From NCBI GenBank assembly GCA_019843655.1, contig JACDQD010000006.1:7804034-7868033 (forward strand): a stretch of 64,000 nt of DNA. Direction: 5' to 3'. This DNA comes from Lethocerus indicus. Taxonomy: Eukaryota > Arthropoda > Insecta > Hemiptera > Belostomatidae. A model generated the notes under the pieces. It was given only the letters and a program-made list of their open reading frames with translations, was not told where the DNA came from and did no database searches. Below are positions 1 through 64,000 of this stretch, in pieces. Both the position numbers and the translations under genes were made by a program. Positions within the stretch are counted from its first letter, which is position 1, and each line of letters starts with the position of its first letter.

Positions 1-158
1 AGTTATTATCCCATCTTTGCCTTCTGATAATCCAAGAGGGTATTCCCACTTAATAATAAGTGGGACATCTCCAATTCCAACAATGCATTGTAAGTGGGCA
101 AAACTTCCGACAGTTAATGGCACTGAGCCAAAAGTAAACGGACTTATTTTTGGTTCCT
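1..158 (-). CDS. Dscam1: Ig7-cluster variant 2, truncated by window edge
   Basis: Alternative exon for Ig7. The acceptor tttatag precedes AGGAACC at 158, and the frame (G|AG) gives EEPKISPFTFGSVPLTVGSF, then the Ig Cys in HLQCIVGIGDVPL and the Trp in KWEYP. The reading frame is open to base 1, so the second Cys and the donor lie off the window. It is paralogous to the neighbouring variant at 417-701, sharing the FGxxPL and LQCIVGxGD motifs. Confidence 0.9.
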
Positions 159-416
159 CTATAAACAAAACCATCCTTCAATTAACATAAAACACCACTT
201 AGTCTTCAGAATTGATTAGAAAAAAATTTTTTAATGGTGAAACCATCTTTTAACTGAACTAAATGTTTATCAAATTATAAAAATCTTTGATTTATATTAA
301 CATATGGTTAGCTATGGACATAAACTAAATAATTAAAACAAGGCCAAAAACAAATTAAACTAGCATCTCTTTTTTAAGACTACTACAGATGCAGACAATT
401 TTATTTTTCTCTTAAC
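159..416 (-). other. Intron between Ig7 variants
   Basis: AT-rich spacer of 258 nt between two Ig7 variants. It carries the acceptor of variant 2 and the donor gttaag of variant 1. Nothing else was recognised. Confidence 0.7.
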
Positions 417-701
417 CATTAACAGTAAGGAGAGTTGTATATTTGTCACTTCCAGCAACATTAGAAGCAATGCAGCTATAATTGCCTGCGTTGTGAGAAG
501 CTAATGAAGGAATTGTCAATAAACTGACTCTTGGTGCAATCTGAGTAATTTTTACTCCAGCATTATCATTTTCCATTTCTGGATATTCCCAAGTTACATT
601 CAGAGGTAGATCTCCAGTCCCAACGATACATTGCAAGTTGGCAAAACTTTCTGCATCCAAAGGTAGGTTACCAAATGCAAACGCGTTTATCTTGGGTTGA
701 A
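417..701 (-). CDS. Dscam1: Ig7-cluster variant 1 (Drosophila exon 9 equivalent)
   Basis: Complete alternative exon of 285 nt encoding a whole Ig7 domain. Acceptor tgttcag|TTCAACC; donor GTTAATG|gttaag. The phase is 1 in and 1 out. The protein starts VQPKINAFAFGNLPLDAE and has the Ig landmarks LQC, VTWEYP, SLLTIPSL and HNAGNYSCIASNVAGS, ending TTLLTVNG. Drosophila Ig7 exons have the same architecture (FAFEEG, GDLPLNI, SHAGNFTC). It is the first variant of the cluster, 2.75 kb downstream of the last constitutive exon. Confidence 0.94.
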
Positions 702-3456
702 CTGAACAGACATGGTGCTCATTATAATCGGGAGTTAAAGAAATAGTTTATTATGCGTGTCTCTGTCTGTGTATAAGTTATGTTGGTTTATTGGTTAGTT
801 TGACAGACTAAATTACTTAAAATAAAAATGATTAATTCATTTAAATTGTAAATTTATAAAGAGTATAATTACTGTGAAGAGCTGGCATAAAATATTTAAA
901 AAACTATATTTCTTTAATAACACTTATACATTTCATACTTATAATATCCAGACTCAGCTTAAAGTGTTACTAACAGCCCTTATTTAATCAATAAGGGCCT
1001 TTATAATAGCAATGTAGATCAAGTAAGAATATTTGTTTTTCCTGAAATATCTTATTCCTTTCTAAAACTGAATTGTAAAGTATTGGAGGGAACTGAAAAA
1101 TTTAACTGTCACATTTGTATATTAAAGGAAATATTAAAAAGAAATGTGAACCACAACTAATTTTTCTCAACTTACTCTAAAAACCAACATAATTTTTTGG
1201 TGATTGAATAAGTAAGAACACAACAAATGTTTAGCTGAGATTACTTTTATTTATGTAAAAGATAAAATGTTTAATGTTTTATTGACCTGAATGGTATTCA
1301 GAAGATATCTTGAATAAATAATAGGAGATTGAGAGATACATTTTTAATAGAATAAATACCAGTAAATATTATGCGATGACATGATAAATGATTAATCTTA
1401 TATACTTAAGTTCAAAAACGTAATACAAATTATTAGAAATGCATAATATAGAAAAAATATGGGAAAATGTATTTCCAATGAAAATGCAATCATATGTTAA
1501 ACAAATCAATTGACAAATGAATCTAAAATATTATCTTTTTTTACTATTAATTTTCAATACTATTAAACTTAAAAAAAATAAAATTTAAATACAAAGTTTT
1601 TTGGCTCAATGCAATATTCAAAATAAAGAAAAATATGTGTGCCCCTAAAATAATATAACTAAATTAATTTAAATACTGTTAATAGTATTTTTGATTTTTT
1701 TTAAAGACCGTGTATTATATTAAACTGGGAGTTAATTTGATAATTTTGTGTTTTAGGACCAAAGACTTTAGGAAATCATTTCAAAAAATACCATTAAAAC
1801 TCATTTCATGATTCATAAATAATATTGCAGAAATACTGGTACTCCAACAGAATTAGCAACTGTACATGTATTCTTAACATGAGGACCAAGATCAAATGAA
1901 ACTATAACCAGAAAATATGGCATTTCAAAAATATTATTATTGTGGTGCATAATACTTTATTTGTATCACTGCTATGAAAATGCTATTCAGTTCGGAAAGC
2001 CTTCAAACTTAAATTTGCCTTCAGTAAAATGACAGTTCATCTGGTGGCTGGATTAACATTATAGTAAGACCATCAATTAATGGACAGAATTGAGGCAATA
2101 CTACAAATCAAGAGTAGAATTCAAACCTAACTGAAATGAAAAGTTCATTGCGTAAAAACACATGTCACTTTAAGTATGACTTACATGATTTTGAAGAGCC
2201 ATAATTCCACAAGAAAAATTAAAAAATATGGTACTTTAAAGACTCTTTCTATTGTTGGTCTATATACATCAATTTACCTCAAAACTCCAAGAAATCTAGG
2301 CACCATTTCATTTGGACTAGCTTAAAAAAACAAAAACAAAATGGGGCATTACTACGAGACAACACTTATTCTTTGCAGCGAACAACCTCTTTGGTCTTAA
2401 CAGAAATTTCAGTTTTTGCACATAAAAATGACGTGAATCACTAATTTAAATAATAAAATATAATAGGCTTAGAACACATTGGCATCCAAAATAAGATTTA
2501 TCACTTACCATTTTTATATGAAAGAATCAGGTAAATCATTTGTAGTGAAACCTAATAATGAATATTTTTTGAGATGAGTTCGATAAGTAATATAATAACC
2601 TGATAAAGTTACATTATACATAGGTCTGATATAGACTATTAGGATGAACCAGCTTATTTCATCAACTCACCAAGAGACACAACAATTATCTAAATAACCA
2701 AGGAATTCCAATAATAAATAATAATAAATGATAAAAAATTAATAATTTCCATTAAAAAAATGTGAGTTGAGAATCATAATAATCATATTTTATCCAGTGC
2801 CCTGTTTCACAAAATTGATTCTGACTGTAAAATGAAATAAATAATGTGATCTTAATTGTTTTTGTTATTTGTCAAATACAAATATGTAACCTCAAAAAAT
2901 ATCAGACCAACATTTTTCTTATGAAGTAAATGTTCCCTAAATTAGATTAATATATAAAAAAATCATTATAAATAAAATACATCTGTTTATCAGATACTAT
3001 TAACTAATACATTTATGGCATATACATTTAAAATAATTTTTATCTATACCTAAAAAAATATTTACTTTTTTGTGTATTTTTAGCAAATGAGATTACCATT
3101 TTGATGGTAATTATAAATTGAGAAACTTTTGCATTATCCTCTTCACCTTCTGTTTATAGTATTTTGAAATATATTAAGCCTATATTATTTTTTGAAAATT
3201 AATAATAATATGATTCAGAGACTTCATCATAAAATTCATTACTTAATGTAAAATTTAAAATTGTATAACATTACACAAGAAATGTTATGTAATAAAATAA
3301 AATAAATGAATTGCATAATTAAAAATCTAATATATTATATTTGATACATTTTATATATAATATTTTTATTTTAAGAAAAATAGCATTGCTGTCTGAATCA
3401 TATTAGTCATTATATAAATCATATGGTAATAGTTCTATAAATAAGAGTTAACTTAC
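702..3456 (-). other. Intron between exon 11 and the Ig7 cluster
   Basis: About 2.75 kb of very AT-rich sequence. No further Ig7 exon, RNA gene or clear repeat was seen. In other insects this is the leader intron of the Ig7 cluster. Confidence 0.6.
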
Positions 3457-3618
3457 CCATAACTTGTACTTCCAAATTTCCTCGGGAAACATATCCCTGA
3501 GCATTCTTTGCGACACAAGTGTAAGTTGCCTGATCTGAAAGCCTCTCAACATTCTCTATGATTAATGTGCCATTTGGGAAAACCTTTTGTTTACGATTGA
3601 TTGGGAGAACTCGATTGT
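3457..3618 (-). CDS. Dscam1: Constitutive exon 11: second half of Ig6
   Basis: 162 nt, acceptor atttcag|ACAATCG, donor GTTATGG|gtaagt, phase 1 in and out. It encodes DNRVLPINRKQKVFPNGT followed by LIIENVERLSDQATYTC, which holds the second Ig6 cysteine, and ends GNLEVQVM. This is nearly the Drosophila sequence, where a larger exon 8 covers the region. It joins the Ig7 cluster next. Confidence 0.96.
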
Positions 3619-4104
3619 CTGAAATACACAATAATATGTGAATTTCAAGTTTTAAGGGCTAACATAGAACACATTATATTAGATTAGACACAGAACAGTA
3701 TAGCATAATTAAACTAATCAATCTGAAATTTCTTGAAAAATAAGTGTTTCTTAGCTGACAAAAATAGATTAAGACATATAAAAAGATTAAGCTACATATC
3801 AAAACTCATCACTACAATTAATACACCACAGATAACTCCTATTAGTTAAAGGTATGTAGTCAAAATTATATATGGATTCTATCAATATTAAACATGATGG
3901 ATGGTTGGATTCTTTTTATCTGCCAACACATTTACAAAAATATTCCAGAACCTTAAACAAAAATACTTTAAACAAGATTTAAACAATATCCTTTCATACA
4001 TTACTGAAACTTTTGAACTACCTTTATCAATTCTTACACCACATATCTTTAAACCAGCAGTTTACTATTATTAAGAACTAATATTACAAATTTAAAATAT
4101 TTAC
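3619..4104 (-). other. Intron 10-11
   Basis: 486 nt of AT-rich intron with canonical gtaaat and atttcag ends. No other feature was seen. Confidence 0.7.
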
Positions 4105-4367
4105 CCCTTTCCCATACAATTGATGTAATCGGATGACCAGCAACTGGGCAAGTAACAAACAGAGTTTCTCCAGCAACAATAGACTTCTTTTCCATTGGGC
4201 GAACAAAAGGTAGGCCATAAACATTTAACCTGGCAGAATGTTCTACAGATCCAACTTTAGAGGAAGCAATGCATTTGTACAGTCCACCATCATTTGTATG
4301 TACGGAAGAGATATTCAAATGAGAGACAACATCTCCATCTACTGTAACATACTGTCCCACTTGGAGC
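4105..4367 (-). CDS. Dscam1: Constitutive exon 10: end of Ig5 and start of Ig6
   Basis: 263 nt, acceptor tttatag|GCTCC, donor GAAAGGG|gtaaat, phase 2 in and 1 out. It encodes LQVGQYVTVDGDVVSHLN, then NDGGLYKCIASSKVG (second Ig5 Cys), the linker LNVYGLPFVRPMEKK, and the first Ig6 Cys and Trp in LFVTCPVAGHPITSIVWER. The preceding exon supplies the AG of the Arg codon. It spans the boundary of two Ig domains, typical of this receptor. Confidence 0.96.
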
Positions 4368-5002
4368 CTATAAAAAACATACTCAAAATTAAATATCATG
4401 AATTAATTTCTTCATAGGTAATAAGAAAAATAAGGTAACATATAAATATATTTTATTATGATTTGCTAACATTTTACAAACAGTATGTGACTTCATTATA
4501 AATATAAGTAAAAACAATCATAATGATATAACATAAAATAAAATGTCTGAATTATCTGAATAATAGATGTAATTCAAATAAATAATATTGGTGGACTTTC
4601 ATTTAAAAGTTAGTGAGTCTCTCTCTGTTAGCGGTCATAGACCTTAACCAACCATGCACGAATAACAGGCTCTTAAAATATTAGCCTCTTGTGCTTTATA
4701 AGCAACAATGGAAAAAACTAATATTGGAAATAATATATTTTAGATGTATAAGAGCAATGACTACTAATAATTAATAATCAATTATTGTTATGCAATAATT
4801 TCATTAAACATAAAATAACCACAGGAGCCTTTCAAATTATTTTATCCTCCTCCTAATGAAGAAAATGCTCCTACAAATTATACAGTTTATAGATTCTTTA
4901 AAACCAAGTTATATTATCTAGAGTATTATGGATGTTCATAAAAATGGTTAAAAGAATATTTAATTAACTAAATATAAACAGAGGCTATTTAAAATACATC
5001 AC
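4368..5002 (-). other. Intron 9-10
   Basis: 635 nt of AT-rich intron without other recognisable features. Confidence 0.7.
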
Positions 5003-5147
5003 CTGTCAGTGTTGGTTAATTTCTTATCATCCAGCTGCCATGTAATTTCAGGAGTAGGATTTCCCCTAGCAACACACTTCAAGAAGACAGAAGGACCAGA
5101 CTGAAGGGTATCACTAGGGAATGTTTCCTTTAATAATGGGGGTTCAA
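5003..5147 (-). CDS. Dscam1: Constitutive exon 9: first half of Ig5
   Basis: 145 nt, acceptor atttcag|TTGAACC, donor GACAG|gtgatg, phase 1 in and 2 out. It encodes EPPLLKETFPSDTLQSG, then PSVFLKCVARGNPTPEIT (first Ig5 Cys) and WQLDDKKLTNTDR. Drosophila has the close match PSVFLKCVAGGNPTPEISW. It has no internal Met. Confidence 0.95.
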
Positions 5148-5325
5148 CTGAAATTAAAGTTTCACATATGATAACATTTATAAATTAATCAAACTAATTT
5201 AACAATACTTAATATTTCTTTGAAGGTGTTCTTGGATTCTAAAGTGAACATGAACAATTTGTAATGAATTATAGATTCTTTTCATTTAAATAAATATATT
5301 CCAAATGTCAGAAATATAATCTTAC

Positions 5326-5583
5326 ATCGACTTCCAAGTTTCAGTTCTGCACTAGCCTGAGCACTCTCTTGCTCATTTCGAACAAAACATTGATACATTC
5401 CTTTATCTTCCTTGCGCACTGAATCAATTTTAAGAACAGGGCCATCAAGTCCTGGCATTTTTTTACCATCCTTCAGCCATGAAATAGTTTTCACAGGATT
5501 TCCATCATAGTTGCACATAAACACTGCTGGTCGGCCAAAATCTACTGTCTGAACTGTAGGTTCAACACCAGCCACTAGAGGTG
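5326..5583 (-). CDS. Dscam1: Constitutive exon 8: Ig4
   Basis: 258 nt, acceptor tttacag|CACCTC, donor AGTCGAT|gtaaga, phase 1 in and out. It encodes a whole Ig4 domain: APLVAGVEPTVQTVDFG, first Cys in AVFMCNYDGNPVKT, Trp in ISWLKDGKK, and second Cys in KEDKGMYQCFVRNEQESA. Ig1 to Ig4 form the horseshoe fold in Dscam crystal structures, so this domain packs back against the Ig1 exons. Confidence 0.97.
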
Positions 5584-5866
5584 CTGTAAATGGTAATGTA
5601 CATTTTTAATTTATTAAAAATAAAATAAATATGTACACATTAACTTATATATGATATACAATTTTCAAGCAGTTCTTAAAAATATCCACATAAACTGCAA
5701 TGGATATATTAACATAACACAGTGAAAATATTTGACATCAATAATTTTCTATAAAAAGTAGGCATGAAAATTGTAAGGAGATATACAATTTGTGTGAATT
5801 AAAGATTAAATTTATTGGATAGTTAATGTAAATGGATGTAATTTATAGCATTATTCATGTAATTAC

Positions 5867-6048
5867 CAGTAACAGTTAGTACAGTTTCTACACTTTCGCC
5901 CCCAACTGAGTTATTGACAACACACAAGTATTTCCCAGAATCTTCAACTTTTGCTTCTCTAATGATCAAAGTGCCTGACACTTGTTTTATTCTTTCATTC
6001 ATTACAACAGCTTGTTTTCGATTTGCACCCTCGACAAATTTGTACCAC
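5867..6048 (-). CDS. Dscam1: Constitutive exon 7: second half of Ig3
   Basis: 182 nt, acceptor tttttcag|GTGGTAC, donor GTTACTG|gtaatt, phase 2 in and 1 out. It encodes WYKFVEGANRKQAVVMNER, then QVSGTLIIREAKVEDSG and KYLCVVNNSVGGESVET. It supplies the Ig3 Trp and second cysteine, and must splice to whichever exon 6 is chosen. The leading G completes the Arg codon split at every exon 6 donor. Confidence 0.98.
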
Positions 6049-6880
6049 CTGAAAAAACTTTCTATTATTTTACTATACACACTAACACAAAAATATTTAG
6101 GTATAAATTAACAGGCAAATTAATTTTCAATATGGACATTAATTATTTTATCTCCTAATAACTACTGCCCTGAAATGTATAAACCAAACAATACACACCA
6201 ATGATGTTTTTAAACAAAATATTTGTATTAATAAAAAATGGAGACATGAATAAAGGTCTTATAAATATTAAAGAAAATGCTTACATGTATGTCATGCAAA
6301 TTTATGTCTGAAAGAAGGGAATAATATTCCATAACCGTATTTGTTCAGTCTCATCATGTTTACTTTCATACGCATGATTATTCTGTATTTTTTCTGCCAA
6401 ACGTTAAATAAATTTAACATTACTAATGTTAAGTTTGAAAACAAAGTACAAGTAGCTTACATTGCGATTATTTAGGCTCATTTTATACAATAATTGTATT
6501 ATAAAAGTTACTAAAACATCACAGTACATTACTACAAGAAAAACAAATGAATTAAAAGATTAATAAGAAAAAGTGATAAAACACTGAATTCAAAGCAATT
6601 TCTTTAATTACTGTGTAAGCCTAGAAGGAGCTATAATAAAGAACTTTGTAACTAGATTTATATGTATTCAGCCTTATACAAATATTTCAAAAAGTAACAG
6701 TAGGTATGTTAAGTTGTTATATTTTTCACGTATGAGCATGGCCAAAACATAAATTCACTCAAATCACTTAATATGAAGGGAAAGAAAACACAAAATAATA
6801 TAACATCTATCTTGTAATCTATGTCCCAATGCATTAATATATTTATGTTTAAAATTTAATCATCACTAAAGTAAACAAAC
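6049..6880 (-). other. Intron between the exon 6 cluster and exon 7
   Basis: 832 nt, AT-rich. It carries the exon 7 acceptor and no further exon 6 copy. Confidence 0.65.
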
Positions 6881-7001
6881 CTGAAGGAGGGAACAGGAAA
6901 ACCCTGACCAGGACATATACCCCCAAATGTACTCCCACTTAGTATTTCTTTCACTTCAATGTTTTTATTTGTAACTTTGGAACCAACTGCACTGTTAGGT
7001 T
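6881..7001 (-). CDS. Dscam1: Exon 6.37 (last exon 6 variant)
   Basis: 121 nt, acceptor tttacag|AACC, donor TTCAG|gtttgt. It begins EPNSAVGSKVTNKN and has the Ig3 Cys in GGICPGQGFPVPSFR. It groups with 6.35 by the EPN start and the CPGQGFP motif. It lies 832 nt before exon 7. Confidence 0.93.
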
Positions 7002-7361
7002 CTGTAAAATGTTTATAATTATTTTTATATAAAACAAGTTACATTTTTCATTTGAAGTGAAAGATTTATTAATGGGTATTAGAACATTAATTGCAGTAAT
7101 ATTTTTCAATGATAACATCAATATTAATACGTCAATAGTGTCTGACTTTCTGAAATGGTGGAATTCTCAATTGTACTCTAAATCTAAATGAAAATCCAAA
7201 CTTAATATCCCAGTTTTACAGGGACATTTTACAGTTGTTTAATTTCCTTATTCTGTTCTCAGCATGCCCTACACAAATTCACAACTCAACCATCAACAAA
7301 TGTCAAAATAACCCCTGTGACATCAATATATAAATAGCTGACTCAAATAAAAATTACTAGC

Positions 7362-7482
7362 CTGAAATGAGGAACAGGATTTCCCTGTGCCAAACATAAA
7401 ATGGCAAGATTAGATTTACTCGTAACCATCTTCTCGTGGAGTTTCCCATCAGAAACCTTAGGTCCAGTGCTACCAATTGGTT
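7362..7482 (-). CDS. Dscam1: Exon 6.36, with a GC donor
   Basis: 121 nt, acceptor tttctag|AACC. It encodes EPIGSTGPKVSDGKLHEKMV and then LAILCLAQGNPVPHFR. The only in-phase donor is TTCAG|gctagt, a GC rather than GT site; the GT four bases further on would shift the frame. The open frame and intact Cys argue that it is functional. Otherwise it is a normal family member. Confidence 0.85.
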
Positions 7483-8039
7483 CTAGAAACAAATTTGGCA
7501 CTTACCTCAAAGATTTGTCCTATCAGAATCTCAACATTTTAAGATATTTCTGTTTTGCTAATTGAAAATGTACTAATAATAACCTGAATGTTGGAAGTAT
7601 TGTAATTGATACTGCACTTTTAAATTATTTTTTAAAACACAAGGAAAGAAGGAAATTTAATATTCATATTACAATGGCAAAAGGGTTATGGAGGTGATTA
7701 TATTTGTAAAGGAAGGAGTAGAAAGAAAGTACCAAATATATCTTGAAAAAAACTGACAATTATTTCTCAGTATTATTATTGAATTGTGATAATTATAAAT
7801 AAATTCTTCATATTTATTGAATAGTATTAAAACTAAATATTTATAATTGTCTCAATTGGGTCCAGGAATGTTAAATAAAAAGGACAAAAACAGCTTAATA
7901 TTTAAGTAATTTTAAAGTGCCATACACAATTATGATGGAGGGATAGTATAAACTTGATATTCCCACATTTCTTAATAAAATCAATAAATGAACTGAATTT
8001 TTAGATGATTGTGGGAAGCCCCAAATATTATGTTCATAC
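7483..8039 (-). other. Intron between 6.35 and 6.36
   Basis: 557 nt of AT-rich spacer with no other recognisable feature. Confidence 0.6.
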
Positions 8040-8160
8040 CTGAAATGCGGAATGGGAAAGCCTTGACCAGGACACAATAATGCAACTTGAAAATTAGAAA
8101 GAGCATTGTTGCCTTCAAATCTTTCTTTCAACACTCTTGGTTGGATGTCCCCATTTGGTT
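8040..8160 (-). CDS. Dscam1: Exon 6.35
   Basis: 121 nt, acceptor ataacag|AACC, donor TTCAG|gtatga. It encodes EPNGDIQPRVLKERFEGNN and then VALLCPGQGFPIPHFR with the Ig3 Cys. Like 6.36 it ends PHFR, suggesting that these neighbours arose by local duplication. Confidence 0.93.
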
Positions 8161-8928
8161 CTGTTATGAAAATGTATTATGAGCTTTATTTTGTTCAATT
8201 CATACTCAAATTTAAAAATGATGAGAAAAATGAGAAATATAATTAATTAACTGGTGTCAATTCAAGTGAACCAACATAAATGTTAAATTTTATTATTTTT
8301 AATGTTTTTTTAAAGTTAATGAATAAATATCCCTGATGATTCTAATGTCTACCAAAAATAAAAACTGTAAAAGACAATGAATAAGATTCAATCTAAATTT
8401 TATTTAGTATTAACATTTCTGTTTGATTCTAATGACCCTTCCTTCCAATTTACAGTAGCAATTAAAAATGAATTTGTTTGAATTATTTTTCAATAAGTGG
8501 GACCATTTGAAGATAACCTTCTTCATGATTTCTATGACACATCAGGGTATATTTTTCCAAGATTAAATAAATATCGGTATTACAAAATAGAGAGTTAAAA
8601 ATAGAGTAATATCAATGTTGCAAATTCAAAACATCCAAAACAACTGAAAATTAACTTTTAACTGATTTCAGAAAATTGCCAGGGCCAACTATTTAATATA
8701 GTCATTTGAAGAAAGATTAGTTACATACAGTCACATCAACTACAACCACCAACTAGTTTGTTAAAACACATCAATTAAGTTGTTAGATAACTCCAACTTA
8801 TTGGAGTAAATTCTATCCCAGAAAATCTGTCAAAAAATCATAATTAACTACCACTATTACAACTATAATTTATTTAATAAATAGCCTGTATTGTACAATT
8901 TCAGAGCATACTGTTTCTAAAACCTCAC
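8161..8928 (-). other. Intron between 6.34 and 6.35
   Basis: 768 nt, AT-rich. No exon copy or repeat was identified. Confidence 0.6.
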
Positions 8929-9058
8929 CTGTAAACTGGGACAGGATATCCAACAACATGGCACAGCAAATATACTGATTTGCCTATATCACAGGTTAAT
9001 ATTTCACCCCCATCATATTTTTTACCAGGAACCTTAGGTGAAACATTGTTAGTAGGTT
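8929..9058 (-). CDS. Dscam1: Exon 6.34 (longest variant)
   Basis: 130 nt, three codons longer than usual. Acceptor ttcacag|AACC, donor TACAG|gtgagg. It encodes EPTNNVSPKVPGKKYDGGE and then VYLLCHVVGYPVPVYR. Pro-Val-Tyr-Arg replaces the usual P-F-R ending, and VVG replaces the usual AQG after the Cys. It pairs with 6.33 as a divergent subfamily. Confidence 0.9.
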
Positions 9059-9266
9059 CTGTGAACATTTTCACAAAAATCTAACAATACTTTTAAAAAT
9101 ATTTTCCCAACCCTTTCTTAATTTTTAAACCCCCACTTATTTTATATTACTTACAACAAAAAATTAAAACATTAAATTTATGGAACATTTTTTGATTAGA
9201 GGATCCTAGACAACAATCTGCCTAAATTCAAAAATTATTCTTTATCACAATTAACAATCTACTGAC

Positions 9267-9393
9267 CTGAATATTGGCACAGGAAAGCCAACAACCCTGC
9301 ACATAATGTTTGCGGTTGATTGTACTGCATATGAGACAATTTCACCAAGGTTCCGAGTGCCTACCACTTTAGGCAAAATGTTATTCGTAGGTT
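9267..9393 (-). CDS. Dscam1: Exon 6.33
   Basis: 127 nt, acceptor tttcag|AACC, donor TTCAG|gtcagt. It encodes EPTNNILPKVVGTRNLGE and then ANIMCRVVGFPVPIFR. The EPTNN start and the CxVVG motif are shared only with 6.34. Confidence 0.9.
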
Positions 9394-10009
9394 CTGAAAA
9401 CCGTTTATCTCTTGTGATCTAAATAGTGTAGGTTATAATACTAATAATAAGTTCTCTTTTTAATTCAAATGACTTCAATTTACTTAATCTGAATAATAAT
9501 AAACTTTATACTAATGAGATATATTTAAAAACAGACCTATTTCAAACTTTCTTATATGCCATTTATCCATTTAGTTTACGAATTAACCAGTATTTCAATA
9601 ATACAAAACAATTAATTTTCATTGAAAGTGTCCATTCAGAAAGCATTAGATACTATATCTACTGTAGAATTCTCAGAACTGTAGGAGGAGTGGAAAGTCA
9701 AGTTATTCATATCTAGAGTTGTGATTAGGTCAACACAACCAAATCCCTTTAAGACCATAACCCTAATAATGGAAAGACAAAATACCCAGTTATCTGTACA
9801 TGACTTCTACGACAAGTGTTAAAGAACAATAGTATTGTACAATATATAAACAAATCTAAAGAATAGTCCTTTGTATTACAGAAATAGAATCAATAACAAA
9901 TAGTTATAGTATACAATGAGCTTTATCTAACATCTCCTATTGGAAAGTTAATACAAATTCATTGATCTACAATATCAAGAATAGTACTAATTACAGACTT
10001 CATCAAATG

Positions 10010-10064
<55 letters not shown>

Positions 10065-10594
10065 TTAATTTCTCTCTGCCATATTGATTAATAACACTTA
10101 TAGTTTTGATGAAGATTGACACAAGATGATTATCAGAAAGTGACAGAAGTATGACTGAACTAAAACATCCCATATTAAAAATTATAGTAAACCAAAGTTT
10201 GTGTAGTCCTATACTAAAGAGACAGTAGACACAAAAAGCATTCACCTGAGCACTAGCACTCCCAATCCCCACTCATTCCACAATAAATTTCATAGGAAAT
10301 AAACTTCATTGTAATAAGTTTTACTAAAAGGTACTCTGATATTTTAAAATGGAATATTTATTACAATTTAAGACATTTAATTATGAATTTACAAGCTTTA
10401 TTACCACACTATTTACTCTGAATAATTCATTTTTCTTTATATATATCTGTTCAGTACAATTTAAATCTATCTCTTCAAAAATCTAATAGCAAATATAATT
10501 TTACAGTGCAAGGCAAAGTTCTGAATTGTATTATGATCTTCATGTTCGCCAAATGACTTCATTTTTAAGTTTCTGAACAATTCTGAATACCTAC
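9394..10594 (-). other. Intron between 6.32 and 6.33, with TA repeat
   Basis: 1.2 kb spacer. The only structure noted is an uninterrupted AT dinucleotide tract near 10013-10063. Confidence 0.6.
10013..10063. repeat. (AT)n microsatellite
   Basis: About 50 bp of uninterrupted alternating A and T, able to fold on itself in RNA. Confidence 0.95.
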
Positions 10595-10715
10595 CTGAAT
10601 TTAGGTGGTGGAGAGGATTGTGCTGAGCAGAGCAATGAAAGAGAATTACCAACTAAATTCCTATTTATACCAATTTTTTCTTCCTTTAACCGAGGAGACA
10701 TACTTGTATGGGGAT
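10595..10715 (-). CDS. Dscam1: Exon 6.32
   Basis: 121 nt, acceptor tttcag|ATCC, donor TTCAG|gtaggt. It encodes DPHTSMSPRLKEEKIGIN and then LSLLCSAQSSPPPKFR. Its CSAQ motif resembles 6.31 and 6.27, and SSPPPKF replaces the usual GFPxPxF. The start Asp comes from the split codon G|AT. Confidence 0.9.
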
Positions 10716-11727
10716 CTGAAAATTTTCAAATCTTCAGGGACAATTTAAAATGCACTGCATCTTCAATTACCTTATGTGTATTTACTTTTGTAAATTATTA
10801 ATATTTAAAAACTTATATTCATTATACAATTTCAAGTTTAAATGATCTATGTTCAGTTTTATATTAAAACTATTTATTATATTATTTGAACTGTTTCACA
10901 TTATCTGACTACCTGAACGTAAGGATTAGTAAATAAAACAAAATTAATATAATTAACAAGCTCCCTTTCATCTGTTCACTACATGGCCTGTTGTATGGCA
11001 CATGCGCGCGCGCGAAAAATTCAATGTTTTTGTAGTTCATCAACGATCGTAAGTTACTAGTTTGCCCGTCAGTGGTAGTTGTGAGTCTACGTATGAATAA
11101 TGTGTAACATCGCTTCCTTCTATATGTATTTTGGTCCTGTGGATTTGTGTGTATGTGGATTCCACGGGAGTCTTCGGCCCATGTGTAATCCCATCTACCG
11201 CACTAAATCTCATTCTAATCATGAAATATGGCCGTCAAACTGGCTTTAGGTTCAGAGCATTACACTAAAAAATTGTAAATTGTTTATGTAATTTCTAAAC
11301 GCTGTTGCCAGATAACAAAAATTTGCGAATTCATAAGACGATTTGCACATTCATAACCCAGTGACCCCGGTGGGTCGATTATTCAGTGACGCCACATATC
11401 GATATATCGATCCCGCTCATACAGGTAACTAAATTTTGACTAACACCAATAGAGTTTTAATATATTAATTATTCATCATACTTTCATATTTTTTTCATAA
11501 TTCTAAGAACGTAACGATTCCAGGGAATATAATATGGAAATTTATTACAGTTTAAAAAAAAATGTTTGGAAGATACATATGATTTCATAATGTGAAAAGT
11601 TTCAGATCCAGGTAATTTAAAATTATGCTGCCAGTTTATGAATGCATGAATAATTCTGAAAGCCTCATCGAAAAAATAACAATGGAAAAACTGTATATAT
11701 TTAAAATAATTACTTAAGAAATGGTAC
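10716..11727 (-). other. Intron between 6.31 and 6.32, with atypical segment
   Basis: 1.0 kb spacer. The middle part (about 10985-11430) is richer in GC and CpG than its flanks and is listed separately. No exon 6 relic was seen. Confidence 0.6.
10985..11430. mobile_element. Possible transposon-derived segment
   Basis: Base composition differs sharply from the AT-rich surroundings: a CG dinucleotide run near 11004, a GACCC/GGGTC hairpin near 11364, repeated CAGTGAC and a self-complementary ATATCGATATATCGAT near 11396. A 60-codon minus-strand frame (11040-11222) matches nothing I recognise. No terminal repeats or target duplication could be seen, so the mobile origin is an inference from composition only. 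Confidence 0.3.
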
Positions 11728-11854
11728 CTGAAAGAAGGAGTGGGATAAGCTTGGGCTGAGCAAACTAGAGACATTGTCATACCAACAGACATTGATTTCT
11801 TCATGCTTCCAATGTCACTGTCTTTTACTCTGGGTGATATGCTTGTTTGAGACT
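11728..11854 (-). CDS. Dscam1: Exon 6.31
   Basis: 127 nt, acceptor gatgtag|AGTC, donor TTCAG|gtacca. It encodes ESQTSISPRVKDSDIGSM and then TMSLVCSAQAYPTPSFR. Ser replaces the Pro usually found at position 2. The SISPR start resembles the SMSPR of 6.32. Confidence 0.92.
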
Positions 11855-11896
11855 CTACATCAACCACATAATTGTTATTTTAATAAAATAACTGAC

Positions 11897-12020
11897 CTGA
11901 AATTAGGAAGAGGATGCCCCTGCCCTGGACATAACATTGATATGGGTGTTTGTTGTACCTTAGAAAATACAGAACTTTTCTCTACTGGAGGGATGTTAGG
12001 AGCCATACCATTTACAGGCT
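11897..12020 (-). CDS. Dscam1: Exon 6.30
   Basis: 124 nt, acceptor taacag|AGCC, donor TTCAG|gtcagt. It encodes EPVNGMAPNIPPVEKSSVF and then ISMLCPGQGHPLPNFR. Only 42 nt separate it from 6.31, too little for a normal intron between them. Confidence 0.93.
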
Positions 12021-12211
12021 CTGTTAGAAAATAAAATAAGGAGTATAAATAATGAATCAAGCCATTACATGTTCCTAACATTAAAAGTTTTAGTTTCATG
12101 AAAATGACCAATAATTTTAATTGTTATTAACGGGAATGTCTGTTTTATCAATGGAGCAATTAATTCATGTAATGACTTTAACAGTTGTAATTTTAATTCT
12201 AATTTATTCAC

Positions 12212-12335
12212 CTGAATGCTGGCAATGGGTAAGCTTGTGCCTCACACAAGAGACTGTAGAAACCACCAGATATCCATTCAAAAGAGTCCGATTTGGCAGA
12301 CTTTGGAAACTTTGGAGAGACTCGACCAACTGGCT
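12212..12335 (-). CDS. Dscam1: Exon 6.29
   Basis: 124 nt, acceptor gtgcag|AGCC, donor TTCAG|gtgaat. It encodes EPVGRVSPKFPKSAKSD and then GFYSLLCEAQAYPLPAFR, with the Ig3 Cys in place. Confidence 0.93.
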
Positions 12336-12686
12336 CTGCACCCACACAATATTTCCTACCTTCAATACCTCTCACCGTAAAGGAGAATAATATCACATGT
12401 GGATTTATAAATAATTTAATGAGTCTCTTCAGTCAATAATAATTTAAAGATATTTTTAACTGATTACTACACATGTGTGTTTAAAGGGTAAGAATTATAG
12501 AATAAAATGTTCTCAAAATGCTAAATTATTGGCAACACTATTTTCATTTAAACAATTTATCAAAAAGTATATTTGCATAATTATATTAAGAGGTAGAAAT
12601 ATTTTTCATATTTTAAACATAATTAATTCTTTACACTAACTATTTCTTTATATGAATATGCCAAATAACATTTTACCCTAAATTAC
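12336..12686 (-). other. Intron between 6.28 and 6.29
   Basis: 351 nt of AT-rich spacer with nothing recognisable. Confidence 0.6.
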
Positions 12687-12810
12687 CTTATTGAAGGAAC
12701 GGGGTACCCTTGGGCTTGACAAAGAAGACCAAAACCTTGCCCTGAATAACGGATGTATGATGAAATTTTAGTGTCACTTGAAAATGTTGGTACTTTAACG
12801 CCAACTGGTT
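12687..12810 (-). CDS. Dscam1: Exon 6.28
   Basis: 124 nt, acceptor gtttag|AACC, donor AATAAG|gtaatt. It encodes EPVGVKVPTFSSDTKISSY and then FGLLCQAQGYPVPSIR. Ile replaces the usual Phe before the split Arg codon. It is closest to 6.25 (VKxPTFS, FGLxCQAQGYPVPS). Confidence 0.93.
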
Positions 12811-14052
12811 CTAAACAAAGAATTACTTCTATAGAATTATATCTGATAGATCCTTACAGAAGATATCAAAGAAAACGCCTATTAGACAAATATTTATGAA
12901 TTAACTGAGCACTAAAACATGTAAAGAACTAGATAAACTAGATAAAAAGCCCATCTGAATACATTAACATTGTAAATTCAATTCAAACAACTATTTCTCT
13001 GTGAAATGTAAAAAATGTTTATAAATCAGAAAGCCAACGGAAAATTGAAGGTTTGGTCCTTAAGTAGACAAGCATACGTCAAATAAAATTTGTCTAGAAA
13101 ACATTAAATGTATCCACAGGACCCCTAAAGACAGAATTCAGCAGACAGCCTAAACAATACTTTGCCAGATGAATTAATACAACAAAAGTTTGTAATACCC
13201 AAAAGTTATATACCCTTTATGCACGTGTAGTAAATGATAAATGTCTTCCAAATTCCAGCATGATTTTTGTTAAAGATGATTAAACCATTCCTAGCCCAGC
13301 CAGAAATAATTAAATTAACTATTTATTTTAGAAAAGAACAGAGATAAGTAAAACCCATGAAAAGGCAGGTATTAATAACACTGATGTTTAATCATAGAGT
13401 GCTAAGAAGCCCTTCACCAATTCATCAATGAAGATGGCCTAAACAAGTATAAATTCAACACAACGATAGCCAATTAAATAGAAATTAAATGTTCACATTT
13501 GTTTAGATGGTGTACCATCTCATTGTAATACCATATAATAAAGTACGATAAATTTATATAAATACTTTAGGTTTTTATGTTAATATACTGAGAAAAGAAA
13601 TACCTATGTAATAAGGTTGGTACTAAATGACAGCAGTTACTAACTGAATTGAGGAATTACAATTTATAGTTATATAAGTAAAATATATATAAGAATTTAC
13701 CATGAACAAATACTAATCGATTTATAAAGATTTTTACTATTCAATGTAATTATATTACTAAAATTCAATTATGTGTGTAGTTTTCATTATTAATTTCATT
13801 GAGAGTTCCCAAAAATACACTATCAGTAAATCTTTTCTATCTAGATCAACAATAAAACTAATGGACAAATGTATTGTTTATACAAAATGCAGGGGAGAAC
13901 AGAAACTGTGCAGCTTAAGAAACAAAAAAGGGATAAAAGTAAAATATTAAAATAATCTCTTCAAACATCAAATTTCCCTTTTAATTCAACTCATGACTTA
14001 AATGTGAATGATTATTTAAATTTTGTATTGTTTGTAGTGTCAATTTACTTAC
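12811..14052 (-). other. Intron between 6.27 and 6.28
   Basis: 1.24 kb of AT-rich spacer. No live or dead exon 6 copy was recognised. Confidence 0.6.
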
Positions 14053-14176
14053 TTGAATGTAGGAATAGGATAGGCCTGGGCTGAACAGAATAAATCAATA
14101 GACTGATCAACGTTGCGATAAAAAAGACCACTTTTGTTGTCAGAAGAAAACTTAGGAGGCCTTGAACCTACAGGGT
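14053..14176 (-). CDS. Dscam1: Exon 6.27, junction Lys instead of Arg
   Basis: 124 nt, acceptor tgacag|ACCC, strong donor TTCAA|gtaagt. It encodes DPVGSRPPKFSSDNKSG and then IDLFCSAQAYPIPTF. The exon ends AA, so the junction codon with exon 7 becomes AAG (Lys) where every other variant gives AGG (Arg). Confidence 0.92.
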
Positions 14177-14332
14177 CTGTCAAGGAAATTTAAGTTGCAT
14201 TTCATTTACAGTCCAGTGATATGTTTGCAATCATTACATGTAATCTGATATAGGACCCCAAGTGTTATAAAAATTCTACATTTAAACTTGTAGGTATTTT
14301 TACAAAAAAAATATTAAGGAACAACTTAAAAA

Positions 14333-14336
14333 TACA

Positions 14337-14370
<34 letters not shown>

Positions 14371-14380
14371 CATAGATATA
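14333..14380. repeat. (TA)n microsatellite
   Basis: Imperfect TA/TG dinucleotide tract between 6.26 and 6.27. Confidence 0.9.
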
Positions 14381-14456
14381 CAATACAAATATTTTAACTG
14401 TTACAGTCTGTTGGCAAACATTACCTGACCTTAACATATATGTAAAATAGCAATAC

Positions 14457-14580
14457 CTGAAAGACGGAATGGGAAAACCCTGTGCTTGACAAAGGAGTGC
14501 AAGATTTTGCCTGTAATCTCGAACATAACTACTGCTTGTAGCATCATGTGAAAACACAGGTTTTTTTGCTCCAACTGGGT
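14457..14580 (-). CDS. Dscam1: Exon 6.26
   Basis: 124 nt, acceptor tggtag|ACCC, donor TTCAG|gtattg. It encodes DPVGAKKPVFSHDATSSSY and then LALLCQAQGFPIPSFR. It shows the consensus form of the family: acidic start, Pro-Val-Gly and Cys-Gln-Ala-Gln-Gly. Confidence 0.95.
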
Positions 14581-14860
14581 CTACCAATGAAAATACTTCT
14601 AAGATCTTTATCATATTTATAATGATTATGATTAATAAGGGACATTTAGTGTAATTTTAATTTAAATAAAAGTAACACTGCTGAGTAAATGTGTTTCTCT
14701 AGATTTAATATGAGATTTACAGTTCTTGGATATACAATTAAAGCATCAACCTGTATGAAAATGTTCTCAAATGAAGGAAACAATTTACATGTTTGAATGA
14801 CTTAGTTCTTATTAAAACATGTTCTTTATTATACTATATTAACTGTGAGACGAATCTCAC

Positions 14861-14984
14861 CTGAATGATGGAACTGGATACCCTTGTGCTTGACAAAATA
14901 AACCAAAAGTGGAGCCAGATAATCTTGAGAATGAATTCACCTTGTCATCATTCGAAAATGTAGGTAATTTCACTCCAACGGGGT
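14861..14984 (-). CDS. Dscam1: Exon 6.25
   Basis: 124 nt, acceptor tctctag|ACCC, donor TTCAG|gtgaga. It encodes DPVGVKLPTFSNDDKVNS and then FGLFCQAQGYPVPSFR, a close paralogue of 6.28. Confidence 0.95.
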
Positions 14985-16073
14985 CTAGAGATAGTTTTGA
15001 TAGTTATGAATTTATATAAAATTCTATCATATATTGTTCTATAAAAATGTTGCTTTATTATGAAAGATCATAAATAATGCTATGAAATGTATCATATTTG
15101 AAAAATATAGAATTAATATTTTTCACAAATATCTATTAATATTTCAATTCATAATTTATTTTATGACATTGTTTATGGATCAAAGCAGTATATCAGAAAT
15201 ATTGAATTCATAATTATGCATTATTCACATAATGGTAATTTAGTAATAGTAAATAAGAGTATAGGCAAGAAAAGTGTTAACCCATATTTGCTATGATGTA
15301 AATAAGATATATGAATAATTCATTTCCAACCAGTTTTCATTCATTTTTAATAATTATCAATTGACCTCAACATTAACATTTTTAAATCCTTTTCAGTGAG
15401 TTATTCAACTGCTGCTAGTAGCGTAGAATTCTTACTATATAAATTGTTGTGTGGATTATTAACAGCAACATAATTTAGTTTTAAAGAAAGGAAATGGGAC
15501 TCATCTTCTGAAAACACCTTCAATGTTACATGGCCTTCAGGACAATACACTATTAAATATAAACAATGGCCTAACCACAAACTTAAGGAATGGACCTAAT
15601 AAAACTCCAAACATATGCTAAACTTTTAAATAAAATTGTGAATATGATCTATAATAGATAACTGCCATTATATTTTTAAAAATCCAGATGGAAGACTGGT
15701 GTCTACATTATCAAATTAAATTTTGAACTTGTTCATTAACATCCTATGATGTTAATCAATTTTGACTTATTTATGGAAAGACCCGAGTAAAATTAAAATA
15801 AGTATCAGATAAAAATACTGAATTAGAATGAAGTTCTAGTAATGCATATAAAACATGTTAAAAAAAATTATAACTCTTAATTCAACTTTAATTGTAAAAT
15901 TATGCTTCAATGATATCATTCACAGTAATTAATAAAATCAATAGAGAGCTGTGACAATTTCAAGCATCATTCATTTCAAATGAAATTAATCTTTTAAAAT
16001 TCAGTTTTTTGGATTTAAGAACAAACTTATTTGAAATTACATGCTGTCAATTTACCAAGAAAACACTGCATAC
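14985..16073 (-). other. Intron between 6.24 and 6.25
   Basis: 1.09 kb, AT-rich, no recognisable exon copy or repeat. Confidence 0.6.
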
Positions 16074-16191
16074 CTAAATGAAGGCAAAGGGTATCCCTGA
16101 CCCTGGCATAGCAATGCAAATCCTTCATTCAATTTTCGGAAATTAAAACTTCCTTTTGCTCCCACAGTTGGAGTTTTAGCACCAACTGGTT
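16074..16191 (-). CDS. Dscam1: Exon 6.24 (shortest variant)
   Basis: 118 nt, two codons shorter than the usual 124. Acceptor gaacag|AACC, donor TTTAG|gtatgc. It encodes EPVGAKTPTVGAKGSFNF and then FALLCQGQGYPLPSFR. Confidence 0.94.
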
Positions 16192-16348
16192 CTGTTCATA
16201 CAACATAAATCTTAATACATATTGAGATCATAATTGTTATCAATTTTAACTGTAACTGTTGATGTCTAAATTGAGCATCTATATTGTCTGTACTATTAAA
16301 ATATTAATATTCTACTGTTAGCTAATGTCAATATCTAATTAAACATAC

Positions 16349-16472
16349 CTAAATGTTGGGATAGGGAAGCCTTGAGCAAGACAAAAGATTGAAAAGGGTT
16401 GGTTTTGACGCTTTACAATAATTCTTCCTTTATTATCCTCCCCAACTGCAGGCATTTTACTGCCCATTGGTT
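16349..16472 (-). CDS. Dscam1: Exon 6.23
   Basis: 124 nt, acceptor ctttag|AACC, donor TTTAG|gtatgt. It encodes EPMGSKMPAVGEDNKGR and then FSIFCLAQGFPIPTFR. Its 3' end is the best visible match (18 of 19 bases) to the inverted fragment at 28944-28984. Confidence 0.94.
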
Positions 16473-16542
16473 CTAAAGAAGAATAATTCATGTTTTTGAA
16501 CCCATATAAAGTCTACTAGATATTTTTATATATTTTTAATAC

Positions 16543-16666
16543 CTGAATGTGGGAACAGGGAATGCCTGGGTGTGGCAAAACACAGTAAGGTCTTGATGAG
16601 CAGCACGAAATATAGTGCGAGTTTTATCATCTGCAGAGAAGGCAGGAGCTTTTGCACCCATTGGAT
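16543..16666 (-). CDS. Dscam1: Exon 6.22
   Basis: 124 nt, acceptor cttcag|ATCC, donor TTCAG|gtatta. It encodes DPMGAKAPAFSADDKTR and then LTVFCHTQAFPVPTFR. It lies 70 nt from 6.23 and shares the PMG start with 6.21, 6.23, 6.18 and 6.19. Confidence 0.94.
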
Positions 16667-16890
16667 CTGAAGTCATTTAGTATATTTATAATATTCAAAA
16701 TGAATTATTTTTATGGAATCTTATTTATCCCGTATAATCAGAAAAATATAATTTCCTCTATAAACTCAAAATTACTTCTAGAAAAAATTGTATTATTTAT
16801 TTTCATATTGGGTTTTCACTGTGAAATAAACCACTACTTACGAGACATTAAATGTATTAATTATTAAATATAATTTGTTTTAAATCATAC

Positions 16891-17011
16891 CTGAATGAGG
16901 GAACAGGATAGGCCTGAGCTTGCACTATTAAAGAGAACCCTGAACCAGACTTTTGAACCACAATACTGCCTTTAGTGGCAGGAATAGTTGGTGCCTTCAC
17001 GCCCATTGGGT
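16891..17011 (-). CDS. Dscam1: Exon 6.21, lacks the Ig cysteine
   Basis: 121 nt, acceptor ttacag|ACCC, donor TTCAG|gtatga. It encodes DPMGVKAPTIPATKGSIVV and then FSLIVQAQAYPVPSFR. The codon aligned with the invariant Cys is GTG (Val). The exon otherwise has an open frame, the right length and good splice sites. An isoform using it would leave the Ig3 Cys from exon 7 unpaired. It could be a decaying exon or a tolerated variant. Confidence 0.85.
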
Positions 17012-17795
17012 CTGTAATGGTTTAGCCATGTTTCCATGATTAAGTAGATTCAATTAATTTTAAATGATAATTTAAATGAAACGGAATTTAAAAATTTGTT
17101 TAATAACTTTGGAAAATTCAGTAATATCTTATAATGACGTGTTGCGTATAATTGGAAAAAGTATATACAATTAATTTTTGTTAGTGCACATGATAACATG
17201 AAAATTTTCCGAAAATGATATCAGCATAGTATCCCACAAAACAAACTTTCATTACTAATTAGATCATAGTAGGAATGTAATAAATGTTTCTTTTACATTG
17301 CATTAATATAATTATTGATATGTATCAAATTTTTGATCACATAAACCCTGTTTATTTACTACAGTTTTATTACTCCTGAGATTCACAAAGTACCTAACTA
17401 TAACAGGAATACTAACTTATAATATTCACTTCTTATGAACCCTAAGCACAATCCCTGAGTTCATCCACATTAATATAAAAAAAGTCCATCCAATTCCTGC
17501 TTTTACAACTACCACATACCTAGCCACACATTTACCAATAAATTTGTAAAATAATGCACTATACTACTACATTACAAATAATGGAGAATTGGACTATGAA
17601 TTTTTGGCTATGTACCTAACTCACTAGACATGAAAAAACAGGTACAGCAGTTCATAAATAATACATCAATATCCAGCCCATAAAAGATAGTAAGTCAACT
17701 AATTGCACAAATAAACAATAATCAATATCCTTCCCTCTTAGTGAAGAAAGATATGAAAACACATAATGAAAACTATGACCAAAAACAAATATTAC
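17012..17795 (-). other. Intron between 6.20 and 6.21
   Basis: 784 nt of AT-rich spacer with no recognisable exon copy. Confidence 0.6.
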
Positions 17796-17919
17796 CTGAA
17801 GGATGGTACAGGAAACCCTTGAGCTGGACACAACAATCCAAAACTTTGACCTTTCTGTTTAACAAACCATAGTGATTTAGTTTCTAAAGAGAATGCAGGA
17901 CTTTTACTGCCCACGGGTT
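17796..17919 (-). CDS. Dscam1: Exon 6.20
   Basis: 124 nt, acceptor tctag|AACCC, donor TTCAG|gtaata. It encodes EPVGSKSPAFSLETKSLWF and then FGLLCPAQGFPVPSFR. It is a clear paralogue of 6.10 (SPAFSLE/GPAFSLE, FVKQ/FIKQ). Each has a second exon-like copy about 55 nt downstream: live 6.9 in one case, a relic here. Confidence 0.95.
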
Positions 17920-17974
17920 CTAGATTAAAATCAAAATTAATATTTTAATTAAGAAAAGGTTTCATGTGACAAAC

Positions 17975-18060
17975 CTGAATGGTGGGAGAGGGAAGTTTAG
18001 ATTTGTCAAATAATCACAAACCAGAAATCGACATTGGATAAACTATTCCACCATTCCATG
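17975..18060 (-). pseudogene. Dead exon 6 relic next to 6.20
   Basis: The + strand still shows the donor-side cctgaatg(g/a)tggga pattern and, further in, aaccagaaatcgac, aligning with 6.9 (23457-23580). Small deletions break the frame, and the 5' half and acceptor are not recognisable. It is a decayed duplicate of the 6.9 type. Confidence 0.75.
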
Positions 18061-19201
18061 GAAACATTTGCCAAGTTAAATAATTTTCAATGTGTATTAT
18101 ATTTTATGAATCCTTAACTATTAACTGATCACACATTCTTATTTCACAAGAAAAGAAAAATGAAACAGAAAAAAAATAAATTCAAGATGACAAAATTCTC
18201 AATATTTATTTGTGAAAATAAATTAACATTCGTCATTTAGGGACTTCAGAAATGAAAAAGCCCAACCTTCTTATGAGGTCTCCTGGGCCTGGTGCCAACC
18301 CTAGTTTCAGTATACGCTTATTCCAACTTCAGGGGTTAAACTGAAGCTCAACCACCTGAGGCCCGCTTATATAAACTGCCCCCCATGTCCTAATTGGTTA
18401 GATTAGGTTAGTTGTTAGCAGTCACCCTATCAACATTGCTCATATGATATTAACAACAATAATTTGAAAAATATTAAATACTAATGAATAACTATTTAGA
18501 AACCAGAATTAATAATGTCTCATATAATCAAAAACAACTCATACCAGTGTACAACAAAAATCCTGGCGTACATAAAAAAATAGTTTAATCTAACCTAAAA
18601 TATCTCAAAACCTATTATTTCATTTATAAATTTCAATACATGCTCTTGTTCATTGGCAGAGCTGGGACAACAAACTAGGGACTTGCCTCAGGTAAACAAT
18701 AGGAAGGGACACCAAATGAGTGACAATAAATTAATAAGTGACTTTTTTACTTAATTCTTAAATATTTTGTTCTCCAAATTGTAGTTAGGGGCGAAAATTT
18801 ATCCTCCTGCCTCAGGTGAAAATACCTCTAGGTCCAGTTTTGCTCATAGGCTTCCTCAAAATAACGAATTTTCAATGTTCTCTCCTTATTTCATTGTGTT
18901 CATTCCTGACAATTAAGTACATTTCTAAATTGAATTCTCAACTTGGTCCTAATTGTGATCATTCACATTTTTTGAGTTGTTGATTATATTTTGGCTTTGC
19001 CTATTCACCAAAATTATATCGATTTTCTCTGTATACTGAAACTTCTCCATTGGATTAAAACCCTGTGTATTTTAATACTAGCTCTGATAAAAGATAATCG
19101 TTAGCAGGTTCATTTAAATGCATTTCTGTGATTGACATTCAAATATAAAAGGAATTTTACAATTCTCAATCATATTAGAGACATTGCAATATCTCACATA
19201 C
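18061..19201 (-). other. Intron between 6.19 and 6.20
   Basis: 1.1 kb spacer. The segments near 18240-18420 and 18650-18850 are less AT-rich (for example cacctgaggcccgcttatat and two tgcctcaggt copies) and look like old repeat fragments, but no family was recognised. Confidence 0.45.
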
Positions 19202-19325
19202 CTAAATGATGGGACAGGAAAACCTTGTGCTTGACAAAGTATGTTCAGTGAAGTGCCTTCATGTTTATTCATCATCCTCCATTTGAATTCATCTCCTACA
19301 TTTGGACTTTTGCTTCCCATTGGTT
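19202..19325 (-). CDS. Dscam1: Exon 6.19
   Basis: 124 nt, acceptor gaacag|AACC, donor TTTAG|gtatgt. It encodes EPMGSKSPNVGDEFKWRM and then LNILCQAQGFPVPSFR. Confidence 0.95.
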
Positions 19326-20258
19326 CTGTTCCAGAATGCCCAAATTCATAAATATATTTAGTATTTTTCAGAGAAGACGTTTTAAGGAATAACTCAAGAA
19401 TTATCCTGCGTTCTAACACCTTTTTTAATAAACAAATATCATGTTCAACAAGAGATAAGGATGAATGGTTATGGCAATTGACTCAGTTTTTGATAGTTGA
19501 AGGTTTCACTATTGCCTTGGAAATACCATATCGTGCCCTAGGTGTATTAAGGGAAATCCTCTAAATTGAGAGTGGTCAAGGCACCTAAGTAATATATAGT
19601 ATGGTATTTGGCTTTGTACTTCATTTTGGACACCTGATGAATAGATTATCTAAGAACACACACTACTACATCATGCTTCTTATTGATTACCAGCAGAATT
19701 TCAATCACTTGAGTAATCAACTAACATATATTTCCTTATACAATAGAATTCCATTGAAGGATACCAACAAATGTTTATCCCAAAACTATTTCACATGTCT
19801 CCATAAATTTGGTGGATGCTTTAAATACATTCAATGAAACTATAAATAATAAAATATAGCGGTACCATCATTCATATTTGCAATTAACTGAAATGTGGGA
19901 ATCAAACCAAGGACTGTGTTCATGTAGGGGTGCTCTTACCTTGTCGATGTATAAGATCACCATTGACACTATACTCTCCAATCAATTGCCCCTTATTTTA
20001 CTAACATTACTAAAGAAGAGATAAAAATATGAGCACCCAGGAGAAATTTCATGTCATTGTAAATATTAATAAAAAAATTAATGAACAAAAGTGATTATAT
20101 GCAATACAAAGTTATAAAAATATAACATCACTTCAAATTATATATCAAACATAATTTATAAATATATTTATCCTTATGTATTTAATTTTTGATTAGTACA
20201 CAATGTTTCCTATATTTAACATTTTTTTTTGTTTATCCAGAACCTTAAGCTTACAAAC
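19326..20258 (-). other. Intron between 6.18 and 6.19
   Basis: 933 nt spacer. Nothing beyond the splice sites was recognised. Confidence 0.6.
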
Positions 20259-20382
20259 CTGAATGATGGGACTGGGAAGGCTTGAGACTGACAGAAAAGA
20301 CTTATACTTTCACCATTATTTCGCTCAATGATTCGAGTTTTTTCATCTTTACCAATTGCAGGTGGTTTTGCTCCCATAGGTT
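20259..20382 (-). CDS. Dscam1: Exon 6.18
   Basis: 124 nt, acceptor atgcag|AACC, donor TTCAG|gtttgt. It encodes EPMGAKPPAIGKDEKTRII and then ISLFCQSQAFPVPSFR. It is closest to 6.22 and 6.23. Confidence 0.95.
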
Positions 20383-20750
20383 CTGCATATTTTCATAATT
20401 AAACCAGTTTTTTATTTATGTTTTATATACCATTAGTGCTTAAAAGATTATGACACTAAAATTTAAAAATATACCTGTGCAAGCAATGATATGAATTCTA
20501 ATATATTATCTTTTATTTATACACCCAAAGATGAATATATTTTTCTTTTAATTTGGTTTATAGCAGATTTGTTAAAGGCTTACTAAATAAATTACAAATG
20601 GAGAAAGAATACTGTAAAATTAATTTATATAAACCTAGTAATTAATCATCCACCAATGATGCACATTTTGATCTACATGAACACTATTGCAGCAAAACAT
20701 TATTGGAATTTAAGACTGTATACTCCAAGCATATTTGTACTTAAATATAA

Positions 20751-20812
<62 letters not shown>

Positions 20813-20945
20813 AGTGATGTCTGTAATTCCAACTTTGTGAGCTCATCTAATTAAGTACTTATTAATTAAATATAGGTTTACCTCTCTTTAAGAAATAAAA
20901 AAAGTGGGGAATTGTTACTTATTTGCATTTACTTTTGCTCATTAC
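20383..20945 (-). other. Intron between 6.17 and 6.18, with TA repeat
   Basis: 563 nt of AT-rich spacer dominated by the TA tract at about 20755-20807. No exon copy was seen. Confidence 0.6.
20755..20807. repeat. (AT)n microsatellite
   Basis: About 50 bp of alternating A and T between 6.17 and 6.18. Confidence 0.95.
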
Positions 20946-21069
20946 CTAAATGATGGGTGAGGGGAACCTTGAGCCTGACAAAGCAATGAGAAACTTTGAC
21001 CGGACTTGCGGGAAATCGTTCTACTTAAATCATCAGAAGAAAAAGTTGGAGCTTTAGCTCCAACTGGCT
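20946..21069 (-). CDS. Dscam1: Exon 6.17
   Basis: 124 nt, acceptor cacag|AGCC, donor TTTAG|gtaatg. It encodes EPVGAKAPTFSSDDLSRT and then FSLLCQAQGSPHPSFR. His replaces the usual Ile, Val or Leu in the PxPSF motif. Confidence 0.94.
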
Positions 21070-21417
21070 CTGTGAAGAAAAATGTTCATGTACTTCTTAA
21101 ATCAAATTTAGGGCAATGTAAAAAATGTTGGTACAGGGATCCTGCTCTGCTTTTATTGAACATTTCTGAAATAGTATGCTATACTTAACATTTGTTCTAG
21201 AGGATAATTCTAGAGGTGGATGAGTTGTGTTTTTTACAGAGAAAAATATCATAAACTAACATAAATACATTTTACATGATAACTATGTGCCTACTTTTCT
21301 CTAATAATGCCTAAATAATCCAAACATTGACTTTCACCTCCATTAAAAGCTTGTGTGTGAATGCAGTGTATTTATTACATTTTTTCTTTTCTCAATAAAA
21401 GGAAAAATTCATCTTAC
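21070..21417 (-). other. Intron between 6.16 and 6.17
   Basis: 348 nt, no other recognisable feature. Confidence 0.6.
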
Positions 21418-21541
21418 CTAAACATCGGTATAGGGAACCCCTGAGCCTGACACAAAACACCAAAACCCTGACCAAGTTTTCTTTCAATGCCACTCCATTT
21501 GACATCAGAAGAAAGAGTAGGGACCTTTGCTCCAACAGGTT
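21418..21541 (-). CDS. Dscam1: Exon 6.16
   Basis: 124 nt, acceptor attag|AACC, donor TTTAG|gtaaga. It encodes EPVGAKVPTLSSDVKWSG and then FGVLCQAQGFPIPMFR. Confidence 0.95.
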
Positions 21542-21691
21542 CTAATATGTTTCCAAAAATTACAACCTCAATATAACTTTAAAAGCCTACCTAATATGAT
21601 TTTCAACGTTATTTCATGTTTTACAAATAAAGTCTTACACTTTTATTAAATAAAATGTAACGATAATCTACAATGACAATTCATACTTTAC

Positions 21692-21815
21692 CTAACTGAA
21701 GGAATTGGGTACCCTTGTGCTTGACAGAAAAGGGAAATGGCACCGACATTTGTTACTTCAAATGATGTTAATTTTGCCTTTGATGACAACATTGGTGGCT
21801 TAGAACCTACAGGGT
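21692..21815 (-). CDS. Dscam1: Exon 6.15
   Basis: 124 nt, acceptor tgacag|ACCC, donor GTTAG|gtaaag. It encodes DPVGSKPPMLSSKAKLTS and then ISLFCQAQGYPIPSVR. Val replaces Phe before the junction Arg. Only 47 nt separate it from 6.14. Confidence 0.94.
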
Positions 21816-21862
21816 CTGTCAATAAATTAAAATATTTATTTTCTACTAAGAGGGTTTATTAC

Positions 21863-21986
21863 CTAAATGAAGGAACTGGAAAACCCTGTGCCTGACAAAG
21901 AAGGTCAAAACTGTTACCAGAATAAGTGTCCAACCAATTAATTCTGTCAGTTTTAGCAATTTTTGGAGGCTTGCTTCCAACAGGAT
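21863..21986 (-). CDS. Dscam1: Exon 6.14
   Basis: 124 nt, acceptor aacag|ATCC, donor TTTAG|gtaata. It encodes DPVGSKPPKIAKTDRINW and then FDLLCQAQGFPVPSFR. It shares DPVGSKPP with its neighbour 6.15. Confidence 0.95.
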
Positions 21987-22069
21987 CTGTTAATGAAATA
22001 TACATGATCTATCTTTGCTTTACACAAATTTGTCATGTAGCACAAATGAATTTGATGATTGCATTTTAC

Positions 22070-22193
22070 CTAAATGATGGCACGGGAAACCCCTGAGCCT
22101 GACATAGAAGATTTTGTTTCCCACCAACTTTAGTCTTTAACCAAATTTTTGTCTCTTGGAAAGGCAAATTTGGTGCTTTTGTCCCAACTGGAT
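22070..22193 (-). CDS. Dscam1: Exon 6.13
   Basis: 124 nt, acceptor aacag|ATCC, donor TTTAG|gtaaaa. It encodes DPVGTKAPNLPFQETKIW and then QNLLCQAQGFPVPSFR. The TKAP, LPxxETK and W positions are shared with 6.12, a recent duplicate. Confidence 0.95.
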
Positions 22194-22307
22194 CTGTTAT
22201 AATAAAAAGTGAACAATTCAAAAACAGTTATACTAAACAAATAAAAAATGTGGTTATATGTAACCACAAGCCGCAACTTACAATTTGGAATATTAAGCAA
22301 GTATTAC

Positions 22308-22431
22308 CTAAATGTAGGAACAGGGAATCCTTGTGCCTGGCAAAGAAGATTATAACCCTGGCCAGAGAGTGTTTCAACCCAGACTTTAGTTTCTTTCAGT
22401 GGTAATTTTGGAGCTTTTGTTCCAACTGGTT
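22308..22431 (-). CDS. Dscam1: Exon 6.12
   Basis: 124 nt, acceptor ttcag|AACC, donor TTTAG|gtaata. It encodes EPVGTKAPKLPLKETKVW and then YNLLCQAQGFPVPTFR. Confidence 0.95.
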
Positions 22432-22487
22432 CTGAATTAATTTGATACCAAACAAAAGTATAAATAATTAAATCCACAATTTATTAC

Positions 22488-22611
22488 CTGAATGTGGGCA
22501 CGGGAAACCCCTGAGACTGACAAAGAAGTCCAAAGCTACTTCCAGTAACTTTATCAAACCAGATTTTTTTTGCTTCTGATACAAATTTTGGACCTTTTGT
22601 TCCAACTGGCT
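22488..22611 (-). CDS. Dscam1: Exon 6.11
   Basis: 124 nt, acceptor tacag|AGCC, donor TTCAG|gtaata. It encodes EPVGTKGPKFVSEAKKIW and then FGLLCQSQGFPVPTFR. It lies 56 nt from 6.12 and, with 6.12 and 6.13, forms a run of related exons. Confidence 0.95.
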
Positions 22612-23280
22612 CTGTAGTATGACATACCAGATATTTAAATCTGTTGTTGGATAAATGTAGAGTACCGAATATGTAATATTATTATTATTATTTATAACAT
22701 AGTGTTCAAAAATGACCCAGTTAAAGTATAATTACAAAATATATTTTAAACTCATAATAAAAAATTAAATAATAATAAATTTCTGTTAATCATACTACAA
22801 CAGTTGATAGTACTGAAATACCTACATTAAACTAAAACTTTTTTTCTTAAGTTTTATTGAACCAAGGCAAACTGAGCGCATTTGACTTCATGGAATTTAT
22901 ATTAATTGGTCTATAACCTAAATCTATATTGTAACATATATTACTGTCATTTTACATGAAATAATTGAATGCCTGTTTACAAAGCGTGGTTAATTGTTAT
23001 TGACTCACCAATTCTATCATAAAAACAATGTAAATGCCGAGTTATAATTTTATTTATTCCAAAGTAATGACACTGATTTTGTATTTATAAGGGAACTATG
23101 TTAATACTCTTTATATTAATTATTTGGGAAATGTTTGAACAGTATTACATTTTGGATGCTGATTTCATACTCAGAGCTTGTTGAGCATTAGCAACCAGAT
23201 TAAAATTAATCTTACCCACATATTTAAAATACTTAGCAGTTTTAATATAATCAAGTCATTGGCCCAATAAATATTTTTAC
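22612..23280 (-). other. Intron between 6.10 and 6.11
   Basis: 669 nt of AT-rich spacer, nothing further recognised. Confidence 0.6.
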
Positions 23281-23404
23281 CTGAATGATGGCAGTGGGTA
23301 CCCTTGAGCTGGACACAATAATGCAAAACTGTGACCCGCCTGCTTAATGAACCATATCAACTTCGCTTCCAAGGAGAATGCAGGACCTTTACTACCCACA
23401 GGCT
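23281..23404 (-). CDS. Dscam1: Exon 6.10
   Basis: 124 nt, acceptor cgtag|AGCC, donor TTCAG|gtaaaa. It encodes EPVGSKGPAFSLEAKLIW and then FALLCPAQGYPLPSFR. It is a paralogue of 6.20. Confidence 0.95.
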
Positions 23405-23456
23405 CTACGTTAAAATAACAAAAATTTTTTTAGGAATACAAAGGTATGAAACATAC

Positions 23457-23580
23457 CTGAATGATGGGACAGGATATGCTTGGGCCTGACAAAGAATCGC
23501 AAAACCAGAATCGACTCGACGTTGGAATGAACTACTCTGTAAATCCGTAGAAAATGTTGGACCCTTTGCACTGACTGGTT
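23457..23580 (-). CDS. Dscam1: Exon 6.9
   Basis: 124 nt, acceptor tacag|AACC, donor TTCAG|gtatgt. It encodes EPVSAKGPTFSTDLQSSS and then FAILCQAQAYPVPSFR. It lies 52 nt from 6.10. Its dead counterpart beside 6.20 is at 17975-18060. Confidence 0.95.
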
Positions 23581-23657
23581 CTGTATGATTAAACCAAATA
23601 TCCAAGCCAATAACCTCAATTTAGAAATAAACAATAGTAGGGGTTAGAAATATATAC

Positions 23658-23752
23658 CTGAAGTTGGGAATGGGATTAACAGCACCTGACAGAAGCCACT
23701 GTAAGACTTTTCATTCAGAAATGATATGAGTTTAGTAGCAACTATTCTTGTT
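23658..23752 (-). pseudogene. Dead exon 6 relic A0
   Basis: The 3' end still reads PIPNF with a usable-looking donor (TTCAG|gtatat), but the Cys codon region now reads LLSGAVNP, internal bases are lost and the acceptor has decayed (TGTT for GGTT). It is homologous to the relics at 24082 and 25082. Confidence 0.75.
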
Positions 23753-23874
23753 CTATTAGCTATTAAAATTAAAAAACTGATTTATCTACCTACTATTCTT
23801 GTCCAAAAATATTATGCACATTAAAATGGATACAAATAATTCATTTTGGTACTCATAATGACATTATGACTAAC

Positions 23875-23998
23875 CTGAAAACTGGAACAGGAAAACCCTG
23901 AGATGGGCAAAGTAATGTCACACTGACAGCAACTGAACTATCAACTGTCCTACTTTTATCCCCAGTAGTTAATTTTGGTCTTACACTTCCTTCTGGCA
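23875..23998 (-). CDS. Dscam1: Exon 6.8, Val start
   Basis: 124 nt, acceptor tttag|TGCC, donor TTCAG|gttagt. The junction codon G|TG gives Val where almost all variants give Glu or Asp: VPEGSVRPKLTTGDKSRT, then VTLLCPSQGFPVPVFR. It is almost identical to 6.7 and 6.6. Confidence 0.95.
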
Positions 23999-24081
23999 CT
24001 AAAGTTCATGAATATTAAGTTTTGGATGTGTCATTTACAATTACCAAAAGCTATAATATACAAAATCTGACAGATTTATAC

Positions 24082-24188
24082 CTGAAGTTGGGAATGGGAT
24101 AAACTGCATCCGACAGAAATTATGATGATTTGATGTAACGAATGATCTTATTTGGTGTTACAAGTTATCCGTGATCAACTAACTGTTT
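24082..24188 (-). pseudogene. Dead exon 6 relic A1
   Basis: The donor side reads cctgaagttgggaatggga on the + strand. The internal frame is broken and the 5' end is eroded (GTTT in place of GGTT). It lies just downstream of 6.8's acceptor side, in the same module position as the relic at 25082. Confidence 0.75.
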
Positions 24189-24534
24189 ATACATAATTCA
24201 AAATATATTACCAATGCAAGATATAAGTCACAGATGATAGATGTTAGAGGGAATGTAATGTAAATGCACTGGACCTAGGTGAGATGGTGGCAGACCAAAT
24301 TTTCCTTAATTACAAATTTCAAACAATTATAAGAGTGGAGCTCACTAACTCCAGTCTACTCATTAGATTAAAGAATTATTGTAATTGTATACTGCAATAA
24401 ATAACTAGGAGCACATAATTGAAATTCTTGAATAACTTCCAGTTGGTATTTATGCAGCATTGAAACTAATAACCTTAATACAGAATACAATAATAACCTT
24501 TATTAAAGAATATGAGAATTAAAGAACACTAAAA

Positions 24535-24640
24535 TGAAATGAAAAACCCTTGAAATCAGCAAAGCCGCATGATAGAATGATAAACTCTCTTCATATAATC
24601 AGTGGAGTTCCTGAATTTAATTTTTGGACTTATTGTAATG
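24535..24640 (-). pseudogene. Dead exon 6 relic B1
   Basis: The + strand pieces aaaaacccttgaa, cagcaaagc, gagttcctgaatttaattt and ttggacttat line up in order with the live exons 6.6-6.8. The donor, frame and acceptor are lost. Confidence 0.55.
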
Positions 24641-24876
24641 TAAAAAACTAATAAATAAGCAATAATTTATATTAAAAAGAAATCATTGAAAATGGAACAT
24701 GGATGAACTGCACCATAAGGAAGTAATTACCATAAAAAAATAATTACATCTCCAGAATAAATAATCGTTTGTAAATTTAGTTGCTGATATTCAGTAAAAA
24801 TGTTGCAGGTTCCATGAAAAAGAATGCAATTTTCTTGGACATTACTGGACGTAATCATAAAATCTCAGTGACTAAC

Positions 24877-25000
24877 CTGAACATCGGAACAGGAAAACCT
24901 TGAGATGGGCAAAGCAATGTCATACTGACATCAATTGAACTGTCAAATGTCCTAATTTTATCCCCAGTAGTTAATTTTGGCCTTACACTTCCTTCTGGCA
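24877..25000 (-). CDS. Dscam1: Exon 6.7, Val start
   Basis: 124 nt, acceptor tttag|TGCC, donor TTCAG|gttagt. It encodes VPEGSVRPKLTTGDKIRTF and then MTLLCPSQGFPVPMFR. It differs from 6.8 at few positions and is part of a tandem module about 1 kb long. Confidence 0.95.
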
Positions 25001-25081
25001 CTAAATGTCATGAATATTAAGTTTTGGGTGTAATTCACAGATGTTGAAAATTATGATAAACTAGATATGATAAATTTATAC

Positions 25082-25191
25082 CTGAAGTTGGGAATGGGAT
25101 TGAACTGCATCAGACAGATGTTATATTGATTAAATTTTAAGAATTATCTTATATGATATAACCACCATTATCCATAATCAACTAACTGGTT
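25082..25191 (-). pseudogene. Dead exon 6 relic A2
   Basis: Same donor-side sequence as relics A0 and A1, and still GGTT at the former acceptor boundary, but 110 nt long with a broken frame and no Cys codon. Confidence 0.75.
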
Positions 25192-25314
25192 ATACTCAAT
25201 TCAAAGTCACTACTACCATTTACAAATTGAAGCAAATAACATAACTATTCCAAATTACAATCATGAAAAATAAATATTACTCAAGAATAGAACTTAAAAA
25301 AAGGTAGAGTATAT

Positions 25315-25385
25315 AGACCTTAGTACTGATTAACTGTCCTTATATGGTCTACAGAGTTCTAAATTAAATTGTTGGACTTATACAT
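25315..25385 (-). pseudogene. Dead exon 6 relic B2 (partial)
   Basis: The + strand aactgtcc ... gagttctaaattaaattgtt ggactta corresponds to the 5' half of the 6.6-6.8 type and to relic B1. The donor half is gone. Confidence 0.45.
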
Positions 25386-25781
25386 AAAATAGAAAAAAAT
25401 TTCTGAACCAGCAATTCGGATGAAGTACACAATAAAGGAATCACATTACAAAAGAAATTAAATAAAACCAATAGGTATCATATTTTTTTCAATCTCCTGT
25501 CTCTTCTCACTGTTTAAATCATTTGCTAAAGCAAAAGAGAGGAAACTGAAGATAGAAAAAAAAATAGTATTTCAAACTTTGCAGACTACATAACAGGTAT
25601 TCCAAACTAACAAAATAGATATTATGGATTACAACTGGAATCCTTATGAGAAAATAATTTACTGCTGCAGAACAGGTAATTCAATTCATTTACTTGACTA
25701 CTATCACTCAATAAAAATGTTGCAGATAGAAAAAAATCAATTTTGACATCTGAATGTAATCATAAGGATTCAATGACTAAC

Positions 25782-25905
25782 CTGAACATTGGAACAGGAA
25801 AACCTTGAGATGGGCAAAGCAATGTCACACTCAGAGCAACTGAACTGTCAAATGTCCTACTCTTATCTCCAGTTGGAAATTTTGGTCTTACACTTCCTTC
25901 TGGCT
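25782..25905 (-). CDS. Dscam1: Exon 6.6
   Basis: 124 nt, acceptor tctag|AGCC, donor TTCAG|gttagt. It encodes EPEGSVRPKFPTGDKSRTF and then VTLLCPSQGFPVPMFR. It keeps the acidic start that 6.7 and 6.8 lost. Confidence 0.95.
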
Positions 25906-25969
25906 CTAGATTTTATGAATATTAAGGTTTGGGTTTGTTATTATATATAGATCCTTGGGTGATTATTAC

Positions 25970-26030
25970 CTGAATGTGTAGGATGGGATTGTCTGCTCTT
26001 AAGTGACAAAAGATATACTGAAACCGAAAT
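25970..26030 (-). pseudogene. Dead exon 6 relic, 3' end only
   Basis: A donor-like TTCAG|gtaata and a PIL remnant remain, cut short by the neighbouring live exon 6.5. Confidence 0.55.
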
Positions 26031-26041
26031 ATTTAACTCAC

Positions 26042-26168
26042 CTGAAGGTAGGAACTGGAAATGACTGCCCGGGACAAATAAAAGTAATACTCTCATCCAT
26101 TGCAATATTCACAAATGTCAAACTTCTGTGCACATTTGGAAACTTTGGCTTTGTTGTTCCAACAGGTT
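26042..26168 (-). CDS. Dscam1: Exon 6.5
   Basis: 127 nt, acceptor actag|AACC, donor TTCAG|gtgagt. It encodes EPVGTTKPKFPNVHRSL and then ITFICPGQSFPVPTFR. Confidence 0.94.
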
Positions 26169-26389
26169 CTAGTCAGAGGATAATTTATTTTTCTTATTTA
26201 CCTTATTTCAGATATGGGGAACTCCTGTGCCGGTGACAAATTCAGACACTCAAAAAAGTATTCTATATCCTTTATTCATTTATCCCGACCAATAGAAAGA
26301 TAAATTAGGATTTTTTTTCATAAAATAAAGTCACAACTTCCACATATTTTACTACAGAAGTATGAGTTCAACCTAAGGTTTTATTTTAC

Positions 26390-26513
26390 CTGAAGTTTGG
26401 AATGGGAAATGCTTGTGCTGGACACTGAAGGGCTAATGGTTTTCCTTGTGTCAATATGAATGTCCTGCTTTTATCAATCATGGGAAATTTAGGACTAGCA
26501 CTCCCCACAGGAT
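26390..26513 (-). CDS. Dscam1: Exon 6.4
   Basis: 124 nt, acceptor tacag|ATCC, donor TTCAG|gtaaaa. It encodes DPVGSASPKFPMIDKSRTF and then LALQCPAQAFPIPNFR. Confidence 0.95.
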
Positions 26514-26739
26514 CTGTACATTTATTTACTAATTAATGACAGTATTCTAATAACATTATCTTGGGCAATGTAATCACTACCTGGAAGTTGGATAATTACA
26601 ATGCCTTAAAACAAAGGAGGATTAATTCAATCCATATCCAAAAAAATAGGATATTTAGTTATAAGAATATTTGAACAACCTATTGTTATGAATTTATGGA
26701 ATGATCATTGCTAGATGAAACACTGTCAGTTCACATCAC

Positions 26740-26863
26740 CTGAATGAAGGAAGGGGAAATGCTTGTGCTGGACACAATAGAGCGATGCCCACATCTTGAA
26801 ATGCAATAAAACCATGCGTGTTGTCCTTAGTTGCAAATTTAGGGCCTGTACTTCCAACTGGTT
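26740..26863 (-). CDS. Dscam1: Exon 6.3
   Basis: 124 nt, acceptor gttaag|AACC (AAG rather than CAG or TAG), donor TTCAG|gtgatg. It encodes EPVGSTGPKFATKDNTHGF and then IALLCPAQAFPLPSFR. Confidence 0.94.
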
Positions 26864-27662
26864 CTTAACAACCAATCATAAGTATTATGTTTTGGTCTTA
26901 AATAATTGAGTTCTGTAGATTCAACGCAATGTAATTGTAATACAATTAGAATAGGCATATTAGGTCATTGATCAGTAACATATTGATCATAATTTATGGT
27001 AGACATGTAGAATATTTTGAAATCAATTTCTTCTTAGAGAAATAATAATCTTTTTTTATGGAATAAGTAAGTGAAGAAGCAGATTTACAGCAGATTTTCA
27101 CAAACACCTTTCATGCCTTAGAAGATAAGCCAATAATTAGTTTTCTGACATCAAACACGGTGCAATGTAAAAAGGAAGACAACTGTCTTTGTCATCACGG
27201 AATGATATTATGAGAGTACAATAAACAAATACACATATTGAGTTGAGTTTTCTCAATATTGTAAGAAAGGTCGTTTATCCACAAGTTCCATGTTAAATAC
27301 TGTGTTCACTTAAATATGGACAATATGGGTACTCCATGCACTTAACTATGAACAGATTTAAGTAATTAATTATAACTAAGATTCAGATATAACAAACCAA
27401 CAAATAACTGACTGAGAAATTTAAAAATAATAGATCAATAAAAACTCATGAATAAAACTTTCCAAGTAATAATTATTTACAAAAACGAAAAAAACGAGTG
27501 AAAGCACTCCTCAATGAGCACCCCTATATGGGGTAGAGCATCCCTATAAAAATAGCACTGATTTCATTGGCAATTACTTTCCAGCTCCATATAGCCACTG
27601 ATGGTTACACAGCACGCATATTAATATGCAAGAAGCGATTTGCTTTTATCCAAGCAGTTTAC
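26864..27662 (-). other. Intron between 6.2 and 6.3
   Basis: 799 nt spacer with no exon copy. A CCCC/GGGG mini-hairpin (ccctatatggggt, near 27523) is the only local structure noted. Confidence 0.6.
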
Positions 27663-27786
27663 CTATAAGTTGGAACAGGAAAGCCTTGACCAGGGCAGAG
27701 CATTGTTACTGGTAAACTTTCAATAGATCTGAATCCACGACTGTCGTCCATAGTTGGAAACTTTGGAGTAGTACTCCCAACTGGGT
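27663..27786 (-). CDS. Dscam1: Exon 6.2
   Basis: 124 nt, acceptor ttaaag|ACCC, donor TATAG|gtaaac. It encodes DPVGSTTPKFPTMDDSRGF and then VTMLCPGQGFPVPTYR. Tyr replaces Phe before the junction Arg. Confidence 0.94.
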
Positions 27787-28116
27787 CTTTAAAAAAATAT
27801 TATATTCACTACAAAATCAGTTAGTGGAGTTAATAGTGCGTTGTTTAATATTGTAAGGAGTTAATATTAAATTAAGAAGAAGAAGATAATAATTAAATAT
27901 GTCACTCATGGTCTCCATTGGTGTCTGGAAAGAACTGCATTACCGTGAAATACCCCAGATAATAACAAATGAAGAAAGAGAGCAGAGGAAATACAAATTA
28001 CCTATTATAATTAGTATTCATGTGCTGATTTCAATTTGTTTGTGCGTATTTGTAACGTACATATAACACTGTGCCCTGAGAAACTGTTTCACCAGTCCCG
28101 AATAAATGGAAATTAC
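27787..28116 (-). other. Intron between 6.1 and 6.2
   Basis: 330 nt, nothing recognised apart from splice sites. Confidence 0.6.
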
Positions 28117-28240
28117 CTGAAGGATGGAACAGGGAACCCCTGGGCTGGACACTGCATGGCAAAACTGAATCCTTGATGAGAGATAAAACCATGTGAATTC
28201 CCAACAGTGGAAAACTTGGGCACTGAGCTTCCAACAGGGT
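28117..28240 (-). CDS. Dscam1: Exon 6.1 (first exon 6 variant)
   Basis: 124 nt, acceptor gctaag|ACCC, donor TTCAG|gtaatt. It encodes DPVGSSVPKFSTVGNSHGF and then FAMQCPAQGFPVPSFR. It lies about 1.96 kb after exon 5. It is closest to 6.3 (HGF) and 6.2 (PKF). Confidence 0.95.
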
Positions 28241-28943
28241 CTTAGCAGGGAAAACTTAGTTAGCTTGACTTAACCGACATTAACAGATAGAGATACACTA
28301 CATAAGGAATTACCACCCTAAGGGAGCACATTGAAACAGTTTCCCAACTTTTCATATGTATGTCAGATTTACATAATTGTATAGAATGGGATTTGATCAA
28401 ACAATATTTATTTCACTATTTTATGAACAAATATTCTAATTTTTTTCTTATTTCAAAATAATTATATCATTTAAATATGCAACTTCTATTGAAGTAGAAA
28501 AGTTCTCATAAGTATTCTCCATTATGTATCAAGAATTTCCCAAAATAATCTGTCTCCATTTGCTACATGTCCATTCACATTTCATACTGTACCTGACTAG
28601 TGCTTTATTCTTTTTAATATTTACATAGCTATCTTTTAAAATTGCAATAAAAACCACAACTCATCACTCTAATACCTTTCTGGCACCAACCAATGTGTAT
28701 TCAAATGTAAGGTTGGATTTCAATTTAACATTCCTTTGACTTCAGTTTGGTGTGAAATTATAACATTGACACAAACTGGTTGACAGAACTAAAAATAACA
28801 GACAACATTGTTTGGTAATGAAAAGCCAAAAAATCAGTTTTCGTTAACAGAATACATCAATAGCACTCCTTGTTAACTTACCTTCCTCAATAAATACTGA
28901 GTCAGACAAAATATTTTAAATTTAAAAAATAATTTTGAAAAAT

Positions 28944-28984
28944 TTTGTCATCCGGCAGCAGGGGTACCCTATCCCAACATTCAG
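28944..28984 (+). pseudogene. Inverted exon 6 3'-end fragment (antisense to the gene)
   Basis: On the + strand, opposite to all other exons, the sequence reads VIRQQGYPIPTF and then CAG|gc, matching the 3' end of exon 6 variants (LLCQAQGYPIPTFR). Its reverse complement CCTGAATGTTGGGATAGGG matches 6.23 at 18 of 19 bases. In the pre-mRNA it would be complementary to exon 6 donors. No 5' half is visible. Confidence 0.7.
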
Positions 28985-28999
28985 GCTTATGCTCATTAC

Positions 29000-29108
29000 A
29001 AAAAATGTTTCAACATTTTATTTCTTAAAATCTCAAGAACATCACAAAACAACACATGATGACTTTTTTTTTATCATGAGATTAAATTATAATGTTGAAA
29101 CATTTTTT
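29000..29108. repeat. Inverted repeat, 18-bp perfect arms
   Basis: Arms 29000-29017 (AAAAAATGTTTCAACATT) and 29091-29108 are exact reverse complements around a 73-nt loop. The loop itself has a CATGAT/ATCATG mini-stem. It begins 16 bases after the inverted exon 6 fragment. Confidence 0.9.
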
Positions 29109-29469
29109 CTAAAATATAACTCAATTCATTTTAAAACTATTAATTATTTAAGCTATTATTAGTTCAATTTTGTTACTATAACTAAAATATTTTTTAATTG
29201 TATATAGTAGCTCATAAGTGAAAAAGAAATGAATGTGACAAATTGATAAAATGATACAAGTGAGATAACAAAATAATACCAAGTAATGAACTACCTTGAT
29301 TTGGTTTAATATAAAATATTTAAATGTATCCATAAAAATAATGACATAGCATAAATATGAATCTTAAATGTAATACTTTTCTTTATTAATAATTTCCTAG
29401 TAGTCTTCTCTAGGCAACACAATTAATAAATACATTTCATTATTCATAAAGAAAATATGTTAATGATTT

Positions 29470-29508
29470 TATATATATGTATATATATATATATATATAT
29501 ACATATAA
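29470..29508. repeat. (TA)n microsatellite
   Basis: TA/TG alternating tract of about 40 bp in intron 5. Confidence 0.9.
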
Positions 29509-30198
29509 TTAAATATTAACATATTATTGTCAGTTAAAGAAAGACTGATATTTAAAGGTTGAAATTTAAATGTGTTGTTTAAATGATGGCTTTCACCAAC
29601 ATAAATTTAAGAATCTAAAAAATAATTTAGGCAAAACTAATGTTGATAAATTTATTTGGTCATTATATAAATTTGTTACGGGTAATGAGATATCATTTTA
29701 TTGTCTGCAACAATATCTCAATCAAAATTCATTTATTTGAATGAAAATGTGAATTAGCTGCCATAGCTCAAATTTCTTTAATTCATAAAATCATTTTTAG
29801 TTAAAGAGAAAATAACAGATAATGATTTAATAGTCATACTTAATGTAATATACAAATTGAAAATATGAAAATCTTGGACCACATTCAGAAAATCATGTTT
29901 AAAAATAAGAAAAGAATTAGTGTATTATTTTCCATTTGCCATTATAAAGCAATTTATAACAATGTTCATGAACCAGATTTCTCAGTGGTAGCTTGCCAAA
30001 TATGGTATTATTAAATATTATTTTTTCTTTAAAATAAAACAACAAGTTTCTGTACCTACTACTATTCTAGGTACTATTTTACCTATAAGAGAGCCCAAGT
30101 ATTTAACTCAAAGTTTTGCCTATTTATTTTTTCTAAAGAGAATATAGTGATGCCAAGAGAAGACAAAACTAAAACATAGAAGAATTAATGTGACTTAC

Positions 30199-30348
30199 CA
30201 GTGATGACTAATCGACCCTTAGTAGCACTCAATCGTGTTTCCCCAGTAAGCCTGTGTTTGGTTCTGCATTGGTAAGACTTGAAACCATCCTCAGGTCCAA
30301 CATCACGAATGTGCAATTCTCCAGATGGGAGTACCAAGTATTTTCCAT
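30199..30348 (-). CDS. Dscam1: Constitutive exon 5: second half of Ig2
   Basis: 150 nt, acceptor atacag|ATGGAA, donor ATCACTG|gtaagt, phase 1 in and out. It encodes DGKYLVLPSG, then ELHIRDVGPEDGFKSYQC (second Ig2 Cys) and RTKHRLTGETRLSATKG, ending RLVIT. It is almost the Drosophila sequence. It lies between the exon 4 and exon 6 clusters and splices to one member of each. Confidence 0.98.
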
Positions 30349-31376
30349 CTGTATAAAATTTATATTTTAAATTAATTAAATAAATGTATTTTGATAAAAC
30401 ATACTATCATAATAATAAGTAAATTAATCCAACTATAATGTAAACTTTATTGAATAGATGAAGTATAAGATGAACCCAGGATTTTTCTAGATATTGTTAT
30501 TCTTTTGAAGGGTCTGGTTTTTGTGAATAATTCTTTCCTTACATTAAAAATTCAGGACAATAACTTCACTATATGTAAATTATAAAATGAATATGTAAGT
30601 AAAAACCGTTATTTTTTCAATGGAACAAGGTTTTAGGGTACTAGTAGAGTCTATCAAATACCTGAGTGCATCAAATTTGAAATAAACTTAGGTAATGAAT
30701 ACTTTATCATTCATATGAATATGAAATATTTACTTTATTTCTAAATTCTGATTGAAATAAAAATATATTGAATATTATATATCATTGTATTTTTTAAACG
30801 GCTAATGCATTCTAAGTAAAGTATTAATTTTGTATGATTAAAAATATTTAGAAGTTACTTAAAAACTAATAGAAACTACTTTCCAAAGCGAGGGCAATGA
30901 TTAGGGCCAAATTTGACATTTATTTTATTGATTCTGAAGATGTATCACACAGGTTTAGTACTTTATAAATCAAAGAAAAAATTACAGTGGCTCTGCTCTG
31001 CTACAAATGAAGTTGACAAAGAGAAGAGTACAGTTTATACTAAAATACTAAATATAAGATAAATCAATCAGTACACATTAGTTACTAACAACTTAAAATG
31101 TTTTGTAATTACCATACATCAATACTTTCAAGGTGAAATTATATATTTGTAAAATACATCGTCTAAATAAAATTACGTATCACCAGAATATTTGGAAAGT
31201 AGTTTCTCACATAAATTATATCTCACTCACACATTAGTGGGCATTGGAAGGATAATGCTGGGGTAAGGAAGGAATGGAAAAGGAAAAGAATGATAAAAGG
31301 ACTGGCCAAATACTAGCTCGACCTAACAATCGCTCTATTCAATCGAAAAGTCACGGCGTGGGGGGAGTTTAAGTAC
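30349..31376 (-). other. Intron between the exon 4 cluster and exon 5
   Basis: 1.03 kb, AT-rich except for a GC-richer patch at 30881-30921, listed separately. No further exon 4 copy was seen. Confidence 0.65.
30881..30921 (-). promoter_or_regulatory. Candidate RNA docking element for the exon 4 cluster
   Basis: A 41-nt GC-rich island in AT-rich intron. In the transcript it contains GGCCCTAATCATTGCCCTCG. Short + strand segments with the same sequence (hence complementary in the RNA) occur downstream of exons 4.4 (tgccctcg, 36312), 4.14 (ctaatca, 32014) and 4.3 (aaattggcc, 37367). The role is inferred; the matches are short. Confidence 0.3.
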
Positions 31377-31541
31377 CATAGTTTTTGAAGTCAGGAAATA
31401 TCTCTGTGCCGGTGTCTTGAAGCCAAGAGAATACGAAGACGTAGTCGGCCACGAAACTTGGTATGTGACATTTCAAAATGGCAGAATTTCCCCGTAAAAC
31501 GTGTTCGTCCATAACGTTTACGTCGTACCTCTGCGTTACAA
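31377..31541 (-). CDS. Dscam1: Exon 4.16 (last exon 4 variant)
   Basis: 165 nt, acceptor tcccag|TTGTAAC, donor AACTATG|gtactt. It encodes VVTQRYDVNVMDEHVLRGN and then AILKCHIPSFVADYVFVF, with Trp in SWLQDTG. His in EHVLRGN replaces the usual Tyr or Phe. Confidence 0.94.
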
Positions 31542-31722
31542 CTGGGAACACAGTAGAGACTGCGAATTAGAGAATAAAAGGTCTGTTGCTATTTAAACCG
31601 ACCGACGTCACCACGGCGTGATAGAGTCCTGCTTTAAGGGATAAGGGGCCGAATGATGGAAATTACTGGATTCATGGAGGGCCATTCATCCGAAAACCAC
31701 GTGGCATGACTTTATTAGTTAC

Positions 31723-31884
31723 CGTAATTATTCGAGGGCGAAAAAGCGTTCCCTTGTGTATCTTGCCAAGACACGATTTCCAAGTGATCGGATACGAACG
31801 AGGGGAGATTACATTTGAAGACCGCGGCGTTCCCTTTGATCACGAACACGTCGTATACTTGGGCTTCATAATACTGATTCACAA
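31723..31884 (-). CDS. Dscam1: Exon 4.15, divergent
   Basis: 162 nt, acceptor ttgcag|TTGTGAA, donor AATTACG|gtaact. It encodes VVNQYYEAQVYDVFVIKGN and then AVFKCNLPSFVSDHLEIV, with Trp in SWQDTQG. It departs from the family at several otherwise constant sites (KGN for RGN, SDHLEI for ADFVxV) but keeps the Cys, Trp, phase and splice sites. It has no internal Met. Confidence 0.93.
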
Positions 31885-32061
31885 CTGCAACAGTCGTTCA
31901 TGGAATTTTTGTGAATGTCTGTCTTGTCAATGTCGACGGAAGAGTCGACGCAATTTTGATATCGACCAAGTTAAGGAGACGGTGTAACGGTTAGAACGGT
32001 ACGGTGTTGGGATCTAATCAAGTATTCGTACGGGTATAAAAGGAGCTGACCGCAGATTTAC

Positions 32062-32238
32062 CATATCTGGAAGTTCTATCGGAAATTTGCGTCGAATAAA
32101 TTTCCCCGTCGTCCGACACCCATTCTACCACTTGAACGAAATCCGCGACGAAACTAGGAACCAAGCATTTCAGTGTCGCGGAGTTGCCCCTCAGTACGAA
32201 TTCATCGATGACTCTCGTTTGATACAACTGGTGAACCA
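32062..32238 (-). CDS. Dscam1: Exon 4.14 (longest exon 4)
   Basis: 177 nt, acceptor atgcag|TGGTTCA, donor AGATATG|gtaaat. It encodes VVHQLYQTRVIDEFVLRGN and then ATLKCLVPSFVADFVQVV, with Trp in EWVSDDG. The EFVLRGN and LKCLVPSF motifs are shared with 4.13. Confidence 0.94.
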
Positions 32239-32426
32239 CTGCATAAAAATAGCGATGCGGATTAATTCGTATCATTTAAGAAATCAATAAAAGTGGGGAA
32301 GATTCGACTGAACGGAAAACCAATGTAACGTCGGAATAACTTTCGGGAAGGCAATCGAGAAAAACAAGATATTGGATGATGAGCACACATTCTGGTTTTG
32401 GGGCACTATCTCAGATATATTTTTAC

Positions 32427-32591
32427 CATAATCCGTTTTGGCAGGATAGTAGGATACACCATTGCTGTCGAGCCAATCCACAACAGTCACGAAATCCGCT
32501 ACGAAACTCGGTACCAAGCATTTCAGTGTCGCGGCGTTGCCCCTCAGAACGAATTCATCATTGACTCTCGATTGATAGTATTGGTGGATCA
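32427..32591 (-). CDS. Dscam1: Exon 4.13
   Basis: 165 nt, acceptor acacag|TGATCCA, donor GATTATG|gtaaaa. It encodes VIHQYYQSRVNDEFVLRGN and then ATLKCLVPSFVADFVTVV, with DWLDSNG. Confidence 0.95.
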
Positions 32592-32786
32592 CTGTGTAAA
32601 AAGTCCGATACGAATTATTCAAATCTGGTAAATTAGCCATCGAGTAGCACAGAGAGCGGGTTGATTATGGTCAATTTCAAGACTACGTCGTAGTAGGTAA
32701 TTGGCTGGGATAAGAACGTAACAATCATATATCGGGTATTTCCCATTCATTCTGGTCAAGAGTGGAGTCTGCTACAAATGCGTTAC

Positions 32787-32951
32787 CGTAATTTTTATTG
32801 TCGGGATAGTAGATCCCACCGGAGCTGTCGAGCCAATTCACGACTGACACGAAATCCGCGACAAAACTGGGCACTTCGCATTTCATGATGGCACTGTTGC
32901 CACGGATCACATACTCGTTGTCGGCCTCTGCTTCGTACGGTTGAGACACAA
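32787..32951 (-). CDS. Dscam1: Exon 4.12
   Basis: 165 nt, acceptor ttccag|TTGTGTC, donor AATTACG|gtaacg. It encodes VVSQPYEAEADNEYVIRGN and then AIMKCEVPSFVADFVSVV, with NWLDSSG. Only 105 nt separate it from 4.11. Confidence 0.95.
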
Positions 32952-33056
32952 CTGGAACGAAACGAACGACCAAAATCGGATCATTGAATCGAAGGAATGG
33001 CCTAGAGGAGCTGGAGGAAGCCGGACTGTTCAGGGAGCACCGAATCTGAGGTTTAC

Positions 33057-33227
33057 CGTAATTCTGTCTCGAGGAGTGAGAGTACTCGACACCATCGTCG
33101 ACCGAGAGCCACGACTGGACGTAAACGAAGTCGGCCACGAAACTAGGAATCTTGCACTTCATCACAGCGCTGTTCCCTCTGATAACGTACTCGTTTTCCG
33201 CTTCAGTGATGTAATATTGGAAGACGA
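33057..33227 (-). CDS. Dscam1: Exon 4.11
   Basis: 171 nt, acceptor ttatag|TCGTCTT, donor AATTACG|gtaaac. It encodes VVFQYYITEAENEYVIRGN and then AVMKCKIPSFVADFVYVQ, with SWLSVDDG. Confidence 0.95.
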
Positions 33228-33516
33228 CTATAAGATAAAGGCATACCCACTATAAATAGTAAGGAATAAAGTTCGGCCAGCAACTTTGGAAAGGGGTTTA
33301 TGTAGTACAATTTGCGATTATAGGGAATTGGTCGAGTTATCCTTTTGATAATACCATATAATTTACTGACGGGCGATTACATTTAATGAATGAAATTTTT
33401 ATTTTGTACTATAACGCTGTCCATCGATACAATAATGTAATAAACTAAGTTTGCACAACAAATTGTACGGTATATATAATAGGATAACAGGGAACTGTTG
33501 ACGGCGTCTCTGTTAC

Positions 33517-33690
33517 CATAGTTGTCGTTCACGGCAACGGCAGGTTTGTAGACGATCCCCGTCGAATCGACCCATTCTATTACTTGTACAAAGTCCGCTA
33601 CAAAGGACGGAATACTGCATTTGAGAACGACGGTATTTCCACGAATGACGTATTCTTTCATAATTTCTGCTTCGTAGAACTGGTTGACCA
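33517..33690 (-). CDS. Dscam1: Exon 4.10
   Basis: 174 nt, acceptor ttacag|TGGTCAA, donor AACTATG|gtaaca. It encodes VVNQFYEAEIMKEYVIRGN and then VVLKCSIPSFVADFVQVI, with EWVDSTG. It is closest to 4.9. Confidence 0.95.
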
Positions 33691-33852
33691 CTGTAACCAA
33701 GTCGGATTTCTGTAAATTGCCAGTACCAGCATCGAAACCTCGAAAAGACAACGACTTCGATTTTCAGGTTAGAAAGGGAAAAATGATTTTTGTTGAAGGG
33801 ATCGTGTGAGCGTCGATTATCGTGTTTTTCTCCGTTAATATTTTTCTTTTAC

Positions 33853-34026
33853 CGTAATCGGCCATCCTGCCGACAGCTGGCTCGTAGGTACTGCCTTCGG
33901 AATCAATCCAAGCTTCGATGGCAACGAAATCAGCAACGAATGAAGGGATACTGCACTTGAGAATGGCGGCATTACCACGGATTACGTATTCGTCGAGAAT
34001 ACCGGCTTCGTAAAATTGGTTCACAA
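33853..34026 (-). CDS. Dscam1: Exon 4.9
   Basis: 174 nt, acceptor ttccag|TTGTGAA, donor GATTACG|gtaaaa. It encodes VVNQFYEAGILDEYVIRGN and then AILKCSIPSFVADFVAIE, with AWIDSEG. Confidence 0.95.
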
Positions 34027-34286
34027 CTGGAATCGGTCAGCACGTTAATAATAATTGTACAATCCTAACGTTCTAGTAAAAAAAGTATGATGTAAATATT
34101 CCCTAAAATTTCAAAAATTGAGTATAAGCCTAAGCGATGACGAATCCAAAGCGAATTAAAAACCTGAATTTACGTCCACCAATCATAGTGGGATTTGAAC
34201 CAAAGGAGCTGGAACAGAGCGTCTAGGTAAGAAGGGTAAGTGAGTTAAAAAGTCACTGAAGTTGCAATAACAAATAACTGTAGTAC

Positions 34287-34448
34287 CATAATTTTGACTG
34301 GGTTTGTAGACAGAGCCGTCAGTAGCGACCCACGCTTCAACTCTCACGAAGTCTGCCACAAACGAGGGTATGTTACATTTGAGAACTGCAGTGTTACCAC
34401 GAATGACGTACTCGGACACCACCTCGGCTTCGTAGTACTGTTTCACAA
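34287..34448 (-). CDS. Dscam1: Exon 4.8
   Basis: 162 nt, acceptor ttctag|TTGTGAA, donor AATTATG|gtacta. It encodes VVKQYYEAEVVSEYVIRGN and then AVLKCNIPSFVADFVRVE, with AWVATDG. This is the form closest to Drosophila exon 4 sequences. Confidence 0.95.
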
Positions 34449-34665
34449 CTAGAAGAATACCACGATAATTACGAGAGGTTCTATTAGTACGGTATATTCC
34501 AGACGATTGACGAAACTATACGAGATTGGGACGCGCATACAATTGCCAAAGATAGGGTCCTAAGGGAATGATAAGGAATGTCCAGTCGGTAAAGGTTGTA
34601 ACCTGTTGAGGAAGAAGTTGTTATAATTGTATGTAGTATTGTCGATATTAGCCCGCCCACATTAC

Positions 34666-34836
34666 CGTAATTGCCTCGGTTGGGGAAGTTGGGAAATTCG
34701 TTGCCCGACTCGTCGCGCCATGAGACCACAGTCACAAAATCGCTGACGAACGAAGGGATGCTGCATTTCATCACTGCCGAGTTACCTCGGATCACGTATT
34801 CATTATTCACCTCGCTCTGATAAACCTGCTCGACGA
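34666..34836 (-). CDS. Dscam1: Exon 4.7
   Basis: 171 nt, acceptor tcatag|TCGTCGA, donor AATTACG|gtaatg. It encodes VVEQVYQSEVNNEYVIRGN and then AVMKCSIPSFVSDFVTVV, with SWRDESG. Confidence 0.95.
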
Positions 34837-35180
34837 CTATGATCCAAAACAAAACATATTTAATAGGAGGCAAAACACGGATTATTTAAGACAGTAAACA
34901 TTACACTGATAAATAACCCTCATGGGAGGAAGTAATTTTTATATCAACTTCATTTTCCTCGCCTATGAACACTACGTTTTCGAAAACAGTTATATGAAGA
35001 CGAATAACTGGAGAGCGATGAGATTCTCGTGGTTCAAATTTTTATTAGCATCAAATAAACCTATCGAAACATTTCATTCACGACCGAGTCCTTGAGTATT
35101 CGGCTCCATTGAAATTTTGGGGAAGGATTGGACAGTTTCACACTCACTTATTCCAATTAATGCTGTGTCTACAACATTAC
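34837..35180 (-). other. Intron between 4.6 and 4.7
   Basis: 344 nt. No extra exon copy was seen. Confidence 0.6.
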
Positions 35181-35351
35181 CGTAAGCTTTAGAATCATGG
35201 GACATTGTATAAGTGTTGCCGGCGTCATCGTGCCAAGAGACGACAGAGACAAAGTCGCTGACAAACGAGGGGACGATGCACTTCAGGATACCCGAATTGC
35301 CCCGTATCACGTACTCTTCGTACACGGTGGAGCGATAGAACTGGGTCACAA
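35181..35351 (-). CDS. Dscam1: Exon 4.6
   Basis: 171 nt, acceptor ttgtag|TTGTGAC, donor GCTTACG|gtaatg. It encodes VVTQFYRSTVYEEYVIRGN and then GILKCIVPSFVSDFVSVV, with SWHDDAGNTYTM. It is a close paralogue of 4.5. Confidence 0.95.
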
Positions 35352-35613
35352 CTACAATAACAAACACATCAAGAAATCAAACTTTGGGTAGCGGCATATC
35401 GAATTCCATAAAAGCTCCATTTCGACGAATGATTTATCAGTCCTGGCCACTAGACTGATCTGTATAGTTGACTTTATCCTAAAGTAATACCGCGAAGATA
35501 TAAAAGAAGGCCGACTTCGAAAAATGGATACAGGTTCCATGGTAAGTGGACTCAGAGAGGTCGGGTTATTTGGTTTGCACAATACTCCGTTCTGCAATTC
35601 TAAAATGCATTAC

Positions 35614-35784
35614 CGTACGAATTGTTATCTGTCGGCATGGTGTAGGTGTTACCGACATCATCGTGCCAGGATACAACAGAGACAAAATCGCTGACGAAAG
35701 AGGGAATGCTGCACTTCAGCACTGCCGAATTACCACGGATCACGTACTCTTCACTGACTCCACACCGATACTCTTGGGCAACAA
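35614..35784 (-). CDS. Dscam1: Exon 4.5, extra Cys
   Basis: 171 nt, acceptor cttcag|TTGTTGC, donor TCGTACG|gtaatg. It encodes VVAQEYRCGVSEEYVIRGN and then AVLKCSIPSFVSDFVSVV, with SWHDDVGNTYTM. It carries a second Cys near the N-terminus (YRCGV) besides the Ig Cys. Confidence 0.95.
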
Positions 35785-36441
35785 CTGAAGAACAAATTTC
35801 AAATTTTCTTTATAAATCCCAAACGAAAAAATTTGCACGGCATGAAGATGCTCAAAATAATACCGAAAATATAAAAATAAACGATACAAGCACGTAAACG
35901 TGGCATGTAAAACCCGAAATTGGAGCGTCCATTACTCATTAATATTTTTTCCAAGTGTGTCCAAGACACACCAAGACATATAAAGAGAATATACCAGCAA
36001 ACTATATGCGAGACCAACTATATACGAAAAGATTCAGCATATCCAACAATAAACCTTACAGTTAGGGTTCAGTTGCTACATCCTGAATCCCCCAACGTAA
36101 AAACTGATACTAACATTCAAAGTATCGGGAAAATAACAAGTAAATGTTGGTAGAATAATTTAATATAGCACAACTTTGCTGGCTGATAATAACGAAGTCT
36201 CACTTTTATATTTCCCATTTTCACCTATCCAGCTGAATCTAACGCTTTAAGAACCTGCTGTTTTGAGAAAAGAAAAGAGGAAATTGCTCTAACTGAAAAG
36301 AACATGTTCACTGCCCTCGTCTCCATGCGGCTGCCTATAGGACAAAATATAAATGAAAAATTCGGGACACAAGGATGAAGAAGACTGCCCAATGAATGAG
36401 TGAGATACTAAACTTTAATTAAAGGGATAGGGTGTTTCTAC
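35785..36441 (-). other. Intron between 4.4 and 4.5
   Basis: 657 nt. It holds the tgccctcg segment at 36312, considered a possible selector. No extra exon copy was seen. Confidence 0.6.
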
Positions 36442-36612
36442 CGTAGTCCTCTTTATTAGTCGACGTATAAAATGTTTCGCCGGCACTCGTCGTCCAGGAC
36501 ACGACCGAAACGAAGTCCGCAACGAACGACGGTACCTGACACTTCATTATGGCGGCATTGCCCCTTATAGCGAACTCCTTGATAACATCCACCTCGTACA
36601 CCTGCTCCACGA
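36442..36612 (-). CDS. Dscam1: Exon 4.4
   Basis: 171 nt, acceptor gtttag|TCGTGGA, donor GACTACG|gtagaa. It encodes VVEQVYEVDVIKEFAIRGN and then AIMKCQVPSFVADFVSVV, with SWTTSAGETFY. It is a near duplicate of 4.1, and the downstream introns also share aatgaatgagtgaga-like sequence. Confidence 0.95.
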
Positions 36613-37454
36613 CTAAACAAAAGAATTAAACAATGGTGATATTAAACCAGGTTTAGAACTAGAAGTTATCGAGTATGCGGCACCGCGCTCTAATAAACCT
36701 GAGAAGAAATAACAATCCCCAATGTTCCCTACCTAAAATAAACGAGAATATTAAAGTAACCGAATAAATTAATATTCGTCAAACCTTATGTGTCAATGAA
36801 TTGATAATGAATCCTGCCTATAATGCAGAACTTCAATAAAATTCTAAATAGAAGTAGATATTTAAATTAATTTATTACTTGAAAAAATAAAACAAATAGC
36901 AAAAATGACAGATCCATGCAATCAATGTGCTTGCACAGACCGCTGCTAGAAGGCACTAGACCTCAGAACACTAATGAAATCATCTTTTTATTCGCGGGAG
37001 AAAGCTATGTAGCGATGTAATAGACACTAAAAGGAATTCTCAGAAGTAATTTCCACATCAGTTTCTAAAATAATATCATTCTTGCCAAAATTAAATGTAA
37101 CCACAAACCCTAAAAGCCTGTTAGAAATCATTAATAATATTTTTCCAACGAAGAGTGGTTACATTCCCTATTGCAGCAAACACAAAGTGGTCAAAGTCAA
37201 ACACAACATACGCAGCATGTAGAGAGCAACATAATGTTACATGTCAGTGGTCCTAACCGATAACTAACTGGCAAATCTTCTCCTCTAAAGGCAAGCTCCA
37301 CCTACAAGTAGTGAAGTATACAGGAAATACAAAGTACTTCCAAGGACTAACGATTGATAGCCCAACAAATTGGCCGATAAGGTTGAGGAAAATGAGGGGG
37401 CGATGTCCATGAATAAAAAGAATAACACTGAGACCAGCGCTCGCCAGCAATTAC
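36613..37454 (-). other. Intron between 4.3 and 4.4
   Basis: 842 nt. No extra exon 4 copy was seen. The aaattggcc segment at 37367 resembles part of the candidate docking complement. Confidence 0.6.
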
Positions 37455-37628
37455 CGTAATTCTGGTTTCCATTGGACGGGGGATAATAGGAGTTACCAGC
37501 GGTGTCCTCCCAGTTCAGAACACCGACGAAGTCGGTTACAAAAGATGGTATGCTGCACTTCATGATACCAGCGTTACCCCTGATAACATACTCGTCGCTT
37601 ACGCCGCACTCGTACACCTGGGTCACAA
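37455..37628 (-). CDS. Dscam1: Exon 4.3, extra Cys
   Basis: 174 nt, acceptor gctcag|TTGTGAC, donor AATTACG|gtaatt. It encodes VVTQVYECGVSDEYVIRGN and then GIMKCSIPSFVTDFVGVL, with NWEDTAG. It has the additional YECGV cysteine. Confidence 0.95.
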
Positions 37629-38193
37629 CTGAGCCCACAAGTTGGTTAGTGACGAAAACAATTGAGGCATCACACCAGAAGACAGTGTTCGCGTTAATGC
37701 TGAGAAAGCAACACAATTAACACCTTTTCATGGAAGTTCGACGAAGATGTCGCGAGGAGGATTAGACAAGGTTCGTAACCTGTGTGACTTTAAATTCTGT
37801 TTGACTTTTACTAATGGTTATCAGAAAAATACAGACACTATTAGCTAAAGTAATGTAACAATAGTTGAATCTAAGAAATAATATGTGAAGGTGGAATGAT
37901 GGCGAATGTTTTCGCTATATGACTAACATTTCGACCTAATTAATATAAACAAATTTTGCGTTAGATTCCCCCTCTCAGGTCCAATTCACTCCTGATTTTC
38001 GCTAATAATAATTTCTGTAGAATCTGAAAACGCCTTGATAATGCGGGGCCCTGCCTGAATTTCAACGCTGTTCGGAGCCAGTATTTTGGGGGGTTATTTT
38101 AAATGGTAGGGGGAGGGTGTGTGTGTGTGTGTGTGTGTGTGTGAAGAAGTAGCGACGTTTGGCTCGGATCCAAGCCCGGTGCATATTATTTAC
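37629..38193 (-). other. Intron between 4.2 and 4.3, with GT repeat
   Basis: 565 nt. It contains a (GT)n tract at 38117-38142 and no extra exon. Confidence 0.6.
38117..38142. repeat. (GT)n microsatellite
   Basis: About 13 GT units. The tract is CA-repeat on the transcript strand and sits 52 nt downstream of the exon 4.2 donor. CA repeats near donors can bind hnRNP L-type splicing factors, but that role here is conjecture. Confidence 0.9.
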
Positions 38194-38364
38194 CGTGATC
38201 GGAAGGGGACGAAGGGGGATAGAAGATGTTGCCGGCTGAGTCCTTCCAGTTGATCACCGAGACGAAGTCGCTCACGAACGAGGGTATGCTGCACTTCATT
38301 ACGGCGGCGTTGCCTCGGATCGCGTACTCGTCGTTCACACTGCATTCGTACATCTGAGCCACAA
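38194..38364 (-). CDS. Dscam1: Exon 4.2, extra Cys
   Basis: 171 nt, acceptor tgtaag|TTGTGGC, donor GATCACG|gtaaat. It encodes VVAQMYECSVNDEYAIRGN and then AVMKCSIPSFVSDFVSVI, with NWKDSAG. It carries the additional cysteine (YECSV), and the last residues are SDH where others have NY. It has no usable internal start. Confidence 0.94.
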
Positions 38365-39002
38365 CTTACAACACAACCGCAAATTCCCGATAAGAAAACA
38401 CAACCAGACAAAGATGGAAAAACAAGGGGTGAATGCACGATTGAGCAGCCGAAAGGAAACAAAATGCTAGTTAAATTGCCTTTGCGGTACGTTTTGAAAA
38501 GGTAACCTGAGAATTATTTATCCTTATAATGAAAAACCGAAAGAGGGCTGCTATTCCAATCTGAATTTCTTTTTCCTATTAGCGTGAGTTATGCTCCTCT
38601 ATTCATTATGAACAGCCAACACTAGATCTTTAGAACCAAATTTATGTTGTCCTCTTCAAGAATTTACAAGTCATGGAGGTGTCATCAGTATACGGAATAA
38701 TTCCGTAGTATTGGGTAAAGTTATCCGAACAAGTGCCAGACAGTATTACGAAGAAAGTACACCCGTATGTTGGCAATTTCAATCCATACATGTTTTACTA
38801 CTATTAGCATACAATTAAATCACGAAACCAGAAAATGATGCCGCATTCTTCTCTTCGTTAACTTGCAAACGACCAAACATAAAAATCGAAATGCACAGTG
38901 GCAAGTGGACTTAGGTGGAACCCACCAATTGAATGAGTGAGACTGCATGTTAATATATTAAAACTGAAGCGGCATATAGGAACTATTATAACTGGTGACT
39001 AC
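38365..39002 (-). other. Intron between 4.1 and 4.2
   Basis: 638 nt. No exon copy was seen. Confidence 0.6.
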
Positions 39003-39173
39003 CATAGTTCTCGTTACTATTCGACGGATAGAAGGTTTCGCCGGCACTGGTCTCCCATGATAAAACAGAAACGAAGTCAGCAACGAACGAAGGGACCTGA
39101 CACTTCATTATGGCGGCATTACCTCTAATAGCGTACTCCTTGTTAACGTCAGTATCGTACACTTGTTCTACGA
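39003..39173 (-). CDS. Dscam1: Exon 4.1 (first exon 4 variant)
   Basis: 171 nt, acceptor gtctag|TCGTAGA, donor AACTATG|gtagtc. It encodes VVEQVYDTDVNKEYAIRGN and then AIMKCQVPSFVADFVSVL, with SWETSAGETFY. Confidence 0.95.
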
Positions 39174-39738
39174 CTAGACAACAAAATGGATTGTGTTTAA
39201 ACACGAGCACCTTCAAGTACAATCAGAAATCTGATTAAAAATACACCTGAATTATCGCAGAGTACTAATCATAACCACCTGCCACAGTCTTGCCTATATC
39301 AACAAAAATTTACAATGTATATGCAAAATTACATGCAGGGTTTCGACCACTTCCTGAATAACGTTCCAACATAAAACTATTTAAAATAGTATGCAATGTT
39401 ACAATATTCTTGTTAATAATCACTAATTGTGAACTATAATTAACAATAAGTTCCGAGGAAGTAGACGCTACCCCTTTCATTTGTGTTCATACTAATCAAC
39501 ACATTAACAATTGAAAACATAAAAAAATGTGTCAAAATAAAGCTTTATGTATACTGTATTTATTTACATATTTGCTACTGTAATTCAATTATTTAAAATT
39601 TTTCATTTAACAATTAAATCAAATTATTTGGAATATCACGAATATAAAATTTTTATAGTAATAATTTTGAAAATTTATTTCATGCTTCAATAAACTGTTT
39701 TCCTTTAGAATAAATTTATGATAAATATATAAACTCAC
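39174..39738 (-). other. Intron 3
   Basis: 565 nt of AT-rich intron with no recognisable feature. Confidence 0.65.
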
Positions 39739-39877
39739 CAGCTCTTACGTTGACATCACGAGAATGGATAGAACCGACGGAATTTTTAGCCAAGCAAACA
39801 TAGACTTGAGCGTGAACGTCCTGTCTATAATCTTCAGCGCGGAAGGGGGGAAATACAAGATTTCCATTGGCCAAAAC
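39739..39877 (-). CDS. Dscam1: Constitutive exon 3: second half of Ig1
   Basis: 139 nt, acceptor tggcag|GTTTTGG, donor AGAGCTG|gtgagt, phase 0 in and 1 out. It encodes VLANGNLVFPPFRAEDYR, then QDVHAQVYVCLAKNSVGS (second Ig1 Cys) and ends RDVNVRA. The final G supplies the first base of the Val that starts every exon 4. Confidence 0.97.
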
Positions 39878-41500
39878 CTGCCACAACGTATATTATGAAA
39901 AAACAACATTTCAATTTATTTTAATAATCCTCCATACTAGGGATTTGACGGTCCAAATTTTGCACAACAATGTTTGCTACATTAATGTTAAGAACTATTG
40001 CCTTACAAAATAATGAATATTTGAAAGAACATTCCTATCGTTGCCATTGAGACGTTCTCAGTCTCCCCCGAACATTAAAACGCTGTTATAACAAGTCAAT
40101 AACGTTAATTCGTTCTTAGAAAGTTACGAGTAGAACTGAAACAAGTTATTATTAGTTATTTTTACAACTGTCTTGTTTTCAAATGAACTGTAAATCCTGT
40201 TTCTGCAATATGTTAGAAAATTTATGTTTTTTGAAAAATCAGACAGGTTTCATTAAATTACGGAAAACGGGGGGAAAAATTCAATCAAATGAGTGAAGGT
40301 TTCTGCGACCAGAACCTGAATTATAACTACCGCGTAATATACATGTATTTTCTGCGTATATTAGGCGATCCCACGGAAAGTGATAAAACCAAATTATTAA
40401 ACTTAAATGAAAGGCTAGAAGTTGTTTGAATTACAGAAAATGGTTGTCGGTTTAATGTATACAGCATAAATTAAAAATCAATAAAAAGAATAACGAGATT
40501 GGCAGGAAATAAATAATAAATTCCGTTCTCGATCTTCCAAAAAAACCAACTACGTTAGTTTAAGGGCAGGATAATATGTGCTGGAAGTTTCAATCGATCT
40601 TTCTGACAAAATATTTTCTAATTCAAACGCACAAATATCCGAGCCAGACATGTTCCAATTTGAACCCTTAGACTTTTCATTGAGAATATCTGCAGCTCGG
40701 GTTGCTCCCCAAGTTGTCCTCAGTATGCAGAACCGGAAGGGGCCGGATCCTGCAAGGAAGTCGAAGAAAATCTAATTGCGGAGGGGGAACGAAAACGGGA
40801 AACCCTCGTGAAGGAAATCCTTATTTGCAGAAGGGGAACGGAGCAATGGATAGTTTCCTGTTCAAGGAGATGACCAACTCAAATATATTTCTCAATTTCT
40901 AAAATTAGTCAAATTAAAATTTACGATTGTGTTTATCTACGAAAAACAATTATCTGATACTTTAAAGAAATTCTTTTGAAAACACTAATGAGGTCATTAA
41001 TTGGTATCCAGGAGAGGAGAAAAGGGGGACACATTCGCCTGTCGGTGAACCGACATTCAAATTAACCTAGAGTGCTTTCATATTATGTCACTCTTTAATG
41101 TATAGCGATGTGAGGATACGGGATGTTTAATATTAAATGCTGGAATACTGTCGTTTGCATATCACCTAAATACGATTATATAATATGGTACATTCAGTCG
41201 TTCTGCGATACATATAGACAAGAATCACGAAGCACCATAGTTGTGATTATTCTAAATGGATCTTCTAGATCACCCTGAAACACGGTGTATTACTCATAGC
41301 GAACTCATTATTATCATATCTTCTCACTTTTATATACGTTATAATCTTTATATATATTTTGTATATCTTAGATTATAACATCTATTCCCTCTGCCCATTT
41401 TCCTTTAATGTAAACCGTTTAATTTTGTTGAATTCTTCAGAAGTCTAAAACCACTCCTCGATAATTTGTTCTTTTTGTGTTGTTACAAGTTAATAAGTAC
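39878..41500 (-). other. Intron 2
   Basis: 1.6 kb. No exon, RNA gene or clear repeat was recognised. A short GC-richer stretch near 40690-40850 is unexplained. Confidence 0.6.
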
Positions 41501-41679
41501 CTGTCTAAGACCGGGTACGTCACCAACAGCAGTACCATCAGCTCTAATCCAGATAATTTCGGGTGTCGGATTTCCTCGGGCTGTACATTCGACGACGGTT
41601 CCGCTAGAATTCGAAAAGTCGACTCGGTTTGCGGGTTCCTTAATGAAGACCGGTCCCATAGTAGTATCGTCGCATTTGC
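41501..41679 (-). CDS. Dscam1: Constitutive exon 2: first half of Ig1
   Basis: 179 nt, acceptor ttacag|GCAAATG, donor TTAGACAG|gtactt, phase 1 in and 0 out. It encodes KCDDTTMGPVFIKEPANR, then VDFSNSSGTVVECTARG (first Ig1 Cys), NPTPEIIWIRADGTAVG and DVPGLRQ. FSNSSGT and the following Cys match insect Dscam1. The preceding exon should carry the signal peptide and end in phase 1. Confidence 0.96.
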
Positions 41680-44600
41680 CTGTAACATAGATTGATCGGA
41701 TTAAAAACAAAAGTAGACTTGGCTATATTCGTCCGACTGACGATAAATGGCTTCCAATTTTAAATTAAAGCGAATTTTATGAAAATACAGACCATCACTA
41801 TTCTACAAAACGTCTTCTACAAAACGATGAAATGGTCTGAAGAGGTATTAGGAGTGTACGTGCTGATAGTTACATACTGTAACACGGCGCTAGTTTCCAC
41901 TAGACCAGAAATGCACACATTTGGAAGGGAATTTTCCCTGTTATGCTTACGGGAATATTTCTTAAATTATGCTTGTTCAGTATAAATAATATGATCCAAC
42001 TGCCTCTTACACTGAAATATACCGTGTTAATAATGTTAACTACCTATTAATTTAAATTAGTAGTGTTCATACACGTCAAATGAATAAGAAGACAAGAGTG
42101 TACTTTAAGATTGGAAGAATGGGTACAAATGGCAAGAGGCTTGTAGAGCATATTTTATTTCAAACGTAGAATATTTCCACAGAGTATAAGCTAACATGTA
42201 GGAAAAAGGCAGCGTAGTTAAATTACATTATATATTAGGAACAAACAATCGAAATTAAATTATTAATAAAAGTAAAAATTTATAAACTCATGGTAGTGCC
42301 GCGAAATACGGAAAGCTGTAAATGGGCGCGTCTGCAAGTTATCGATTCTCTCCCCTCGATTCTGTTGGTGATCGTCACCATGGCAACACTGTAGCCACCC
42401 TCCCCTTACCTTGCCGTTTCCATAGCGACCGACCGGAAGGTTTTCCTATGTATATGTATGCAACACAGCAACATCAATTGCAGTGATAGGAAGCAGAGAA
42501 GGAACAGAAAATCGGGGGAATAATGTGAAAATGAATGTGATAAATATTGGCAGATTCAATACTAATTAAAACTAATATAAATGGGCAACAGTCTAGTAGT
42601 TTTCACTTTTGTTTCCAATACAGTAAATTTCCCATTTTGTTTCCATCTTTAGACCGATTTCCAACTGTTAAATATAAAAGTATAACATCAATTATTTATT
42701 TCGTAACAGTAGTCGAACGTCATGTTCCTCTCTTCTGTACTCAAAACGAAGATCATTTCTAAATAATACAGACAGGTAAGTGTGATTTGCTCAAGTAATC
42801 GTTGGCTTCTTTTGGGCAAATTATCATACACAGGTCATAATCATAGGAAGGAAGTAAACGGACCATTGCGAGTAATGGGAGAATGTTCCAACGGTTCGGT
42901 GAATTTCATGAATCGAAATGATTCGGGACGAATTTTTTAATCTGTATAGATCTTTGACCTCATGAAATAACACATTCACGGATGCAAAATTTCCGGTAAG
43001 TTGAAAACAAACGTATTTCCGTTAACTAACGTTTTACTTCGTATATTAACGTATATTACTTCGAAAACAGACAGACACGATGGTAATGAATGTTCTTCAA
43101 AGGCACAGTCATCTTGTGCTACTCAGTTTTATATTTGTAAAAAATATTGGACGAATGGAATATTATCTTAAGAAGGCCGGGAAAGGTCCTGAAAATAATA
43201 TTATAATCGAACCGACAGAGTGAGGTGGGAGTTGGCCCGCCATGCGACTTTTAAAACCTGTTTTTAATAGATGAGATAAACATATTTTGCGAAGAGATTC
43301 GAAGTAGGGCCAACATCCTTCATTCCATCCAAGGTTCATAATCAAGGCTGAAAGTCCCAATTTCTTAAATCTGCCTTACGATAGCAAATATAAAAAAAAT
43401 AACACGGAGCTTAACAAAATAAACATGGGATGAATATACAACCTGAATGTGTTCTTGGCATAAATTAAATATCTTTGTTTTCACCCGGTGGACTGCCTTG
43501 TCTTGGGGCAGTAAAGTGCATGGATACGATACCGATACTAGGGGGACGATACGAAATAGGATGGTAGTAAAAGTTATATTTAGCAATATTATTTTTAACA
43601 ACAGTTGGCATAATAATTACGAAAGAAGAGACCATGCTATGGCCACATTGCTTACATTTTCTGTTCCAAAAGTTTGAAGCTAAAGGTTCATTATACATTC
43701 TCCAGTTCAAGTAATATCCACATTTAATTGATTCCATAGGGCTTCCCTGATGTTCCCACTTCTATGAGCAATCATACAACCGATTTCCGCAATAACAAAT
43801 CATATAAGCCATATTAAATATTTTACAGTGCTAATAGCAGCCATTCTGTGTCAAAATTATATATTCATGGCCGGTATTCAAGTTCTGGCGAGTTCATAAA
43901 TAGTTTCCAAGGAAAGCGAATTCGATATTTCTTAATCGAACTTATTCTGTTAGGCCGTCGTGGACTCCGACGTATCGACAAAGCGTCAACGTACACAGAG
44001 AATATTTTCAGAAGTAGAGTAGTTCAGTGACCCAAGCAAGGAGCAGTAGTGGGGGAGACGACTCCAATAAAAATTGGAACTGGATCCACTGTAAGCAAAT
44101 TTTTTCCTAAATATTTGCAATTATTTTCGTGAAAGATACAGTTGATACAACTGAAGGATGTAATCAGTAACGCGGGCTGACTGAAAAAAAATGTTGGATG
44201 GTGTCAATCGCTACGAGTAGCAAGAAATAGCTATCCATCAGGGTAATAAATATCTTTCTTATGAAATACTACTTAAGGTAAAACTGGCCTTCCTTTTATA
44301 ACTTGGAAAAATGCTATGCTTCAAAAAAGAAAATATGTTTGCATGTTTATATTTATAACGATCGTTGAAAGGAATATATCAGGCTTCTACCAGTTGGCGA
44401 GTACATCGAAAACTTGGAAAAAGACAAGCATATAATAACATATAATTGTTGTTTATTACTGGAAAAATGTTTAAATTATACAAAGAAAATTCATTATAAC
44501 ATGTAATAAACATGTTAGTTAATTTTTCTCTTTTCAATTTAACGCCTTTAGAACTTTCACAGTCCTTATAATTTTTGTTGAATTAAAATGAATTTGAAAC

Positions 44601-45202
44601 GAACATAATATATGGCGACAATTTTGGATCCACAATAATAATTTCGGCTCCTTTTATCTAAATAAATAACATGAAAAATGAAAATACGTTAATTTATAAT
44701 ATAGTTATTATACTTTCAGTATAACATAAATTATAATAAAAATTAAATAAGTTATAATATCAGTGAAAACTTCATTTATAACTTCACATTTATTTGAATC
44801 GATAATTTATACATGAAAAGGTAAAGTTTAATGAAGTTATGTTCTACAATCAATAAACACAAACGTTGTAAACCAGATCGAGGTTCGTATCAAAGGTCGT
44901 TTGCTCGTTATTTGGCAAAGCAGGAATTTGAAGGAACGTTACCGTTGTTCGTAGTTTACCTTGAATATGTGGGCGGAAAAAGGTCCCTACACCCATGTGC
45001 TTCCCCTCAACAATAATAGCATCGGAAGGGAGGTCAAACCCGGGGGCCTCTGAGCCTCTGAAAAACTATCCTACTTAAATGGACCAGCAGAACACCTGGC
45101 CTCAGCCCTCATCACCCACAGAAAAAGAAGGCCCCCTATAAAAACCGTCCCATTATCCACACTGAACCCAATTTCATTTTGAAAACGGAATACTGACACA
45201 AA

Positions 45203-45337
45203 CTAAAACTCCACCGGTACTCGTTTGATAACGAAATCTAACAGAGTTTCCTTGATCTCCTCAACATCGATATCCCGACCTGGGTGATTCATTATCTGCA
45301 AATGTATCCGAAGCTTTGGGACAAAGCAAAATTGTTT
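45203..45337 (-). other. Short coding-like frame ending in a stop
   Basis: A minus-strand frame of about 44 codons with coding-like composition: PKLRIHLQIMNHPGRDID, then VEEIKETLLDFVIKRVPVEF and TAG. An internal acceptor-like ttgcag precedes ATAATG at 45295. It is not a Dscam1 piece, and no partner exon or homologue was recognised. It may be a chance frame, a nested gene's last exon or a repeat remnant. Confidence 0.15.
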
Positions 45338-48300
45338 TTAATAGTTTTTCCAACGTCTTGTCTAGTCGAAAACGGAGTCTGCTCTTGGCTACTTACCGGC
45401 TAAAAAAAGAAACGTGAACTCCGATTGTCCTTCACAGAGTTTGATCGGGATTTTAAGTAACTTCCATAAAAATGTTAATATTAAAACATATTTCCTAAAA
45501 AATATAATGTTAACAAAAGCGATATTTACATATTTACCTTTTCACAAATAATACAAGGTGTCCACAGGGAGGAAACAAGAAAGGAGGAGGGCGACAATTA
45601 AAGGTCGAGAAACCCTTTCTAATAATATATATAAAATACGGCTTTAAAATCCGGTCGAAATAAAATTGAATCACCGAGAATGACAGGGAGTGTAGTTATA
45701 TAAATGGGTAGAGTGAGCTGAGATTTGGTGAGTGGTCGGGAGGACAGATGTTGGGACCGGCCTAGGTAAAAGGCCGGGGGTATTTTCTAACGGGCAGGTG
45801 TTTTTAAGAATCCAGCTGCCAGGTGCTACCCGGCCCATGTCCGCTTTCCACGACGCCACAATCGAGTGGTGCCCAAAACCTGTACACAGAAATGCCTCGA
45901 GCATTAAGGATACCGACCTTTCCCACAGAGAGCGCTCCCGGTTTTGGTGAGACCGCCTTGAAGGACGCCCCTTCGCCGACGTCTAATTGTTGCCACTGAA
46001 CCGGTGGAGTCTATATCAAAGGAACTGACTGAAATATATAACCGGCAATACGTTCCTTGACTGACACAAGCTTTCAGATAAGTGACGGATTCCATACACG
46101 TCTTTATATCGCATAATAATACAACTTTTGTTAATAATTAAATAAAGTCACCAACGGAAATGTTTTATCAAGCAGTATTCTTCCTATGAAATTCCGCTTG
46201 ACGCAAACTCTTCTTCATTTCATAGATTAACCTAGCTATTGATTCAGCACTGAAAACAAAAAGTTTTATATTCTTAAATTAAATCGGAGCTCATAGTCGT
46301 TGAAAATGAACGGAGTCATTCATCGAACGACAAAAACGGAATAAATTCAAGGCCGAACGAGAGATAAATATTTGACGACTCTGACAGTTCTTATCTTTCG
46401 AATAATGGCAGGCGAAGTCTTCAGACGGTAGATGAGGACTTTTAATCGTGCAAACGTACGAAGGGGGTCACACGCCCAAAAATAATTGTCATTAGCCATC
46501 GATAAAAACACGAATAATCGGGTACTTTTCTCAAAAAAAATGATTCATTACAAAATGCCAGCATGTATTTCAGATTTCATACCGACTGAATTTTTTTATT
46601 ATATATACTAAAATAAATACGTTTACTTATAAATGGTGCAAGATCGTATTATAAGCGTAGGGACGGCCCAGACCGGTCGCTATAATCAAATTGGTAAGTT
46701 CAGTTATCAACAAGCCAATATTTATAGACTATTAGTTAGTTATATTGGTAATAGCTACTGTTAATTACATAGTAATAACTACTACAGACTAATGATAATA
46801 TAATTAATTATAAATTATTATTACATGAAGAGGTAATTGAGAAATAAATATTGATTCCAGTAGTGGGAATGCTGGATATATATTTTTAAAGATTTTAAGG
46901 AGGAACACGCCCCATCTCCAAGTAGCAATGACTAATTATGACTGCAGTTCACGCCATTTCAGCCAATTTATGCTCGTTTAACGGAAATCAACTGAAACCG
47001 ACTTGTTCGAATAGAAGCCTACGAAGAATAAGGAATGACCTATCCCCGCATGAGCGACGTAGGCGTTCAGGAGACCGTTACCACGTGGGAGAATGATCTT
47101 CAAACGAATATAACAATTCGACATACCTCACCCACTGTTCTAGCGCAATGGCAGTTCTTTAAAATGCCATCAGACTAGCGTTTGAGAGAAGTCGATTATT
47201 TCATTAAAGCCGTTCTAACACCCTAAGACCCACGAGTCTGAAATAGAATGTCAAAGTGGAAAACTATACGACATAAAAACACAGGCATTGAAAATACACT
47301 GTAAACAAGAGGTTTTTAATAATTTTATAGGGGATTGAACCCTGTGGCAACAGCGTTCCTCGAAGTTGTCTGCCAGACGCGGCGACCACAAAACTATAAA
47401 TGGTAATCTACAAAAGGTGCGTTCCCGTTACCGCATTTTCGAAAAAAAAATCTTTTTTTGGAGGTACTAACTTTCCCTTCGTACACGGGCCACTTAGGCG
47501 GCAGACAACCAGTAAACAAAAAGGATACAGAAAGCGAGCCGGGAGGACAAGATAAAAGGAAATGGCCCTCGGAGTTCAAAACGGGAAGGACGGACTGGTT
47601 TGGAAACAAGTTCCGGTAGGATCGGCACCCATCGTCCGAATGTAAGCACTCAGCGATCGCTTTTCCTCCCCGTAAAAGGAATAGTAAAAAACGACAACCG
47701 GGAAGCGAGGCTGTTTCAACAGATGGCGCTCTGAATCCCTGTGAATCATCCAGTAAGCTCAACGCCTTGTTTATACCAGCGAGATTGTGTCAGACATTTT
47801 TACAATCGGAGCGCACGATTCTCCTAGTGACCATCGAGATAATATGATTCGCAAATAAAATAACAGTTTGGAATCCTAATAAAAAATGCTTATTTTAAAT
47901 ACAGCAAGGATAAATACCAATGAGTCTAACATTGCGAAAACATAAATATTTTCTAATATAACGCCTGTCGTAAAAACATTTTTTATTATGGTCATTATAA
48001 AATTCGTACAAACTCAAGCGATAAAGAAATGAGAATTGTAAACGACGTTGAGAAAGGTGAACAATATACACTGTCCGCCCCTCGTACGTTTATTTCGTTT
48101 CGACGGAATTCAAATCATCAACTACGAGACCTCCGTCGAGCGGCACGTCCGACATACCGATGCGGCCTGGGTTTCCGGTCCGTGAGACGAAAATAGTTGC
48201 GCCTCAGTCCAATAAACAAAGAAAAAAATTAGCCGAATCACGGCGCAAAAACGCGACCTTTTTTGCATCCTCTTTGTTTTTCTTCACCTTGGGAATGCCA

Positions 48301-49742
48301 GTCGTAATATTTTTTTCGCGAAGAGTAAGTCTTGGAGGTTCGATTGGGTTACCTTGCCCTTCTCACACAGCCATATTACTCAGAATGATTTGATCAAGTG
48401 GAATGTCAATCTCCGCTACCATAGACAGAATAAAACATTCAGGAAAAAAGGAAACGAAAAAAATAATGTCAGGCCAGTTGATAATGAAAGCGCTTCAAGG
48501 TTTCCGGGAGTAAAATGAAGGCAACAAAACACTGTTAACCCAACACAAATATTTGTTCTGATCCCCTACACCAGTATAGGGTAGTTAAAAAAAATCGTAA
48601 TGTAAATGAATTCGAGTTTGAGAGACCGCGAAAATATTGATATTAATAAATAAGTGGGCCAAAGGACGTGGATGACGGCCTCGCAAAGTTTTGCGAACGA
48701 ATGGGAAAATAGCAAAGAACCAGATAACATATGAGGTATTTGTGAAAAATGAAACTACGATATGGAACACAATTCCATCTCGGAGGATCTCTCCATGTGG
48801 TTGGCAGAGCTGAAAATAGCAGTTCGCCCAGGCGACACTCCATACCTATTTTTGGACTTCTCTCACGCAACCAAGTTTTCTGTCATGTTATTGTATTTAT
48901 GAAAATATAAAGCTAAATTGAATTAGATATATGTTTTGTAAGTTCACAAAATAATTTTCCCAATTAATACCGAATCATTCATATGTCAGAAAGGTTTATA
49001 CCAGTGAAATTTACTTATACAAGATATATTTTCATTGAACAAATGCAATATGGACGAAACAGATATAACCTGAATTCAATAGCCGATCGTGACACAGCAT
49101 TGTAATATTGGGAATGATTTAAGACGACTATAGAAAGGAACAGAACTAGCTGGTAGCCGTACTATCATCTCTTCGCGGAAACGGTGATAGCGGTAATCAC
49201 GAAACGTTGAATTAAAAAAGAAAAACATGTAAACCAGTATAAAACATCCATTCCCATAACCTAGGTATGAACTAAGCTACATTTGTTGAATAGCAAATGA
49301 ACTTAAAGACTCCTTTAAGTTAATCCTTCAATATATTAATTCGAGACAATATGACACTCGGCACCACTAGGCCTCTGTGGGCGATATATCATTTAGTAAA
49401 ATGATACATTATGTACATTTTATTAATTAACCGGTCGATCAGTATATTGTATGCGGCAGTCCCGGATGATGGAATGGAAACATGTATAATTATAATCGCA
49501 ATTATCCACTGTTTTGTTTAACTTATATTAACATATCGGTAACCATGCTGCAAGTGTATATCGCGGGGATGGTATAAGAATTAGACGTAGGATGAAAATG
49601 CCCTGCAACACTTAAGTTGGAAAAAGTAAATTCGATGGGATCGGTCAGTACTGGATTGCATCACCAGTGACGCTAATCCAAAAATAGAACGAACGGCATA
49701 TTTTTTCTCTGTAAGGACCACAATGACAATAGAATTGATTAG

Positions 49743-49802
49743 AATTGATACACAACCAGTCCTACTCTGAAATTCCAGAGTAGGACTCGTTGAATCGCAA
49801 TT
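49743..49802. other. 60-nt hairpin, pre-miRNA-like
   Basis: Perfect 12-bp arms AGTCCTACTCTG (49758-49769) and CAGAGTAGGACT (49776-49787) around a 6-nt loop, extended outward by AAC/GTT, AT/AT and AATTG/CAATT with small bulges. The size is near that of a pre-miRNA, but no known miRNA was recognised and the loop is short. Confidence 0.5.
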
Positions 49803-52439
49803 GTGAACCATGTATTGCAACTTTAGATATAGGTAATCTTCAATAAAGCCGATTACACAGGACCAAAAATTAACAAAACTCATATGGAACGTATACTCAA
49901 CTTGAACCTGTAGAAATTATTTTATGTGAACAAGAAAGAATTATTACATTGTGAAACTTGAAACCGATCCCACCTACTTATATTTTACAGTTACTTATAT
50001 AAGAATCCGCAAAGCAATACAGACCCAGACCTAAGAAAGAGAGCAGTCAGAAAGCCAGTATTTAAACAGATAGTAATCAATTTACTCACGGATTTGAGAT
50101 GGTTATAAATTCATTTGATAGAACGGACCACTGTAAGGCTTTCTACCTCCACTAATAACAGCTAAGTAAACTGGGTCTCAGAGACGATTTCATTAAGAAA
50201 TGAAACTGCGATCTTGTAATTCCATTCAGGGCACACTTCTATAGGTCAGAAAAAATCGGAGGCTTAAAATAACTAACAAATCGAACGATCCGTAGGATAC
50301 TCCAGTTGGAGCTGATTATAGCTCCAGAAAATTGATTCTATCTTGCCATTCACTGTTCGCAGTACAAAGCCAATAAAATTAGCGACATAAAAATTCTATG
50401 TCCACGAAATTAAACTACGTATATTAGAACTGAGACATTCTTTTTCAGAATTAACAAGTTTTTCGATTTTAAGTGGGAAATTGTAACATATCTCCTTCCT
50501 TTTTTGAATAATATTCCGTGTCCTTTATCTGAACATCAGCGATGTTGTCTGTGTCGGTCGACGAATCACGTTGTTTCAGTTTCACCTAATTCAGGTCTCA
50601 ACAAAATATCGAATGTCGTCACTGTTCGTACCATTGTTCCGCAGCAAATTCAGGTTTTGCGGGTATCAACAATTAATAAGCTGCCTAAGACAAGGCCGAA
50701 CTGAAGCGCGTCTCGCGTTCTCGTCAGAACCAGTTATAATAAATACCAAGGCCAGTCACAAGAGTTATGGCGGCTTCTATAACTAGACGTTATCATCCGG
50801 AGTGGCCTAATGGGAATTAATTAATCGGTATTCCGCACTTAACGGTCTAGTAAACACGAGCATCAACGAATGCAAATCCTCTTTTCGTAACAGTTTTGAC
50901 GGGTTTGTAGAAAATGTATTAGTTTTTGTACAAATACGTCGACAGGGAGTCACATCACAAGCGGAAAATCGGTTAAAAGCTATGGCTTAAGCGAAAGCCC
51001 TTGCCCCACTCAGCTGACAAGGCTACTTTCACTTTCAAGCAACGCTTTGAAAAAGTTCTCAAAGTACAGAAACAAACATCTCACATATATTCCTCTATGT
51101 GCAGATAGTCGGCAATCATGGACCTTTATAAGATTATAGATTAAGCTATCGAAATGTTGTTTCAGAATTTTAGGTAATAACATTTCCATTTCCATTAGAA
51201 TATAAGTGAACAGTGTTTATTCGAAAATACTGGAAGAGTAACACTACTAAATTCAGCATTCCTCTCAAATTTAACATACAATTTAATACATTACAATGTG
51301 TAATATATATCTAGACATAATCCTTCGTTCTAACTGGGTATGGAACGCCTAACACAAAGTGTTGGTGCCAATAAAAGGAAAGTAGTATTAACGACTTAAC
51401 ATTCGCAACAACTAATTATTCTAATTTCATTATTCTTATCACGTACATTATTTTATCGAATTGGTAATTATAAAAAAAGTTTGAAGATAACACAGTAATC
51501 TAATATATAAAAACATTCCCACTCACTTTCTTCTTTTCTAGACAAAATGTACTATTCATGAAAGCCAACGGCGGAAGGGCGAGACAAGCGTAGAAATCGC
51601 TACGAACATCTCCGGAGTCTAATTGTGTTCTGAGTCCCTTTTCATCCTTTAGCTTCCGGCCGTCTCTAAGGAATCAATGGCATATTTCCTGTTTTGAAGA
51701 CAATGGAATATATCCTTCGAGGAACAACAGAGACCCTACAGAGAAACTTCTTCGAAACCCGTACCCTTCCAAAATTTCAAAATGGGAAAACATTAACTGA
51801 AATTGAAACTCGATTAATCGATTTCCCTGTAAAATATATTAAGCCTTCCTGAAACAGTGATAAATATACGTATTCAGACATTCCGTACAATATATTACTG
51901 ACACTTGCTTTCGGAATCGTTACCTATTTTTGCCATGTAAGGCTAATAAATAAACAATATTATACGCGCCATCGCGATGCTCTGTATTTATCGACTTGAT
52001 TTTTTCTTTAACCGCTGGTACTCAACATGCAAAGAAAAGGGTTGGAATATATTTTAAACGGGATAAATGTGGTTGCGGATTTTATACAACTACCAACCGA
52101 CGTGTATCATTAAAATGACAAGACGTACTTTTAGTAAGGATTTTCGTCTTAACGCGAGGTTTACTGCGAATGACTCATTGCTTCGTGAAGCGAAACCGGG
52201 GGGATTTGTAACATACCAAAGGGGTGACGAAGGGGTCTTATTCTCCATTAATATTCGGACAGAGTGACCTCCCGAATAAAAGCAAGTCTTTTTACGCCCG
52301 ACCTCCTCTCCGAGGACGCAGAGGCGTCTAGGAAAGTGTGTCGATGGGGGACGGGGGGCATCGAGATCCACGCGAAGGAGTGTCGAGTGAAATTGAACTC
52401 AATTGAATAAATTTAATGGCCGAAGCGGAAGCGGCGCGA

Positions 52440-52560
52440 GCGAGAGAACAACAATGAGAAGATGGTCAACTCAGACTCTGACCAGAATACATATGGGCTA
52501 AACTTCCCGCCCGACCGACCGAGAGGCGAGCCTTCAATTAATTCCCGACACACCGAGCCC
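52440..52560. repeat. Diverged repeat, copy 1
   Basis: It aligns with 53346-53460 through gcga...gaacaacaatgag, ccagaata, the tt(c)cc(c)gcc segment and caattaatt..gacac. Both copies are in the same orientation, about 0.9 kb apart. Confidence 0.6.
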
Positions 52561-53345
52561 TTCTCTCGAGAGATCAACGCCACATCTGGCAAGAAGGCCC
52601 CACCGGCCAATTTATAAAAAGACTAACGCCACTTTCAATCCTTTCACTCTTGGATTATACTACACTGTTCTAGTTCCGATTGCTTCCAATATAACAACGA
52701 CGCCTGGAATCCGTCCAAAAATTTAGATGGGATAGGATATAAAGAAAAAAAAAATTTCAAGCAAAGTAAATTCATCTAGGCATATTGGATACAAAAGTAT
52801 AATTTGGGTGGCATTCAAACGACGGTGATATCAGAAATTACTTCAGTATTCACCGCATTACGGTGGCGGATTTTAATACGAAAACGACTGCAACTAATAA
52901 CATTGTTGATTCCCTCAGGCATTCCTCATACACGATATATTTATTCGTAATGAAGAGATTCATATATCCAAATCAGTGACGATATGAATCAGTATGATAT
53001 TGAATTCATATAACCTTAACTGTTATGTTATGGTTTCAATGACAGTATTTTTGTTACGTTCGCAAAGTAGGGATCAGCTGTGATATGACTGAACATTGAA
53101 AATTATGCGACTACAGTTGATTAAGTAGCTTCAACACTGGACAGAAATTAGCAAACAATTTACAGCATTAAACTTAAATTTACAGTAATTTAAGTAGTAC
53201 ACCGCTGTTGAGTGCGGAAACAGACGTGTCTCTCATATCGTTTACATATATTCACAAAAAAACAACTGCGGTATATCCGTAGATAGTTCGTGAAACCGAA
53301 GAAGAATAAAAATAACCAGAGAAAAAAAAATTTTGTCCTGTAAAA

Positions 53346-53460
53346 GCGAAGGGGAACAACAATGAGCAGACGGCGAAGAGTGTCCAGAATAAATAGAGGG
53401 TAAGCTTTCCAGCCAAGGCCCCGCAATTAATTCGTGACACTCGCTACCTCTGGCCCCGGA
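53346..53460. repeat. Diverged repeat, copy 2
   Basis: Partner of the copy at 52440-52560. It has a deletion of roughly 14 bases in the middle. The family is unknown. Confidence 0.6.
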
Positions 53461-54766
53461 CAAGGACAAAACATGAACGCAGAGAAATTTTGTTCTGAAG
53501 TTGAAGTCGAAAAGAAAACAGTAAGTACTCTAATATTTAAAATGCACAAAACCGTAAAGATCCAACTTTGTCTCACTTATCCGCAATTATCACAAAATAA
53601 TTTTTCTACCGAATATTATGAAGCTAAATTAGCAAAATAACATCACTCTGACATTAACGCTATACGGATGTAAACCACAAATGTCCATTCCCATTCAACG
53701 CCTAAGCATATATGTACCAATCACTGATAAATTACGTAACAGTAATTGCATTCTTGTTCCTTTATTATATTATTTTTGTTGAATATGTAAAAATATTTTT
53801 TATAATAATAATTTGAGGGTGAAGTAAAAAAATTAATTACTCAAGGATGAAATGTTGCAATAAAGGATTAGGGATGTCAATCAGATTAGGAAGAAATATT
53901 CCCGACTTAATTAATGGCACAATTAGTGGACTGGGCACCCTTGACCTAAACACACTCCAAACATGTCCGAATAGTAAATGGTTTTATAGGCATAAATTTT
54001 AATCCCACTTTAGAATTTCGTCCAGAGAAATATAATTACGCGTTTCAAAACTCTCAACTGAGTTCGACTTTAAAATGTCGGGGCCATTACTTTTGTAAGA
54101 CAGCAAGAGTATGAATACTTAGTTGTTAACGATCTCTTAACGAATGAATAGTTTTATCTTTGTTCTCTGTCTTTTATATCTTGAATAGTTTTATTCTTTT
54201 CCAGTACAAATTCCAAAACATAAACTTTTACTGTAAACCGATAGCAAATTGCAAACAGCTACAGAATTACGAGACGAGCTCAACGTTAAACACGTTGTTA
54301 ACAACTTTTTACATTAACCAACTCCACTCCCTGACGTGTGTTTTGATAAGGTTGAAAACGTCAACTGTTATCCGTAATCCCTACTCAAACGTGCATGTGT
54401 CACCTAGATTAATGGAACAACGCTGAAATGATTCTATCCATAATTCTATTTTTTTATCTGTATTATTTTCTACATTAATTTTAATTTAGAGGCAATTTTA
54501 AGTTCGGTATACTGTAACACCAAATTCTGTAGATGCGTCTAATCAAAGTGGAGAAATTATGTGTAATAAGTTAAATGGTTGTGAAATGATTATTATGCAG
54601 GAGAAGAATGGCGGGAAATGTTCTTGACATGAATTATCCCGAACATTATCGTGGTTCCTAACCAACGGGCCGTTTTGTCCATGGATTGGGTTCCGGTCAG
54701 ATTTTAATGAGTTCAGGATGACTACACCAGAAGAAAATAACAAGTGGCGTGAAAAAAAAACATGAA

Positions 54767-54779
54767 GGGGGGGGGGGGG
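54767..54779. repeat. Poly-G run (13 G)
   Basis: Thirteen consecutive G after a nine-A run, followed by a GC-rich patch. It is prone to assembly and length error. Confidence 0.95.
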
Positions 54780-57700
54780 CGTTAAAAAGGCAAGGGAGCG
54801 AGGGGGAGTGACGTCATTTCCGGCCCGTCCTCATCCTCGTGTACCTACAGCTGAGACCCATCACGGACGGAAGGTCCAAAGCTAGGTTAATGATGTTTCC
54901 CAACCCAAATTGGTTTTCAAGCGTCGCAACGGCTTTAATATCCGGCCAGGTTTGTACTTTTATAAGACCCTCGGGTGAGCCAAATTTCAAGTCGCATTTT
55001 CAAGTGTAGAACAGACGGTCTAAACGCTATTTTGCAGACTCTACTGTCTACTGTACGCGATTAAGATTTTTCAATTTTTAGTATACTTGTGGGTATCGGC
55101 TTATCTTTTCTCATTCGGGCTTTCAGATTAATTGCTTACTCCTTTATCACAGAGAGATATTATGTAGCCTAAACCCATACCATTTACAATAGCGGCTGCT
55201 TACCATCGAATTAATTTTTTAAAGCATCGTTTAATATAATTCTCTAATGGTTGAGAGCAGAAACTTTTCTTTTACATTTGAAATCAGAGTGCAGGTTACA
55301 GAAAATTGTAAGCCTATCGTACGTTTAGTGCTATAAGCATAAGAACAACGTTGAGGTAAAGATGTATTTAGAGTTCAATTCAATACGCCCGTTGTATTAT
55401 AAGATCTATCCATATCATTTCCTTCGGCTTTACGTGACTGATAAAATCAGAAGAGGCGATAAGGGTATTCAGATAATGAAAAGAAGCTTTTGAAGAACAG
55501 TCCGTCTTACAATTATTGTCTCGGTTACAGGTCTCCTTTCACCGAAGCTGTCAGTTATTTTTCATATAATAAAGGTAATTTTCATTATAAAATAGTGATT
55601 TATTTACTGAAACTTTGTAGATAAAAAAGGTTGCAATATTCTAGTTGAATGGCCTGTCCAACGGAATGGGCTAACGAGTTATCTAATACCAATGAATCAC
55701 CAATAGTGCTGACTGTTATTGAATATTTTGTGACACTAATTGATAAGAAAAATAAATAGAATATTCATAAACAAATATTAAGGTAGGCATGGTAAAGCCA
55801 GCCACAGATATTAAACTTTAGATGCGGTCATATAAAGAGACCAGTAGTAAAACAGTTATCCTTCTTCTGATGCGCTCTTAGACGTGACGAATCAGTAATG
55901 TTACTTTTTAATCTTTTAATGACATTCCTATAGATAATAATCCCGTTCTTGCACACTATTCCAAGATGCACATTGCTGCGACTCATGTGTCACTAGAAAC
56001 ACAGGACACCATGATAAAGAACAACGAAGGCGTTTGAATGCATCATAAACGTAGAACTGACACTTTTTAAGGAACGCTGCCATGTTGACTCATCAGAGAA
56101 GAAATCGTTGTTTTAGGCTTTGTTTCCTCGGTAGTTAACAAAAGAGAAAAGAGACGATGGATATTGAACACCTGGCTAACATTCAAAAGAACTCTTATTC
56201 GCAACCAAGATCATCAAACGAACTAAACAATTAAGCAATTAATGTTGTTTCCACGAAATGTAAAACAACAGAAAATTGCACACTCCAGTACCACAACTGC
56301 ACCCTGAACGCCTTGTCGTTTGAGTCAACGTTCAAATGTTTCCCATGTCCATTATAATATCCTCATTGTCATTAATCATTCCATGAAATTTTTTCCAGGA
56401 ATGAAAATATATAGAATATTGTATACGGTAGCTTCGCGTTGAAACTTCGTTTTTCAAACAATGAGACTCAATTCTATTGTAACTTCATACCATGTGAAAT
56501 CCAACTCCAAATTAGTACAGTCATGTAGATAAAAAAATTAAATTGTACATACGTTATATCCCAATTTTATGAGGTAGTTGTGAAAACAGTAATACCAACC
56601 TGTAACACAAGAAAATGTTTATACTTTAAATAGGGACAATTTTATACATTTAAGTAAACTGGGTAGACAAAGAGAGAAATGCAGTTTCAGCATTGACCTA
56701 CTAAATTATAGCCAAAAACAGTGCAGATAGAATATTTTGAAACATATTATTGACAGTGCGCACTGAGACAACTAAATTATAATATTGGCCGGATTAAAAT
56801 CACAGCAACGCATTAAGTTACGTGCCGTATTGAATATATAACTGTCAACGTTATAAGAGAGTATACTTGCGCTGAAAGTATCGGTTTCAGTACTTCAGCC
56901 CGCAAGGTCACTGTGCATTTTCATACTCATAAATGAGTAACTAATGTCCGAAGAGTTAGTATCGACCTCGAAGTTTTGCCCAATATAAACTGTGGAATGC
57001 GAGAGCTAAATAAACAAGGTATTCCCGTAGCGATTTCGGTATTTTGTCGATAAGTCGTACGTTTTCGTGACAGAAACCGAATTAAAATTCGGGGTGGTAG
57101 CCCCCACACAACGGTCCCCATTCATTAGGATTTATCAGACCGACTGATATACATATATATACACCCGGCCTGTACGAACATGGCCCAACAGCACAGTCAC
57201 TATTCCAATGGGCATTTTATTTTCTAACTCGTGTCTCTGAAACCTGTATTATTTCCAACTCAGTTCCTCTCTGTTTCTTCTAAAATTATAATGCGTCAAT
57301 AAACAAGGCATTTTCTAATTTCATTTTTTAAAAAATCTGAACTTATTACTTTAATTCTCAGTGGAGTAGTACAGAAGCTACCATAATAAAAAATGAAAAT
57401 GTATTAGAAATAATTTTTACTTATGGATAAGGACAGAGTTATAGTTTCATCAATAAATAAATCGTCATTATTCTTTTTGTACATTTTCCTTTGTTATTGA
57501 ATTGAATGCATCAAATGTGTGATTGTGTGTTCAGACATTCGTAAATGCCAATTAGGTTCCAATGTAATCGAAATTCAAGTTTTTCACTTTACACATTAAG
57601 CATCACAAATTGTCGAGAAAGGTATTTTTAAACTCCGTAAATCGCCGACAGCACAATATTGTTCAGAGGAGCTCGATATAATTCAATTGTTTCTACAATT

Positions 57701-60700
57701 TGCACTTAGAGGCAATACAGGAGGTGAACCGTGTCGAAGCCTTATAGGACCACCAGCCTACATAAATGACTGTGTCTATTCATCAATTAGTGGCGACATT
57801 TATGTCGTGCGGAGCCCCATAACTCGTCCCATTGTAGCTTGTTCACCGATCTCTATTACCTCTAGGAGAGATACTTTATTCTAGTCAGTAAGCTGCATTA
57901 ATACAGTTTAAGAATGGAAGTCCAGAGTCTTTGAAAATCCTTGGGTTTTAAGAGACGTATCAAAAGATCTTTAATAAAGAGAATTTCGCATGAATTTCTA
58001 GTAGGGCTTACAATTGGAAAATAAAAACTCAAAGGCTACAATATTGCGATAATTTTTGTTGATGCTCACGAGATACCCCCTTAAATGAGTATACAATATC
58101 AAGTCATTATTTGTGTTAAAACTCCTGCTGCTTTACAGAAAAATCGTTGAACATATGTCTGCAGCTGAAATGAGAGGAAGAACGCCATTCTTCCACCAAA
58201 AATCTAAACTCGAAAATCTAAACGGAAGGTTTTAATACCTAGTGCTTCCGGTTGATCAGGTAATCACAGGAAAAAGATCATTATAGAACTTGTCAGATAA
58301 GGAAACCTGCACACTCGAAACTCATATGCTTGAAATCTTCAAACGCCTATATACGGAGAACCCCTCAATTAAAAATAACTTCGTTCTTGTTTATAATCCA
58401 ACGAGGAAATTTTGATCAATTCAGTTATATGGGGAATAACTTAATGATGTACAGTATGTATCTCTAGTTCATTGCGGAATCAGTGACAATTCAATAATAT
58501 CTATGATAATTATCATCGGAGAACATGTGTTTGTAGAATGTGAAATATAATTTCTGAACTAAGTAAAGATATAAGAAACTAAAAAAGCTGGGTTCTGTTC
58601 CTCAAGATAAATTAAAAATCAACAGCAACGAAATTCAATTATTGCCTACTTAGTACTTTAATAATAAATATTGCTGATGTTTGAAAAACCATTCCCACTA
58701 TGGAGCTGCTTATAATCGGTTTTGTAAGAATATCAAATACAGCATCCAATCAGTAAGCCAATGCTTATTACGTTTCTTATGTTTTCTTATTATCAATGGG
58801 TGAAGTATATTTGCACTGCTCTGCAATCTCCTGTTTTAAGTTATGTCATAAGAACGTATCAGTTATTTCCTCTTTATAATTAAAACAATAATCAAGTATA
58901 TCAACAAACTGGTCTGGATTTTCCTGGAAACAGGAAAAAACGAATATCATAGAACTTATGACAGGAAAGGACATATGATGGTAAGAAAAGAAGCAGGGCT
59001 TATTAAAATTGAATAAAGGAAGTTTTCAAACTCGATTTTCCCAACTGTTTTCTTTTCGTTAATCATTCTGCAGGACGCGAACAGACCGCAAGTCCCTTTT
59101 TCATTTTCATATGCCGACATGCTGGTACCCGGATCGAAGCTAATACTTCCGTTTCGCATTAAATATGAATCGTAATTCTAATGTAATCGCAGTATTGAAA
59201 GCCGATACTCCAACCAAACCAACAAATCCAGAATCAAAGCATATTCACGTAATTGTTATCGGAATAACCAAACTAAATTAAATGAAAATTTCATTTCATT
59301 TATATTTTAAATATATTATATATATGCAATAATATTTGTATTATATGTTGGTCATTATAACACGTTACTTAATCATAAATTAGAATCTTAATTGCACTAT
59401 ATTTCGTTACTATTTATTTCTGTTTTATAGTCCGACGTATGTTAATATTTTTATTGTTTATGTATTTATTTATATAAACTACACCGATCGAGTTACCACA
59501 CAAGTTTTATTTTCTAGATACAGCAGCATTGTGAGTAGTCCGATTCTTCCTAGAGCTTGGGTCGGACCCCCCGCGGCTCGGCTGAGATAAATGTACCCTT
59601 CCCCCTTCCTTTTTTCCTCCGCTAGAGAAGTCCCCGACGGTAGGTGTTTATATTGGTTTATATTGGGCGGAAACCGGTCATTAGTATGATACCAGGACCA
59701 GCAACAGCGCAAGTGGAACCTCACCATCTGCGGGCCTAAAACATCCCCACCGACGTCACATCCACTGGCCCATTCAGATAAATATCTACGAATGAATCTT
59801 ACAAAATTCGCCTCGAATCATTCGCTACAATCATTGTCCTCGAAGTTTATTTGGGCCTCTCTAATATCTCCAGGCACGCTGATTTATTCTCCCTGTAAGG
59901 AGATTAACGATACACGGTAAATGGAATCTATTTTTAGCAAGCAGTAACCAGCTAGCTAAAACCAGTATAGTACCAGATCACTCAAGGCAAGAGGGGAAAC
60001 GTTCATTTTCGAACTTTGCGAGACGTTTTCAGAAATATTTTCAAGGAGAGGCTCATTTGAAAACAAAATCATTTTATTAATAAGAAACAGCACCAAGGAC
60101 TACACAATAAATAACGCAATTAAGCGCTCACAATTCTAATAAAAACAATATCTGTATACACATACACTAATTACACTAATTATTGTGTTAATAACACTAT
60201 TAACACAAGCAGTAAATTATAAACCAACTGGCAGCCCCAAAAACTCGAACAAAAATCTGTTCCAACGTCATCATTTATGAACTGTTTCCTAATTTCTAGG
60301 GTCCAATACAAGGTAAAATAAAACTGTATTTTAACGTGGAATAGTGAGTTTAGTCCGCGATATATTTGAAGGGCAATTCCCGGATACGCCAGCAATTGAA
60401 CTAAATAGGAGATTGCTCTTTATGAATAACTACAATGTTCGGAACTGGTCGCCATTTTATCGTCTGTTAAAGTAAAAGCCCACACACCGATACATTCCAA
60501 AAGCCTTCTCATAACGACAGTCCAATGTAATATTGCCAAAATGAATTACTAAAAATTATTGAAAAGAAAATGAGCTGTAGGGACAGTTAGTGCATGAAAC
60601 TCAATATAATCAAAAAATGTCTGATTTGCTAGAACTGAAGATGTACTTGAAACCATCGAAGCAACACTTAGTAAATAGAAAATCAGTATTCTATGATCAA

Positions 60701-62392
60701 ATAAAATGTATGTCTATGGGGGATTTTGTCGGGCCGCATGAGATCCAACAGCAATTCAAGAGAATAATGGCCCATTGTTTCTGGACACGCGAGCCCACCA
60801 AAATCAATAGGTAGAAATATTATAAATCCCTTTTATTCGCCAGTTACAGCTTCCCGCCTTTGAGTAATGTTTTTTTTACACACATACGTTATCGCCTGTA
60901 CTGCGGAAGAAGTCAGGAATTTAATACCACAATTTTTTGAGGTCACAGAATTGCAACCATTATTCCGTGCCATAATTTTGCGATCTTCCACTCAATGAAT
61001 TGGCGTTAAAAGCCAGACCGATTAGGCATGGTAGGTTAGTGAGTCACGAAGGCATGCCCGCACCCGTCCGTATTATTACTGACCGATGATTTACTGTCAG
61101 TAACAGAACATGGCAGGATGATCCATCAGAAAGTGACATGCCTAGGTGCCTCACCAATTTAATTGCTTATCTTAATGCAAATTTAATTATTTAAGACGGA
61201 CTGAACCGATCTGGTGCAACACCGAATAAGCAAGCGGAGACAGAACATCGCAAGAATTATTGGATTCCAAACCTCGCTTGACACCGAACAGATATCTCAA
61301 ATGTATAATTAATATTATCTGAATTTCCTGGAACTGCACATATCCACTACTTGGCATCAGTATTTATCCACCTCCATATTGGTTTATGTAGTTCTGTTGT
61401 TATACATCTAAATAATGAAGATGAGGATCAATAACAATGATCCAAGACATGGATAATGAATGAAAGACATTTCTGCTTATCACGACAATAGCACCTATTT
61501 TTAATTTTTTTTAATGTAAAAAGAGCGTAATATTATGGTCTCAATAATTTTTATTATAGTTAATTATATGTGCTTATTTCAAGTCACTGCTAATTTATTA
61601 TTCAACAGTATAAAATAAAAGATGCGTAATGCTGATGGAAATGGGCTTCCTTAGATTTTTTCGTTACCGGGACAGGCTGATATCGCTTCTAGAGATTTTA
61701 AATTCCAAAATGGTCCAGTAATATTCATATAATAATCAATTGGGAGTATACAAGAATGTATGTGTCTTATTCTAAGTACTTTAGACTAATTAAAGTACTA
61801 ATGAGTGAACGATCATATGAAGAAGAAGAAATCGTATTTTAAAATTAAGATCACTTATCGAAAGTAATAAGAAAGACTGTCAAAGATGTTTTCGTAGATT
61901 TCAATACGCATCATGTTTTATAATCAGAAGCCCTAGATTTTTGTTATGAATAAACCATGAGCTTTATGAAATCCTACAAGCAACACTTCAAGGAAATACT
62001 TTCCGTTGGGTATATAACTTTGTCTGATTGTAAAAGAATAGAAATGTGCTGGCGTCATTCCATTTCATTCTCTGTCCCAGCAATAAGAATGAGAATTTAG
62101 CATGTCTTAAAAGAAAGGAGACTCGCTATGGAAGAACACTACGATACTGAGGATTTCAGATATCAGTTTGAAAAGGAAGATCCTTAATCAGGAAGAAGAA
62201 AAGGTGTACTCCGTCTTTTGTACTCGGAAGGGTGCTGAATGAAACACCGAGTTTTTCTTAAAACTTACATTTTTAGAGTTAATTAAACCCCTCGAGACCT
62301 TTGAAAGTTCATGAAACACCTTTCACTCCAAACTTTACAGCTGCCTTTCAAAAGAATGTGCAACGCCGTATCCCTTACTGACAAACTAAACT

Positions 62393-62397
<5 letters not shown>

Positions 62398-62450
<53 letters not shown>

Positions 62451-62466
62451 ATATATGTATATATAT
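62398..62466. repeat. (TA)n microsatellite
   Basis: TA repeat interrupted by TGTGTG near 62445. Confidence 0.95.
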
Positions 62467-62521
62467 AAGTTGAGATCCTCTAAAATTAATAATGATTAAT
62501 CTAAGTGTCTGTCTTAGGGTA

Positions 62522-62763
62522 TTTGTGCCCATAATTATGAAAGTGGTCTAAGTCATATATTTCTGGTATCGAGATATTTAATGAATTGCTTTCGAATAAA
62601 TTAACAAATATTTTTATATTATGCAACATTTAAATTTAGAATTTTATTAGTCTTGATTAATGGAAGTTTACTATGAATATGAAATTTTTTGTGAATTTCA
62701 TATGAAAATGTTGTATTTAAAGTTTGAATTGACTTAGACCACTTTCATAATTATGGGCACATT
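62522..62763. mobile_element. MITE-like element with 32-bp terminal inverted repeats
   Basis: Arms 62524-62555 and 62730-62761 are perfect 32-bp reverse complements beginning TGTGCCCATAATTATGAAAG. The interior is AT-rich and noncoding. TA dinucleotides lie two bases outside both arms (62520-62521 and 62764-62765), fitting a Tc1/mariner-type TA target duplication. No transposase is present. Confidence 0.75.
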
Positions 62764-64000
62764 TAAAGTATTCATAGAAAGAGTAAGTAAACGACACGCC
62801 AGTTGGTAGGTATGTTAGTTACATTTTAGACATAAAGCAACAATAATCAATTTCCAGTAAGGCTTATTACTTATTTTAAAGTTTAGCTTGAAATAAAAAT
62901 CTATGGGATAAAAAAATTATATGTTAAGTAAAATCCAAAACATAGGATACGTTTATAGGATATGTCTATTGGTTGCCCTTTTATGATAGCATAAAATAAT
63001 TTATTCTAATAGCTATGACATCCCCTCACAAAATACGAGAGCGTTTATTTATTTAGGTCCCAATAATAGATAATTGAAAATAATAGTTGGAAATTCTTAT
63101 TCTGGAGCGATTTAATCCTAATATAACCTCCATGAACGGAGAAAGTACTGAGTCGTTTCCCCCCCTACAAATATTTATTTTATAGAGAACTGTTTACAGA
63201 AGCTAGTTTTAACCTGCCTCGACTCCTTTTAAATTTAAATTTATGGAATCATAAATGTAGCTCTGAGTTTCTAACCCTACTTTTTTAAAAGTAAGAAATC
63301 GAATCTCCCTTACTTATTTCCTTTCATTTGAATTGACATTACCACAAATTCTCTTAATAATTTCATTAAATACCAACTTACAAAAAGAACTTCAGGAATG
63401 AAATGATCATGAATGAATAGATCATAAAACGCAGATGTTCTCATTCTCCAAAACCACCCCATAATCAATACATTTTTAATTTCACCAATTATAATTAGCA
63501 CTCTGTTCGAAAGATTAGGCGGTCATTAATGAAAGATGAGAGGGCCCGAGTGGGGAAGTTGGACTCAAGGGCCTTTCTCATGAATAGGGAGGCCGTCATC
63601 CCGGAAATTACGAGAGCTCAAAGGGATACCGAGCAGACGACCTCACCGACCTCCAAACCAGGCCCCGGCCTTACATTTATACCAACAGGGCTTTGCGCAA
63701 CTCACAATGAATCAGAAATAGGCCCCCAATATCAAACGTTCCATCCGGCTCCTTCAGACAAGTTCCTTCTTTGCGTACCCGTTCACAATTATCACTTCTT
63801 ACTATTAATTCAGTAAGAAGATAACACTCAGACGGAATAGGGCGCGCTAAAATTGTGGAATAATTCATGAGGAGTCCAGGAGAGACAGCGTGGCCCCCGT
63901 CTGTTTCCGGACCGGCAGGAAGGCGTTAATTGGTTGGTCTTCGAAGAGCAAAGGTTAATTTCGTATAATAGGGACTTGAATAGTACGCGTAGAGGAGGGA

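Follow-up and report, generated by a model that had tools for sequence, protein, structure and literature searches.

The locus described here raises the question why the intron between exon 5 and exon 6.1 of an insect Dscam1 gene carries a piece of exon 6 in the opposite orientation, and whether this piece takes part in the choice among the exon 6 variants. We investigated the whole stretch of 64 000 nt from Lethocerus indicus, referred to as the window. The gene, a Dscam1, lies on the minus strand, and in exon 5 the minus-strand translation of 30197-30346 searched against the PDB returned Drosophila Dscam chains with a best E of 1.8e-28. For the exon 6 cluster a motif search gave 37 exon ends, from which one end near 25082 was dropped as it has no acceptor, while exon 6.21 (16891) was added. 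The resulting number of 37 variants is the same as in a preliminary description of this DNA. Exon starts were placed at the acceptor closest to the common length, with no transcript support used. The features needed in the following are:

30199..30348, minus strand: constitutive exon 5, with boundaries set by eye
28117-28240, minus strand: exon 6.1, the first variant after exon 5
6881..28240, minus strand: exon 6 cluster with 37 variants, whose 3' ends are predicted to be further partners of the docking site
28947..28985, plus strand: inverted fragment, i.e. the complement of the docking site, GTCATCCGGCAGCAGGGGTACCCTATCCCAACATTCAGG, which is VIRQQGYPIPTFR in the exon 6 frame

Several variants show features of their own. 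Exon 6.21 (16891-17011) has LIVQAQ in place of LLCQAQ and thereby lacks the conserved cysteine of the other variants; judging from its translation, the Ig disulphide may be missing or the exon may be dying. Exon 6.36 (7362-7482) has a GC donor, while the remaining 36 variants have GT. Exons 6.6, 6.7 and 6.8 (23875-25905 of the window) are 89-91% identical and represent a recent duplication.

The fragment was indeed found between exon 5 and exon 6.1 and antisense to the gene, as the preliminary description had stated: the plus strand reads VIRQQGYPIPTFR, and the minus strand carries the gene. The closest exon is 6.23 with 18 of 19 bases, which reproduces the earlier value. Compared with a nucleotide profile of all 37 exons the fragment reached 17.9 bits (E 1.2e-4 for 64 kb, 3.6e-6 for intron 5 alone) and was the top non-exon match in the window, the runner-up scoring 9.0 bits. 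As controls we used 60 dinucleotide-shuffled windows, in which the best profile matches had a mean of 4.9 and a maximum of 9.6 bits, and the reversed window, which gave 1.8 bits. Profiles built without 6.23, from either exon half or from the exons before gaps of at least 160 nt still gave 16.6-18.0 bits, and the first two show that the likeness is independent of 6.23 and of any one half. What follows the fragment is not the regular start of a donor that had been reported: a C comes after AGG, and the donor position therefore reads AG|GC, not AG|GT. The exon 4 cluster of the same gene occupies 31385-39178, where a profile of 15 variants found 16 matches on the minus (sense) strand, 15 of them also detected by motif. 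No antisense match above 2.5 bits was observed there, from which we conclude that such exon likeness is not a general property of these clusters.

Next, we compared the fragment with the exon 6 anchor of flies, a sequence of 42 bases in the intron between exon 5 and exon 6.1 that is reported to be identical in six Drosophila species (Anastassiou, PMC1431710). Conservation was judged against this printed anchor alone. Two features are distinguished at the site:

28964..28986, minus strand: docking-site core, GCCTGAATGTTGGGATAGGGTAC, identical in 23 of 23 bases to part of the 42-base Drosophila anchor
28950..28990, minus strand: wider docking segment for the predicted pairing, whose window 28990-28955 tops the 214 windows of intron 5

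The wider segment includes a part that does not belong to the fly anchor and is likewise complementary to exon 6 ends. The identity of the core together with its position in the intron argues that the fragment is the docking site and not a private duplication. We therefore regard it, with a probability of about 95%, as the canonical docking site for exon 6 of Dscam1, at the position known for it downstream of exon 5 and ahead of exon 6.1. In the pre-mRNA it would pair with a single selector at any given time, whereby one exon 6 would be spliced in. The preliminary description had thought of the docking site on account of the position; the agreement goes further than position, since the core is the fly sequence. 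It had placed the fragment at 28944..28984, which is the same place, although the fly-identical part reaches 2 bases beyond. When the core was searched with up to 3 mismatches in the insect's own genome (427 Mb, that is 426.8 Mb in 209 contigs), one match was found among the best candidates scored. The 23-base core had no match in genome_contigs and a 19-base core none in viral_contigs; the 19-base core matched two bacterial contigs in genome_contigs, which we take for chance, and none of the phage records was related. A mobile element as carrier was considered and rejected, as a 231-bp query spanning the fragment and its surroundings, searched in the own genome, matched, among the matches listed, itself and its own hairpin inverted.

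To evaluate the pairing expected of a docking site, we split intron 5 into 214 windows of 36 nt and calculated for each the duplex energy with the 150 nt upstream of every exon relative to shuffled targets; the energies leave out folding of either partner. Window 28990-28955 ranked first with an excess of -3.26 kcal/mol (SD over windows 0.54), and ranks 2-4 were taken by windows overlapping it. The ungapped score of the whole set was 821, compared to a mean of 713 and a maximum of 801 for 100 base-shuffled sites. Regarding the exons one by one, upstream pairing had p<0.05 in 10 of 37 and p<=0.007 in 8 of 37, and the latter have a strong predicted intronic selector 30-97 nt upstream:

26199..26234, minus strand: predicted selector of 6.5, 30 nt upstream, -35.8 kcal/mol, p 0.003
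25967..25998, minus strand: predicted selector of 6.6, 61 nt upstream, -35.5 kcal/mol (longer form 25967-26029, -39.2 kcal/mol, p 0.003)
25079..25116, minus strand: predicted selector of 6.7, 78 nt upstream, -38.2 kcal/mol, p 0.003
24079..24114, minus strand: predicted selector of 6.8, 80 nt upstream, -39.1 kcal/mol, p 0.003
23651..23691, minus strand: predicted selector of 6.9, 70 nt upstream, -35.6 kcal/mol, p 0.007
21122..21151, minus strand: predicted selector of 6.17, 52 nt upstream, -31.2 kcal/mol, p 0.003
17968..18026, minus strand: predicted selector of 6.20, 48 nt upstream, -38.1 kcal/mol, p 0.007
7580..7618, minus strand: predicted selector of 6.36, 97 nt upstream, -34.7 kcal/mol, p 0.003

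A sliding scan of the cluster gave nine sites outside the exon ends with -30 kcal/mol or better, of which eight are located in the 100 nt ahead of an exon (P 1.9e-5, binomial, the zone up to 100 nt upstream of exons making up 20% of the intron sequence) and the ninth lies 362 nt upstream of 6.33. As 6.7, 6.8 and 6.9 have selectors that are near copies of one another and exons 6.6-6.8 are so similar, these represent fewer than eight independent events; with the three selectors counted once, 6 of 7 sites are near exons and the same binomial gives P of about 4e-4. Outside the cluster, in less AT-rich sequence, 26 sites also reached -30 kcal/mol (the 6.37 end excluded). For the 37 exons the tally is thus 8 with a strong intronic selector, 9 more near an exon end and 20 with neither, i.e. 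with no strong intronic selector within 200 nt and no exon end within 160 nt. For these 20 exons the criterion may be too strict, the selectors may lie farther off, or there may be another mode of choice; a second docking site serving them was also considered and found unconvincing (best of 160 windows, z -2.72). For D. melanogaster, 41 of 48 selector sites were accepted by the score used in PMC1431710, which reports that fly selectors lie on average 60-70 nt upstream of the exons.

The preliminary description had proposed complementarity to exon 6 3' ends and donors and had suggested a duplex prediction against all 37 exons as a check. This prediction agreed: 35 of the 37 exon 6 3' ends pair with the docking site at -30 kcal/mol or better, the two below this value being 6.31 (-25.7 kcal/mol) and 6.32 (-27.6 kcal/mol), and the register is nearly constant, from about exon -35 to donor +3. 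Window 28990-28955 was first of the 214 for exon pairing as well, with an excess of -12.17 (SD over windows 1.22). Exon 3' ends out-pair most upstream introns at the docking site, which the standard model does not demand. We observed that exons before a gap of less than 160 nt (n=10, mean -41.9) pair better than the rest (n=26, mean -38.0; p 0.031), that the same is true for gaps of less than 100 nt (n=6 versus 30, p 0.040), and that gap length correlates with exon-end pairing over 36 exons (Spearman 0.37, p 0.025), these p-values being modest, overlapping and uncorrected. Better pairing before short gaps fits the use of exon ends as selectors. Nine exons (6.10, 6.12-6.16, 6.23, 6.24 and 6.31) lack a strong intronic selector and are separated from the preceding exon by 42-157 nt, and our findings suggest that exon ends may serve as selectors, as has been predicted in beetles. 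The pairing geometry would also allow the donors to be masked, and such masking is possible.

By analogy to the fly system, pairing would drive the choice of the exon. The docking site would base-pair in the pre-mRNA with one selector at a time, the intervening variants would be looped out, exon 5 would be drawn close to the variant just downstream, and the variant brought near in this way would be spliced in as the single exon 6. If exon ends take part, the exon end of variant N-1 would be the selector for variant N and its own donor would be covered meanwhile, which would exclude the neighbouring exon directly.

Two other explanations of the fragment and its pairing have to be weighed against this assignment. 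The fragment could be a harmless or home-grown inverted duplication, as the preliminary description had considered: a private copy of an exon 6 end without function would show, on the opposite strand, the likeness to exon 6 ends observed at 17.9 bits, and the 5' part (28950-28963) is absent from the fly anchor. However, a neutral piece of intron would not keep 23 consecutive fly-identical bases since the common ancestor, and the docking window has an excess of pairing with upstream sequence. For the core such a duplication is ruled out by the identity with flies, and we give it hardly any weight as an account of the site. More can be said for a site that mainly pairs with exon 3' ends and covers their donors, and would thus act as a repressor of the paired exons and not as an activator of the next exon. 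The 35 strongly pairing exon ends, nearly all in one register (-35 to +3), and the large exon pairing excess over the other windows (-12.17, SD 1.22) would both be expected from a repressor. Yet the eight predicted intronic selectors sit upstream of exons in donor-free positions, the exon ends before short gaps are those that pair better (p 0.031 and p 0.040), which fits selector use, and the fly site is described as an activator (PMC8787164). Taken together, a repressor seems improbable to us.

The likeness of the docking site to the exons is itself in need of explanation. In the frame of the exon its complement translates as YPIPTFR, and the printed fly anchor (PMC1431710), read backwards, contains TACCCTATCCCAACATTCAGG, which gives YPIPTFR in the same frame, so that the likeness must be old. 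The fly Dscam chain (3dmk, isoform 1.30.30) has PAQGYPVPVFR at the exon 6 end. The source may be an inverted copy of an exon end, a later fit to exon ends, or chance, and our codon tests were indecisive in this respect. Pairing was stronger with the actual exon codons than with permuted ones (z -3.0, 0 of 200), also with the last codon fixed (z -2.6, 1 of 300). However, the latter value (z -2.58) is also attained by 17 of 100 synonymous variants of the docking site because the exons are paralogues, and we therefore do not claim codon-level selection for pairing in spite of its strength against the simple nulls. The observed pairing energy was reached by none of 100 synonymous docking variants, a result confounded by G+C content. 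In three of four versions of a third-base test, the docking complement fitted the exons no better than synonymous variants did (P 0.46, 0.20 and 0.25); in the fourth, with six fly-conserved codons and wobble, the fit was better than expected (P 0.0024).

These results leave room for a docking site that is not derived from an exon and merely suits the pyrimidine-rich exon end by chance or convergence, a proposition that we take seriously while holding it at somewhat worse than even odds. It agrees with the three indifferent third-base versions and with the 17 synonymous variants that match the permutation result. It does not readily explain why the fragment scores 17.9 bits when 60 shuffled windows gave at most 9.6, why reading frame and splice-junction register are exact, why YPIPTFR appears in frame in the fly anchor where fly exon 6 ends are alike (PAQGYPVPVFR, 3dmk), or why the fourth third-base version departs from expectation. 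Tentatively, we consider instead that the docking site goes back to the 3' end of an exon 6 variant, copied in inverted orientation, and that exon 3' ends were also the source of the selectors, whether still in place or left over from dead exons upstream of living ones; this origin, too, we would put somewhat below an even chance. AGGT, as in a live donor, is present in seven of the eight intronic selectors, though AGGC would be the best pairing partner for the docking site. The selector of 6.7 reads CLMQFNPIPNFR and then GT, and the exon end near 25082 that was dropped from the count falls inside it. Exon-like intronic selectors are consistent, as a post-hoc observation, with relics of dead exons. 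The idea that the docking site is a copied exon was not found among the titles and abstract openings from a literature search, by which we do not claim its absence from print.

Directly 5' of the docking site, at 28996-29112, we observed a hairpin with 28-nt arms that are 89% complementary:

28991..29125, minus strand: long hairpin, putative counterpart of the locus control region, -32.1 kcal/mol, z -4.11, 0 of 200 shuffles

Folding of a 761-nt region gave a z of -5.28 with 20 shuffles, and no second copy of the hairpin in the own genome was present among the matches listed. In flies, the stretch from exon 5 to the docking site is reported to contain a structured locus control region (PMC8042237; PMC8787164), of which the hairpin is a possible counterpart.

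The docking site itself was to be expected and extends a system known since 2005-2006 to a further insect. The less familiar part is that the docking site, read backwards, resembles the end of the exons it chooses among. If this were true across arthropods, the best-known exon chooser based on RNA would have a simple origin: with one exon end inverted into the upstream intron, each tandem copy of the exon would at once be a competitor, and pairing could cover the donor of the neighbouring exon, which would be a route to mutual exclusion.

Compared to the Drosophila Dscam1 exon 6 docking site (PMC1431710), the site described here is found in the same gene and the same intron, with 23 of 23 core bases and a similar selector distance, whereas the printed flanks of the core differ. 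A further difference is that by our criterion a strong intronic selector is found for 8 of 37 exons; the strong pairing with exon 3' ends is a prediction for the present cluster. For Dscam1 exon 6 of Coleoptera, PMC8042237 reports selectors predicted to be partly or wholly exonic where introns are short, which resembles the situation of our nine exons, although the variants are mostly spaced farther apart in the present cluster, with 10 of 36 gaps shorter than 160 nt. In the stem-loop duplication model (Ivanov and Pervouchine 2018, PMC6071210), too, docking-selector systems arise from exon duplication. The main text of that paper does not use the words inverted, antisense or reverse complement, and as presented there one arm of an intronic stem-loop is duplicated, whereas the likeness observed here would make the docking site an inverted copy of an exon end.
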